In this document: positions 1 through 64,000 of the stretch, piece after piece | Position numbering within the stretch: the first letter of the stretch is position 1 | Layout: the number at the start of each line of letters is the position of its first letter | Assembly (NCBI RefSeq): GCF_030253575.1 | Contig: NC_080568.1 | Location: 8,328,501-8,392,500, forward strand | DNA from: Rhododendron vialii | Lineage: Eukaryota; Streptophyta; Magnoliopsida; Ericales; Ericaceae | Direction of reading: 5' to 3' | DNA length: 64,000 bases | Position numbers and translations under genes: made by a program | Notes under the pieces: generated by a model | What the model was told of the DNA's origin: nothing | The model's database searches: none | What the model saw: only the letters and a program-made list of their open reading frames with translations

Positions 1-580
1 ATTCGAGCATCTGAGCCGCATAGCACCTTCTCGAGTTCGAGACTTAAATAGCAATAACATCTGCTAAAAACCAAGGAAAAATGCAATCTGTACAAGTCAT
101 TATCTAAATTTAGGGATGTGAACAAGTTGTGTTGAGCTGAGTAGTGGATTAATCGGGCTTTCATTAAAAAACTCAACAACATTCAAGAACATGTTCAAAC
201 TTTACTTTAATGCCTTGCATAAAAGTATCGAGCTGATTCTGAAATTAATCAAGGTTTACATACGAGTTCGAACTGCGAAAATTCCTCAATTCACACAGCA
301 TACTTGGCAAGTACTACCTTTTTGATCTAGAACAAACTTCTGAGCAAAAACTAATTTCCAGAAAACCAAAAAAAGAGAGAGGAAGATTGTTGATTAGAAA
401 TGCTTTTTCAATATAATAACCTTATCCTACACTTGAACAAGGAAAGTGATAAGATGCTATTTTCGAAACAGCATAGAAAGCTGGCTCAGGATATGGTGAC
501 CCCACTCAGTGACTAGAAAAGTGCTTTTAAAATAGTATATCATTATCCAATTCGATCATGAAGCCCTCAAACCCACCATT
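1..580. other. Intergenic AT-rich DNA, no gene seen
   Basis: No coding region, RNA gene or complete mobile element is recognisable. The segment leads into a CT-rich stretch that probably belongs to the promoter of the downstream microRNA gene. Confidence 0.5.
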
Positions 581-760
581 CTCCCATCTCTCTCTCTCTC
601 GCTCTCTCTCTCTCTCTCCTATTTCATCCCCCTGTTTTCGTACATCATCGATCCTCATGGCCCAAAAGTCAAAACACACACATAAAAACCTCTCCTCTCT
701 TCTTCATAAGTATTCTTGCTTCTTCCTATAATTCCCTCACCCATGTATACCATTCCTAAC
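581..760 (+). promoter_or_regulatory. Probable promoter / 5' region of the MIR169 gene
   Basis: A pyrimidine tract of CT repeats (about 591-619) is followed by AT-rich TATA-like stretches (CATAAAAA near 682 and CTATAATT near 727), 170-250 bases before the microRNA hairpin. CT tracts close to transcription starts are common in plants. No start site can be fixed without RNA data, so this is inference from position and composition. Confidence 0.35.
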
Positions 761-902
761 ATCTTCTTTTCTTTCTAAGATAAGAAAACAAAAGGAGATT
801 TATAATCTTTTTTTTTTTTTTTTTTCTTGAAAGAGAGATTGTATGTATCTCGTTGAATTATATATGCTTTGGAATTTCGAATCGTATTCATCTAAGGTTT
901 TG

Positions 903-1196
903 CATGTGGAGATGAAGTATACGTGGTGCAGCCAAGGATGACTTGCCGGCAATTTCTCTTCAAACTTTCTCTTTTCCTTTTACATTTTTTTTTTACGTAA
1001 AAGAACGAATACTCCCCGGCTTCTTACTGTATATTTTGACATGGTTTAATGGAATTTTCGTTCCATGTGAGAAAAAACCAAAAAAAAGTTTTTTTTTGTG
1101 TGTGTGTGTGTGGTTATATTGATGAATACTGCATTTTGAAGAGGGAGAATCGGCGAGTTGTCCTTGGCTACATTTCTGTCTCATCTTCACATGTTA
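903..1196 (+). ncRNA. MIR169: MIR169 precursor (miR169b/c-type)
   Basis: The mature microRNA is at 929-949 on the 5' arm; it starts CAGCCAAGG and ends TTGCCGG, which is the 21-nt miR169b/c isoform. The opposite arm at about 1152-1172 (GGCGAGTTGTCC...) is nearly complementary and gives the star strand. The stem extends below the duplex (905-917 pairs with about 1184-1196, with G-U pairs) and above it (950-965 pairs with 1134-1149). The terminal loop is about 165 nt, T-rich with a GT run. miR169 guides cleavage of NF-YA (HAP2) transcripts and acts in drought, nutrient and flowering responses; that is family knowledge. An 81-codon ORF overlapping the hairpin has no protein-like features. Paired arms at the expected offset make the call strong; expression is untested. 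Confidence 0.93.
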
Positions 1197-2290
1197 TATC
1201 TATGATGATTAAAAAAAACTGCGATTACCGGTGGTTTTGGACGTCATTGCCGGAAACAATGGTGAAGCACAAGTTATCATTTTGCCAACTGTAAGTTCAT
1301 CAATTGCCTTCATATCTATGTTATCATTTTGATTTCCTATCCATGTTAGCAATAAGCTAGAAATTTGCTTCTTTGAGTGTTTTTTTTGGGCAACAAGAGT
1401 ACTCCTAAACCTCCTGCTGAGAAATAAAAGTTCTGCCCAGTTCATGATTGAGCTAGCTAGTTCAGTTATTAATTAAGTAGAAACTTAATTCTCTTAATTT
1501 TGTTTACAAATAAACATATAAGATCTTTTTTGATTAATGCAAAGCACAACTTTTAAATATGTGACTGTAATAACCTATTTCTCATACTTGAGGGGTATCC
1601 GTCATTAAGATAAACTTCAATGGGTGTCTGTGAAATTTACCCTTTAACAAAAATGGTATATGGTAGTATTACTATCACACATATTTTAAGATGGGACGTA
1701 ATCTTTTCTTTTATTTCTATAAGTGGATGATATGATTTTAGGATTTAAAAAAATTCCATATGTGGCATACTTTTAATTGAGTGGTACACGTTTTTTGGTT
1801 AGTTCATATGCAGTATGTTGGTTTATGAGATACTTAAAAATAAGATACAAATTTGATACATTTCCTTAAAATTCATAAATTTATAATTTAAATTCTTAGA
1901 GGAAAAGTAGGGTATCGTTTTCATTTCCTTTACGTGCGCATAAAAATAGAAGCCGAAATTGAAAGAAAATGGATCCTCTCAAGTTCAAATTAAAGTTTGG
2001 ATTGGATGAGACAGTCTATGTATGGACAGTCTATTTCTCCATGGAAGAGTTTTTGAACAAATTAGAACCATAAATTATATCAATGAACGGTCTTGATCTA
2101 GACTCGTTCAGTCTAAATCATTACATAAATGACAATGAATCTAGTACTGACTGAAAAATGAAAATACACCCAATTACTTCTATCTAATCCCATTTATTAT
2201 TCCTTCTCTTTGTTTGGAAGTTACGGGAAAAAAGGGACAAGAAGAAAAAATCTATAAAAAAAAAAAAAAAAATATTCCTTCTAGGCTTCT
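1197..2290. other. Intergenic, no gene seen
   Basis: AT-rich sequence without a convincing exon, RNA or complete element. A short stretch at 1970-2060 carries GGATCC/GACAGTC motifs that also occur near 9420-9600, suggesting old repeat fragments. Confidence 0.45.
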
Positions 2291-2294
2291 CTAG

Positions 2295-2470
2295 CTTTTA
2301 GTCCCTACGAAATATACCAAGTTTTAAAATTGTCCCTAAAAAATTTTGCATGTCAATTGCATCCTTATAGTTTAACACGAATGTCTATGTTGTCCTTTCC
2401 GTCAATTCGTTGACCGGAAAAGCTGACTTGTCTAACTGCTGCTTATGCGGCAATGACTGTTGTGTCAATG
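2295..2470. mobile_element. Fragment resembling a Mutator-like element end
   Basis: The stretch with TAGTCCCTACGAAATATACC, CATCCTTATAGTTTAACACG and TTGTCCTTTCCGTC resembles terminal sequences of plant Mutator-like elements, which often read as translations of 'no more than' promoter-like filler. No partner inverted end or target duplication was found, so it is at most a relic. Confidence 0.3.
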
Positions 2471-2691
2471 CTTTGTTTTGCCGAAGAGTTGGAAATATTT
2501 CAAAAATACTCCTAACATTTCAACTCAATGTCTCATACTATCATACAAACTTGAACTTCATAAAATGTTAATTAAATATTTGTACTTTTCACTCCGTCAT
2601 CAATTTCACCTTGACTAGATTTTCGGTCCGAAAGCTAATTGAATGACTGACTGACTTGACACTTACCTAGACGTTTTGGAGACAAATGCTA

Positions 2692-2952
2692 GGCTTGTTA
2701 ACCAATTAGGATTTTTTTTTTTTTGGCTACATTATTAATAAAACAAGGGTTTTTGAACTTTATTCCAAAAGTACGTTAAAACGTGTTTACAAATCACGCT
2801 TTCTACCCAATATTTAGTACAAATACAATTGTGTTGGTAATTAACTAAAACGTGTTTTGAAATCACACTTTTAGAAAGTGAGTTTACTAGACACGTTTTT
2901 AAGAAGAAAAATTAGATGGCCATTTTCCTCTTGCTTGCATTCAAGAAAGGTC

Positions 2953-2992
<40 letters not shown>

Positions 2993-3329
2993 ACCATCGA
3001 TTGATTCGATTGGTTCCCATAAAAAAATCCAACAAAAAACACATCAAAAAACGAAACCCAACAGAACAAGAGGTTAGGAAACTTTAGAAAGTTGGAATCA
3101 AGTATGAAACTGTCTTGGAATCACGCGTTATAAAAATCATGCTTTTGACATTAATTTTGATTAATTATATATAATTTCGTGATTAAGATGCCTAAGCCAC
3201 AATAAAGGTCTGTTTTTTGCGTGAAAGCGTGATTTCTATACACGTTTTAACGTACTTTGGAAATGAAGATTAAAAATACACGTTTAGATTAATAATGTAG
3301 CAAAAAAGCCCCTATTCTGTTAACAAGCC
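2692..3329. mobile_element. Foldback / long-TIR non-autonomous DNA element
   Basis: The ends are imperfect inverted repeats of about 100 bases: the left starts GGCTTGTTAACC and continues GGCTACATTATTAAT; the right end read in reverse gives GGCTTGTTAACAG and TGCTACATTATTAATC. Both arms then carry AGTACGTTAAAACGTG. The 638-bp element has no transposase ORF and contains a CT microsatellite at about 2958-2991. No exact target-site duplication was found, so the superfamily is unassigned. Confidence 0.65.
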
Positions 3330-3389
3330 CACACACACTCACTCTCTCTCTCTCACCAAAAGATCTCTTCTTTCTATTAAATTGCCCCA

Positions 3390-3390
3390 T

Positions 3391-3434
<44 letters not shown>
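3390..3434. repeat. CT microsatellite
   Basis: About 20 uninterrupted CT units just right of the 2692-3329 element. Similar CT/GA tracts recur through the window. Confidence 0.9.
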
Positions 3435-3437
<3 letters not shown>

Positions 3438-4198
3438 ATTAAAACAAAAAGGGACAGCCTTCACCTTCATTTGATGGGATTTGGTCATCGAATTTCCATT
3501 CCTTGACTTTCGTGGTGGGTTTGTCTAAAATTGCTGATTTGGTTAATTTATTTGGTGGTGGTTGAGTTGCGAAAAAACTGTACATTGCACCATATGCAAC
3601 CCCAACCTCCACAAACCACTAATTCGAACCATTTTTGGCACAATCACGAGTCTGTTTGTGAATTTTTTTTAAAAATATGGTTAAAAAATCAAAAGTCCAA
3701 TTTTTAATCTGTTTAAACCGGTGTGAAAATTTTATTTTTCTGATAATTTTATCAGAAATGGTCATAATGAATTTTTGACTCTAAGACCTTTCAATGAACA
3801 CCCTAAGAGAGCCTTAACTCATATGAGAGCCCTACCGATATCAGATTGGGCTAATTTTTTTTAGGGAACCTATAAAAAACATTTTAAGAATGATTTGCAA
3901 TTTGAATCATCTTTATAAGATTCGTAATGGATCCAAATAAATACTTTAAACGTTGGATGAACAATACACATTTCACGATTCCGTTTACTTGACAGAAGAT
4001 GATGGCAAAGTCTTAATCATAAGTTTTTTTGTAAACTTTGAAGGTTAAATTGAAAATACATTGAGTTTGGAAGCCTATGGGACAGCCTATGGGACATTGC
4101 GATGTAAGTTTTGAAGTTTTTTTTTGAATTTTTCCCTATTTGTTATGATATTGACATCTCCCGGCCTTTCGCCATTCCAAAGGGCACACAATACTTGG
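3435..4198. other. Intergenic, no gene seen
   Basis: AT-rich DNA with no exon-like segment. The part at 3820-4080 shares wording such as CCGATATCAG with the MITE-like stretches at 41900-42160 and 49400-49600, suggesting an old shared repeat. Confidence 0.4.
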
Positions 4199-4347
4199 GA
4201 TCTGATCTAATCCAGTTTGGTCCATTTGTTATATTCGAGCCGTCCAAAAGTGTTTTGAACGGCTTAAATTTATTCTAGGTATTTTGAATATTTTATACGT
4301 AATAAAAATAAATGTGATGCAAACAAATGAACCAAACTGGACTGATC
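4199..4347. mobile_element. Small foldback MITE-like element
   Basis: The left arm (4199-4230, GGATCTGATCTAATCCAGTT then TGGTCCATTTGTT) pairs with the right arm (4322-4347), whose reverse reads GGATCAGTCCAGTTTGGTTC. An inner short inverted repeat surrounds AAAAGTGTTTT. No clear target-site duplication was seen. Confidence 0.5.
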
Positions 4348-5127
4348 CTTTCCCGCAATACGTTTCCATGGTTGATTTGATAGCTCATAGCGGAGCCCAC
4401 CACCATATAGATCACGGGTGGGTTAGTGCTTTGGAGTCCAATTGGATAGTGGAAAAAGTAGGCTATGGTGAACGTTGGCTATGGGGTGTTGGGATCCCAG
4501 TAATTAAAAATAACCTTGAAGTTGTGCGTATAAGTTTTTGAGCACCTCCCCTTGCAAGCCGGTTTTCAGCGAAGATACAGCTCGAGTCACATGTGTATAT
4601 CACAATACAAACGAAGAAAAATGTGTTTTTTTGTTCTTGTATGGGGAGGACTTTTGGCGTGCAATGGGCTTTGTCCCTCGGGTTTTTTTCAACTTTTGGT
4701 TGAAATTTTTTTTCCTTTTTCTAATAAAATGTTACTTTTGCCGGAAAAAAAAAAAAAAAACTATCCTCTGATTTGAAATCCAGGTTGATTGATGAGACAA
4801 AGCACCATATTTTGAAAACTGTTCATCCTTGTGGGTAATATGCAAACAGAGGCTGCTTCTTTGAATGAAGGGGAACAACTTCGTAGACGAAATGACAATT
4901 TCTCACTATAGATTGGGAGTTCCATTTTAGTAGTCATGTACAGTTATTTCTGTCACTATTTTTAGTTGTGTTTTTGTGTGTGGGGATGATTCTAGTCCAT
5001 CCTCTTAGTCGCGGAGGCCCTATGTAGCATGGATAGGGTCACTGACAGGGGTATGAGCCACAATAATTCTGGAAAATTAGGAACATGGACAAGGCGAAGA
5101 TTTATTGGGGGCACAATAAATCGTATG

Positions 5128-5290
5128 TTATATATATGGGGCGGTTCCGGGAACACCTATAAAAACATCTAAAAAAACATCTAATAGTTTTCGATCAAAT
5201 TTAGATGATCCGAGCTGCTCAATATGATCAGAATGTGATTTTAAGGGTACTCGCAAGAAATCAGCAAAAAAAAAAAGACCTATATATATA
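5128..5290. mobile_element. Partial member of a foldback MITE family (family A)
   Basis: The stretch with GATGATCCGAGCTGCTCAAT, GTGATTTTAAGGGTACTCGC and AGAAATCAGCAAAA is one arm of the family represented fully at 31854-32209 and 37805-38183. Only one arm is preserved, next to a short TA repeat and GT/GC microsatellite. Confidence 0.6.
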
Positions 5291-5781
5291 TATAATATGT
5301 ATGTGTGTGCGCGTGAGCGCGCGCACCTAACTTGTAACGGCATAATGTATAGGTTTGGGCCGTTTGGGCTCCCATCAAATGGGTTATTCACTGATGATGT
5401 TTGTTGATATAGATACAAATATATTTTTTATCACACTTTTTTGGTCTAATACTTTTGAAGTTATAAATATTTACTCTTAGAAAAGCTTTTAAAATTTATA
5501 AAAGCCACCTCGCCGTATCCCCACTTGTGTCCCTGTGTCTCAAATCTCAAGCGTGTTCCACTATAAAAATTACTAAAATTTGATGGACACACCACGTTAT
5601 GTGTCCCATATATATCTTGACATGTTTTCGATGTGTAAGACACGTATACGACGACTCCTTGGTGTGTCGATGCTTCATACATACATCAACCGCATGCATC
5701 TAACAGAAACGTGGCACACAACCTAATCAAGTGTCAACTCAATTTCTTGATCTCTGTGATCATAGTTCTGATCACTTTTTG

Positions 5782-6153
5782 ATGCAACAAGAACGATATC
5801 TTTCAGAGTGTACTGATTACAAACTTCAATCTCTACACACAAGAAAAAGGCCAATTCAAACAACTTTTTGTTCAATTTCGCATGGAGTAAAATTCTCATT
5901 GGTAGGAGTCAAGGGAAGGCCACTTGGCCTCAGATTTCCATATAAAGAACAAGACGAGCATAAATACCATCTTTTAACTTCTATTCCGACATATGCGAAG
6001 ATGATGAAGTATATAATGGAGCAGTTGGCTACAGATATCAAAAGAAACGAATCATATCCAATGACCAAAATTGGCTCACTTTTGATTCTTGTCTTTTTGA
6101 TGACTTGGGTCTGCATTAAGAGTATAAACCATTATTTTCATACCAAGTTTTGA
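5782..6153 (+). CDS. Unrecognised ORF, possible exon or spurious
   Basis: An open frame of 123 codons from the first ATG (the frame is open without an ATG from 5731). The deduced protein is basic and ends with a hydrophobic segment of about 17 residues (SLLILVFLMTWVCIKS) close to the C-terminus that could span a membrane. I recognise no domain or family, no splice sites clearly bound it, and no partner exons are visible. It could be a decayed gene fragment or chance ORF. No function is proposed. Confidence 0.2.
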   Translation: MQQERYLSECTDYKLQSLHTRKRPIQTTFCSISHGVKFSLVGVKGRPLGLRFPYKEQDEHKYHLLTSIPTYAKMMKYIMEQLATDIKRNESYPMTKIGSLLILVFLMTWVCIKSINHYFHTKF

Positions 6154-6419
6154 TCCCTTGTATTTGTCCTTGTATCACACCCACCATATGTTTAAGTGCC
6201 TCTTTTACCTAATCCGTTGTTGGTTCACGTCTCTCAGTTTTGTACTCTTTTCCATTTTGATAGCTTCGTATCCGACCCAATAGACCGACTAATTAATCCC
6301 GTAATCTGGTGTCCACTGGCCGGGGCCCAATTAAAATCTCATGGTTGGAATTGTGCTTAACTTCCATACAAATCAAGGTTTTAGAAGTAATTACATGTAA
6401 ACTCAAGCTTTTTTTAAAA

Positions 6420-6575
6420 TGCCGAAATGTTGGTCAGGTGGTCAGTCAAGGGGGTTTTCTCCTTCCTAGATCTCAAGTTTGAAACCTCCTTGGTGCGGTT
6501 AACTCTTATGGAGCTAGTCCATACGGGTTGCTGCGGCTTTATTTGGGCCTTTGCATGGGCCGGCGTTAGTAAGCT
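6420..6575 (+). mobile_element. SINE-like (tRNA-derived) repeat
   Basis: A block with a tRNA-like A-box region (TGGTCAGGTGGTCAG), a B-box-like AAGTTTGAAACCTCC about 45 bases later, and a T-run near the end is typical of plant tRNA-derived SINEs. No transcription data or clear flanking duplication support it; related phrases appear near 9150-9400 and 36560-36770. Confidence 0.4.
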
Positions 6576-7033
6576 TTTTTGATAGCCTGGCATTCAAACC
6601 GCAAAGAACACGGATTAGATCATAACAAATGAGATTAACCAGCTGTAATAATGTCAGAAGTACATATTTTCACCTCATTGCAGTGTAATCCTCTCAGAAA
6701 AGAGAAAATTTTGGATCCATCCAATGGAAACCATATTTGTACTGATGGAGGAGATCAATCATGTAAGCTTAAATGTTGCATAAAATAGAGAAAATTAGAG
6801 CAGGTAGGACTGTAGGACTCTAGAAAATTTCATGCATATCCGTATGTGTCCTCTTACATCACAAAAGGTGGACTGCTTACACAAGCACCAAAACATAAGC
6901 AAGATTTTATTTGGTACTTTCGGGGCCAATTCACGCGCACCTCGACTAAATCTGAGGGACCGATACCACATTGATAATTTTTCATTGGTGAATTACCCAG
7001 GAAAGTACAATCTTGCTTTTGCTTTGCTAGTTG

Positions 7034-7040
7034 TATAAAT
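7034..7040 (+). promoter_or_regulatory. TATA box of the CASP gene
   Basis: TATAAAT sits 188 bases upstream of the ATG, leaving a 5' UTR of roughly 155 bases if transcription starts 30 bases downstream. Position and consensus support it; the start site is not known. Confidence 0.5.
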
Positions 7041-7227
7041 GCACATACTTCCCTCACCCCATTCAAGCAGTAGTCTCTGCTGAAGAAAGATAATTAGCCT
7101 CAATTGTCCAAGAATTCGGTATAAGTCTCGTTTTACGTTCAGTCTGAGGCCTCTAAAGATTCAGGTGATACTGAAAAATCCTCAGCACTAGAGGTTCCAA
7201 GAGAGAGAAGAAAGAATCTCGAAAAAA

Positions 7228-8674
7228 ATGAAGCCGGTTGCACTTGAAACCGGTGAACCTTCAAGGGTTCCACCCCAAATTCACAAGGGAAACAAGGGAA
7301 TCTCCATACTGGACCTTGTTCTTCGAGCAGTTGCGATAGTTGCAACGCTGGCAAGCGCAGTGGCTATGGGCACTACCAATGAAACGCTGCCGATTTTCAA
7401 TCAGTTCATACAGGTCAAGGCTCAATACAACGATCTTCCAACCTTCACGTGAGTCGTCTTTCTGGTTGATGATGTGCTTGTTTTGATGCCTTAACTGTTT
7501 CTTCGCTCGGAAGAAATTTGATAGTTTTCATGTGTGTTTTTGTCAAACAGGTTCTTTGTGATTGTGAATTCTGTGGTATGCTTTTACCTTGTTGTTTCTC
7601 TTCCTATGTCCATCTTCCACATTGTGAGGAGTGGAACAAGAATCAGCAGGGTCATTCTCATCTTCCTAGATTCGGTAAATGATTCTATGTTTCTTTTAGC
7701 AAATTTCTACTGTCTTTTGTTCATGACTTGTGGGTTTCTTTGCTTTTCGCCATCTTTCCTCCAATGAGTAAACCATCTCTGTTTGTTTCGGGCGAAAAAT
7801 CTTTTCTTGAAAGAAAAATGTTTTCCACCCAAAACAAACGGACCGTACACGTTGGACACATATCCACGGAGGTTTTTTCTTGGCTTTGGACGTAACGTGA
7901 TTGTTAGTTCTTGGAAAACAACACGTCAACACAACAGCCCCTAAAGTTATCTCAGAAAAGTTTTCCAAATGCTATTTCTGCGATACTGAATCATTGGGGA
8001 TACTGGATACGTTTCTGGGTCCTCAGAATTATGTTAGTCCTCGAAATTAATTGTCATAACTTCTTCTGGCACAATTTTTTCGTAATGTGGTCTTTGTGCT
8101 CCGTATCCTGGTTAAGTCCATACCATTTCCTGAGAGAAGAATTTTGATCATAGACGTAAAAATGTTGGCAACGTGAGGATAATGGGTTACATAACGATGA
8201 ATAGCGCTTCTACTTCACTGCAGTGTGGATAATTTTCTGGGTCTGTAGCATTATCTCTAATCCTCAAAAATAAAAAACAGATCCAAAACTTTGTTTGAAA
8301 AAGCCAAAAAGGTCTTCAGAACGTTGTATTGGCAGCACTGCTGCTGCGCTATGTTCCAAAACCATAGCACTTTTTTAAGACAATTGAGGGATTTGAAGCG
8401 AATGTCACGTACTGATTTCCTTATGATCCTAAGATATATACATAATCTTCTGTAGGTAATGCTGGCTCTTCTCACCGTGGGAGCTGCAGCAGCAGCAGCG
8501 ATAGTATACTTGGCTCACAAGGGGAACGCTTCGGCTAATTGGCTGGCAATATGCCAACAATTCAACAGCTTTTGTGACCGTGTTTCTGAATCTCTGATTG
8601 GTTCTTTCGGTGCAATTGTTGGGTTTATAGTTCTGATTCTGCTATCAGCCATAGCACTATGTCGACGGCCCTAA
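7228..8674 (+). CDS. Casparian strip membrane domain protein (CASP)
   Basis: Three exons: 7228-7448, 7551-7674 and 8456-8674, with GT..AG introns of 102 and 781 bp, giving 187 aa. CASPs are four-helix plasma-membrane proteins that form a scaffold in endodermal cells and recruit peroxidase and other enzymes to build the Casparian strip. Visible features: cytosolic N-terminus, TM1 ([18 protein letters not shown]), first extracellular loop with [17 protein letters not shown]2 and TM3 ([20 protein letters not shown]), second loop with the [13 protein letters not shown] stretch, TM4, and a very short tail. The first-loop signature (Q.QAQYDDLPTFQFF in the family) separates true CASPs from CASP-like proteins, so this looks like a true CASP. 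Length matches the family. Start chosen as the first ATG after a purine-rich leader; no in-frame upstream ATG is apparent. MYB36 control is expected from family knowledge, not seen here. Confidence 0.95.
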
Positions 8675-9150
8675 CAAGTTGTAAGGCTGAAAGCATGCAT
8701 CTCTGAGGCTCTGTCTACGAAAGTTTGCATTTCGTATGTCTGTGTTTGAATAGATTTTCTACTGGATTGACAAATTAGAGTGTATGTAATGTTAATGGGT
8801 GGGATTCTTGTAGTCTGAGTTAAGGGTGTTTTTTTCGTAGTCTCCACGATCGTTTATACCGAAATCAGAGTGTCTTAACCGTCAAGTTGCCAACCATTGG
8901 ATAAAAAGCATTTCCCCGCAGACTACTCAGTCGGTTCAGCTCAACTCAACTCGTTTGCAGTCCTAAATTAGTCATTTTCGCTGTAAAACGGGTAGAAGGT
9001 AAACTAAACGGATCATCCTTTGTACAACAAAAGGGAACTACAAATTTAGGCAGGGGGCATGTTTTATTTTTAACCTTTTCCACTCAATCCAGAAACAAGA
9101 TCGGACGTTATTCTGGTTCGTCTCCACTTTCGTGAAACTATTCCCCAAGC
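8675..9150. other. 3' flank of the CASP gene, no other gene
   Basis: Probably contains the 3' UTR. TGTATGTAATGTTAATG near 8781 could be part of a plant polyadenylation region. No other feature is recognisable. Confidence 0.4.
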
Positions 9151-9400
9151 AAGGCAGCCGATAAGGCATCGCCTCGCCCCTTCTATCTTATCTATTGCCT
9201 TGCTCCTCGGCTCCCTACTACTCCAGCCACTCCTTGTAATAGCTAACTCGGGGTTATTTGTGCTCATTTACGCGAACCTTGACTATTCCCTGAGAGACTG
9301 ACCTTGCAAGAATACCTAGGATGTTTCGAAACTGAGACCTAGGAGGGAGCAAGCCCTTAAGTCTCAAGCCTTGCCACTAGGCCCACCGCTTAGAGTTACG
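9150..9400. repeat. Dispersed repeat fragment (SINE or retroelement type)
   Basis: The text GAGACCTAGGAGGGAGCAAG and CTCAAGCCTTGCCACTAGGC resembles widespread plant short repeats, and ACGCGAACCTTGACTATTCC is similar to stretches at 6930 and 29519. There are no intact ends. Confidence 0.35.
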
Positions 9401-9760
9401 TACTTTTCATTGGGATTGGATCCTCTCAAGTTCTTTTGAGGGACTGGACAGTCTAGTCCAACCCATTTTCGGGCCCTTTCAGGATCCATTGATGAGCAAG
9501 ACAGTTCGCTTTTTAGATGTCGTCGATTACATCAGGAAGCACATCCTTCACTGGTCAATATGGACCGTCGAATCCCTTCAAAGGGACTGGAGAGGATCCA
9601 TTTCCTTCTTCATTGACACTAGCCTTGAAGCACATCATTCACTGTAATTTTACAGAATCAAGCTTTACAAAAAATTCGAATGAGATGTTCACTAAAATTG
9701 TACCGCATTCTCTATTCTAAATCCCCCACCATTGTTGTTCGCAAGGACAGAGGTAGTAAA

Positions 9761-10642
9761 CTATGCTGGTAGAAATTCCACGAGCGCGTCGATTGATTTT
9801 AGGGTCTTCTCATAGTACAGATACGATTCGTAGACCTTCGGCGTCCGAATGTAATAGTCAAACTGTCACAGAATATGCAGACGTTGTTAGCTAATTTCAT
9901 AGCACAATCACAGAATATCCAAATTTTCTTTTTAGTTGTCTTACTAGTTTGTAGTCTAAAAAAGTTTTATAAGATTGGCCCCTGCAAGTCGCTCAGATGA
10001 AAAAAAAAAATCTTAAAATAAATAAAAGATGTGTGAAGAAAATTTCCTATAATTATAAGTTATCAATAGTAACATTTTGGTCGCGTATTTAAAATAAAAT
10101 CCCAAAGCATAGAGCATAAAATCCAAGAAATAATAGCAATAAACCAAGTAAATGACCTCTGCCATGTTATCAACCAACTCATTGGCAGCATCAACGTAAG
10201 CCTGCTGTCTGGTTTCTGGCACCATTGACAGCGCATTTTTCATGTCCTGAGACAAATAGGACTGCTTCAGCCTGATATAGAACAAGATGTATCTCCAAGA
10301 CATGGCCTCCAGCATATCCCTGATGCTATGTAACCCCTCCGCCGTCTGCCGGATCCTCAGCACCGCATCTTCCGGCGACAGCCCGGGCTCCAAGAATTTC
10401 TCCCTCAGGAAGGAACGCGTGCCCCAGCTCTCGGCTAGCGCAATCGGAGCAGAATTTAGCCCAAGAGCTATGGAAGCTGTTAGGAATTTTGTGAGGAAAT
10501 TTCGGCGGTGGGATTGGTTTTGGTCGCCGGGAAATGATGTCCGGGTGGCCGAGAGAGGGCGGGGTTGGTGGCGGTGGGGTTGGGGTGTGGTGGTGGTGGG
10601 TTTGGGGTGGAGGAGAGTGGTGGTGTTAATGAAGTTGCTCAT
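9761..10642 (-). CDS. PQL3: PsbQ-like protein 3, chloroplast thylakoid lumen
   Basis: Two exons on the minus strand: 10642-10157 and 9862-9761 (intron 294 bp, GT..AG, phase 0), giving 195 aa. PsbQ-like proteins are lumenal four-helix proteins; relatives are lumen subunits of the chloroplast NDH complex that runs cyclic electron flow. Residues 1-70 form a bipartite transit peptide: Ser/Thr/Pro-rich stroma-targeting part, twin arginines at 46-47 (HRRNF), hydrophobic core and ALA just before residue 71, pointing to Tat import. The mature part has GLSPEDAVLRIRQTAEGL, SWRYILFYIRLKQSYLSQD and, in exon 2, YYIRTPKVYESYLYYEKTLK, the conserved PsbQ-fold end. The start is the ATG at 10642; an upstream in-frame TTG was not used. 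Exon 2 is too short for simple ORF scanning and was found by its protein motif. PQL3 rather than PQL1/2 is judged from remembered family wording. Confidence 0.9.
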
Positions 10643-11590
10643 GGTTGGATTTGTATGGCTATGAGCAAAAGAGCTCAATTATACAGGAGATTTGGAGTTT
10701 TGGGCATGTTTCGTTGTTGCCCAATTGAGCTGCCCGTTCCTCCTACGTGGACCCTTCATTCTTGATGAAATAGCATTCATTATCTTCTCCTCTTTACAAC
10801 CATCTCTCAGCCGTTAAAAAGTAGTATTTTACAATCCGGATTTTAAATCTATTTTTACCGGTAATAGTTAACTTTTACCGGTAAAATTTGTTTTTGAAAT
10901 TCGGACCATTGATTGCTGAGATGGACGGCGAGATATGCACGTTGTAAGGGGATATTTTTTTTAAATTTAGCTTCATCTAAAAAGAAATATTTCAGGCACA
11001 TATGTTTGAATGTGTCTGTGTCTGGAACTGTTTTATATATCTAAATTCTACAATCATTGTATAAACCTGTGTCCGAACATCTATATCCATAGTACTTTGA
11101 AAAAATGGCAAGTTGGGTATTTGATATAAGTTTAAACTCAGGATTGCGAGTTGGTCCTTTGAACGAACGGGTCTTATGTTAAAATGCAATCCCTTCATTT
11201 CAAAGTTTTGGTTCAATATGAAAAGTTAAAAAAAAAATTGGAAAAAGAAATAAAATAGTGAAGTACTTTTGTACATTAACTTTAAAATTTTCGAGGCAGT
11301 GCAGAAAATTAATTAATATTTCTTATTTAATGCAAAAAAATTATTAAAATTATGCAAGCATTAATTGAGATCTCTTTGGTTTGTTGTGTGTTTGAGAGAG
11401 AGAGAGAAGGGGGCAAATAGAGTGACATCCAAGTGGAAGATGTCCTATACTCCTTGCATTAGGTGAGAGTTCAAACTCCATCAGCCTCATCCCCTTTCTC
11501 CTAAGTAGAAGAATTAAAAAAATATGTGGGAGAATAAGGGCAAATTTGAGCATTTAGAGGAAAATTATGCTTTCCCCAAGCAACAATCTT
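10643..11590. other. Intergenic, promoter side of the PsbQ-like gene
   Basis: Should contain the PsbQ-like gene promoter (minus strand). A stretch at 10820-10930 with TTTTTACCGGTAA inverted against TTTTACCGGTAAAA forms a short palindrome. No gene recognised. Confidence 0.4.
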
Positions 11591-11639
11591 TCATAAGTCA
11601 ACTAAATTTATGTTGACTCATGAAAGGTGTAGCTTTTCT

Positions 11640-12337
11640 TTTTGGTAAAGAAAATAAAAATAAAAATGGATAGCGATAACAGCTCTGGAAACATGTGAAA
11701 CTTGCATTTTGCATCTTCTGATATAGGAAGGAACTTATAGTTCTATGAACCATAAATTTCCAAAGTAAGCTGTGTCTTGGCAAGACGTGCCAAACTGTCA
11801 ATAACACAAACGAGTTTTTCAGAAGGCGACTTACGTATTCCATTATTATGAGTTGGTATTGTCATCTGGTTCCTTCCTTGCATAAAGATCCAAGTATGTC
11901 TTTGGCATCGCCCGCTAAATTTACTGCAGATCGATGTTAAGCAAAGAGACCAAGGTTCGTTTTCTAGTTGTCACTGACTCAGCTTAATACCAGGTTTACT
12001 CAAGTTAAATGCAGGTTTCGTACGGTGAAGCAACTTATCATGTGTTGGCCAATGAGAGGGTTTTTATCCTGTAAAAGAAATTGTCCTTCAGCCCATGTTT
12101 GATGCTGCGTGGTGAGGGGGACGGTTTCATCTAACAAGACGGAGTGGTCCTGCTAATAATCCGATGTTTGGTTGCTGTTTTTCTGAGGCGGACTTGTAGT
12201 CTAATCAGGACTATGAATCCCCTGAAGTCGGATTTGGCCAACTTAAGGGGTGTCTTTGATAGTCCGTTACGAGGACTTGCTCCCAATTGATATATTGTCA
12301 CATTAATTTCGTCTCATCATCAAATCATAAACACCCC

Positions 12338-12393
<56 letters not shown>

Positions 12394-12690
12394 AAAAAAA
12401 AAAAACAATTTGTCTCACTCCTCAACCAAAATAAATATGATTGCAGTTCACAACTAATCTCTCCACTATCAATACCAACTTCAATATCCTCCTCACTACC
12501 AATCCCCTGCGACCTATGGCAAGTATAAAATAAGGCTCAAGGCTGTATCTCGAACAAGAATTCGGGTGATTTAAGGAAGGAAAAAAGAATGGAAAAGTTG
12601 AAGGATTAACTGTTGTGAGCTATTAGATCTTGTAACTTTTCTCCTCTCCTTTTGCCTAAACGTCTCCATTTTGTTTACTCTTTTTCCCCT
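11640..12690 (+). repeat. Diverged duplicate of the Mpo1-like gene 3' flank
   Basis: Ordered matches to 20220-20700, just past the stop of the Mpo1-like gene: CTCTGGAACA-type text, ATAAATTTCCAAA, CCTTCCTT(G/A)CATAAAGATC, GCTAAAT, TGTTAAGCAA, TTTTCTAGTTGTCA, TCAGCTTAATAC, ATCCTGTAA, TTCAGCC..., and at 12540-12680 CTGTATCTCGAACAAG, GAAAAGTTGAAGGAT and GCTATTAGATC. The coding exons are absent here. An inserted block at about 12105-12535 splits the match. The simplest reading is an old tandem duplication of the gene region in which this copy lost its exons. Confidence 0.75.
12334..12388. repeat. Poly-C tract plus CA microsatellite
   Basis: About 21 C residues run directly into about 17 CA units, inside the block that interrupts the duplicated flank. 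Such homopolymers are also common assembly weak points. Confidence 0.9.
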
Positions 12691-12699
12691 TTCCCAATA

Positions 12700-14503
12700 T
12701 TATTTTTCTGAAATTTTATGTTGAATATATGAAAATAGATGTCTTGTATGGAAACGTTATAGTACTTAATAAGCACAAACTGAGAAAAAGTATTTTAAAA
12801 ATTACCATGGGATTAATCTAAAAGAAAAGATAATGATTTGTATATTATAACATCTTGGCGTTGAGATTTAGGCGCCTAATGAGGGGATATTGTCGGGTAT
12901 CCTATGGACTTGATACCATTTCTCACAGTTGGGGTCGCACCCCAGAATAATGCCAGTGTTCCGTAATATTTATGATTATGCAATGTTTTTCTCTGATTAT
13001 TCCCATAAATTATGTAACTTCTGTCGTAATTCTCACCTGAAATAGACATTTCAAATCGTCATGGGTTAAGTTGATCCTTTCAATGATGGTGACTTTATTG
13101 TTGGTCATTGGGGTTCGGATTATTCTATAGTGACGGTTTTGGTGATTTGAAACTCGTGCAAGAATTGATTCGATAGTGCCTGGAGTTTGGGGCCTACAAT
13201 TGCTCAAGTTAAAGCCAATGAGTGAATATTTATTTTCTTTTTATTACACTGTAGTCAACTCCAGAATGTATTTTGATTGATTCACATGCTTCCACTCTTC
13301 AATTTACAGATATGGATATTTGTGAATATTTTACATATGGGAAGTTAAAAAAGAAGACTTTGGTGATTTTGTTTCACTGGCCTGTTGTGTCTTCTAACCC
13401 TCGGGTTGGGTTGTGACACTAGATGATTGTATAAAATAACTTACAATTTTGGCTAGATCAAATCAAATGTTTGGAATATCGGATAAGATGAATTAATGAA
13501 ACAATAAAACTATGAATTCATACAATCAAAACAAAAAAAGTGCGAACATACAATAGGAAAGTGTGAGAATCCCAACACCAAGTACTTGTAAATGTAGATG
13601 AATTAATGTACTTGTAATTGCGTCATTCGTTATAGAGTAGGAAATTGATTTTCACATTCTGCTTTTGTCCAAATTAAGTGCACCTCATTTTTCGTCTACA
13701 TTCACGTAGAATTACAAAATTACTCTTCATACCTTTTTTTCTTTCACACATGAAAAGGGTAATCATGTAATTTCACATCACTACAAATCAAAAAAATAAG
13801 TGCATTTGGATAAAAGGGGAGTGCGAAAATCAATTTTCTAATGCTTTATATACGAATGTTCATGCAGTGATTTAAATATAGATGTCACAATTCCTAACAT
13901 TTTGCGCCCCTTGTTATGAAGCTCGTTAGGTAAATTAGTCAGGCTCATCTCGATTACAACTAAGCCGAGCTCAAAAATTATAAAACTCGGATAAAAAAAA
14001 AACTGTAAAACTGGGCTTAGCTTGTTTGCACGTACCTTTCATTGTATTTTTGTTAATTACAGTATAGTATAAAAAGTCTGAGGAGAGGTTTGGAACCTAG
14101 AGAAAGGAAAAGAAAAGAAAGGAAAATAAAATGGAAGAAAAATTAAAGGAAAAATTTACTATTCACTGCACTCTTAAAATTCTTATTTTTTTCTCTCTTT
14201 CCCTTCAAAGTTCAAACCAAACAATAGAAAAGAAAACTTTTTAATTTTCCCTTTTTTTCCCTTTCCTTTCCTTCGATTCCAAACAGAGCCCGACGTTTTT
14301 TCAACAGCCAAAAAAAAAAGTCTGTGACTTCGACGGTCCGACGGACTACTTGTTCACGCAGCACGCCAAAGGAAGACTCTTCTGTTTCTTCATTTGAAAC
14401 CCAACTTCCATCACACCTTCCTCCACAATTTGTTCTGCAAAATCCGCCACAAAAAACCTCTCTTCCCTATCAGAAACCCACCGAATTCCCCGCAAATTCC
14501 TCG
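12700..14503. other. Intergenic and 5' region of the Mpo1-like gene
   Basis: No exon is recognised up to the start codon at 14504. The last 200 bases are pyrimidine-rich and are probably promoter and 5' UTR. An in-frame open stretch begins at 14324 but has no ATG before 14504. Confidence 0.45.
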
Positions 14504-17500
14504 ATGGCGAAAACTGGGTTGTTTAATCTCGAGCGTCACTTCGCCTTCTACGGCGCTTACCACAGCAACCCGATCAACATAGCCATACACACGCTCTTTG
14601 TCTGGCCTATTTTCCTCACAGCTATTCTCATCCTCTACTTCACTCCCTCTCTGTTCAACCTCCCTCCGATCGAGGTTTCCTTACCCGGGAACAGCAACCT
14701 TGTTCTGATTCTGAACCTTGGGTTCTTGGGTACCTTGCTCTACGCCGTGTTTTACGTCTGTTTGGATGCGAGAGCTGGTTCTTTGGCTGCTTTGTTGTGT
14801 TTCGTTTGTTGGGTCGTTAGCAGTTACCTTGCGAACCTAATGGGGTTTTCACTGGCTTGGAAGGTGAGAATTTTGATAACGATTTTGATATGCTTTGTTT
14901 GATTTGGGTTCTGTTTTTGGCTTTTAAATTTTGTACACAATAGTTTGAATTTGATTTGGATTTTGTTTATCTTTAATTTAATTGTTTAAGATTTCCGCGG
15001 CTAAGACTCTTCTTGAAGATCGACTTATCCTTCATTTGTCTTTAAAGTTATTAAATGATTTGAATAAGATTTTAATTAACGTTTCCGAAAACCTCAGGGC
15101 GTTACGATCGAGCCCTAAACCTCATCCTTCAAAGGAGCGCTACATGACCATTAGTAGTTACCTTGCAAACCTAATGGGGTTTTCACTGGCCTGGAAGCTG
15201 AGATTCTTGGCGATGTTTTTCGCGTGTACAATAGTATTTGACCAGGGTTTTGTTCTTGGCTATTGAATTTTGTACACAAGTATTTGATTTGATTTGATTT
15301 GGGTTTTGTTTATCTTTAACTAAAATATGAGTTGACTTTTGTTCACCCTCCACTTAATAGGGTGAACATTACCCTTATTCATATTGGTTGAAATGATGTG
15401 GATCTCACTACAAAGTGATAGTCATGTTTTCCATAAAGTGTATTGCATGATAGACATGACAAGAGTAATGTTCACCCTCTTTTAAGGAGTGTGAACAAAA
15501 TTGCACTCCTAAAATGTTTAAGACTTCCGCTGCTAAAACTCTGCTTGAAGATCTACTTATTCTTAATTCGTTTTTAAAGTTATTAAATCATTTGCAAAAG
15601 ATTTAATCAGCGCGTTTCCGAAAATAGGGGCGTTACAATCGAACCCTATATCTCACGCTCCCAAGGATCGGGGCTACACGACCATTAGTAGTTACTACCT
15701 ATGAAGCACCGACACCTCCAGAGGTCAAAGTATTGCAGTGTCGGACATGGGGACACGGCGGGGACACCTCGGGGACACGCCACGTGGCATGTCCCATAAT
15801 TTAATATAAATCTTTTAGGGGGACACTGATGGGGACACGGTAGGGGTCAAACTGTAATTTTTTGAGGGGCCAAATTGTAATTTTTTAAAATTTTGGGGGG
15901 TCAAACTGTAATTTTTTTAAATTTTTGGGCCAAATTGTAATTTTTTAAAAAATTCTGGGTGTCTAATTATAATTAATTATTTATTTATTTAAATAAATAA
16001 ATATACACGTGGTGAGTCCCCCGCTGTGTCCGTGTCCCCATTTTTTTTAGAATTTCCGTGTCCTCGTGTCGGTGTCCGTGCATCATAGGTTACTACTTGC
16101 GAACCTTATGGGGTTTTCACTGGCTTGGAAGGTGAGAATATTATTGGCGATGTTTTTGATGTGTACAATAGTTTTGACTTGGGTTTTGTTCCTGGCTTCT
16201 GAATTTTGTGCATAAGTATTTGATTTGATTTGGGTTCTGTTTTTGGGTTCTAGACAAGGACAGACGCAGAATTTCAACATTTGGTGGGCAAAACACAATA
16301 GTAAAATAATTTTTGTCACATATATAAAAGATCAGATCAATTTCTGCTAATACATACGGACTATTATAGAGGTGGTATCAAAATTATTAGGGCCAATTAC
16401 TCAAATGGTCCTTGTAGTTTGATCTTTGTGTCACTTTGGTCCCTACTCTTCCAATTGACTTGATTTTAACCCCGTAGTTTCGATTTCGTGCCAACTAAGG
16501 ACGAAAGATAACTTCTGTTAGCTCCCACTTAGGTAACCCACTAGACGGGATTACATTTTACCCTTGTAGTTTGGGCTTGATGCGAATTGACCCATTGTCA
16601 ATTAGAAACTACCACACGATCCCATGTAATTTGTGTACTAAAGTGTCCGTTACATCTGTTAATCATAAATATACAAAGACCATATTACTCCTCTTATATT
16701 ATTCTCTTTATCTTTCCTATCTCGTACACATGTAAACAGTAAACACATATGGTTAATGTATAATTTATAACATATAGATGAAGATACTAATTGAATCTCT
16801 TATCAACATAGCTAAATTACAAATTATCATTATTCTTTTTTGTTGTTGTTTACTTTTTACATTTGTTAGCTTTGAGACAATTTTTTAGATTATTTATTCA
16901 TCTTGACAAGAGGAATGGAAAAAGTAAAAGATTATGTCCAAAACCATAAAAAAAAGTTTGCGAAAGCATAAAATAATTCTACATAGAGAGTTTTTTTTTT
17001 TCTTTTTCTAAGATTTTTTCTGGTTTAGTTCATATTTTTCTTTCTTTTTTCACCTCTAGTCGAGAAGAAAAATATTTTTATAGCTTAACACAAAACTAAG
17101 AAAAGGAAAAAAGTATATTTGTGACGCTAACAAAACACCATCAATTATACCAAAAAGTTAGATTCAGTGTTCTAAAGCCGCCTAGGCGCTTGGAGGTGCC
17201 CTGCCGCCATGCCAATACCCCTTGGCGTTTGATTTGGCGCCCAGGGAGGTTTGGCGGCCGCCTAGGCGGCCATGGCGGTCTCGGTGGCCTTGGCGGTCTT
17301 GGCGGGGCTTGGCGGCATCATCGGCGTCTTTGGAGGCCTTTGGCGGCCTAAAATGTATAGTATTAAACTAATGGAGATCAAGTTTTGGAAGGGTATGGAG
17401 GAGAAGAGTTAAAGGAAGGAGATGAACTTTAAACTTGGTATTAGGGATCTCCGATCTCGTTTATTTCTACTTATTGTCTTATTCAACTTATTTGCTAGTT

Positions 17501-20197
17501 GCTACTACTTAATTTCATTTGGGTTTGTACATTAAACTTTGCATTATGGTTATATAGAACTTTGAACTTGCATTATGGATACATAAAATATAGTTTGATT
17601 GGATAATGGTTTGTTAAAAAAAAAAAAAAAATGCCGAATTGCTTGGCATAGGCGGCTTGGCGCTTAGAGGTGGGTCTCTGCCCTACTAGCGCCAAGTGCC
17701 ATTTAGAACATTGGTTAGATTATAGGTTGAAAAACTAATTTTTTTTTGACTTTTTTTTTTGAAAAAAGGGAATTATGGCGATTTAGGATTTACTAATTAG
17801 ATTGATATGAGATTGAATTAGTTTTCATCATATGTATATACAATATTACATTAAATGAATGTGTTTACATGTATAGATGAGAGAGGAAAGAGAATAAGAT
17901 ACGAAAGGTAATATTTTCTTTTTACATTTATCATTGATATAATTTAAAGATGCACTTTAGTACACAAATTACATAAGGTCGTGTGGTAGTTTCAAAATTA
18001 CAAGGGGTCAATTAACATTATGCCCAAACTACTGGGGGTCAGGTCAAGTATAATTTGTCAAATGGGTTCCGTTAATGGGAGCTAACGGAAGTTATCTATT
18101 GTCCGTAATTTGCACGAATCTAAACTGCAGGGTTGAGTCAATTGAAAGAGTAGGGACTGACACAAAGACCAGACTATATGGACCATTTAAGTAATTTGTC
18201 CAAATTATTATCATAATTTTTTTTAAACCCATATCATATAGAAATATGATCCCGTATAATTTTAGATTCTCATAAGTTTGTGCATCCACATGCATTTCAA
18301 AAAGTAAAATATTGAACGTATTGTTAAATTTGTTGTAGGTGTTTACAATATTTGAAGGACAATTATTGAATTTTCGAAACAAAATCTTAGACGGGTGGGC
18401 AGCATCTTACATAATTTTGATGTTTTTGAGAAAAATATGATTCTAAAGAAAATTTGAAACTTTATAGGGCGGTTGTTCAAGCTCATCCACCCCTCGGTCG
18501 ATCTTTGGTTTTGGATTTAATGTTTGTGCTGTAACTGAAATTATGAATTGGTTGTATTTGGTGAAATGTGTGAACCATTAGGACAATAGCTGGCAAAGTT
18601 TTCCTTCGGATTTGTTGGTTGAATTTAGTCGATTCATTTGTAGTTTTTTTTGAGAAAAAAAATAAGTACGGGAGATGCAACTGATTCTCAGAATCGGTCC
18701 TCTGAATTCAATTCTAAATTAGTTCACGTTGTTTATTTGCTAATACCTTTTCGAGACCTGCTGTAAGGAGCCTTGTGCGTTGGGTGTTATTGCCTTTTAT
18801 GTGTGGAACTTTTGAGAGTTGTAAATGGGCAGTATGCTTGCACATACGCATGACAACATTCATTTTCTTAGGCTCGTTGAGTAGGTCACCAATGCCAATA
18901 TACTGCTTGATTTGAGATCGGTAGCCATATGGTTGTAGCGTATTTACCTCGCAATTTATTTGGAAAATCAACGTAACCATTTAATTTGTTCCAGACACAT
19001 GACGTGCGTATTTACCGTACACTTTATTTTCGAAACCAACCTAGCTGTTTAACTTTTTCAAGACATGTGTTGTACGATCAGATAATTCTTGATGACAATT
19101 TTTTGACATGGGTGACCTACTCGCCGAGCCTAAGAAAGTGAACGGTTCTTATTACATCAGCAGACCAGGGGTGAGTCGAAAAACGCCTTCATAGCACACG
19201 TGTGGTGCCATTAAGCATGTCACACCGTACATAGGAAAGAATTCCTTTGATCGATCTTCCTTTATAGCAGGCATGTTGTGCTATTAAGCTCATCACACTG
19301 CAGATAGGAAAGAATTCCTTTGCTCAATCTTCCATATTACTTATTATCACACCTTTTGTTCTGTTAATTCCCTTTTTATTTTCCAATCATCAATCTTATT
19401 AGTGTAGTCCCATGATCACTAGTTTCATGTGCAAGATTTATTCTAGAATGAACGTTTCATTCTCTTTGGAAACGCAGATAACAACATCTGACTCCATTTT
19501 AGCTGAATCTTCTTCTGTTTATACTTTCTGGTTCTGCTTTTGGCCCTTTATTCACTGCTATGGGTTTCCTTCTTCCCCTCTTGTATTTTCCGTACTCCCT
19601 ACCTGCAATGCAACAGTCATCTGAGGCAGGGAGTTCTCTGGTTAACATTTCCAATATACTGTACCAAACACTTTTAACGACAAATACTGCTTCTACTTCT
19701 TTATTGTTTGTATTTCGTTTTTTCCTAGTTGATGACTTGAGTTTGGGTACTTAAAGCTTCACTTGTATGTTTCAGGTTGTTCTGGCAGCTCAGCTGGTAT
19801 GTTGGACAGGGCAATTCATTGGCCATGGGGTATTTGAGGTAACATGTTCTTCCACTTGAAACTAGAAAATCACTTTCAGTGTATGTAAACACCTCTAATG
19901 ATAACTTATAATGCAGAAACGTGCACCAGCGCTCCTCGACAATCTCTCTCAAGCCCTTCTGATGGCTCCCTTCTTTGTTCTGTTGGAGGTCATTAGTGAA
20001 CAAAATTTTCAATTATTTGTTTATTTTTTCTCTTGTTGGGTAACTAAAGATAGGTATATTGCTACTGTTGGTTTTTGTAGGCTCTACAAACCATTTTTGG
20101 TTACGAACCATACCCAGGGTTCCACGTTACAGTTCAAGCAGAGGTAGAAGCTGAAATTAATGAATGGAAAGATAAGAAGCAGAAACTAGTTTCTTAA
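14504..20197 (+). CDS. Mpo1-like / DUF962 membrane dioxygenase homologue
   Basis: Four exons: 14504-14863, 19776-19838, 19917-19988 and 20081-20197, all phase 0 with GT..AG ends, giving 203 aa. Yeast Mpo1 is an ER Fe(II) dioxygenase that alpha-oxidises 2-hydroxy fatty acids from phytosphingosine breakdown; plant members carry the same domain but are little characterised. Visible: N-terminal LERHFAFYGAYHSNPINIAIH, with the conserved His/Tyr/Asn/His pattern, several hydrophobic helices, then GQFIGHGVFE and KRAPALLDNLSQALLMAPFF, carrying the second conserved His (QFIGH) and the E..xPAL motif, and a charged C-terminal tail. Exon 1 ends at FSLAWK. Length matches the family. Intron 1 is 4912 bp and stuffed with local duplications and mobile elements; introns 2 and 3 are under 100 bp. 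Domain call is firm; the substrate in plants is inference. Confidence 0.92.
15327..15509. mobile_element. MITE-like insertion in duplicated unit 2
   Basis: A 183-bp insertion with inverted ends (GAGTTGACTTTTGTTCACCC at left; GGAGTGCAATTTTGTTCACA read from the right) and a second inverted motif GGGTGAACATTAC. It is flanked by TAAAAT on both sides. The matching place in unit 1 (near 14985) lacks it, an empty site that confirms insertion after duplication. Confidence 0.8.
15699..16088. mobile_element. Non-autonomous hAT-like element with 8-bp TSD
   Basis: The 390-bp element is flanked by exact 8-bp copies of GTTACTAC (15691-15698 and 16089-16096). Ends: CTATGAAGCACCGACAC and, from the right, CTATGATGCACGGACACC. 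The interior is rich in GGGGACAC units and AATTGTAATTTTTT repeats. It interrupts the third tandem copy of the exon 1 end. An 8-bp duplication points to the hAT superfamily. No transposase is present. Confidence 0.85.
16390..18201. mobile_element. Non-autonomous Mutator-like element (long TIR, 9-bp TSD)
   Basis: Exact 9-bp target duplications AAATTATTA lie at 16381-16389 and 18202-18210. The ends are long inverted repeats of about 250 bases: GGGCCAATTACTCAAATGG at left and GGACAAATTACTTAAATGG from the right, followed in both by text such as TCTTTGTGTCA and CCCTACTCTT. A 549-bp hAT element is nested inside; without it the element is about 1.25 kb. There is no transposase ORF. Lies in intron 1 of the Mpo1-like gene. 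Confidence 0.9.
17165..17713. mobile_element. Nested hAT element with 8-bp TSD
   Basis: Exact 8-bp duplications GTTAGATT (17157-17164 and 17714-17721) flank ends CAGTGTTCTAAAG and, from the right, CAATGTTCTAAATGG. The GC-rich subterminal parts are GGCGCCTAGGCG-like (left 17176-17350, right 17635-17700) around an AT-rich core. The short ORF reading GGLGGLGG in the GC-rich arm is a repeat artefact. It inserted into the Mutator-like element, so it is the younger of the two. Confidence 0.9.
18700..19330. repeat. Intron 1 local repeats
   Basis: Two direct copies of a stretch ending TTTAATTTGTTCCAGACACA (near 18950-19000 and 19020-19075); two direct copies of about 75 bases ending AGGAAAGAATTCCTTTG (about 19190-19256 and 19265-19330); and an inverted pair, TTAGGCTCGTTGAGTAGGTC near 18870 against GACCTACTCGCCGAGCCTAA near 19112. 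This shows further small-scale duplication inside the intron. Confidence 0.6.
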
Positions 20198-20927
20198 GTG
20201 TGTGCTGGTGCATGTGTCGCATTACTCTGGAACAAGTACAAAAACATACTATGCATATTCTGATGTACGAATTCCATGAAATTTATAAATTTCCAAACCA
20301 GCCATGTCATAGCAGACTTGCCAATAAACACAAATAGCTTGAGTTGTAAAAAAGGTGACTTCTCTTTTCAATGGTGTTCTGAGTCGGAATTGTCATCTCT
20401 TCCTTCCTTACATAAAGATCGAATTATATGCTTTTGCCATCGCTGCTAAATATATGGAATATGTTAAGCAAGGAGAGCAAGGTATGTTTTCTAGTTGTCA
20501 TTCAGCTTAATACTTGGTTATTCATATCATTGAGCAACTTAGCATGTGATCGCTATTGAGTGGACTTTTTGTCCTGTAAGAAGTTATCCTTCAGCTGTAT
20601 CTGGAACAAGGATTCGGGCAAGGAAAGAAAAGCCATTGGAAAAGTTGAAGGATCTAACAGTTGTGGGCTATTAGATCCTGCAACTTTTCTGTTTCCCTTT
20701 TCTTTTTTCTTGCCCAAATCCTTGACCCAAATACTGCTTTAAAACCTCGATTTGTTTACTTCCCTTCCTTAGTAGTAAATGTATGGCTTGTAGAGCCCAC
20801 GATGGTAGCTCATACAGAGTTGGGAGGGATTTGGTCTGTAATCTGAATTATAGCTATAGACATGCGTCTTCACTTTAGGACTCTCCGCCTTACATATCCC
20901 CATAATTCACAGTATGTGTAAACATTT

Positions 20928-22392
20928 TGATACAGCACGGGGAGGGATGAGAAGGGGAGGAAGGGTAGTGCAAATGGGCCACAACCCTAACACAACCATA
21001 GCCTTAAAACTCAATTCTCGTTTATCAAACGCTCATAATACATCAAGAAGCTCTTATTTAAAGAACTAACATCCGGACAAAAGAAATTAGAATCCTAATA
21101 AAACTAGATAACAAAACATATCATTTATCTTATTGTAACTGAATACTTATCAAGATATTATCCTTCTAAATTATAATAGTGACAATGGCTACTGTAACAA
21201 TAACAATAATAATAATACTAATAATAAGGCAGCTAGGATGTTAACATTCCGCATCATTCTCCCCGACAAAGAAGAAAAAGAACTCGACCTCGAGTTCAAG
21301 CTAAGGTCTAAATATTGCACTCTTTCATGCCAATGGATAAAATACTCTGAATATGGCAGCTGCTTGATTTGCTTCAACTTCCAAGTTAATATTGGTCAGT
21401 AGGTCGCTGACGATGTCCATCTTGACAACCCAAACATTGTCTTCAATGCCAATAAAATAAATCCTTTCTGAGAGAAAGAAATAGGTATGTGGGGAGTAAA
21501 AAAGGGTTCAATAATTTGGGTGCACTTTCATTGTCAGGAAGAGTTTTGATAAAATCGTGTCCTGCGTCGAATTTTCCTCATCTTTGATTACTTCTTGGTC
21601 ATTGACACCTTCCAAATTTTCTATCAATTCGCCACTCAACAATTTCCGTCTGATCTTCAGAAGAACTTTGTGGGACTTCTAGTGCATCACCTCTATTATA
21701 GGCTAAGTTGCATTTAGATGGTCATTTGTCGTATTATTTTTCTGCTCTGTCTGTCCATCTTTCCCTTACTGGAGGAAGGTATGAGGGGGCAACAACAATG
21801 ACAAGGATAAACTAGAGAGAATTCAATGATGGAAACGATCTGGAAAGGAGGGTTTTGATGGCAGCAGCGACAGTTGACAGAGATCTGTAGCTTTTTCCCC
21901 TACTTTTCTTTTGTGTGTTTTTTTTTTTACTTATTTATCTCAACCCCGTTTTGGGGGTTATTGATCCAACAACAGGTATAATAGAATTTTGGGAGAAAGA
22001 GAGAATGAGAGAATATCGAGCCTAAGCTCTGATACCAAAATTTGTGCAGCATGTGAAGGGATGAGAATGGTAGAGAAGGGAAGCGCAAATGGGCCACAGC
22101 CTTGAAACTCAATTCTCTTTAATCGAACTCTCATAATACATCAAAGAAGCTCTTGGTTAAAAACCAACATCCTAACAGAAAAGGAATTAGAATCCTTTTA
22201 AAGCTAGATGACATACTCATAACAAAACATATCATAACTACTTATCATTATCTTTTCTTGTTTTATAACAACTGAATGCTTATCAAGATATTATCCTACT
22301 AAATTATAAAAGTGACAATGGCCATAATAATTAATAACATTTCCTGGACCAAAATCTTTCTCCGGCGACTAGGACATTAACATTCCCCATCA
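20928..22392 (-). mobile_element. Short LTR retrotransposon, TRIM/LARD-like
   Basis: Two direct repeats, 20928-21256 and 22043-22392, share the order GGGATGAGAA, GTGCAAATGGGCCACA, AAACTCAATTCTC, CTCATAATACATCAA, TTATCAAGATATTATCCT and ACATTCC. Just outside the right copy, at 22026-22037, GCTCTGATACCA is the reverse of TGGTATCAGAGC, the primer-binding site matching initiator Met-tRNA, so the element runs on the minus strand with its 5' LTR at the right. A purine-rich stretch (CGGGGAGAA, minus strand) sits next to the 3' LTR. The 770-bp interior has no gag or pol ORF. The LTRs differ at many positions, so insertion is old; no intact 5-bp flanking duplication was seen. Confidence 0.85.
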
Positions 22393-22636
22393 CTCCAGTA
22401 TGGTAAGGAGCTTGAGAATCCTAATACGAGGTTACAGGAGGTGACAACCATTGGTATTAGTCCACATTAATATTTGTATTGACATAAGTTGTCGGGTTGG
22501 GATTTGTTGGTAAGGTCATTGTTTATGAGCACCCAAGTTATCAGAATCAGACAACAGCTGCCAAATATTGTATCAAACAGAAACATTAATTTTTACCATG
22601 GAAAACATAAACAACGGTTTGGGTTCCTGAGAAGTC

Positions 22637-25107
22637 TTAGAAACGCCTGTCAATAGTAACCTTCAATCCATGTGCCATTGACAGAATTGTCATCATGCGG
22701 TACTTCACTGGATGCCCTGGCACTAAGCTGAATTTGAAAAACCTACACAAAATAGCCAGAGCCATCTTCATTTGGAGATATGCTGAGTCCTTCCCTAGGC
22801 ATATCCTTGGCCCTGCCTGCGTATCAAAGACAAGAAGAATTTTAAACAAAGTCGAGGTCAAATTTGCATCTTCAACTGAGATCTGTAATGCAAGTTTGGA
22901 AAAGAGGCATAATATAGGTTTAACCGAGGTTGGACAATATTTACCGCTTCATCATTTAAAGAATACCTGGAAGGCAGTGAACTTGAATGGAGATGCATTC
23001 TGGAAATATCCCTCTTTGAGCCATCTCTCAGGGTTAAATGAAGCTGCATCGGGACCCCAGTTGTACTCCATTCTTCCCATTGAATATGGAACATAAGTCA
23101 CCAATCCTCCTGCCTTAACTTTGGTTCCATTAGGTAAAACATCATCGTCCAAGATGCCTTTCGGATCCTACAAACCCTCAAATTTGTGCGCTTAGAGTTC
23201 TTTTGGGTTGCATTTTTCGTAATTCATCGTGCTAGTCTTTTATGATCGCCATAAAAATGACACAAAATCAATTTGTGTGGACATCAATGCTATACTTTAT
23301 CTGTGAAATGAAGGTGGCAGGCACCTGGCTTGGTTCCTATGATTCGTGAAAACAAATATTTTTTTGTCCAACTGTTTTTTGGAAACATTTCTGAAAACAA
23401 TGAACTTTTCACCGAAAGCCTAAAGAGTATGTTTTTGAATTTCCCAAGCAGTTTTTGCTGAAAAATGGATTGCTTTTTCTTCTTAAACATGCGCATTGTT
23501 TTTGACACGTGTTTTTCTTCTCGGAAATAATAAGTTTTGCTCCTTTTTGATTTTGCATTCTATCTAGTCAACTGAGATACCTGAGGGACTGCCGGGTACA
23601 ATCGGAGTGTCTCTGTGACCACTGCATGTAAATAGGATAGTCTTCCCAACGAGTCATATGTTAGCAGTCCAGCAAATTGTGTTACTCTTTGATTGAATGT
23701 TTCAGAATCCTCTATGTCATACTGAATCAACGAGACCTTTTCCTCTTTCGCCCTTTCTTCCTCTAATGTTGTGAGCTCTGAGTACAGCTTGTCTGCTACA
23801 TGGGCGTTGCTCATTATCATGTATATGGCCCAAGAGAGAGTTGTGGCTGTCGTGTCGCGGCCAGCAATTACAAAATTCAGGACAATATCTCTGAGGCTTT
23901 TATCGGTTATGTTGTTTTCTGGGTCTTTCCCTAGCTCAATAAATCTTGATAATATATCATGCTTAACCTGATCATTTCCATTTACAGATGTCATTTCAGC
24001 TTTAGAGGTTGCAACATTTTTCACTTCATGAAAGGGAGAAAGGGCTTCAGGAACTGAATTACCTTTTCGCTTTTGCTCGACTCTCCAGTTGCTTCTATCT
24101 CTGCCTTCCTTTTCCAAATAACCGAGTAAGTGAAATCATCGACGATTTTGATGCTCTGGTCAAGCACTGCTTCCGAACCCACGTTAAGAAATTTCTTTAT
24201 TTTCCACAATGGGTCAATGAACCGAAGAGTTACAATAATATTTGCAATATCAAATGCCCGAGCAAAGGAGTTGTCTGGTAGATGGGGGGCCAATGTCCCT
24301 ATTTCTACACCAAATCCCACCTTGCATATGGAGTCCAAAGTCATCCTCATGAACAACTCCTAGAAACCAAAAAACATGTGGAAATCAAAATCTTGTACCA
24401 AATAGTACTGACAACGCGATAGGATGGTTTCGCTTCATCAGCGTTTTTACCTGAATGTCTATTTGTTCGCTGTGGAGAGATGCTTTGTTTAGAATAGAAG
24501 AGAGCTTAAGGCTATAATCTCTGAATACTAGAGTGCTGAAATCCCTCAGGTTTTTGGATGCAAACTCGAAGCTTGCCGTCTTCCTTTGTTTCCTCCATAG
24601 CTCACCATCTACATTGAAAATACCATCTCCCAGCAACACCTCCATGTAGGAGCGATATACTTCACCCTGGAACAGAATTAGGAAACATCAAGAAACAAAA
24701 GTATTTACGTGAGAGTTAGATTATGTGCGGTTCAGTCAGACAATCAGAAAACTTAGAGCAGAACACTAGAAAAACTGAGAATGTTTCACCTTTGGGTAAT
24801 TCGCGAAGTTGGTCTTCAGGACATGCTCAACGTTAGCAGGATCAGCAATGTAAGTATACGTGGTGAATGGCATCGGCACCACCACAGTTTCCGACTCGGA
24901 GAGGTACTTCAGAATCCAGTCGTGCATCCTATTGTAATTCATGAACTGTTCAATCGCTGCCCCGACGAGCGGCCACGTTTTCGGGCCTATTTTGTTTCTC
25001 TGATTCCATCTGTGGATTAATACCCATGATATTAACATGCATGCTATAATTGAGATTCCCATGTTGTATCCATCTGTTGAGAAAGGAATGGGAATTTCTT
25101 GTTCCAT
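22637..25107 (-). CDS. Cytochrome P450, CYP704C-like
   Basis: Six exons on the minus strand: 25107-24790, 24666-24451, 24359-24063, 23967-23581, 23167-22967 and 22816-22637; GT..AG introns, all phase 0; 532 aa. CYP704 enzymes are ER-anchored monooxygenases of the CYP86 clan that omega-hydroxylate fatty acids; CYP704B acts in pollen-wall formation, the role of CYP704C is less defined. Visible: N-terminal membrane anchor (about 14-32), the WPLVG hinge, I-helix AGRDTT (312-317), K-helix ETLR (396-399), NPERW (PER 452-454) and heme loop FQAGPRICLG with Cys479. The insertion GLLTYDSLGRLSYLHAVV is typical of CYP704. The intron 3 acceptor is the least certain: VKHDILSRF is taken as the exon 4 start because it keeps phase and matches family wording. 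All key residues are intact, so the gene looks functional. Confidence 0.93.
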
Positions 25108-25177
25108 CTGAGGGAAAAAAGAAAGAAGATGAAAGAAGAGCAATGTAGTACAAATGGGCTTCAGAGGGCATTGTTTC

Positions 25178-25184
25178 TTATAAA
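25178..25184 (-). promoter_or_regulatory. TATA box of the P450 gene
   Basis: On the minus strand, CTTTATAAG lies about 70 bases upstream of the ATG at 25107, a suitable place for a core promoter with a short 5' UTR of about 40 bases. Confidence 0.5.
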
Positions 25185-25847
25185 GTATTGTGGTGAAGAA
25201 GTGGGTGAGACGTAGGTGGCTAATGAATGAGTAATTATTCAATAGTCCGAGAGCATCGCCATGTGATGTTCCGGACCACTCTAGAACCATACATTAAATT
25301 ATGCGGGATTCATATACTTAGTCGTGAACCCCACCAAAATTTGTGGTTGTGGAGTGGTCTAGAGCACCATGTCTCCCGAACTGCTGAATAATTTCACTTG
25401 ATTAAGTTGGTATAAAATCTGTTGTAACATTCTTTGTGGCGTAGGATTATTAATGGTTTCATACCACTGGCAGCTCTAACCTAATTTGAACAATCGCAAG
25501 TACGTGATCCGCATTTCTAGCTCATTTCTTTATTGTCTGGAAGAAAGCATTTCTATCTCATTTCTTATTTTTGGAAGAAAAACACAACATACATGAGTTT
25601 TCATTTGCGGAGAAAAATTTACACGATGATGAAATAAAGGCCTATTTGTCACTGTGAATTCGACGGAGTGGAGCAATGTTTTGAAAATCGAGCCAGTGAA
25701 TGAAATGGGTCATCGGTTTCAACTGCCGGATAAAATGGGTTGAACCGTGGTGCCATATTACGTAATGAATATATAATTTTATAAGCTAATATACTAGTAC
25801 TAAGCTGAAATATTTCTATTGCTGTGTATCCAAAAATGAAACGGTAT

Positions 25848-26165
25848 ATATAGATAAACCGGTTCGGGTTAACCAACACAGTCCAGTTCGATGGTTCAAC
25901 TGCTTGTTTTACTTATTACACGACAAAGCGGTTCTATTCATGAAACAGCTTTGGGCGGTTAACCAGACTGGATTAGGGACCGGTAGGAACGGCAAATAAA
26001 ATGTATATATAAATGCACCGGTTCGAGGGTCAACCAACATGGTCCAGTTCGATCAGTTCAATTGTTCAACAGCTGGTTGTACTTACTATTACACGACAAA
26101 GCGGCTCTATTCATGAAACAGTTTTGGGCGGTTCACCAGGACCAGAGACCGGTAGGAACGGCACT
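25848..26165. repeat. Tandem duplication of about 155 bp
   Basis: Two direct copies (about 25848-26000 and 26001-26165) share ACCGGTTCG, GTCAACCAACA, GTCCAGTTCGAT, TTACACGACAAAGCGG, CTATTCATGAAACAG, TTTTGGGCGGTT and GACCGGTAGGAACGGCA. The CGGTTCGGTT-type text is typical of degenerate plant retroelement repeats. ORFs over the second copy are not protein-like. Confidence 0.75.
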
Positions 26166-26718
26166 AATGTGGAGGGCCAAGTTTCCCAAGGTCGAGCCAC
26201 TGAACTCGGCGTGGCAGGCCCAAAGCCTGCATGGGGGAATAGGCCGTATTAAGAAATGGCTGAACGGGTGGGTCCTAAGACTTGGGCTGAATACGGGGAG
26301 AGGATTGCCCGATTGACGACCCTAAGCTAGCTGGAGATGAGTCCGTAAGCAATAACTTATGGATCACTGAGAGAGGCATGAAGTCGTTAGAGAGGCACAG
26401 ATTTTTCGAGGTGTTTGTAGGGTAAGTCACTCTACTCTATATAAAGTAAAGTATGTGATGTAAAGCTAGGGAGGTTTTTCAACTTACGTCCATTCTTGAA
26501 ATTTACTTTCTTTGATGGGGGCTGATTTTTTTTTATCAGCAAAAGAAAGGTTTTCATACCATTAATAAAAATTATACAAAACAAAAATCGTGTAGTAATA
26601 CACCAGGGAGCATCATGCAGAAACGGTGGTACCTCACCTATCACTACACCTCATATCCATTTTAAAAAAAAAAACAGAAAAGAAACACACCCAAAGGTTG
26701 GTAAGACACTAACAAAAG

Positions 26719-26848
26719 GGAAAATAACAGCCTAGGACGTGTTTTGATGATTAATACCGGCCAAGGACATGCTGGGAACAATAGTTAATGCTGAAAATAT
26801 TCTTATCGGGTATTAATTACCAAAACAAGTCTTTGGCTGTCATTTTCC
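26719..26848. mobile_element. Short MITE (family B, copy 1)
   Basis: A 130-bp element with inverted ends: GGGAAAATAACAGCC then GACGTGTTTTGATGATTAAT at left, and the reverse of the right end GGAAAATGACAGCCAAAGAC then TTGTTTTGGTAATTAAT. Two more copies lie near 39893-40013 and 40457-41315. Confidence 0.75.
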
Positions 26849-26862
26849 AAAAAAAAAAAAAC

Positions 26863-27087
26863 CTAGCCCAAAACAAAAGGGCTAGGCCCAAACACCAAAA
26901 CAAACCCTAAATCTACAGCAGCCCCTAAACCAAACCCTACGCTACTGCAGCCACCAACTTCGGAGAGTGCCATTCGACCAACTACCGACTGGTAGGCACT
27001 AACGTTGCCGTTCATTGTGCAATTAGCCCGCCCGAGAGAGAAGCTGGACGAGAAGGCAATTGCTTGCACGGATGACTTCGCCATCAA
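26863..27087 (-). CDS. Unrecognised small ORF, doubtful
   Basis: An open frame of 74 codons on the minus strand reads like an Ala/Ser/Val-rich leader (SVQAIAFSSSFSLGRANC), loosely like an organelle transit peptide or signal, directly beside the family B MITE. No domain, stable continuation or splice partner is seen. It may be a captured or decayed first exon. No function proposed. Confidence 0.15.
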   Translation of the reverse strand: MMAKSSVQAIAFSSSFSLGRANCTMNGNVSAYQSVVGRMALSEVGGCSSVGFGLGAAVDLGFVLVFGPSPFVLG

Positions 27088-27289
27088 ACTTTGGATTGAG
27101 AATTTTCATGTCACATGTATGTTTTTTTTATCACATCACTGTATCTGAAGTTTCTGTATGCCAATTATATTTGCTCGATATTCAAATTACATACTTGATG
27201 TATTCGTGGAATTGGTGTATTGTTATACATGCCAATATGCCGAAGGTGTCGGAACTTTGCTCCGTTTTAATTAATTGAGCCCTTGGTAG

Positions 27290-28239
27290 TAGACGGCGGG
27301 GTGGGGTCAGTTCATTTAAGTAAGTATGAAAGTAAACCCACATGACTGGTCATGCAGTGTGTAATGGCGGCTCAAGCTAATCCATAAGAGCTCCATAATT
27401 AGTGCAAATTAAGGTGCATGATTGGTTAGCTAATTAAGTTCATTAAAAAAACATGACGTGTCAAACTGTCAACTCCAATTAATGACGTAGTTGGTGCAAA
27501 CTAAGGTGATTGGTTAGCTAATAGTAGTAATTAGTATTTATTTTAGTCAAATGCATGCACCTACTGTGTACCGTTTGAATTTCAAACTCTTCAATTTTTT
27601 TCCACCAGCTCTTTTGAAGCATATATATATGGCCTGGGAATCTTATCTTATCATTAATTTTAACTTTTGCTCCTTTTCAGCTAAAAGACAACTCAATTGT
27701 AAGAAAAAAGTTTCCATCATCTTGCTATAGCCCATTTGACCATGCCACTCGTGGCCTCGTATATATTCCTATTTTCTTGACGTATCGCATCAATGCACAC
27801 CCTGAGAAACCGGGAAAATGACCTACTCCTGATTAGAGCTGCAGACGAAACGAGCTGCTTACAGGCATATCGTGGCTCTGCTCGTGGCTCGAAGGTGCGC
27901 TTGTTAGGGGCGCCTCAGCTCGTGACCCGAATCCACGTTACGGTTAATTGAAAACGGCCATTGCATGTTGTTTACGCAAAAAAGAGGGGTTTGTGAAACA
28001 TCTGCCGAAGAAATTTTAGTTCAATAATTATATAACCACATATACTCACAGAAACACTTTACACACATATTCATATCTTTTGGTAGGTTTCATACACACT
28101 GGAGTTGTAATTTATGTGGACCCCAATGTGAATGTAAGTGAGTTTGTGTAAGTGTTTGTGATTGTAGAATAATTGATGTTGACAATATCAATCATTAGTT
28201 TCATATAGGTCAATTGATTTGAGCTGTTGTAAAATTGTA
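27290..28239. other. Intergenic; short inverted-repeat traces
   Basis: No gene seen. At 28020-28190, TAATTATATAACCACATATACTC-type text at the left and GTGTTTGTGATTGTAGAATAAT at the right resemble the ends of the foldback at 34201-34400, suggesting a decayed relative. Confidence 0.4.
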
Positions 28240-28477
28240 CCCCCTCCGTTCTATTTTTATTGTCCATTATTCTGTTTGTCTTTTTTTATATCTTTTGCAT
28301 ATATCTTCTAGGGTGGATCTTGAAAAATATGCAATATGGAAATTGTTTGATAGATTTCGGTCAATTCTATAATACAAAGTTTTCAAAATTATGAAAAATA
28401 TTATAAATTGAAAGATATAAACAATTAAAAAATTACATGCAATTCAAAAATGGATAATGAAAATAAGACGGAGGGAG
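28240..28477. mobile_element. Stowaway-type MITE
   Basis: The ends CCCCCTCCGTTCTATTTTTA and, from the right, CTCCCTCCGTCTTATTTTCA are flanked by TA on both sides. The CTCCCTCCGT terminus plus TA duplication is the hallmark of Stowaway (Tc1/mariner) MITEs. 238 bp, non-coding. Confidence 0.9.
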
Positions 28478-28479
28478 TA

Positions 28480-29029
28480 TCTTTTATTTTTTTTTTCAAT
28501 CGATTGGAGAAATCATTTATATTTTGTATGAATTACAAAGTACAAACTCGGGATACTACAACATTTGTGAGAGTCCACAAAATAACTAAGTCCAATAACT
28601 CAACTAATATATGTAATAAATAAGCCCATCATAGGTAAAAAACAAAGAAAGAAAAGAAAATTCTCTCTAATGAGATGCAAGAATCTTGGTCAACCGCGGT
28701 AGTCCCTAACTATTTAGACCTGAATCTATAATATAACAGTTTCTCATGTTCCAAATTAATCAAATAGAGACCAGCCAGTGCATCAATTTTGCCAAAGAAA
28801 GTCATAATAACACTGCCTTATTTATTTATATTTACCTTTACCAAACTGCAATTTGAAAATGTCCATTCCCACTTCAAGACGCATGTAAAATACTCCTATT
28901 TGCTTTCATTGAACTTAAAAAGACTTTTTTACATTTTTGTAACAATTGTCGTACCCAATCAAGCCTAATTAACAAACTCGATTAAACATTATTAAATTTT
29001 TATATGATAAAAATCCTAAGCAAGTAGCA
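28480..29029. other. 3' flank of the NAC gene, no gene seen
   Basis: AT-rich DNA without recognisable element. It should include the NAC 3' UTR (minus strand). Confidence 0.4.
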
Positions 29030-31025
29030 TCATTCGAATTGGAACACTGGATTCACAAAAATGGGCTGTTCGTTGTGGTTAGCTTCGAACTTCACTGAAT
29101 CCATGTAATGGAACGGCACTTCACCAAACTGGAATTTCTGGATCGCGCCGGGGCCGTTTTCGGAGACGCCCGCGATGTTCTGGTAATTGTCGTACGCTGA
29201 TGAGTTGTAAGAATTGTCGTTCAACAGCTGAGGAAGTGAGCCCAAGCAATCCAATTCCCATAGGCGAGAGAGTGAGAAATTCCTCGGAATTTTTAGTGTT
29301 TGTGAGTCAACTGTTGCATCATTTGTAGGCTCTGTTTGGGCACATGATTCTTCGACTCTTTGCTCCTCTGTTCTTCCCATGCTTTTCTTTTTGTAGATCC
29401 TACATAGGACCCAATCATCCAACTGAAACGCACAAACACAAACAATGGTCAAATCAACTACGAGAAGTATATCATTGCAAGATTTTTTTGGTAACGTAAG
29501 TGTTCGTTCGGATTAGCTTATACGCACCTCGAATAATTTTGAGGGCTCCCCCACCTACTCACGGGGAGCCCATTTAAAGCAGGAGAATAATTGATGTGGT
29601 GGTGGTACTTTTGTAATAAATGGAACTTAAGTGGGTCATCTTTAAAAACAATGGTGTGCTAAAACCGCAAATGATTTGAGAACAAAATCTTTTAGGGTAG
29701 GGATTTTCATCCGCATTTTTAACATTTGAAATTACGACAGTGCCCATTCACTTACGAAAAATTCTGTGAACATGAAATGGTACTGCTGTAAATTTAGATG
29801 AATAGAAATAAATTGAGTGCCCATGTTAAAAAAGAGAGTGAAAATTAATAGGAAAAAAAAAATCACGTGGATAAGTATAGCAGAGCTGCAGAAGTGGTTT
29901 TGAAACTATGACCCAGTGCATATATATTTTGGTTTAAAACGTAATTGATAAAAAAATATCGAAAGAAATGGGTGTTTTGGTCCAAAATGAAAATATCACT
30001 AAAGATGACATCATTGGTGTATAAAGAAATCTGCACAAAACTTCTAGTTCTATATGTTAACTTTTCTCATTGTATAGCATTAAGTAGGATTATTAACCGG
30101 ACGAAACTATTCGAGTTTGAGCTCGTGTTTGTTCGTTAAAAAGCTTGAATGATTCGTCACATAAACCAACAAAGCTTGAACAATTTTTTGAAGCTCATTA
30201 AGATTTCAAACCAAACACGAACGAGCTATTACTTGGCCTGTTTGGTTTATAACGTATAAAAATTCAAACTACTCAACATCAACTTGTGTTTGACTTCGTT
30301 AAAAGATCATTTGAGATCGGCTTCGTTTGACTTGTTTATCACCTCAAAACTATTAAAAGAATATTTATTAATAACCTCAATCTAGCATATATGACGAAAG
30401 CTAGCTTACCCTCATTGACCCATTTTGCCTGCTAATTTGCCTAGTTGAATCACTCATTATCCGATACTCATGCATAATCCAATCTGTCTTAATACCCTTC
30501 GGTGGCTTCCCCTTGTAAAACACAAGAGCCTTCTTCACCCCCACATACTTGGATCCACTGTGAATGGACTTGTCTGTTCCGGTGGCCTTCCAATAACCCG
30601 ATACCGCCGCCCTATTGGGCCGGGCCCCGTTCGGGTACTTCCGGTCTCGTGGGCTGAAGAAGTACCATTCGTTTTCCCCGAATCCTGCCTTCTCTGCACT
30701 CCACAGGGTACAAAATCAAGTTAAGTTCCATGTAACTTGTATTGGTGTTTAATTTGCAAACATAATATGTGTCCTAATAGTATTGCGATATAATTTGTAC
30801 GATTTAAAAATAGTATTTCATTGAAACTGCAACGAGGCATTGAGTGTTTTAATCAGAGATAAACTGAGCACAGAAGATCAGATTCTTAATATACGAGAAA
30901 GAAATACTATATAGATACAGAACATTCTCACAGTATTTCTGGTGTTCTGTATTAGTTGAAGTGCACATAAAGCCTTTTTTTTTTTTTTTTTTGTTGATTA
31001 TGCCTAAATTATCAAATTCAATTAT

Positions 31026-31097
<72 letters not shown>

Positions 31098-31268
31098 CTA
31101 ACCCGGCAATTCCCAGGGATCAAACTTGTAGATATCAATTTCTGGGATGATTGAAACAGGGCATGGCCTAGAAGTGGTCTGGTTTCTGAGGTAATACATG
31201 ATTAGCTCCTCATCAGTTGGGTGAAACCTAAAACCAGGAGGGAGGTCTGAGCTGTTTTTCCCTACCAT
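29030..31268 (-). CDS. NAC transcription factor, NAP clade
   Basis: Three exons on the minus strand: 31268-31103, 30693-30410 and 29422-29030, giving 280 aa; exon joins restore [14 protein letters not shown] and [20 protein letters not shown] proteins are plant-specific DNA-binding regulators. All five NAC subdomains are present: [14 protein letters not shown] (A), [11 protein letters not shown] (B), [13 protein letters not shown] and [10 protein letters not shown] (C), [19 protein letters not shown] and WIMHEYRI (D), [12 protein letters not shown] (E). The C-terminal activation region ([19 protein letters not shown]) and NAC wording fit the NAP/NAC029 clade, known for promoting leaf senescence and ABA responses. 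The 5' UTR is CT-rich. Intron 1 holds a long AT microsatellite starting about 8 bases from the splice donor. Clade is from remembered sequences; the NAC assignment itself is certain. Confidence 0.95.
30977..30992. repeat. Poly-T tract in NAC intron 1
   Basis: About 16 consecutive T residues in intron 1 of the NAC gene, just past a short AT-rich stretch. Confidence 0.85.
31029..31094. repeat. AT microsatellite next to NAC splice donor
   Basis: About 33 TA units end at 31094, while the minus-strand intron 1 donor GT is at 31102-31101. A tract this long is likely to vary between individuals. Confidence 0.95.
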
Positions 31269-31279
31269 TGTTTAGATAT

Positions 31280-31800
31280 TGAGATGATCTTTACTTGGCT
31301 AGAGAGAGAGAGAGGAGAGAGAGAAGGGAGAGATTTTGAAATGTTTGGAAGGAGAGGGCTACCTAATTTATCGGTGAGAATTTTTGTCTTTTAGCGTGGT
31401 TACATGACATCACATTAATGGGCTGTTTTTTTGGTTGGCATAGGAATGGGGTATTATCTGAAATTAAAAAATTTGGTTAGAAAGAAAACATGGGCGATTG
31501 CATTCCATACTTGCTTGAGCGGGTAAAATGGTTTACTTCTTTGTTAAGACAAAAACCAAGGTGGGGATATTCACACCCCCAGAATTGCCACAGTGGTTGG
31601 AGCAGATGCTTAAGCTTTGAAAGTATTCCTCAAGTTTTGGGAGTCGATTTTTCACAAGGTGGGTATCTTGGAGCAAGTAGGGAGCCATGATTGGTGTGAT
31701 CGCACTAACTCCCTCGAAGGTTTGAGTTGAGCAGTCGAATCCATTTAGTAGCTTGGTTGTAGAACTGTTCCTCTGATAAAAAGAAAAAGAAAAAGGTGGG
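31280..31800. other. Promoter side of the NAC gene; repeat fragments
   Basis: GA/CT-rich DNA at 31300-31330 (NAC 5' UTR or promoter, minus strand), then 31490-31760, where text such as CACAGTGGTTGGAGCAGATG and TGGTGTGATCGCACTAACTCC suggests a SINE-like or tRNA-derived repeat. No gene seen. Confidence 0.4.
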
Positions 31801-31816
31801 GAGATTCTTTTCTAGA

Positions 31817-31853
<37 letters not shown>

Positions 31854-31855
<2 letters not shown>

Positions 31856-32209
31856 TCCTCTTCTCCTAAGGACCACCTTATTTTAATAAAATAAGGACCT
31901 CCCTTTCCCGATCAAATTTTGATGATCCGAGCCGCTCAATGTATTCAGAACGTGATTTTAAGGGTACCCGCGAGAAATCAGCAAAAAAAAAACCGGGAAA
32001 GGCTTCATCCGAGCAGTTTTTGTTATGTTTTTATCAAACGGTTCAAATAAAAATTGCTCAAATCAAGCCCTTCCCGGTCATTTTTTTTGCCGATTTTTTG
32101 CGGGTACCCTTAAAATCACGTTTTAAACACATTGAGCGGCTCGGATCATCGAAATTCAATCGGAAAATGAGAGAAATGGGGAGGTCCTTATTTTATTTGA
32201 AAATAACTG
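31854..32209. mobile_element. Foldback MITE (family A, full copy 1) in a TA repeat
   Basis: Inverted arms of about 150 bases: left has AAAATAAGGACCTCCC, GATGATCCGAGCCGCTCAAT, GTGATTTTAAGGGTACCCGC; the right arm reads the same in reverse. The element is embedded in TA microsatellites on both sides (31820-31853 and 32211-32226), so the target was a TA tract. The central ORF is an artefact of the palindrome. Confidence 0.85.
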
Positions 32210-32226
32210 TATATATATATATATAT

Positions 32227-33334
32227 TGATAAGTTAGAACTTTAGATTTTAAGACTTTTGACATCCAAATCTAGGAATCTTACCCCAATAATTACTACAC
32301 TAAACCCTTTTCTTCCTTTAGATAATACCCACTTTTCCACCAAGCAAGAGGGTTTTTCCTAGGTTGGAATTATTCAACACATAAACTTGTGTATATGGGT
32401 TGTTGGTTACCGAATTGCGGATGGTAAGTTGAAAGCTTCAAATTTAATGAATTGCAAGATAATCGCACTAGCGAATTTACGTATGGAATGACATCTGTCT
32501 TGCTTCTTAAATCTTTGCTTATCTTCTACGTAGGCCAAAAAAGGGAGGTGAAACATGCAAAATATGAGACCGAGTGACGATTGAATTGTTAAAAACAAAG
32601 TCTCAATATTCACACAATTATTTGTTGAAACTCCTTGGCTTTGTCAACGATTACTTAACAAACTTTTTTTTTTCTGTTTCTCCTTTCATTAGCACATGTT
32701 TGAAAAACATGGCCTCGTTTCGATAAGGTTCTTATTTTTTAAGTATTTATTTTTTACTTTACGAGATAGATTATTCTCTTATAATACATCACATTTAATT
32801 TAAAAAATTACTTATTTGTACATATTTTAGTTAGTGGAACACATCCTGAATCCAATGAAATCAAGTCTTGTATGTTCCCTGAAATGGACTAGACGGTCCA
32901 GTTGGGCCTATTTTCGGTCTCTTACTAGGTTGATTTCGATGATCTGAACTGTTCACTATCTAGACCTCATTGAGAATATGAATTACACCAAAAGCCTATT
33001 GATTGGTTATGGTTTGATATGTTTTCTAAGCACTCTTATCTTGAGGACCAGAGAAGATGCGTTTCCGGATCCAATATCTTTCTCCTAAATTGAGAGAGTG
33101 ACTAGGATTATATATCCTACTAAATGTCTCTCTACGGATGTTGTTAAACATGATTCTTCCCAGTTTAATCAACATGGCAGAAAATATTTTAAGAATACAC
33201 AAATGGCAACATTTTACCATGATTTTATAGACACCCAATTCCCATGATTTTAGACCATTAACGGATCTACAACATGACCGGCACCAATTGTACAATTGGA
33301 TCCAAAAAAGTGGCAGACAAATGACGAATTTCAC
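32227..33334. other. Intergenic, no gene seen
   Basis: AT-rich. A short stretch near 32880-32960 shares GGACTAGACGGTCC-like wording with 2000-2060 and 9430-9600. Nothing else recognisable. Confidence 0.4.
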
Positions 33335-33403
33335 CAGGGCCGGCTCAAAACTTTCGGGGGCCGGAAGTGCACTTCGAAAATGAGACCTTTATGCATTTTT
33401 CTA

Positions 33404-33655
33404 CTCCTTCCGCCCCAATTTGTTTGTCCAATTTTTGACTTTTACTTGTCCCAAAATGTTTGTCCACTTTAAAAGACCAAGGGATCAAAAGCTACAAAAT
33501 TCCCTTTTTGTCCCTTACCATATGAACTAAAGTAATTTTTTTCAAAAATTTTGGAGGGCAACTTTTGGAAAGTTGATTATTTATTGGTGCAGTGATTGTG
33601 TTCCCTGAAAAAGTCATATTTCCCAAATTGGACAAACAAATTATGACGGAGGGAG
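33404..33655. mobile_element. Stowaway-type MITE
   Basis: Ends CTCCTTCCGCCCCAATTTGT and, from the right, CTCCCTCCGTCATAATTTGT, with TA at 33402-33403 and 33656-33657. 252 bp, non-coding, and lying inside the larger putative hAT element. Confidence 0.9.
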
Positions 33656-33856
33656 TAGTATTAAAAGAAATCAAAATAGCAAATTCAAAACAAATAAAGA
33701 ATATGTATTTGTTAAGGAATACGCCCTATTTTCTTTCTTTTTTTTAATGCCTCAATATTTCTAATGAGTAATTTCACAATTTAGGCCTATTTTAATTGTG
33801 GCTCCTAAATTTCAATTGGGCCAATTTTGTGTAAAGGAGACTAATGTAATTTTTTT

Positions 33857-33859
<3 letters not shown>

Positions 33860-33951
<92 letters not shown>
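33860..33951. repeat. Compound AC-AT-AG microsatellite
   Basis: Runs of about 14 AC units, 10 AT units and 22 AG units follow one another without interruption. Confidence 0.95.
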
Positions 33952-33954
<3 letters not shown>

Positions 33955-34200
33955 TAAAAATTAGGGGCCCCTCGTTTTTAATTTTTTTCGGGGGCCAGAA
34001 GCGCCGGTGAGTTCAACCCATTCATAAAACCAGTATCAAGTGTGTAAACAAAGAGGACTTTCCCATAAATTTCGAAGAAAAATGCAGTCAATGGCATAAG
34101 GATCGATGTGAGACCAAAAAAAAATGGCTTGAAGGAGAGTAAAAGTTGCTTTATTCTACTCGAACAAGTACAAGTGCCCAACTACTAATCCTTAACGGAA

Positions 34201-34400
34201 GTGGGGGCTTACATTAATCAATGAGTTTACAACCACAAATAAAGACACAAACACTCACACACACACACATACTGACAATAAAGGTGGGACCCACACACAC
34301 TAGAGCTGTGCAGTGTGTGTGGGGCCCACCCTTATTATGAGTGTATGTAAGTATTTGTGTGTGGTTATAATATTGTTGTACATTAATACCACTTCTCACT
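34201..34400. mobile_element. Foldback MITE of about 200 bp
   Basis: The left arm (TACATTAATCAATGAG, ACAACCACAAATA, ACACTCACACACAC, GGTGGGACCCACACACAC) pairs with the right arm (GTGTGTGTGGGGCCCACC, GTATTTGTGTGTGGTTATAA, GTACATTAATACC). The hairpin has a very short loop (about TAGAGCTGTGCA). A possible small-RNA source if transcribed. Confidence 0.75.
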
Positions 34401-35281
34401 TTTGTCAAAAAAGAGAAAGGGAGAACGGAAGGGGGGGGGGCCGGTGTGAGTAAAACACATCAGTGTGCAGCAACGCGCAATTTCACAGTCGAGATTTTAA
34501 CCATTAATTACCGAAACATACGATAAGATTGGACACAACTCCACGCCTGCTGTGTTTGCTTACAGCAGCCCCCTTCCATAACTTTTGATTAAAAAGGAGG
34601 CTTATTATTATCAACCGGGTAACTTGACACGTGTTGTTTGCTAAGAGATGGGCCGTTTTCCTAGAAAAAGGATAAGCATTGCCAAATACTCCTAGGAATA
34701 ATGTATTTGGTCATTTTGGCTTGCTTGTTCTTATCCATACCTAAACCCGCTCCTCGGTGACATCATCACTTTTTGAGTCCTTATATATATAGTTTGATCC
34801 TAAAAGTCCTTATTGATTGGTCCAAAGAAAGAAGAATGGGAATAGGCTGACTTGTCCTTCTGATTTTAACAATCCTACGTATCAAGAAAACCGGTCGCAG
34901 AAGAATATAGCGGGGTCGGTTTTGGGCATACTTTGAGGATGCGGACGTAATTGGTTACAAATTTTTTTACGTAATTTTTGGTGCTCCCAAGGTTTTTTAT
35001 GCTCTTTTATTATGCATATAAAAAAAAATTAGTAGAATTTTTTTGAAGAGAAACTTATAGAGCTCAATTTAAGCAAAGCCCAAAAAAAAAAAAAAACCCA
35101 AAAATGGAAGTAAAAATGTAGGTGAAATGATAATTGAACCCAGTATTTGAGGAAAATCTAATTATTATTTGTATAAAAGAAATACTAGTTTTATGAGACT
35201 GATATGAATAACTAGCGCAACCAAATGAAGAAAACTTCATCATAGATCAATCTCTTTCTTCTGCGCCAAAAAATTAAGAGC

Positions 35282-35614
35282 ATGTTTGAGCAATTTCAAG
35301 AATACGAAACATTTTTTGAATTTTTATTTGATTTGGAGAAATTAAAGTCTGCAAATTGCCGATCAAGAAAAAAAAAAAACTCCGTGAAAGATGAGTTCTT
35401 CAAGATCTACTGTTTCAACCTTGAATTTTCTTTGAGTCATGGTGAGCTTTCTAACATAGATGCATGGGAGGAACTTGTTTTCAGAAATGAAAGTCATATA
35501 GAAAGAAAGTCTTACTCAAAAGAACCAAGAAAGTCAATAGAACTGCTCAATTATTTGAAACCAATGAGTGGTTGTTTTTCAAACACATGTGGATTACTTA
35601 TTGAATACTGTTGA
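35282..35614 (+). pseudogene. hAT-type (TTF/HAT dimerisation) transposase relic
   Basis: The frame reads FEQFQEYETFFEFLFDLEKL, then YCFNLEFSLSHGELSNIDAW, and later SIELLNYLKPMSGCFSNTC, matching the region just before the HAT dimerisation domain of plant TTF-type zinc-finger transposase-like proteins (family wording: RFEQF.EYE..FGFLF, CLNLE..LKHGE.SDID, EILNYIK...FPNTCIAYR). The frame ends at a stop where the AYRILLTIPV...SAERSFSKLK part should follow; an insertion of Lys/Ser/Arg-rich residues is also out of pattern. No N-terminal domain is found. A truncated domesticated or dead transposase fragment. Confidence 0.75.
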
Positions 35615-35888
35615 GTGTACCAAATATATATAATTGCCCCTGAAAAATAAAGCCTTTTTGAAGTCAAAAGTTGCATAAATCTTATTTTCATCAACTACGT
35701 CATAAGAAAAGTCGAATGGATTAACTATTTATCCATTGAAATTGATGTGGTGTATAAAAGTTTGATTATGAAAGCTTAATTACTACTTTTGCCGCTAAAA
35801 TGTGAGAAAATTGATATTTAAATAATACCTTTCGAATTAGTAGAACGATTATCCGGTTTTATATATTTATGTGTTTCAATACTCGTAT

Positions 35889-35921
<33 letters not shown>

Positions 35922-35931
35922 TTATTTATTT
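35889..35931. repeat. AT-rich microsatellite
   Basis: TA repeats interrupted by CATA, followed by TTTATTTATTTA. Confidence 0.85.
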
Positions 35932-36039
35932 AAAGTTTTTTCCTCATCTTCTTAGTTTTCTATTTGCAAAGGGCCTCATTTAAAAAAAAAAATGCAAAAA
36001 TTCAAGCCCCAGAAAACTGAAAGCAAGCCCTGCTGAATT

Positions 36040-37127
36040 GATTGAATTAATGGTAGATCCTCAAGAAAACATTTTGTAAAATAGCGCAATGTTGCACTTC
36101 GTGCTCCAAGTATACCCCGAACTATTAGGAATCGACGGCAACCAGCATAGTGACCACTTTTAAGAGATATGATGGGAATTTCTAATCGCTGTAAATGTTT
36201 GGTTGGGAAGTGCTCTTGCGACGTACCCAGTAATATTTATAACAGCATCCCAGTAACCTACTAAATGTGCGTATTAAACAAGGTTATCTCACATACAGCA
36301 TCTGGTTCACGATAAGTACTACAACTAGCAAGCGAATGCGAACTCGATCGCGAGGGAGTTTCACCCATACTTTTGCCATGTGGACAATCATCTCCTCGTC
36401 AAACTCTTCTATATGTATATAGAATGAGTTCCGGCCATAAACACGTGATTTGGGGACCTATATATTATGCTTATATATAAAGTATATCTTCGGTACAAGA
36501 CTTCTGGTACCCTTGCCTTTTCTCTTTGTGACTCTTATCCATGACTGCAATGTTCATACGTTGGCCAGGGTCAAAGCCTGAGACTTAGGAGTTTGTTCTC
36601 CACCCTTTTAAAATCTTCCAGGTGCTATTGGCTTTTTTGGGGCCAACCCACACAGAGCTTTGCTCCAGCTTTCATTGGGCTAGTTCTGCGCTAGTGGGTG
36701 TCGAGATTGGATCTCTAGGATTGGTCGAGATGCACGTAGGCTGGTCTGGACACCTAAGTTATCAATTAAATAAAACAAAAATCGTGCAATATCTATAACT
36801 ATCGTGTGTTAAATTTCTGTTAGTTTTAATTTATTCATTAGTTTTTTTGGGTTGCATGGGTTTGCGTTTGGCCTTTTGGATTAAGATCAAAACTTGATAC
36901 ACGTAGCTAGCGTGGTTGAATTTTGCACCATCTTCGTGGAATATTCCTCCTCCCCTGGAAGCTCAAAAAGGTCTCTCCGGTACATGCTTTGATCTTCTCA
37001 CAATTCTCGTTATGTATCTTCCATTCTCATTTCCATCCCTCAAAAAAGTTTGTATGCAATATTTTCAAAAGATTCCTTGTTTTTGCTTGTGTTACCACAC
37101 CCTCATATAGTCATATGTAACACTAAG
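36040..37127. other. Intergenic; one SINE-like stretch
   Basis: No gene recognised. At about 36560-36770 (minus strand) the wording GACCAGCCTACGTGCATCTC, CGACCAATCCTAGAGATCC and AGCTGGAGCAAAGCTCTGTG matches a common plant short interspersed repeat type. Ends not defined. Confidence 0.4.
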
Positions 37128-37135
37128 TTTTACGG

Positions 37136-37537
37136 TAGGCCTGTCAATGGGCCGGATCCGACAGATTCGAATCCGATAAGATCCAAATCCGATAAGACTT
37201 GAATCCGATAATGGTAATTCGGATCCGATTCGAAAACTTTTTTTACTTCAAAAATTTTAGCAAAAAAAAAATATTTTCCAAAAAAAAATTAAAAAAAAAT
37301 TAAAATAAAAAGTAAAAATAAAAATACAACTTCTTAAACATTTTTTTTCAAAATTAAAAATTTACTGTTTTTTTTTAAAAAATTAAAAAAAATAAAGTTC
37401 GGATTCGGATTGATAACGGATTTAATCCGATCCGTATTTGAATTACCGGATTCGGATTATCGGATTTCGGATTGACATTATCGGATTTGGATCCGGATCG
37501 GATTTTTCGGATCGAATCCGGTCCATTGACAGGCCTA
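37136..37537. mobile_element. hAT-like element with GGATCC/GGATTCGG repeats (family C, copy 1)
   Basis: Inverted ends TAGGCCTGTCAATGGGCCGG and, from the right, TAGGCCTGTCAATGGACCGG, flanked by TTTTACGG and CTTTACGG (7 of 8 bases equal). Both subterminal regions are packed with (T)CGGATTCGGAT- and ATCCGAATCC-type units; the core is A/T homopolymer-rich. Same family as 43156-43671 but opposite orientation. Confidence 0.88.
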
Positions 37538-37760
37538 CTTTACGGTTGTTAGTTTTGTGCAAATACGCTGAGTTTGGCCTAAATTAGTGTTGTCCAGATA
37601 CACTGAGCATTACAGTTGGTTTGCGTTTTTTTGGTCAAAATTTTTGGGTTAATCATTTGTATCAACTAGAGAAATTGGAAAACTACGAAAATAAGAATGA
37701 AGTTGAAAAATAAATAAAATAACATGAACAAAAAGGAATAAATTTGTTTTTTGTCGTTTG

Positions 37761-37763
<3 letters not shown>

Positions 37764-37804
<41 letters not shown>
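37764..37804. repeat. TA microsatellite
   Basis: About 20 TA units directly bordering the family A foldback MITE, as at its other full copy. Confidence 0.95.
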
Positions 37805-37807
<3 letters not shown>

Positions 37808-38183
37808 TCATTTTCAAATGAGGAGGTCCTTATTTTAGTTAAAATAAGGACCTCTCCATTTCTCCCATTTTCCGTTCGAATTACAATGATCCGAGCCGCT
37901 CAATATGTTCAGAACGTGATTTTATGAGTACCCGCGAGGAATCAACAAAAAAAATGACCGGGAAGGGGTTCATCCAAGCAGTTTTTATTTGAACCGTTCG
38001 ATAAAAAAAAAAAAAAACTGCTCGGATGAAGCCTTTCCGGTTATTTTTTTTTTGCTGATTTCTCGCGGGTATCCTTAAAATTACGTTCTGAATACATTGA
38101 GCGGCTTGGATCATAGAAATTCTATCGGAAAAGGGAGGTCCTTATTTTATTAAGTTAAGGTGGTCCTTAGGAGAAGGGGACTC
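37805..38183. mobile_element. Foldback MITE (family A, full copy 2)
   Basis: Opposite orientation to 31854-32209: begins CAGTCATTTTCAAATGAGGA and ends GGTCCTTAGGAGAAGGGGAC. Both arms contain GATGATCCGAGCCGCTCAAT-type and GTGATTTTAAGGGTACCCGC-type text. Again inserted in a TA tract. Confidence 0.85.
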
Positions 38184-38189
38184 ATATAC

Positions 38190-38434
38190 ATATATTTGCT
38201 TTTAATCATATTTTACATTCTTAAATTTCACTCTTCATGACGAAAAATTAATTCAAAAGATTTGCCGCAAATAAAAAAAAGGCCAACAGCAACAATATTC
38301 TTAAAATTTGACCAAATTAAAAACTCTGAGCCTTAATTTGTCTAGACCTGTACGTACTATAAAAGAGGACGAACTGTTGGAGCATTCGAAGAGTGGCCTG
38401 CATGTGACGAGCACACGCCTCAGCAGTATTCACT

Positions 38435-38466
<32 letters not shown>

Positions 38467-39665
38467 TATTCTACGAATTTGTTCGTTTTGGTGTGACGTC
38501 CTAATCTAATCCTTCCTTTTTGTTGTTAAGTTAGGTTGCGTCTGTTGACCCGGATGTCACTTTGTCATTTTCGATTTGAGCCAAAGCTAAAAAAATCACT
38601 GACTTGTGGATGAGGTAATTGAAATAATTCCAGATGGGTCGAAAACAACAATGGATAATTGGATATTTTGTATTCCGGTCATGCCTCAACTAGGGCTGAA
38701 AACGAACTGAATTAAGCTTAGTTTTAGAATGTTCTTGTTTGTCTGTCGAATTTTTTTGAAAATTTGAATTCGAGCTCAATTAGAATTTGATGAGCCGAAC
38801 TCAAGCTGAGTCTGCCTAGATTTAAGTTGAATTCGAACTTGTTGACACACCTTGACGAGTCAAAAGTATCACAACAGCTGGCGAACAGCGGGAATTTAGA
38901 AAGGACAAAAGAAGATGAAGAAGAAGACAATTCAAATCTTAACCAGAGGGGAAAGGGTCATGATACAGTGGCTTTTAGGTCCTACTCCTACTCTAAGATG
39001 AGAAAGTATATTCTAAGAACATTCTCATAAGTTTAAGTCCGGGATAAGGCTACCATTTTTCGAGATCTACGTACATTAATTCGAGAAGAATCTATGTGTG
39101 TGTTCCGAGTCAGTTTGTGTGCATCGATGTGGAACTAATTCTATAACCCTTTTTATGCTTACAAGTGAGGTGAGGTGGCCTAAGAGTCAGAGGCGGAGCC
39201 AAAGAGGGAGCAAGGGGTCACATGCCCTCCGGGCTCCGGTTTTTTATTTTTGCACTTATACCCCTATGAAGTCACATGCCTTTTCAATTATCTCCTAAAA
39301 TATTACATAAGTGCTCCTAAAATTATTAAACTCATCAACTCTTATAACCCTCAAGTAATAAAAGAAGCCCCTAGATTAATTTACTTCACCATTTTGTCTG
39401 TAAAATATCACCTCTCCTCTATTTTTTAAAATTCTGTAAGACATTTATTTTTTTTGTTTTCTCACCAATTAATATAATACCTGGGCCTTCGATGCTCAAT
39501 TTTCATGTTTAATCATTGCTCATATTACATCCGTGAAAGATATGGCTTTTGATTCCTAAATTAATCTTAAGCCATGCTTTTGATTTAATTCATATGTAGA
39601 TTGCTTGTTAAAATTTAAAATTTTTTCCGTTTGGAACTACGAACCATCCTCAAAACCAATGAAAC
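38190..39665. other. Intergenic; GA tract and a possible hAT end
   Basis: A GA microsatellite at about 38432-38467. At 39187 CAGAGGCGGAGCCAAAGAGG and the following GGGTCACATGCCC resemble a hAT terminus common in plants, but no partner end was found. No gene. Confidence 0.4.
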
Positions 39666-39689
39666 ATGACCAAAAATAATTACATAGTA

Positions 39690-40200
39690 TTTGATCACTC
39701 AATCAGATACATCCAGCCATCCAGGGAAGTATTAGTAGCCAAACATCTTAGTTTATTACATCGTTTTTTAAGCTCATGTCCAATGACCTTTTATGGTGCT
39801 AGTTACGTATTAATCCTTGCAGTTATGAACTTATGCATGAATGTGTGCGATATGCACATAATGGTTATGAACCAATTTTATTTGAATTGGCTTAAGACAT
39901 GTTTTGATAATTAATACCTACCAATGACATTTTAAGCATTAACAAATTTTCTCAGCATGTCATTGACGGGTATTAATTATCAAAACACATCATTGGCCGT
40001 CATTTTCTCTTACCTTAATGACAAATTAGTTTTAAAAGTATGAATATATTATTGAGAGTAAGTATCATATATATACAGATCCCTCAAATAATTTTCAAAT
40101 ATATATGTATATATATATATATATTGGATGAGAGCTAAAACATTTCGTTTAAGGCAAGTTTTTCTCTCCGTCTCTTTCCACCAAAAGTAGCTCTTGCTAA
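39690..40200. repeat. Duplicated block, partner at about 62375-62690
   Basis: Shared in order: TTTGATCACT / GTGATCACTT, AGATACAT, AGTAGCCAAACATC, TTTATTACA, TTATGGTGCTAGTTACGTAT, AGTTATGAACTTATGCATGA, ATGTGTGCG, ATATGCACATAA, GAGAGTAAGTATC, CCCTCAAATAATTTTCAA, TTTAAGGCAAGTTTTTCTC and TTTCCACCAAAAGTAGCTC. The two copies sit in the same order relative to the two MYB gene 3' ends. ORFs here are not conserved in frame between copies. Confidence 0.85.
39893..40013. mobile_element. Short MITE (family B, copy 2)
   Basis: Core GACATGTTTTGATAATTAAT ... GTATTAATTATCAAAACACA and right end GGCCGTCATTTTC match copy 1 at 26719-26848. It lies inside the 39690-40200 duplicated block and is absent from the partner block near 62530, so it arrived after duplication or was lost there. 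Confidence 0.7.
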
Positions 40201-40456
40201 ATTTCCTCTATCAATCATCACTAGTTTCTACTATATATAGCTAACCAAAAATACTGTCTCTAATCATTCTAGATATTCTTAGCCAAACAGTCTAAAACCA
40301 AGGCGCACTTATTTGGGTCCAAATGTAAGCCCATGTTTTTTAAAAGCAGAGCCCGACATTACTAGCTATGCAGAGGGAGTCATTCAATAAAATTAAGATC
40401 CATATGATTACCTAAGAAACCAGTATTTACACTAGTGAATAACTTATCTACTATTT

Positions 40457-41315
40457 GGGAAAATGATGGCCCATGACGTATTTTGATAATTAATACCTGC
40501 TAAGGGCGGATATTAATTATCAAAACACATCCTTAGAGCATCCACAGTGGAATAAGCAAAATCAAAAGATTGCTAACGTTAACAATATCTGCTCAAAAAA
40601 GTGTTCACATTGGAATAACCAAACTTAGCAACTCATCAAATTTTGGCTTTTGAATAATTAAAACTAGCAACCTTTTGCCAATAACCAAATTTAGAGATTT
40701 TCATATTTTCTCAATTAAGTACACTTATTATTACACAAAAATCTTCTCTCTCTCTCTCTCTCTCTCAACAATTTTTTCAAAAAATCATTTTAAGAAACTA
40801 TTTTTTTTCAGAAACTTTATAAAAAAAAACTGTTTTTTTATGATTTTCTTTTATAAAAACTTTTTTTTTTACACAATTTTTTTTTTCATAACCTATTTTT
40901 TTATACAACTGTTTTTAACTTAAACTGTTTTTTTTTTTCATCCAAAAACTTTTTTCCAACTGTTTTTTCCCCTTCTATCCCCCTTCTCTTGCTCCCCCTC
41001 CCCTTCCTCAATGTACCCATTATCGAGTTTCTCATTAATAATAGTTTTGCCGTTTAAAAAAAAAAAACTTTTTTTTTTTCAAAAACTAGTTTTTCAAAAT
41101 AATATACGTAAAATGAAGGGGAAAACTTTGAAGGAAACTCAGGAAAGGAACCAATGGGCCCATTGGTTTTGATTATGAGTAAAAAATAATCAATGTGGGA
41201 CTTAACATTGCTAACTTTAACAACCTCTAAATAGATAATCAAAATCTTATGTGACATGTTTTAATTATTCATTTTTACTTATTTCACTGTGGATGCTCTT
41301 AGCCGTCATTTTCCC
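40457..41315. mobile_element. Short MITE (family B, copy 3) split by a nested element
   Basis: Left part 40457-40535 (GGGAAAATGATGGCCCATGA, TTTTGATAATTAATACC, TTATCAAAACACATCC) and right part 41299-41315 (AGCCGTCATTTTCCC). The 763-bp interval between is the Harbinger-like MITE. Confidence 0.8.
40536..41298. mobile_element. Harbinger-like MITE, TTA target duplication
   Basis: Ends GAGCATCCACAGTGGAATAA and, from the right, GAGCATCCACAGTGAAATAA, flanked by TTA (40533-40535 and 41299-41301). Inner inverted text TTGCTAACGTTAACAA / TTGTTAAAGTTAGCAA. The interior is T/A homopolymer-rich; the ORFs reading Phe/Lys runs are artefacts. TTA duplications and GAGCATC ends point to PIF/Harbinger. Confidence 0.82.
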
Positions 41316-43147
41316 TATCAATTTCTAACAAAGCTAAACTTAACTTTTCAACTAAATACTATTAATAGTACTCATTTTAGTCTTCGAACAAAGAATACAA
41401 CTACGTGAGGTTATACAACTACATTCGAGGTCCTTTTGTGTTTTGATATTGTTTTTTTTTTTTTTTAAAACTGCCAAAGAAAATTTCCGTTAATCATAAA
41501 GATGTAAAGATGGAAACAATACAATAGAAAACAGTAAATGCATTGAGAGAACTTCGAAGGGTATTAAATAGTCTCCTAGTGCTGTAACTCGCATAACTTA
41601 ACCTACTCCTCATCCCCTCAATTTTCAAATAAATTGTTGAAAAGAAGCCGATTAAACACCAAAAGCTTAAACCCTAGAAAACCAAGATGCCACATCCTTT
41701 TAATTTTCTGCCCAAACACACCCCTAATGGGCTAAAGCCCTGACTCGAACACCCCAAAATACACAATCCCCTCTTGCTCAATGATTCCCATGCACCTACC
41801 ACACCCAAGTAAAACTCCAATTACTCCTGTGAAGTTCCCCAGACTGCCATTGCACCGCCACACCCAAGCAAAGGCTGAAATTACAGCAGACACAGATCGG
41901 TTTTGAACCCATCTCAGATCTTAGAAAAATGATCGGAGTTGCTTATATTGTTCAAAATATTTTCTTTAGAGCCCTTGTAAAAAATCATCTCAATCCGATA
42001 TCAGTAAGGGCGTTTACGAATCATCCAGCTTTGCTTCAGAATTTGGCCTGAATGACCCTAAAGAAAATATTTTGAACAAAATAATCGACTCCGATCATCT
42101 TTATGAGATCCGAGACGGATCTAAATCGATCTGTGTACGCTGTATGCACAGGTTTTGCTGTACCTGTAGCACCTCTCTTTCCAAATACGCACTAAATCTG
42201 AGGCAAAAGATATCCAGCCAGCTAGTTAAATTAAAGCTGCATATATAGAACAGAAAGCATTAATTATTGCCGAACCCAAGTTCAACATCCACTGCTTCTT
42301 CAATGTCAAAAGCAGTAAACTGCCAGAGAAACACCAGGAAATGAAATTCAAGTGTAAGCAAGACTTGAATTACTGAAGTCAAGAATCTGCCTTAGAGATA
42401 TGGCCATGTAAATTATATTCTTAATGGCGTTAAATAAGTACCGACCTACGTTATGCCAGAATCTAAAGCTATCATGATTATCACAGTACAATCATTAAGC
42501 GGAAACTTAAGGAATCAAGAACGGCGTACCCGGATCCATTTATGCGGAACTTGAGAGATCCGATAAGTGACTTGAGCAACCATAATTTACTAGAGCATTA
42601 AGCCTTAGGTGGAATACAGGTTTCTCTCCATTGCCTTACTTTCTAGTTGTTTAGTATATCACATTAATTTGATGGAACTCTAGACGCTCTTTTATAGGCA
42701 GAGAGAGAACCAATTTCCTTATTAAACATTATACTCACTTTCCATCGAAGTAGAGTCTATTTAGGAAATAACTTCTCTTTTTGACCAATAGAATACAATT
42801 TTAGGCATAAAGATATAAAGAATCTCATTAGACCCATTATTCGTATGTGCCATACTTAAAACATGTGGGCCATAAAAACTAATTACAAAATTTAGTCGTA
42901 CATGGCCCACATCTACTGAATAATGCAGCAGCATTAAAAAATACTGCCCAAATTTAATTACCAAAAGTTCAATAGCACAATGTTCAACACAATTGCCGAA
43001 ATTTGTAGAACAGGAACAACATCTGCAACCTGGACGCCTTTACCAGAAAAACTTTTCTACGGAGGTTTTCGTAAATATTCTTTCACGGAGGCGAGCGTCC
43101 AAAAGTGATGCAATAGAACATAGCTTTATTGGCTAAGTAGTGGTGGA
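41316..43147. other. Intergenic; one old MITE-like stretch
   Basis: No gene seen. At 41880-42165, CAGCAGACACAGATCGGTTT and GATCGATCTGTGTACG-type ends with inner CAAAATATTTTCTTTAGAGC / TAAAGAAAATATTTTGAAC form an inverted pair; similar words occur at 49380-49620 and 3830-4080. Confidence 0.4.
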
Positions 43148-43155
43148 GATTTAGC

Positions 43156-43671
43156 TAGGCCTGTCAATGGACCGGATCTAATTCGGATTCGATCCGAAAA
43201 ATTCGATCCAGATCCGGATCCGATAAAGTCGATCCGATAATCCGAATCCGGTAATTCAATACGGATCCGGATCGGATCGGATTAAATCCGTTATCAATCC
43301 GAATCCGAACTTTATTTTTTAAAAAATAGTATTTTTTTTTTTTGAAAAAAAAATGTTTCAGAAGTTCTATTTTTATTTTTATTTTTTAATTTTTTTCAGA
43401 AAAAAATTTTTTTTGAAAAAAAAAATTGTATTTTTTTGAAAAATATATATATATATTTTTTTGCTAAAATTTTTGAAGTAAAAAAAGTTTCCGGATCGGA
43501 TTCGGATTTTCGGATTCGGATCCGGATTTTTCGGATTCGGATCCGGATTTTTCGGATTCAGATCCGGATTACCACTATCGGATTTGAGTCTTATCGGATA
43601 CGGATCGGATTGTGTCTTATCGGATCCGGATTTGTCGGATTCGGATCGGATCCGGTCCATTGACAGGCCTA
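43156..43671. mobile_element. hAT-like element (family C, copy 2) with exact 8-bp TSD
   Basis: Exact GATTTAGC duplications at 43148-43155 and 43672-43679. Ends TAGGCCTGTCAATGGACCGG on both sides (right in reverse). Subterminal arrays of GGATCCGGAT and TTCGGATTCGG units; the two ORFs reading alternating RIRIR/NPDPNP patterns arise from these repeats. Opposite orientation to copy 1. Confidence 0.93.
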
Positions 43672-43679
43672 GATTTAGC

Positions 43680-44569
43680 GATGAAAAGGATGTAGGGGGG
43701 GGGGGTTAATCAAAACAAGGGTGGCGACGTGCATGAAGGCTAATTCGATATCAAAGTCTACATAGCGGAAGAATTTAAGGGTTTCTTAGATGGTATTCGA
43801 AAACTGATGAGATTGTAATCTTCTAATCTTCTTTTCAGGTGTGATATCCAACTGTTGGTTGGATGTTGTCTCTTGTTTTCTTTTGGCATCCAAGCACTTA
43901 TCGTTGTGGTATTTTTTTTTTCCCCTCGATGTACCTCTTTCGAGTTCTATAAAATGTTTCATTTGTCGAGAAAAAAAAAAAAGTGGTACTAGAGGAGTAT
44001 ATTTGGTATTAAAATTTGACTTACCTTAAGCGTGTATTTTATGATTTAAGTCTGATCCGGTGGTAACTACTTTAAATTTTTCTTACCTACACGTAAATTG
44101 CATGACAATAAGATTATGCTTCTTTAGCTGCATCCTTTTTACTTTCCGAAAGCTAATGCTTTATATTTTTGTTTTTTGGAATGATCAGCTAATGCTTTAT
44201 TGGCTTTACCCATAAGGCAAAAACCTCCGAGAAGCAACCCTCAAGGTTGGTCCATGCCTCCTCCCTTAATTCTTTATGAGAGTAATAAAATGGATACGTA
44301 CGTAGCTGTGTTTGAAACAAAAAGTCTAGAACCACATTAAGAAAATGCACAAACACTCATGACACACAGACTCACAACGATGCGAGCCCCAAGAGGTCTC
44401 CAAATGGGATAGAGAGAGTACTAGCTTAATTAGACATCAATTGTGCTCTAAACAACTTACAAATGTCAAATTTTGTCTTTTGCAAACGTAAACTAGCTAT
44501 ATAAATATAGCTATAGATGTTTTTGTCTTCCACAAATGTAAACAGTCCGATTAAGGTTTTTTTTTTTTT
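43680..44569. other. Intergenic, no gene seen
   Basis: A G-run at about 43697-43705 and AT-rich DNA. No exon or complete element is recognised. Confidence 0.4.
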
Positions 44570-44572
44570 TTT

Positions 44573-45085
44573 TCCTAGAACGTACTTCTTTGCTGAATAA
44601 AAAATAAGAAGGGTTCTGACTTTCGATCGTTGTTGAGAGTCGGGAGTGGACTCATGATGGTTCGAAACTAGACCAATCTGGATGATGGGAACTAGACCAG
44701 AGCTTGGTGACTTGGTGCCCTTTCCCCTCTCCCTTTTTCTCTCCATTACGGACTTCAAGTACTATTACAGTTACTACTGTTAAAAAAAGGGTTAATTAGT
44801 TAAGTTTTGTATTGAGCAGTACCATCTGAAAATCCTTCAACCCTTCTGCTAGCTAGTTGTGCAATTGACAATAAATTACCCAATACTTCTAATTATTTTG
44901 CTAATTATTTTGCAATGCTTATTGATTCATCATTTGCGAAGTGCAAATCGCTAGTCTTGTACAAGACGATAAAATATTTTCTTATCGTGTCGTAAAGAAA
45001 GTAGTACGTTGAATCCCATCACGTTCAAAACACCGGTGAACCTGATGGCGAACAGTTCACCAGATTCACGATGCTGTTCCAGTAA
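44573..45085. repeat. MYB 3' flank duplicated at 63478-64000
   Basis: Near-continuous match to the window end: TAGAACGTACTTCT, AATAAAAAATRAGAAGGGTT, GATCGTTGTTGAGA, CAGAGCTTGGTGACTTGGT, GGACTTCAAGTACTATTACA, GAGCAGTACCAT, AAAATCCTTCA, CTTCTGCTAGCTA, AATAAATTACCCAATACTTC and TTGTACAAGACGATAA. This copy has an extra 30 bases (GACCAATCTGGATGATGGGA...) that partly duplicates its neighbour; the other copy has an extra stretch of about 45 bases. Confidence 0.92.
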
Positions 45086-48000
45086 TTCTTGTTCTCTTCG
45101 AGATTGCTGCAGCAAGTTCCGGCGACAATACCTGAGTTTCCGCCTGTGATGGACGGGTATAGTTGATTAGAATTGTCGAACAACATATCACCAAACCCTG
45201 CTTCCATAAAATTTGGAAGCAGGATTGTTTCATTTCCAGTAGCCATGAAGTCATCATCTGTGGAACATCCCAAGCCCTGAAGCTGCAATAGTTCAATGTC
45301 CATTCTTTCCTTTGGATCCTGAAAATCATTTGTTGGAATTTCCAAGTCAGCCCCTGCTTTCATAATCATGCAGGCTTCACCTGCATTGGAAATTTATCCA
45401 GTGTTAGAGCAAGTCCAACCGTACGTGCCATGATAGCTTTGACATGGCCATTATGGACTGCGACACCGTCAAAACGCCAATGTAGCATCTGTACTCGTTT
45501 GGCACCATTCGACGTATACAATCTCAAAACCTACGCTCACCGCTCTGTTTCATCACTCAACATCTCACTATCCGTCTCGACAATCAATAGTTTGAATTTT
45601 AAAATAACTCTTCCCTAGAAGAGTTTTTAAAATTCGGACCATCTAAAAATAACGGTAAGATTGAGAGTGGTAGGGGGAGTGGCAAAAGTTGAGCGGTCAA
45701 CGTAGACGCTCTTTTTTTCCTTGTTTTGCTGGGGTATGTCCCTTCGAGGTTGTACACGTTTTGAGCTTCTTAAATGGAAATTACTTATCAAAAAACAAAA
45801 AAAAAAAAAAACAAAAATATTGCAATCGTGGTATTTTTGACATTATGAGCCTAAGCTATGCTATTAGAGTTCTAACTTGAAAAAGAATGACCAAAAAAAT
45901 GTCACATAATTATGTGTTATCTATAGTTCGATAGAGAGCAATTCTTTTCTATTTTGATAACTTAGGTTTCCGGGAAATAGATATAGAGGTTAATTCTTTA
46001 TATATGATGAGATGACATTACCTTTTTTTGAGAAGTCTAATGAGGATGTAAGAAAGTCAAGAGAACTGCTAGTGGCCGCAAAGGTACGGACCGCAAAGTC
46101 ATTATATTTTGGTGCTTTTAGCCATGATCCCTTCCAAGCTGTTAGAACATCCAAACAAATTGGTTGAAGAGGCAGAGGCGGCAGTGGTCCAGTAGTTGTC
46201 GCTTCGTAAACGAGTTCAGCTGAACCCAAGGAGTCGAGTTGTGTTTGAAAAGGGTTGGGGACTTGTAGCTTGGGCTCCCGAATGAGTCGGGCTTCGGCTT
46301 CAAGTCGTGCACCCTCCCACTGAGCCATGTGTTTGAGGTTGGCGGCGTCCTTCAACTGGTCAGGGCTGAGGGCATGGCTCTTCTGCTTGTGAGTCACTGG
46401 ATCAATTCCCATCTTGGTTAACCTCTTTTTGAGGTGTGTGTTCCAGTGGTTCTTGATGTCGTTATCGGTTCTCTTCGATAAGTGAGCTGCTATGATTGAC
46501 CATCTAAATCAAATTAACCATATCAGTGACAAGTACGATAAAAGAAAATATATTATTTTAGGATGATGCTACGGTGTCCCCGGTCATTTTGGGGACACCG
46601 TAACTTTTGGCATAACTGACCATTAAAAACATAACAAAAATCAGTGATGTGAATAACCAAAACCTTACAGAGGCATAACCCTCAAAATTATTTTTGGGGA
46701 TTTTGGGGGTTATGCCTTTGTAAGGTTTTGGTTATACACATCACTGATTTTTGTAATATTTTTAATGGTCGATTATGTCAAAAGTTACGGTGTCCCCAAA
46801 CAGTGGATGGACACCGTAGCATTTCCCATTATTTTAACACACAACTTCAGCAATCAGACGACAGTGGCATGCATAATTATGGTTATGGTAGCAAGCGTGA
46901 GATTTTTGATTATGTACATCAACAGATATACAATGTTGTACACATTATATACAGTACATTTTATTTCTTTATATAAGCCGGTTTATTTGATCGGAAATCA
47001 ATATCAGATTGGATTAAGGAATATATATTATATCAGTCCATATCTACTAATGGCGCCCTTAACTTGTGCCCTTAACTTGTTAAGTTAAGAATCTCATCAA
47101 TTTGACAATGTTTTTTTATCAAATTTTGATGATTCGAACCGTTTGTATTTGATCCGAGCAGTTTTTCATAATAACGTTAGAAATGTATTTTTATGAAAAA
47201 CTGTTCGGATTAAGCTATTCCCGGTCATATTTTTCGCCGATTTCTCGCATGTATTCTAAAAATCAAGTTTTGCACACCTTTAATGGTTCGAATCATCTAA
47301 ATTTGATAAGAAAAGGGGAAGTCATTAACTTAACAAGTTAAGAAACGTCCATAGTAGAAGCTTGGTGTGTATATGTATGTGTACACACACACACTTCCCT
47401 TCACCTAAGGTCGATCTCAATTAAGTTAAGTGCGGACGTCGCTTATAAGCCGTTGGATCTCATCCAACGGCTCTGATAAAAGGGGAGAACTCGCGGGTAA
47501 AATAGCACCGTGGGTCAGGTAAAATTGGTCTCGGGTCAGTCCGGTTCCCACACGCGGATTCTTTTGTTCCCAGCTTCCAGTGGACGCTTTGCTTCAAATA
47601 GAGAGAGAGAAGAGGGTGATTGAGGCCGATGAGCGACGACGACGAACAAACCGACGAAGAACAAATCAACTGCGAATACCACGAAGGGGTCTCTCTCTCT
47701 CGATTTTCCCCTAGACAAGCAGAAACCCTAACTCGATTTTTTTTTCTCTAGTAATACAAGATACACAAAGCTATCTCTCAATCTTGTGAAGGAAAACACG
47801 AAAGACTATCGGATTAGGGCTCAATTTCAAGGTATCTTATTTTCTTTTTGAATAAAAGAAATCCAAAAAAAGTAGAGTAAGATACCTTAAAATGGAGCCC
47901 TAATCCGGTGATCTTTTATGGACTCTTATGGCTATATCGATGTTACTAGCTTTTAAAAGTCAGAAAGTCTACGGTTACTGATTGGGAAATCCTGATCGGA

Positions 48001-50015
48001 ATCCCGATGTCCCGCTGGACACTCTCCGGCCACCGGATGGTCGATCCGATCCGTTCAATAATTCTATAAAAAAAACCGAGTGGGCACGTGCGAAAATAAA
48101 TGGCATCCGACGTGTGTAAGTGGCCGATCCAAGCACTCCTTTTTTGGCCGATCCAAACACTCCGTTTTTGGCCGATCCAAACACAAAAATGGAGTACTTG
48201 GATCGGCCACTTACACACGTCGGATGCCATTTATTCTCATGCAAACCCACTTGGTTTTTTTTTATAGAATTATTGGACGGATCGGATTGGCCGTTCGGTG
48301 GCCGGAGCGTGCCCGGCGGGGCGTCGGGATTCCGATCGGGCTTTCCCAATCGGTCACCGTAGACTTACTCCTGAAAAGTTGCCTTCTTATTTCCGTACGA
48401 GGTGCCTTCTGACACTGGTTGGCCATGCATGTGGGTGTAAATTATTTTGTACTCGAGAAAAGGGAAAATACATTTTTGGGGGGGTGAGAACTGCATTTAA
48501 ATCCTAGAAAGTAGAAAGCCTAGGATCACCCCTGACCGCTGTATTTACACCCCTCTTTCCAACCGCTTCACGTGGGGCTCACTTTCAGCCCTAAAAAATA
48601 CTGAAAAATGTTCATAAATTTAAAAAATATTTTTTTAAAATTTTGTAAAAAATTAGCTCAATCACATATTTGTAGGTATGTTTCCTAAATTCGAAGTACG
48701 AAATTGCGATTGAGCTAATTTTTTACATGATTTTACAAAAAATATTTTAAAATTTATGGATATTTTTTATATTTTTGCGAGGTCTCGAGTGAACCCTGGA
48801 AAAGAAGAGTGGGAATGGAGGGGTGATCGTATATGGCAAATTGATTGTGAGAAAACAACAAGTGCTCTTTCATGAGGTTGCAGGTTCCACAGAAGCTAAA
48901 TATTTCAAATCTTGTGGCCATTGGAGGTTATTCCCAGTCGTTACTTTCAGAGCCCGAAATTAATTAAGATGCGCGCAAATTGATCCAACATCTGATTGTG
49001 TATAAAGAAAAAAAGGTACCATCACTAGCAGTGTTTGTTTTTTTCTTTTTTGCTTTCTATAGTCACCTGTTTCCGAGAAGAGCGTGGAGTTGGATGATGG
49101 TTTGTTCTTCCTGCAAACTGAACTTGCCTCTCTTGATATCAGGTCTGAGGTAATTCTTCCACCTCAATCTGCAACTCTTTCCGCATCTCTGGAGGCCTGT
49201 TTAATCAAACCCACCAAAATTTCACTACCAAATGAAATAAGTTAGACCAACTGCACCAAAATAGTACTCCTACTACTCACATTTGAGTATATTCAAGTCC
49301 TTACTTCTGATCGACGGACAAGACTACTAAGTTAGGAAACAGAAAGTCTACTACTACAGACAAAAAATCTGTACGAATGGATACAAATTTCTTTTTGGGC
49401 CCATGTTGAGTATAAAAAAATTATCGGAGTCGCTCATTTTCTTTAAAATACTTTTCTTATGGTCCCTACAAAAATAAGCTTAATCCGGTATCGGTAAGAG
49501 TATTTTCGAAACATCCAAACTTTGTTCTATAAAATCATTTTTTTGAAACCCAAAATGGACTCAAAAAAGAGTTTGTACCCACTGGTATAGATTTTTTGTC
49601 TGTGTACGAGTAGCACCGTTGGTTAGGAAATGACATGTCTGACTCTGATGGAAGTTAAAATAAATTACAATACAATCATTTTATTTGGTTCAACTCTCAT
49701 CTCATCTCATTTTTCTCTTTATATGTTTCTCAATACATTTTTCTCTTTATCTCTTTCCATTCATTACTACTCATTACATCAAAACTAACTTTCAAAATGT
49801 CGAACCAAACAAGGTGAGTCTTTGTTCATGCAGAGTCTACACGGGATGACATGGCAGAATTATAAACCAATCATAGAGATACCAGCTTCTGCGGGGAGAG
49901 CACTCCAGCTTCCGGGACCGTATTGTTCAATGTAAGCCAAAAGCTTGTGGTCTTCTTGAGGTGTCCATGGCCCTTTCTTCAATCCCACCTTCTCACAGCA
50001 AGGTGGCCTGCCCAT
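45025..50015 (-). CDS. R2R3-MYB transcription factor, MIXTA-like (subgroup 9)
   Basis: Four exons on the minus strand: 50015-49883 (133 nt), 49196-49067 (130 nt), 46503-46022 and 45380-45025, giving 366 aa; the 133/130-nt first exons are the classic R2R3-MYB pattern. MIXTA/MYB106/MYB16 proteins control epidermal cell shape, trichomes and cuticle genes in the nucleus. Visible: R2 repeat ([18 protein letters not shown] to [13 protein letters not shown]), R3 repeat ([20 protein letters not shown] to [13 protein letters not shown]), the GIDPVTHK motif, the diagnostic subgroup 9 motif [14 protein letters not shown], and the C-terminal [13 protein letters not shown]. Odd residues for this clade: RWKNYL (usually RWTNYL) and [15 protein letters not shown] (usually HLPKRTDNEIKNYWN), possibly relaxed after duplication. 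Introns of 686, 2563 and 641 bp carry several mobile elements. A second copy begins at the window end. Confidence 0.95.
45405..45710. mobile_element. Possible MITE in MYB intron 3
   Basis: GAGCAAGTCCAACCGTACG at the left and GTTGAGCGGTCAACGTAGACGC at the right suggest degenerate inverted ends. No clear target duplication. Non-coding. Confidence 0.35.
46561..46827. mobile_element. Mutator-type hairpin MITE in MYB intron 2
   Basis: Exact 9-bp duplications ATTATTTTA (46552-46560 and 46828-46836). Ends GGATGATGCTACGGTGTCC and, from the right, GGGAAATGCTACGGTGTCC; the arms pair over about 115 bases on each side (ACTTTTGGCATAACTGACCA, AAAATCAGTGATGTG, CCAAAACCTTACA). The whole 267-bp element folds into one hairpin, 58 bases from exon 3. 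Confidence 0.93.
47057..47349. mobile_element. Foldback MITE related to family A, in MYB intron 2
   Basis: Ends CTTAACTTGTTAAGTTAAGA and TTAACTTAACAAGTTAAGAA, inner ATCAAATTTTGATGATTCGA against CGAATCATCTAAATTTGAT and a central palindrome around GAAAAACTG. Family A wording (CCGGTCAT, TCGCCGATTTCTCGC) is retained but diverged. Confidence 0.7.
47448..47472. repeat. Perfect short palindrome
   Basis: AGCCGTTGGAT and its exact complement ATCCAACGGCT are separated by three bases, in the MYB intron 2. Such CCGTTGGAT motifs are frequent in plant mobile elements. Confidence 0.8.
47811..47910. repeat. Short inverted repeat
   Basis: CGGATTAGGGCTCAATTTCA then AGGTATCTTA (47811-47842) pairs with TAAGATACCTTAAAATGGAG then CCCTAATCCGG (47879-47909). 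Arms of about 32 bases with a loop of about 36. Preceded by a leader-like stretch with AAACCCTAA that may be a captured 5' UTR. Confidence 0.8.
47955..48375. mobile_element. Large foldback element with inner direct repeats, MYB intron 2
   Basis: Arms of about 165 bases: left AAGTCTACGGTTACTGATTG, GATCGGAATCCCGATG, ATGGCATCCGACGTGTGTAA, GTGGCCGATCC; the right arm is the complement. In the centre GGCCGATCCAAACACTCC is repeated about three times. The six ORFs in this interval are palindrome artefacts. Boundaries are approximate; no exact target duplication found. Confidence 0.8.
48505..48845. mobile_element. Foldback element, MYB intron 2
   Basis: Arms with AAAATTAGCTCAATC / GATTGAGCTAATTTTTTACA, AAATTTAAAAAATATTTTTTTA against TAAAATATTTTTTGTAAAA, and outer GATCACCCCTGACCGC against GGAGGGGTGATCG. 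Non-coding. Confidence 0.65.
49380..49620. mobile_element. Old MITE-like stretch in MYB intron 1
   Basis: ACAAAAAATCTGTACGAATG-type text at the left and CCACTGGTATAGATTTTTTG at the right make weak inverted ends; TTATCGGAGTCGCTCATTTT and CCGGTATCGGTAAGAGTATT are shared with 41930-42020. Confidence 0.5.
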
Positions 50016-50221
50016 CCTAGAGAGAGAGAGAGAGAGAGAGATGTTTTCCTTGTTTCTTTGTCTGTTCTCTTTTAAGCGAAGTAAAGATTGGAGGATGTGA
50101 TGGGGATAGTTTGAAAGGCACATCGCATTTTATGAAGGTGGAATATTGGACCATTTAGTGGGATACTCCTCTATGGATGTACTAGTAGTACAAAATTTGT
50201 TGGATTTATTTACTCTATATT

Positions 50222-51270
50222 GATTTTCCTAATGCAAATTTCACTGACCTCCCCTAAGGTTTCTAACATGAACCTTGAGGTTTTTGAAATGACACTACCC
50301 TTTCCTTCTTTACCTGACAATACCAATGGATCCCCCTCCATTACCAGCACGTTAGAAAATGGATGGAGAAGGTGATGTCATTGTACTATACGTTTTATAA
50401 TATCTATACTATCCTCACCAGAATCTTTATCCTTCTCATTTATAAAATATAAAATATAAACATCACTATATTTTATGCTCGTTTTACTTTGAGTTTTTGT
50501 CCTTATTTAAAGAGATTCACATTTGTTAATTTTCTGTCAAACTTTTGTGAATTATTGGTTCGTCTAGATAAAAGGAATTGAAAAAGTAAAAATTTAAGAC
50601 TTTTACCAAATATTTTGAGAAATTCAATATTTTGGATAAAAGTAATAATTTTATACTCTTTTGATTCCTCTCATTGAGAAAAATCAATAATCCTCAAAAA
50701 TTTAATGCAAAATTAGAAAATACGAAAAAAAAATCCAAATATGATCAAAAATAAAAAAGCATAAAAATCTCACAAACAAGCCCGCACAAAAAATTCGAAT
50801 ATGAACAAAATTAAGACTAAAAAGCCTAAAAATCCCACAAACAAACCCCGTAAAAACCAAAAAGCCTAAAAATTCTACAAACAAGCCCGTACCCTCCGTT
50901 GCTAGCAGTTTAGAAAATGTATGTATTTTTGCACATGTATATTTTCTAACAAATATGAATCCTTTTAAATAAGGGCAAAATCTCAAAGTAAAACGAATAC
51001 AAAGTATAATGACGTTTGTATTTTATATTTTATAAATAAGAGGGATAAAAAGTCTGGTGAGGTTAATATAAGTATTGTAAAAAGTATAGTACAATGACAT
51101 TACATTCTCCATCCATTTTCTAACGTGCTGGTAACCGGGGGGGGGGGGGGGGGGGGGGTCCCTTGGTTTTGTCAGGTAAAGGAGGGGAGGACAGTGTCAT
51201 TTCAGAAACCTCAAGGGAGGTTTCTCTTCATGGCAGAAACCTCAAGGGAGGTCAGTGAAATTTGCCCATT
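50222..51270. mobile_element. Long-TIR (Mutator-like) foldback element
   Basis: Left arm from GCAAATTTCACTGACCTCCC (50236) through GAGGTTTTTGAAATGACACT, CCAGCACGTTAGAAAATGG, TTTATAAAATATAAAATATA to about 50530; the right arm (about 50935-51265) is its complement, ending GGTCAGTGAAATTTGCC. GGGCAAATTTCACTGACCTCC ends are typical of a plant Mutator-like group. No matching 9-bp duplication was found. A poly-G run (51138-51158) interrupts the right arm. Confidence 0.75.
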
Positions 51271-51289
51271 TTTGGCTGAGGACGTTGTA

Positions 51290-52049
51290 CCGAAAATTGC
51301 TACTCCCGCCCCCCCGTGCCCGGCCCGGCCCGGCCCCACCTCCCTTTTCCCAATTTGCCCCCCCCCCCTCCCCCCCCCCCCCTCCCCCCCCCCCCCTCTC
51401 TCTCTCTCTCCCTTTTCTTTCTTTCTTTCCTTTCGGTTTCCTTTTTTTTTTTTTCCCTTTTCTTTTCAATTTGGTTTTTTTTTTTCATTTTATTTCATTT
51501 TCTTTCTTTTCGGTTTGAATTTTTTTTTCTCTTTAATATTTGGTTCAAGTCTAATTCTAGGCTTTGTAAAATAATTAAGAGAAAAAAAATGTTTCAATTG
51601 ATCATGTTTATACAACTGTTTTATTTTTCTTTTTTTGTCCTTTATAGATTAAAAAATATAGTTACGAAAATAACGATCATTTAGGATGAAAGGCCTTGGA
51701 GCCAAAAATTTATTACGATCATTTAGGATGAAATGATCAGAAAAATAACATCTTTGCACTGTTTCAAAAGGATTGAAAATTGAAACACTTATTTTCGTAA
51801 CTATATTTTTTAATCTATAAAGAATAAAAAAATAAAAATAAAACAGTTGTATAAACATGATCAATTGAAACACTTTTTTTTCTTTCAATTACTTTACAAA
51901 GCCTAGGATTTGACTTGAACCTATCATTAAAGAAAAAAAATTCAAACTAGAAAGAAAGAAAAAGAAATAAAATGAAAAAAAAAATCAAACTGGAAAGAAA
52001 AGGAAAAAAAAAAGAAAGAAGAAAACTGTAAAGAAAGAAAGAAAGAAAA

Positions 52050-52089
<40 letters not shown>

Positions 52090-52200
52090 CGGGGGTAATT
52101 CCGGGAAAGAGTGGTGGGGCCGGGGGGTGTGTGGGGGGGGGGGGGAGGTGGGGCCGGGGGGTGTGTCGGGGGGGGGAAAAAGCAGCCCTCCGTTGTACCC
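51290..52200. mobile_element. Giant foldback with G/C homopolymer ends
   Basis: Left arm (about 51310-51680): C-runs, CT repeat, then T-rich text and ATGTTTATACAACTGTTTTA, GATTAAAAAATATAGTTACG. Right arm (about 51785-52190): complement of the same, ending in GA repeat and G-runs. Two copies of CGATCATTTAGGATGAAA lie in the loop (51675 and 51717). All ORFs here are low-complexity Pro/Ser/Phe runs and are not genes. Confidence 0.75.
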
Positions 52201-52841
52201 TTTAATTAATTTCCCGGAAAAAGGCTGCTACTAGGTAGGTCTGTCAGTGAATTACTGCTAGTAGGGTCCGGTCATAAATGTTTCCTGAGCATGTACATTA
52301 GTGTATAGACAAAAATACTAGTCAACGTTTACCAAAAAAAAAAAAATTCAAGTCAACAATATACAATTTTTCATTTTATATAGTCATATCTCTTTCAACC
52401 CTACATCAATATTATTTATTTTACATGTTATGTATTAAAATATTAATTTTACCTATGTACAGGTGAGAGGAAGAGGGGAGAAGAGGAGAGAGAGTGAATG
52501 GAAAATTAATAAAATAATAGATGCATGGTGGATAGTGATTAGGTATATTTATCCATTCACTGTTGATGGATACATTTTACCTAGGCCTTTATCTAATCTG
52601 TTGCAAAGTTCATTTGGGGGTTTTGCTTCGGTAAAATAGCTAAAAAGGTCTTTTACCTCTTTTGATGTACTTGCTCTAATAAAGGAAGATTTTTGCCTGA
52701 TCCGGTGCGCTTTGATCATCTTCTCTTTAACGAAAAATTTAATTAATGTCGATCATGATTAGGATATTACTATGTGATTTTTAGATAGAAAACAAAAAAA
52801 AAGGCGGGAACAATTCTGCCAATGCATTAAGTATTCAGGTG

Positions 52842-53308
52842 CAGAGCCGTCTCATAGGGCAGGCGAGAGAAGCAACTGCTTCTAGCCCCTAAATGAAAAT
52901 GCAACTGCTTCTAGCCCATAAATTTTGGTCAAAATTTGAGGTCCCAGTGTAATGTAACTTAAATATAAATATTACTCATAGAAAATTTCCAAATGAAAAT
53001 GCAATGATGTACTTGGTTCAGTGGTGAGATAATATTGTCATGTTAAAATTGAAAAATTTGAGCGAGCTATTACTGTTTGTTATTTTTTTCACACAAATCA
53101 TATTTATAATTAAATATGAAGTAAACTATCTTATTTTTCTTCATAAACACTTGCAATAAAATCTTTTTACGTTTATGTTGCTGTAATTGTATCCTTTGAG
53201 TTTGATTTTTTAATACTTTGACCATTTTTTGTAAGGAATTCGTGAATATGTAAGAGGTCCAACATTGGGAATTTGCTTCGGGCCTTCGAAATATATGAGC
53301 CGACACTG
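52842..53308. mobile_element. hAT-like element, exact 8-bp TSD (unit 1)
   Basis: TTCAGGTG at 52834-52841 and 53309-53316. Ends CAGAGCCGTCTCATAGGGC and, from the right, CAGTGTCGGCTCATATATTT. 467 bp, no transposase. Confidence 0.9.
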
Positions 53309-53755
53309 TTCAGGTGGAGTTCCACTTAGAAAAATTACATTTTGAAGGTTTTATCCTTATTTAAAAGAATTGTGTTCGTTAGTTTTACGCCAATTTTTTT
53401 GTGAATTATTGATTCGTTTCATCGAGAGCAATCGAAAAAGTAATTTTTTTTACTTTTATTCAAATATTTTGAAAAATAACCACTTTTCGGCAAAAAGAAG
53501 AAAAATCGACAAAAAGAAGAAAAAAAAGTTTTTGCTGAAAAGTTGTTATTTTCTAAAATATTTGGTAAAAATATATTTTTTTCTTTTTCAATTTTTCTCA
53601 TCTTGATAATCCACAAAAAGTTTGTCGCAAAAACTTTTTAACGAAAAATTTAATTAATGTTGACCATGATTAGGATATTACTATGTGATTTTTACATTGA
53701 TAGAAAACAAAAAAAAGGCGGGAACAATTCCGCCAATGCATTAAGTATTCAGGTG

Positions 53756-54193
53756 CAGAGCCGTCTCATAGGGTAGGCGAGAGACACAACTGCTTCCAGC
53801 CCTTAAATTTTGGTCAAAAATTGAGGTCCCAGTGTAATGTAACTTACATATAAATATTACTCATAGGATGTTTCCAAATGAAAATGCAATGATGTACTTG
53901 GTTCAGTGGTGAGATAATATTGTTACATTAAAATTGAAAAATTTGAGCAAGCTATTACTGTTTGTTATTTTTTTCACACAAATCATATTTATAATTAAAT
54001 ATGAAGCAAACTATCTTATTTTTCTTCAAAAACACTTGCATTCAAATCTTTTTACGTTTATGTTGCTATAATTGTATCCTTTTAGTTTGATTTTTTAATA
54101 CTTTGATCAATTTTTTTAAGGAATTCGTGAATATGTAAGAGGCCCAATATTGGGAATTTGCTTCGGACCTCCAAAATATATGAGCCGACACTG
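53756..54193. mobile_element. hAT-like element, exact 8-bp TSD (unit 2)
   Basis: Same TTCAGGTG duplications at 53748-53755 and 54194-54201 and same ends as the copy at 52842-53308, so it was copied by the tandem duplication rather than by a second transposition. 438 bp; a 29-bp gap separates the copies, near GCTTCTAGCCC in unit 1. Confidence 0.9.
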
Positions 54194-54761
54194 TTCAGGT
54201 GGAGTTCCACTTAGCAAAAATGACTTTTTGAAGGTTTTATCCTTATTTAAAAGAATTGCGTTCGTTAGTTTTACGCCAAATTTTTGTGAATTATTGATTC
54301 GTTTCGTCAAGAGCAATGGGAAATTTTTTTTTTTTTTACTTTTATTCAAATATTTTGAAAAATAACCACTTTTCGGCAAAAAGAAGAAAAATCGACAAAA
54401 AGAAGAAGAAAAAGTTTTTGCTGAAAAGTTGTTATTTTCCAAAATATTTGGGTAAAAATATATTTTTTTCTTCTTCAATTTTTCTCATCTAGATAATTCA
54501 CAAAAGTTTGTCGCAAAACTAACGAATGAAATTTTTTTTGAATGAGGACAAAACTCCAAAACAAATTAAGCGAAACGCGGCCTCAAAATATGGTCGCCAA
54601 TTGTGATCCTCATGGTACTATTGTTTTTTTAAGTGCGAAGAAGAATTTCTTAACCTTTGAATTGAGAATTACATCAAATATTAAAAAGACCCCAAGCATA
54701 CCAACAACCCCTAGCATACCAACAAAGTTGGTAGTTGGCACCAAAGTATGGTTTTAAATAA

Positions 54762-55665
54762 GGGCAATGATACGCCCACCGCGTCTAACCCACCGAACAA
54801 CCCACCGCATCACCCATTGGCCGACATGTGGTGGTGGGCCCCACCTTTAAAAAAAAAAAAACCAGAAATGAGTCCACACCCAATTGAGAGAGAGAGAGGA
54901 CTGAGGAGGAGGAGGAGAACGGCCACAACTGCAGACGACCACCACGACCGCCGTCCCTCAAACCTTCTTTCCAAGTACACCAATAATCCCTGATATCCTT
55001 CCTCATCACCCCCTTCTCTCTCTTCCCCCATTTCACACCCTCTCCTCTTCTCTCTCTAGAAAAGACTCCAAATCCCAAACAAAAACTAACACACCAGGCT
55101 CCTTCGAAAAATCAACAACTAAATAAATAAAAAAAGAACTAGAACCCTGCAATTAGAGAATAATCATAGGCCTCGATGTCCGGGTGTGCTTGGAGACCAG
55201 GTAGGCGTTCTCGTCAACGAAGACGGTGCGGCCATTGCGGTTGAGGACGTGCCAGAGAAGGGTTTCGTGGGTCAGGCCAAAGATGAGGAAGTTGCATTTT
55301 GGGGCAGCACCGGGAGGACGGCGGTGATGGATTTGAGATCGTCAGAGGCGGTGGAGTTCGGGGTTAAGCCGTAGTGTAGGAGGGCGTGGAAGATGGGTTT
55401 GGGTAAGGGGCCGCCGCTCCTGTCAGCGGCAGAGGAAGCGGTTGTGGTGGCGGTGATGGGAGTTTTGGTGGTGAGGACTGAGGACAGGGAAGCGGAAGAA
55501 GAGAAAGAAGGAAGAGGGGTGAGAGAGAGAAAGAGAGAGAGAGGGGGTGGGACTGGAGTTTTCTGGTTTTTTTTTTTTAAAGGTGGGGCCCATCGCCACG
55601 TGTCGAACAATGGGTGATGCGGTGGATTGTTCGGTGGGTTAGACTCGGTGGGTGTATCATTTCCG
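54762..55665. mobile_element. Pack-MULE carrying a DUF579 gene fragment
   Basis: Exact 9-bp duplications TTTAAATAA (54753-54761 and 55666-55674). Inverted ends of about 110 bases: GGGCAATGATACGCCCACCG at left; CGGAAATGATACACCCACCG from the right; both continue with TCTAACCCACCGAACAA-like text and a CACGTGTCG-type motif near GTGGGCCC. The interior is GC-rich and coding-like, unlike all neighbouring DNA, with the minus-strand DUF579 relic at 55145-55450. No transposase. This is the structure of a Mutator-like element that has captured host gene sequence. Confidence 0.9.
55145..55450 (-). pseudogene. Captured DUF579 (GXM/IRX15-type) gene fragment
   Basis: Minus strand, in three pieces by frame: GGPLPKPIFHALLHYGLTP... 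(about 55427-55325), then [20 protein letters not shown] and [19 protein letters not shown] (about 55305-55185), then [10 protein letters not shown] (about 55182-55153). The order and motifs (PLPK.xF.ALLHY, CNFL.FGL.HE.LLW, NGRTVF.DE, HP.IEAYD) are those of the plant DUF579 family, which includes glucuronoxylan 4-O-methyltransferases and IRX15 of xylan synthesis in the Golgi. At least two frameshifts and the missing C-terminal half make it non-functional as an enzyme. Confidence 0.8.
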
Positions 55666-55849
55666 TTTAAATAATGGTAGCATTTGTATTGTACCGATAC
55701 TAAGAGTATTGCAATATATATAGTTTTAGAAAAAAACGGAGTTTTGCAATAATTTTTGAAAAAAATATTTTTAATTTCCTGAGTATAATCGAGTAATGAT
55801 CGAGTATTGGCCGTGAACCGGTGGTGTGATAGCGGCAGCTACAACTGTA

Positions 55850-56125
55850 AACGAACTGAGCTATTCGTGAGTTTCGAGCAATAAACAAACCGAACTGTTC
55901 GCGAGTAGCTCAAAACTCGAATCGAAACGAGTTGTTGATGAGTTTCGAGCAATAAACAAACTGTGTTCGCGAGTTTTGAGCAATAAACAAACAGAACTGT
56001 TCTCGAGAAGCGCGAGTACCTCGAAACTTCAATCGATAATAGTTCGCGAGTTTTGAGCAATAAACAAACAGAACTGTTCTCGAATAGCGTGAGTAGCTCG
56101 AAACTCGAATCGATAATAGCTCGGA
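55850..56125. repeat. Minisatellite of about 70-90-bp units
   Basis: GAGTTTYGAGCAATAAACAAAC is repeated four times, each followed by GAACTGTTC(T/G)CGAG and GTAGCTCGAAACTCGAATCG-type text. ORFs in it follow the repeat. Confidence 0.85.
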
Positions 56126-56189
56126 TGGTCTCAATTCGTGATACTCTAAACAAACGAGCTAGAGCACTCAATTTTGGCACGTTTCGTTT

Positions 56190-56545
56190 ATATATTTGCG
56201 AATTGCCGAGCTCGAGTTATCCAAAGCTCAGCTCTAATCAATTTGTGATACTCTATACAAACGAGCTAGAGCACTCAATTTTGGCACGTTTCGTTTATAT
56301 ATTTGCAAAGTTGCCTTTGCAAAGTTGCCGAGCTCGAGTTATCCAAAGCTCAGTTCGAATCAATTGGCAAGTTGCCGAGCTCGAGTTATCCCGAGCTCAA
56401 CTCGAATGCTCGAGTTAAATGCTCAAGTTCTCCAAAGCTCAGCTCGAATCGGCTCGCAAGTTAAATGCTCGAATTATCCAAAGCTCAACTCGAGTGAGTT
56501 GCGAGCTCAAGTTATCCAAAGCTCGACTCGAATTGAATCGCGAGT
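56190..56545. repeat. GAGCTCGAGTTATCC minisatellite
   Basis: At least six copies of a unit like GCCGAGCTCGAGTTATCCAA followed by AGCTCAGCTCGAAT; one larger block (GATACTCTA..ACAAACGAGC to TATATTTGC) is also duplicated (56139-56206 and 56246-56305). Non-coding. Confidence 0.85.
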
Positions 56546-56576
56546 TTGTATATGTGTATATATAAAATACAAGAAG

Positions 56577-56765
56577 GCTCATTAAATTGGCTGACAAGAC
56601 TTACAATGTTTAAAATCACGTGGAGGAAAGAGCTACCACCATGAAGCCCCTCATTAAATTGGCTGACAAGACTTACAATGTTTAAAATCATGCGGAGGAA
56701 AGAGCTACCACCATTAAGCTTGTTTAAAATCACGCGGAGGAAAGAGCTACCACCATGAAGCTTAA
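56577..56765. repeat. 73-bp tandem repeat, about 2.5 copies
   Basis: Unit: CATTAAATTGGCTGACAAGA, CTTACAATGTTTAAAATCA, CGYGGAGGAAAGAGCTACCA, CCATGAAGC. Copies at about 56580-56651 and 56652-56719, then a partial at 56723-56762. High similarity, so recent. Confidence 0.9.
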
Positions 56766-56769
56766 GGGA

Positions 56770-57230
56770 GCGTTGGCCAGGAGTCCATAGTATATGGACT
56801 TATAATGCAATAAGGACATCTATAGTTTCTATACTGGCGCCAGGGCTTGTGTCACCGGTTTTCCAAAAACATCCCTAACTCATAAAACACGCCCAAATAT
56901 TAAAATAAACCCACGCTAGAGAGAGGGAGAGATCTGTTGATTTCTAACGCCCAGAGAAGAGGTGGCAACGGTGGATAGCGCCGGCAGCGAGGTGAGGCAA
57001 TTCTGGGTGCCGGAGGTGAGGTGAGGACTAAGAAAGAGTCACCGAAGCCTTTTGTCGGAGATGAAGTTGTTACCGCAATCGCCGGCGGCGAAATGCCGTC
57101 ATGTAGGGTTGGCTCATCTTCTTTCTTTAGAGCCAAACGGCTTGGGCTGAAGTTGGCTGATTGGCTTCACTTCAGAAGTTCTCAAATTCAGACATTTTTT
57201 AGAACCTCCGTGGATGATTCTTATAATGTA
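56770..57230. other. GC-rich coding-like segment, unrecognised
   Basis: At 56940-57190 base composition is coding-like in both directions (plus ORF 57021-57242 and minus ORF 56900-57136), with GCCGGCGGCG and GGAGGTGAGGTGAGG. I recognise no domain. It may be another captured gene fragment, but no terminal inverted repeats were found. Confidence 0.25.
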
Positions 57231-57231
57231 C

Positions 57232-57402
57232 AGAAATGTTAGGGACAAAGAAAATTTATTCCGAAACTATCCCGAAAAGATCAACTAGTGGTTGAGATTC
57301 ACTTTGATGTGAGTGATACAATCATCAAAGTGATTCTCAACCATTAATTGCTGTTTTCGAAGTACTTTCGGAATAAATTTTCTTTATACTTAGCATTCTC
57401 CT
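57232..57402. mobile_element. Small hairpin MITE
   Basis: Left arm AATGTTAGGGACAAAGAAAA, TTTATTCCGAAA, GGTTGAGATTCACTTTGATG pairs with the right arm TCATCAAAGTGATTCTCAAC, TTTCGGAATAAATTTTCTTT, ACTTAGCATT. About 170 bp with a short loop. No exact target duplication was identified. Confidence 0.8.
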
Positions 57403-57639
57403 GTACTGTATAGTTTTGAGAAATGAAAGTGAGCAATGGCCTTTTGTCTTCCAAATATTGACTGTGAGGTCTTCCGTGAAGGAGCACAGAGAACAAGGGC
57501 GGATGGCAGGAAGTGGAAAGAGGACAAAGTTCTCTTGGGAAGTACAATAACTTTTTGGAGCTTAATGGTACAACCACCACATCCCTTTTACCATACAATT
57601 AGACAATTTACTGTATGATTTTCCAATTAATGCAATTTA

Positions 57640-57930
57640 GTTTTTCAAAAAAAAAAAAAAAACTACTATATCTTTTGGTTGCCATGTTTCTTTCGGTTTT
57701 TTTTACCTAAATTATTATTTTGGTATATATTTTACATTTATAGTAAGCTTACATTATTATTTTTTCTTTTAGGCAATTGTAAAAAATGAAACACATATGT
57801 TCGCTAGGATAGATAACATTATATGTCAGTCTTTTGGGATAAAGAGTATAAATTTGAATAGATAACTAAATCTGTTAATTTCATTACGATTATACAAAAT
57901 ACAGAATTCGCAGAGTTGATCTTATTTATT
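57640..57930. other. AT-rich, no gene seen
   Basis: A poly-A run at 57647-57662 then AT-rich DNA that grades into the repeats at 57930-59220. Confidence 0.4.
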
Positions 57931-59220
57931 GGTCTTTCTAAAAAAAAATAGATAATATGAATTTGGATAGATAATCTTATTTGTCAGTCTTTTGGAGATA
58001 ATAAAGAGTATAGATTTCGATAGGTAACCATATCGATTGATTTTAGTGTGATCATATAGAGTACATAAATCACAAAGATAATCATATTTGTTGGTCTTTT
58101 TGAAACAATACAGAGTATAGATTTGAACTATAACCATATTTGTTGATTTTATTACGATAATAAAATAAAAAACAAACTACAAAAAAGGTGCCAAACTCTC
58201 AAATAATGTTAACTGTGTTAATTTATTCTTTGAATTTTGTACAAAACAAAAAATAATATTATCTATTCCAATATATTCATTTATTGTTTTCAAAATAAAA
58301 TAATAGATAATGTTATCAATGTCAATATATTCTTTTCTAAAAATATCAAAGAAAAGTCCTAAAAGCATTTTCCAGACCTTTTTCATAGATTTTTTTTTTA
58401 AAAAGGTAAAAATTATTTTAAACTTTTTTTACTTCTCTCTTCAACAAATAATGAAACACTTATATTCGTTAGAATAGCTAACCTTATTTCTCAATCTTTT
58501 TGGCTAAAGAATTCACAGAATTGAACTTATCTATTGATCTTTCTGGAAAAAAAAAATAGATAGAATAAATTTGGATAGATAACCTTATTTGCCAATCTTT
58601 TGGGGATAATAAAGAATATAGATTTTGATAGATAACCATAACGATTGATTTTCTTGTGATTTTCTTGCGCTTTTACAGAGTACATAATTCGTAAAGATAA
58701 TCATATCTGTAGATCTTTTTGAAACAATACAAAGTATAGATTTGAGCTGATAACCATATCTGTTAATTTTAATACGATAATAAAATAAAAAATAAACCAC
58801 AAAAAAGGCGCCAAACTCTAGATAGATAGTGTTAGCTGTGTTAATTTATTCTTTGTATCTTGTAAAAAACAAAAAAAATAATATTATCTGTTCCAATATG
58901 TTCATTTTTTGTTTTCAAAATAAAAAAATAGATAATGTTATCTGTGCCAATCTATTCTATTCTGAAAATATCAAAATATTAGTGACCTGATAACCATATC
59001 TGTTGATTTTATTATGATAATAAATAAACCACAAAAAGGTGCCAAACCCCCAGATAGATAATGCTAACTGTGTTAATTTATTCTTTATATCTTGTAAAAA
59101 AACAAAAAACAATATTATCTGTTCTAATATATTCGTTTTTTGTTTTCAAAATAAAAAAATAGATAAAATTATCAGTGAAAAAATCTATTATATTCTGAAA
59201 ATATCAAAATACTAGTGACA
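57930..59220. repeat. Degenerate tandem array, units of about 250-600 bp
   Basis: Recurring words in the same order: TTGGATAGATAA, CAGTCTTTTGG / CAATCTTTTGG, ATAATAAAGA(G/A)TATAGATTT, GATAACCATA, ACACAAAAAAGGTGCCAAACTC-type text, TTAACTGTGTTAATTTATTC, AATATTATCTRTTC, AATATATTC, TTTTGTTTTCAAAATAAAA, GATAATGTTATC. The series occurs at about 57935-58345, 58545-58975 and (partial) 58985-59205. ORFs are not conserved between units. Confidence 0.8.
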
Positions 59221-59221
59221 C

Positions 59222-59500
59222 ATTTGCAGATAAGTGTAAACAACTTTAACTGAATGGAGACCGGTTCACACCTTTACTGGAATCAAAATACTAGTGACAC
59301 ATCACTTTGCTACAACCCAATAACACATCTCTCACATACAGGTGGGTTCCATTGAAAGACAAGTACAAACAACTTTAACCGAATGGGGACCGGTTCACAC
59401 CTTTGCTGGAACCAAAATACGTACTAGTGACACATCACTTTGTCACACTCCAATAATACATCTCTCATATACAGCCTAATACAGGTGGGTTTCATTGAAA
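59222..59500. repeat. Tandem duplication of about 135 bp
   Basis: Two copies share AACAACTTTAAC, CGAATGGGGACCGGTTCACA-type text, CCTTTGCTGGAA, CAAAATAC, ACTAGTGACACATCACTTTG, ACATCTCTCA, ATACAGGTGGGTT and CATTGAAA. Separate from the array to its left. Confidence 0.85.
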
Positions 59501-60246
59501 TGAGTCATAAATATATGTGAGAGGAATGTAGTTGGAATGTGGCAAAGAGATGTGTCCCTAGCTAGCATCTCTTATGGTGGAATAATTTTTCTTGCTTAAA
59601 AGTTACAGCGGTAACTATACTCTTTAACCTTGCCGACTGAATAGGAGGGGCAACTGTCTCATCTCTTGTTCCCTTTCCTTTCTCTACTTTCCATTTTTTT
59701 CCCTTCTCTCTACTCATACTATCATCGCTGAATTACATCTCTATTTTTCTCCCCAGTCATTTATCTTCAAATAAGAAATGATCCTACCACCAACGCTACC
59801 TCTGGTGCTATCCCAATGTCTTCTCCACTGCCGTAACATCTTCCCGATTGAGCAGCCACAGTTGGGTGTCTCCCTCGATTGAAAAACCACATGACCTCCT
59901 TGGTCATCAAATAGCAACGGACAAAACAAAGCAAATTACATAACAATTCGAGAATTTGCCATGGCCACACTGTGGCAACGATCGGATTTTGTCTCCGATG
60001 AAGTATTCCGTCAAAAAATTCGCAATCAGAGAATTTATTGGCGAATTCGACCGTGTAAGTGAGCTTTGGGAGAGAATTGAGGATTTTCATCTTCGGGCCA
60101 TTGTTCGCCGGCGGCGGAGGAGATAATCATCTACTTGAACTCGTTGGACATAACGAGTGGCTCTGCGACCATCTGCTTGAACTCGTTGGCCTTGGTGTCG
60201 TTGGTGCCGCTACCAAATGCAGAACACCCTCTGCGTCGGCGAGTGG
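59500..60246. other. Unrecognised segment with coding-like stretches
   Basis: Pyrimidine-rich DNA (59640-59760) followed by moderately GC-rich stretches (59780-60240) open in several frames (for example minus 60090-59767 and plus 60059-60340). No domain or splice pattern recognised; possibly captured or decayed gene sequence. Confidence 0.25.
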
Positions 60247-60342
60247 TCGAATTCTATTTGCTTTGTGTTTGTGTGCGGTCTTTTTTTCAAATGAGAATTC
60301 TATTTGCTTTGTGTTTGTGTGCGGTCTTTTTTTCAAATGAGA
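60247..60342. repeat. Exact 48-bp tandem duplication
   Basis: The unit GAATTCTATTTGCTTTGTGT followed by TTGTGTGCGGTCTTTTTTTC and AAATGAGA occurs twice back to back with no differences seen, so it is recent. Confidence 0.9.
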
Positions 60343-60349
60343 GACTCGT

Positions 60350-61234
60350 AGCGTAGGGCTGAAACCGACGCAGCACAATATCCGGTAAGACCGGAGTCGA
60401 ATCCACAAAGACGGTGATGTGTGCTGACTAAAAATTCAAGTTGTTATAATTTAAATGAGCTCTTAAGTAGCCACCCCTTGTCGATTTGGTTGAGATTAAT
60501 AAAAACTAACAAATTGATGTATTCTTTCAAATAAATAAAAGAAAAGTACGGGTTCATAGCACTGCTCTGTTTGGAGTTCTTAAAAACATTTAATTATAAA
60601 TTGAAAAAAATACATTTTTTTCAATACAAGGACGTTAGACTTTATAACATTTACATTAATTGACTGTACACTTTGCGACAACCTGGGCTAAGTGCCCTAT
60701 TTGGCCACTTCTTTTAGACTGATGCCCAATTTTCTAGAAGCTTAAATAGGGGAGGGAATGGTCTTGAGCTGGTAAATCTTCCGATGTGGGACAATGTTCA
60801 AGTGAACTTCCTCCTTTATGAGGTGGTGGCTCCACATTCCCTTGAGCGCTGAACCTACCATACCATCATGATTTCGAGCCAAAGTGAGCCGAACTCAAGC
60901 CGAAAAAAGTGAGATCGAAACATGATTTTTTTAATAAAGATAAAAATAAGTCGTTTATTGACTTAAATTTGTCTTTGTTAAAAAATTTGGGTTTGTCTCG
61001 TACCTTTTAGATTCCTCTCGTTGTGATTGCTTCTATGACGAAAAACTAAAAAATGCAAAAAAAATTGAATAAGAAAAAAAAAATCTAAATGAATTATTTG
61101 GGCAAAATCTAAATGAATTATTTGTGGTCCCATAACTTCCATTTGAATAGATATCTCTAATCAATCTCACAAATATAATCCACCTAATTATTACAGAATA
61201 TTAACTAGGCATGTCCACCTACCCGACCGATGAC
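60350..61234. other. Retroelement-like fragment then AT-rich DNA
   Basis: GACGCAGCACAATATCCGGT, AAGACCGGAGTCGAATCCAC and AAAGACGGTGATG (60371-60419) is wording found in plant LTR retrotransposons; no matching partner repeat is present. The remainder has no recognised feature. Confidence 0.35.
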
Positions 61235-61239
61235 CATAC

Positions 61240-61913
61240 TATTGGAAATTTACGGAATTTCGGTTGAATGAAACCGGAATTTTGGAGGGTCTTCCGAGGC
61301 AACCAGTCCCTGGTTCGTTGTATCTGGACGCACCACCACAATCAATAGACGTATTGATGTGTGTGGCCGTAACTCCCGCAGCATTACTCCTTCCTATGAT
61401 GGCCATGATGATGTTTTATTCAGCAATTGATGGCTGTTTTATTCTTGTAACCTCCAAGCATTTGATGGCAGCATAATGGCTGAATTCATTTCAGCAATTG
61501 ATGGCTCTATTCACCCCTTCTTCCTCCTCCACTCTATATAAAGGAGGCTCACGTTTGGAGGAATAATAAGAAAATTCCAGCCCTTCCAATAATTCCAGAA
61601 TATTGTTCTTTGAGAGAGAGTGACAGGCGGTAGTCAGTTCGGCAAGGCGGTCGACGGCGGTGTTCCGACGGCTTGCGGTTTAGCCGAGCCAACCCTGGGA
61701 GGAAGACGTCGAACAAGAACCTTCAACACCGACGGTAGGCGGTGAATCTTTCTTAAGGAGACTGTGGTATCACACAGGACTCGGTTTGATTTTCATTCAA
61801 TCTGTTTGTATCTCGTTTCATAATCTGTCTATTGTTATGTATTCTGTAACTTCGAATTATCAATGGAATTGTTCTCTGGAATTTTTCTGTTATTGCCGTA
61901 TTTTTTCCCAACA
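61240..61913 (+). mobile_element. Solo LTR, 5-bp TSD
   Basis: Exact CATAC duplications at 61235-61239 and 61914-61918 flank a 674-bp LTR starting TATTGGAAATTT (a mutated TGTTGG start) and ending TTCCCAACA. Inside, TATATAAAGG near 61534 is a good TATA box and the downstream text is leader-like, as in an LTR promoter. No primer-binding site, polypurine tract or second LTR is next to it, so it is a recombination product. The 70-codon ORF within is not a gene. Confidence 0.9.
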
Positions 61914-61918
61914 CATAC

Positions 61919-62374
61919 CTGACCCAACCGAAAAATAGGCATAACAGATGAGATTGATAACCTTTATCGGTCAGGTTCGGGCCAGATTTGTTGGATATTT
62001 CATTTGGTCGGTCGAGTGTCGGATGCACCTAATCATTTTTCAATCCAACCAGACCAGATCAACTGTTTACATATATAAGAAGAAAAACCCTAATTCGGCC
62101 CTCCACTACTCCACACATACTCCTAATTGATTAGACGACCCAAGAACCCTAAATCCTAATCGATTAGACAACCCAAGAACGCTAATCGATAACCCAACTC
62201 CTCTCTCTCTCTCTATCAGAAACCAACACCTCGCCGCTCCCCTCTCAGAGCCTCCGACGATTGACTCAGTGACTCCGAATATATGGTTCATGTATCTGAT
62301 ACTATTTTCAATGACTCCAATTTGGTATGTAGTTAAGTTCGTTTAGCTTATCTTTGTTTTTATCGGGGAAGAAA
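61919..62374. other. Leader-like sequence with a short tandem repeat
   Basis: AACCCTAAT-type text and CT-rich DNA at 62085-62260 look like a plant 5' UTR. A unit of about 30 bases (TAATYGATTAGACRACCCAA then GAACCCTAAATCC) is repeated about 2.5 times at 62124-62192. No coding sequence follows. Confidence 0.35.
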
Positions 62375-62690
62375 ATATTGTGTGATCACTTAATAAGATA
62401 CATTGGGGAAGGATTAGTAGCCAAACATCATGGTTTATTACAACATTTTTTTATGGTGCTAGTTACGTATTATCTTTGTAGTTATGAACTTATGCATGAA
62501 TGTGTGCGGTATGCACATAACATAACGGTCAGTTTGACAACTATGAAAAATATTATTGAAAGTAAGTATCGTGTACTACTCCCTCAAATAATTTTCAATT
62601 TTTTGTTTGGATAAGGGCTGAAATATTTCATTTAAGGCAAGTTTTTCTCCATCTCTTTCCACCAAAAGTAGCTCATGCTAAACCCGGTCG
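62375..62690. repeat. Duplicated block, partner at 39690-40200
   Basis: See the partner block: same text order from GTGATCACTT to TTTCCACCAAAAGTAGCTCA. It lacks the family B MITE and the TA repeat present in the partner. It lies on the same side of the second MYB 3' end as its partner does of the first. Confidence 0.85.
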
Positions 62691-62821
62691 AGAAAGCGTG
62701 AGATTGGGGGAAAGGCGGGGTTGAGAATAGCGATTTCGAGACGGGTTTTGGGTGTTCTTGTAAGGATAATAGTAGTAGCAGGTGTGAAAGCGGTGCTTCT
62801 GATTCGTCTCGTGATGTTTAT

Positions 62822-63108
62822 TGATATACACACCCCTTATTTAGGTGTGTATCATATGCACCTCCCAAAATGTTATGAATTATAGAGAAAATGTTACGAA
62901 TCATATTGCTAAAAAGTTACGAATCGTATAAAGGTTACGAGATACACCAAAATGTTATGAATCATAATGAAAATATTACGAATCGCACTGTTGAAAAGTT
63001 ATGAATTCTAGAACAAAAGTTACGAAACACTCTAAAACATTATGAATGAACCATAAAATAGGTGCATATGGTACACCATTTTAAAGGGTGTGTATTGTAG
63101 ACTTTCCC
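62822..63108. mobile_element. MITE with inner 20-24-bp degenerate repeats
   Basis: Inverted ends of about 40 bases: GATATACACACCCCTTATTT then AGGTGTGTATCATATGCACC at left, and from the right GTCTACAATACACACCCTTT then AAAATGGTGTACCATATGCACC. Between them about nine units of the type AAAATGTTACGAATCATA follow one another with point differences. No ORF. Target duplication not resolved. Confidence 0.75.
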
Positions 63109-63109
63109 T

Positions 63110-63477
63110 TCAGGGTTCATTGTTTCGATCTATAAACTAATTTTGTATTCAGTACTGCTAAGTGGATCGACATTGGGGAGATACTCCTAAATTGCAACTC
63201 GGCCATGGTTTCGTTAATTAATGAAATAGAGCAATAGATCTGTTGGGGAATGCTAAGAGAAACCCAAAGCCAAGCTCTATAAGCATCCCCTCTCTCTCAG
63301 TTCAAGCTCTGATAGGTTTAGAGCATGAGACTCAAACAGAACGACAAAATAATCCTATGGATTTGAAGAGGCATTCTGGTAAAGCAAATGATGTGGTGAA
63401 GGGTAATTAAGTCATGTAATGAAAGAGTTTTGACAAGAACAAAATAGGTTTTGACATTATCAGCATCCAATTTTTTT
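63110..63477. other. Intergenic, no gene seen
   Basis: No exon or element recognised. The homology to the 44.5-45.1 kb block starts at about 63478. Confidence 0.4.
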
Positions 63478-63941
63478 TTCTAGAACGTACTTCTCTACTA
63501 AATAAAAAATGAGAAGGGTTCTGATTTTTGATCGTTGTTGAGAATCGGGAGTGGGCTCACGATGGTTCAAAACAAGACCAGAGCTTGGTGACTTGGTTCC
63601 CTTTCCCCTCCCCCGTTCTCTCTCCATTCCGGACTTCAAGTACTATTACAATTAGTACCTTTAAAAAGAGTGTTAATTAGTTCAGTTTTGTACTGAGCAG
63701 TACCATTAGAAAATCCTTCAGCCCTTCTGCTAGCTAATTGTGCAATTGACAACTACTTTATAACACTAAAATGCATTTCACAACACCATTCAGTTACAAT
63801 AAATTACCCAATACTTCTAATTATTTTGAAATGCTTATTGATACACCATTTGTGAAGTGAAAATCGCTAGTTTTGTACAAGACGATAAGATATTTTCTTA
63901 TCGTGTCGTACAAGAAGTTAGTACGTTGAATCTCGTCTCGT
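63478..63941. repeat. 3' flank of the second MYB gene, duplicate of 44573-45024
   Basis: Long, nearly collinear match to the flank of the first MIXTA-like MYB with scattered substitutions and two indels. Contains the conserved CGATAAGATATTTTCTTATCG inverted repeat near 63871-63893, present in both copies and possibly part of the 3' UTR. Confidence 0.9.
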
Positions 63942-64000
63942 TCAAAATATCGCCGAACCTGATGGCGAACAATTCACCAAATTCAAAATGCTGTTCCAGT
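63942..64000 (-). CDS. Second MIXTA-like R2R3-MYB, 3' end only
   Basis: On the minus strand the last codons read [18 protein letters not shown] followed by TGA at 63944-63942, aligning with the first gene's [18 protein letters not shown]. The remainder lies beyond the window. The C-terminal NYWNSILNLV motif is typical of MYB106/MYB16. The open frame and conserved end suggest this copy is still coding, but the DNA-binding part cannot be seen. Confidence 0.9.
   Translation of the reverse strand, partial: WNSILNLVNCSPSGSAIF

Follow-up and report, generated by a model that had tools for sequence, protein, structure and literature searches.

A cluster of six MIXTA-type MYB copies in Rhododendron vialii, with four complete coding frames and one copy filled with LTR retrotransposons

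The window (the whole stretch of 64,000 nucleotides that was analysed) contains a complete subgroup-9 R2R3-MYB (MIXTA-type) gene and the 3' end of another, and both belong to a cluster of six such copies spread over 234 kb of a single contig, C12. A sequence-only reading had described a tandem MYB duplication with its second copy at the window edge; the duplicate is real, whereas the simple pair of two genes was rejected. All cluster positions are given in window coordinates, continuing past 64000, and the strands run as three minus copies followed by three plus copies. Copy 1 (50015-45025, minus) presents a complete four-exon frame; copy 2 (103705-63942, minus) is readable in exons 1 and 2 and at the 3' end; copy 3 (about 143.1k-119.6k, minus) is a pseudogene; and copies 4 (198231-202297), 5 (237526-240714) and 6 (274493-278975), all plus, again present complete four-exon frames. 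The explanation that we regard as likely is that one ancestral MIXTA-type gene underwent several local duplications, most likely later than the Ad-beta genome duplication, leading to six copies on one chromosome. Four of them retain complete coding frames and show purifying selection on average, and copy 2, the closest relative of copy 1, is most likely dying, with a core tryptophan of R2 lost and its span swollen to 39.8 kb by successive LTR-retrotransposon insertions.

The copies were counted directly in exon searches of the whole genome (532,647,506 bases in 13 contigs). On C12 the exon 2-3 peptide identified exon 3 in at least five copies and exon 2 in at least five, and no further close member of the cluster was found genome-wide among the matches listed (150 of 269 candidates scored). 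The same was true of the exon 4 peptide (8 of 8 candidates scored, 6 matches), which identified that exon in copies 1, 3, 4, 5 and 6 and also matched the C10 paralogue once, weakly. Intervals 156-195 kb, 205-233 kb and 248-271.5 kb were covered by these two peptide searches only. The next relatives matching through the subgroup-9 motif, among the matches listed, were those on C10 and C8.

Copies 1, 4, 5 and 6 splice to 366, 351, 349 and 365 residues, respectively, with no internal stop; in all of them exons 1 and 2 measure 133 and 130 nt and the introns are GT-AG. The exons of copy 1 are 50015-49883, 49196-49067, 46503-46022 and 45380-45025 (minus strand), separated by three introns, and a 167-residue stretch scanned against Pfam matched Myb_DNA-binding in two stretches (E 2.6e-36). 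Adjacent R2 and R3 repeats, which define an R2R3-MYB, were identified, the best solved homologue being WER (6kks, E 3.6e-41). From what we take to be general for this family, the products of the four copies are expected to be nuclear proteins that activate epidermal outgrowth and cuticle genes, and an epidermal role is what we infer for them. Intron 2 of copy 1 also contains, at about 46567-46820, a MITE-like long inverted repeat whose two ends are both GGTGTCC-like, as judged by eye. Among 10 window ORFs scanned against Pfam for other genes, three had a family, unrelated to the MYB cluster: PsbQ (10016-10678, minus), Mpo1-like (14228-14899, plus) and cytochrome P450 (23563-24135, minus). These are ordinary plant genes or parts of them.

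The signature of subgroup 9, in the form given in PMC4028877, is AQWESARxxAExRLxRES, and the motif is placed about 30 residues downstream of R3 in the tomato account (PMC10965086). It was identified at residue 148, where copies 5 and 6 retain 13 of the 14 fixed letters and copies 1 and 4 retain 12; the exact string occurs in none of the four because all share a change of S to G. The paralogues on C10 and C8 also retain 13 of 14. By these motifs the cluster is assigned to subgroup 9 of the R2R3-MYB family. In a protein tree of 135 columns with long branches flagged, the cluster falls together with C10 and C8 and separate from a gene on C7 that is presumed to be 9B, at 91/93 on a branch that was not starred, the 9A and 9B labels of these three genes being ones that we infer. 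The cluster copies are not a single clade in this tree, copy 5 standing with C10 and C8 at 70/88. The C-terminal part of the C10 paralogue lies whole in one exon, where the cluster copies have an extra intron. In the C8 paralogue (L047, about 3478) an in-frame stop is present just before the conserved C-terminal NYWN...NSSP motif, and this gene may be truncated or further spliced.

Synonymous divergence was estimated by the Nei-Gojobori method, with the comparison to C8 ending at the subgroup-9 motif (167-169 codons). Between the four intact copies and C10 or C8, Ks is 1.6-2.9, at or above the mean for At-gamma in Rhododendron (1.65-1.71, with 0.61-0.67 for Ad-beta, as listed in Table 4 of PMC6907397), values over 1 being near saturation and single-gene Ks a rough guide beside genome means. 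Between C10 and C8 the value is 0.79 over 169 codons. As a rough guide, C10 and C8 would be near an Ad-beta pair, and the cluster would have split from both at about the time of At-gamma or earlier; for the intact copies this split appears to be ancient and saturated. The 87 codons of copy 2 give 1.81 to C10 and only 0.95 to C8, the latter running against a clean gap.

Inside the cluster Ks ranges from 0.13 to 0.48. The divergence of copies 1 and 2, which the earlier reading had left to be estimated, is 0.13 (87 codons only); copies 4 and 5 differ by 0.14, copies 1 and 6 by 0.25, and copies 1 and 6 from copies 4 and 5 by 0.43-0.48, whereas copy 2, over its 87 codons, stands at 0.24 from copy 6, 0.26 from copy 5 and 0.32 from copy 4. 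Since this range lies below the published Ad-beta mean, the cluster probably expanded after that duplication. Pairwise Ka/Ks for the six pairs of copies 1, 4, 5 and 6 is 0.21-0.43, and the synonymous excess was significant in the three pairs tested (copies 1 and 6, p 4e-12; copies 1 and 4, p 2e-16; copies 4 and 5, p 9e-4). Polarised non-synonymous/synonymous counts were 24/23 in copy 1, 12/22 in copy 6, 27/12 in copy 4 and 15/14 in copy 5, by which constraint seems weaker in copies 1 and 4 than in copy 6.

The tree of the six copies, in which 3867 of 5069 columns were retained and copies 5 and 2 were flagged for a deviating letter composition, joins copies 1 and 2 at 100/100 and copies 4 and 5 at 100/100, copies 3 and 6 being placed without firm support. 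In the best tree copy 3 stands with copies 1 and 2 at 72/77. With copy 3 held as sister of copy 6, an idea taken from shared intron starts, p-AU was 0.246; with copies 1, 2 and 6 forced together it was 0.143. Among the single-piece trees, exon 2 alone gave no starred branch. In copy 3, exon 1 has gained 5 nt and exon 3 has lost 11 nt (sizes by eye), no exon 2 was found, and intron 2 contains one LTR element nested within another.

The flanks of copies 1 and 2 are duplicated as well. When the last 3 kb of the window were compared by BLAST with the window itself, a near block at 63471-64000, beside copy 2, matched 44566-45083, the final coding part and 3' flank of copy 1 (both minus), in direct orientation with 79.1% identity over 554 columns; its E value of 1e-142 places the match far beyond chance. 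The second subgroup-9 3' end with a collinear 3' flank, as described earlier, is thereby genuine. A far block (39684-40201 beside copy 1, 62375-62682 beside copy 2) was likewise found duplicated, its two pieces (39684-39861 against 62375-62520, E 3e-30; 40028-40201 against 62531-62682, E 3e-29) having identical order and orientation on both sides. A third far block was identified outside the window at 114317-114639, in a search that kept only places beyond 60000. The far block occurs beside copies 1, 2 and 3, and near-block (3') parts in copies 1, 2, 3 and 6. With close homologous copies and duplicated flanks, these are tandem or proximal duplicates.

Far and near blocks lie 4.37 kb apart beside copy 1 (40201 and 44566) and 0.79 kb apart beside copy 2 (62682 and 63471), close to the 4.4 and 0.8 kb first proposed. 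This spacing was altered after duplication, the copy 1 far block being split by an insertion (39862-40027) missing from the two other far blocks; within it, 39894-40011 is a repeat with a second occurrence at 26716-26833 and a partial match to its own reverse complement. About 2.7 kb 5' of the copy 1 start codon a 0.9-kb block is present twice, head to tail (52723-54518, comprising 52723-53632 and 53634-54518, 90.6% by BLAST), and its counterpart upstream of copy 2 is single and in pieces (104038-105249). The doubled block could be promoter sequence or a repeat. In these flank comparisons matches under 80 or 100 bases were dropped. Another element upstream of copy 1, at 51329-52124, is 0.8 kb long and palindrome-like, with a 78% match to its own reverse complement.

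The part of copy 2 visible in the window (63942-64000, minus) contains the last 18 full codons (63998-63945) and the stop TGA (63944-63942). The MYB exons to be expected upstream of this 3' end were identified outside the window by exon search, exon 2 at 80474-80345 and exon 1 at 103705-103573 (both minus), so that exon 1, exon 2 and the last 59 bases make up what can be read. A search of the readable sequence at E 0.05 did not bring up exon 3; the stretch directly past the window reads N, and the exon could lie there. Compared with copy 6 (matches under 100 dropped), copy 2 matches at 102415-103861 (274331-275806), 80325-80667 (276104-276440) and 69456-69848 (277249-277638). Its intron-2 homology to copy 6 ends at 69456, and 69312-69514 matches an intron of copy 3. 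The first core tryptophan of R2 is replaced in copy 2 (W17R, read directly as CGG against TGG in copies 1 and 6), where exon 1 encodes KGPRTPEED in place of KGPWTPQED (copy 1) or KGPWTPEED (copy 6). Tryptophan, which we take to be a core residue of the MYB repeat here, stands at this position in copies 1, 3, 4, 5 and 6 and in all three solved homologues that were aligned (WER, c-Myb and B-Myb).

Three LTR retrotransposons, about 30 kb in total, lie inside the introns of copy 2. One is in intron 2 (about 70.0-78.8 kb, LTR pair starting at 70024 and 77034) and two in intron 1 (80.8-90.7 kb, pair at 80771 and 89585; 90.9-102.3 kb, pair at 90926 and 101377), identified as direct pairs of at least 150 bases and at least 75%. 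All three present a 5-bp target-site duplication, by eye and with LTR ends shifted a few bases. The JC distances of the LTR pairs are 0.108, 0.033 and 0.002; by the same measure copies 1 and 2 are 0.128 apart around exon 2 and 0.137 apart in the 3' flank. The insertions most likely postdate the duplication since their distances are the smaller ones, the order of the oldest not being firm because 0.108 comes near the values between copies 1 and 2. With 2 differences in 949 sites the youngest pair is almost new, which indicates that insertion into copy 2 continued until recently. A further, short LTR element was observed past the window at 105250-108444, about 1.5 kb upstream of the copy 2 start codon, with a pair identity of 96.6% and a 5-bp target-site duplication by eye.

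Decay of copy 2, with probable loss of function, is the explanation preferred, and three others were weighed against it. Copy 2 might be a working gene with giant introns, where W17R is tolerated, exon 3 is simply unread and the retrotransposons are spliced out. Long introns alone do not silence plant genes; the exons that can be read show no frameshift or stop, exons 1 and 2 have GT/AG splice sites, exons and intron remnants stand in order on one strand, and R2R3 Ka/Ks against copy 1 is 0.11, over 87 codons only. Given the open exons, the splice sites and this ratio, decay may be very recent or absent. We nevertheless consider a working copy 2 unlikely in view of the conservation of W17 in homologues and sister copies and of the recency of the last insertion. 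Still less credible is that the 3' end, exon 2 and exon 1 are separate relics joined by rearrangement: the pieces are spread over the whole span with exon 3 unseen, but they share order, strand and intron-edge homology with copy 6, and LTR elements with target-site duplications occupy most of the intervening sequence.

The least probable explanation, for which only the position at the window edge would speak, is an assembly or haplotype duplicate of copy 1. It is practically ruled out by differences at 12-13% of aligned sites in two stretches, by which copy 2 passes as genuine; moreover copies 1 and 2 carry different insertions, and, if the genome is haplotype A of R. vialii, it is a long-read assembly with 5 gaps (PMC10338486). 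The preferred reading thus stays that of a genuine copy 2 in decay. The earlier suggestion that copies 1 and 2 could split roles in trichome, papilla and cuticle control fares poorly beside W17R, the unseen exon 3 and the retrotransposon load of the introns, and is unlikely because copy 2 is probably being lost. If roles are split, copy 1 together with copies 4, 5 and 6 may be the better candidates. We would give very little credence to a lineage-specific Rhododendron MIXTA-type array where the four intact copies divide control of hairs, scales, petal papillae and cuticle, and the W17R copy 2 acts as an R3-only competitor damping its sisters.

Hairs, scales and leaf surface vary strongly among Rhododendron species, and a subgroup-9 MYB cluster in which some members are intact and others decaying suggests itself as a candidate locus for this variation. 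Caution is needed as automatic annotation may merge or miss copies with retrotransposon-filled introns. No published account of this cluster was found in the literature on MIXTA or MYB and Rhododendron, judged by title. The text of a four-genome Rhododendron R2R3-MYB survey (PMC10070854) contains neither 'trichome' nor 'SG9', and its subgroup tables or supplements may well list subgroup-9 genes; in a blueberry MYB survey (PMC8296672) MIXTA is named in the reference list only.

As a system the cluster is one of ordinary local duplication followed by loss, mildly informative and not new in kind, since tandem MIXTA-like genes are known in cotton and an LTR-damaged subgroup-9 MYB in peach. The cotton MYB-MIXTA-like (MML) genes described in PMC4028877 comprise GrMML3 and GrMML4 with a gene fragment, and GrMML8, GrMML9 and GrMML10. 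These are also tandem subgroup-9 R2R3-MYBs, with a degenerate fragment beside intact members, but form groups of two (plus fragment) and three, whereas the Rhododendron cluster has six copies with an orientation change half way and belongs to another plant order. In peach, the nectarine allele of PpeMYB25 carries an LTR insertion in exon 3 that truncates the protein and co-segregates with hairlessness, as reported in PMC3940905. As in copy 2, a subgroup-9 MYB was struck by an LTR retrotransposon; the peach insertion is exonic, whereas those of Rhododendron are intronic, in one copy, and known from sequence alone. Tomato, with four MIXTA-clade genes and one MIXTA-like gene according to the main text of PMC10965086 (where the word 'tandem' does not occur), resembles Rhododendron in having several subgroup-9 genes in one genome. 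Finally, the C10 and C8 paralogues of the same genome share the R2R3 domain and the subgroup-9 motif with the cluster and differ from its four intact copies by the high Ks given above.
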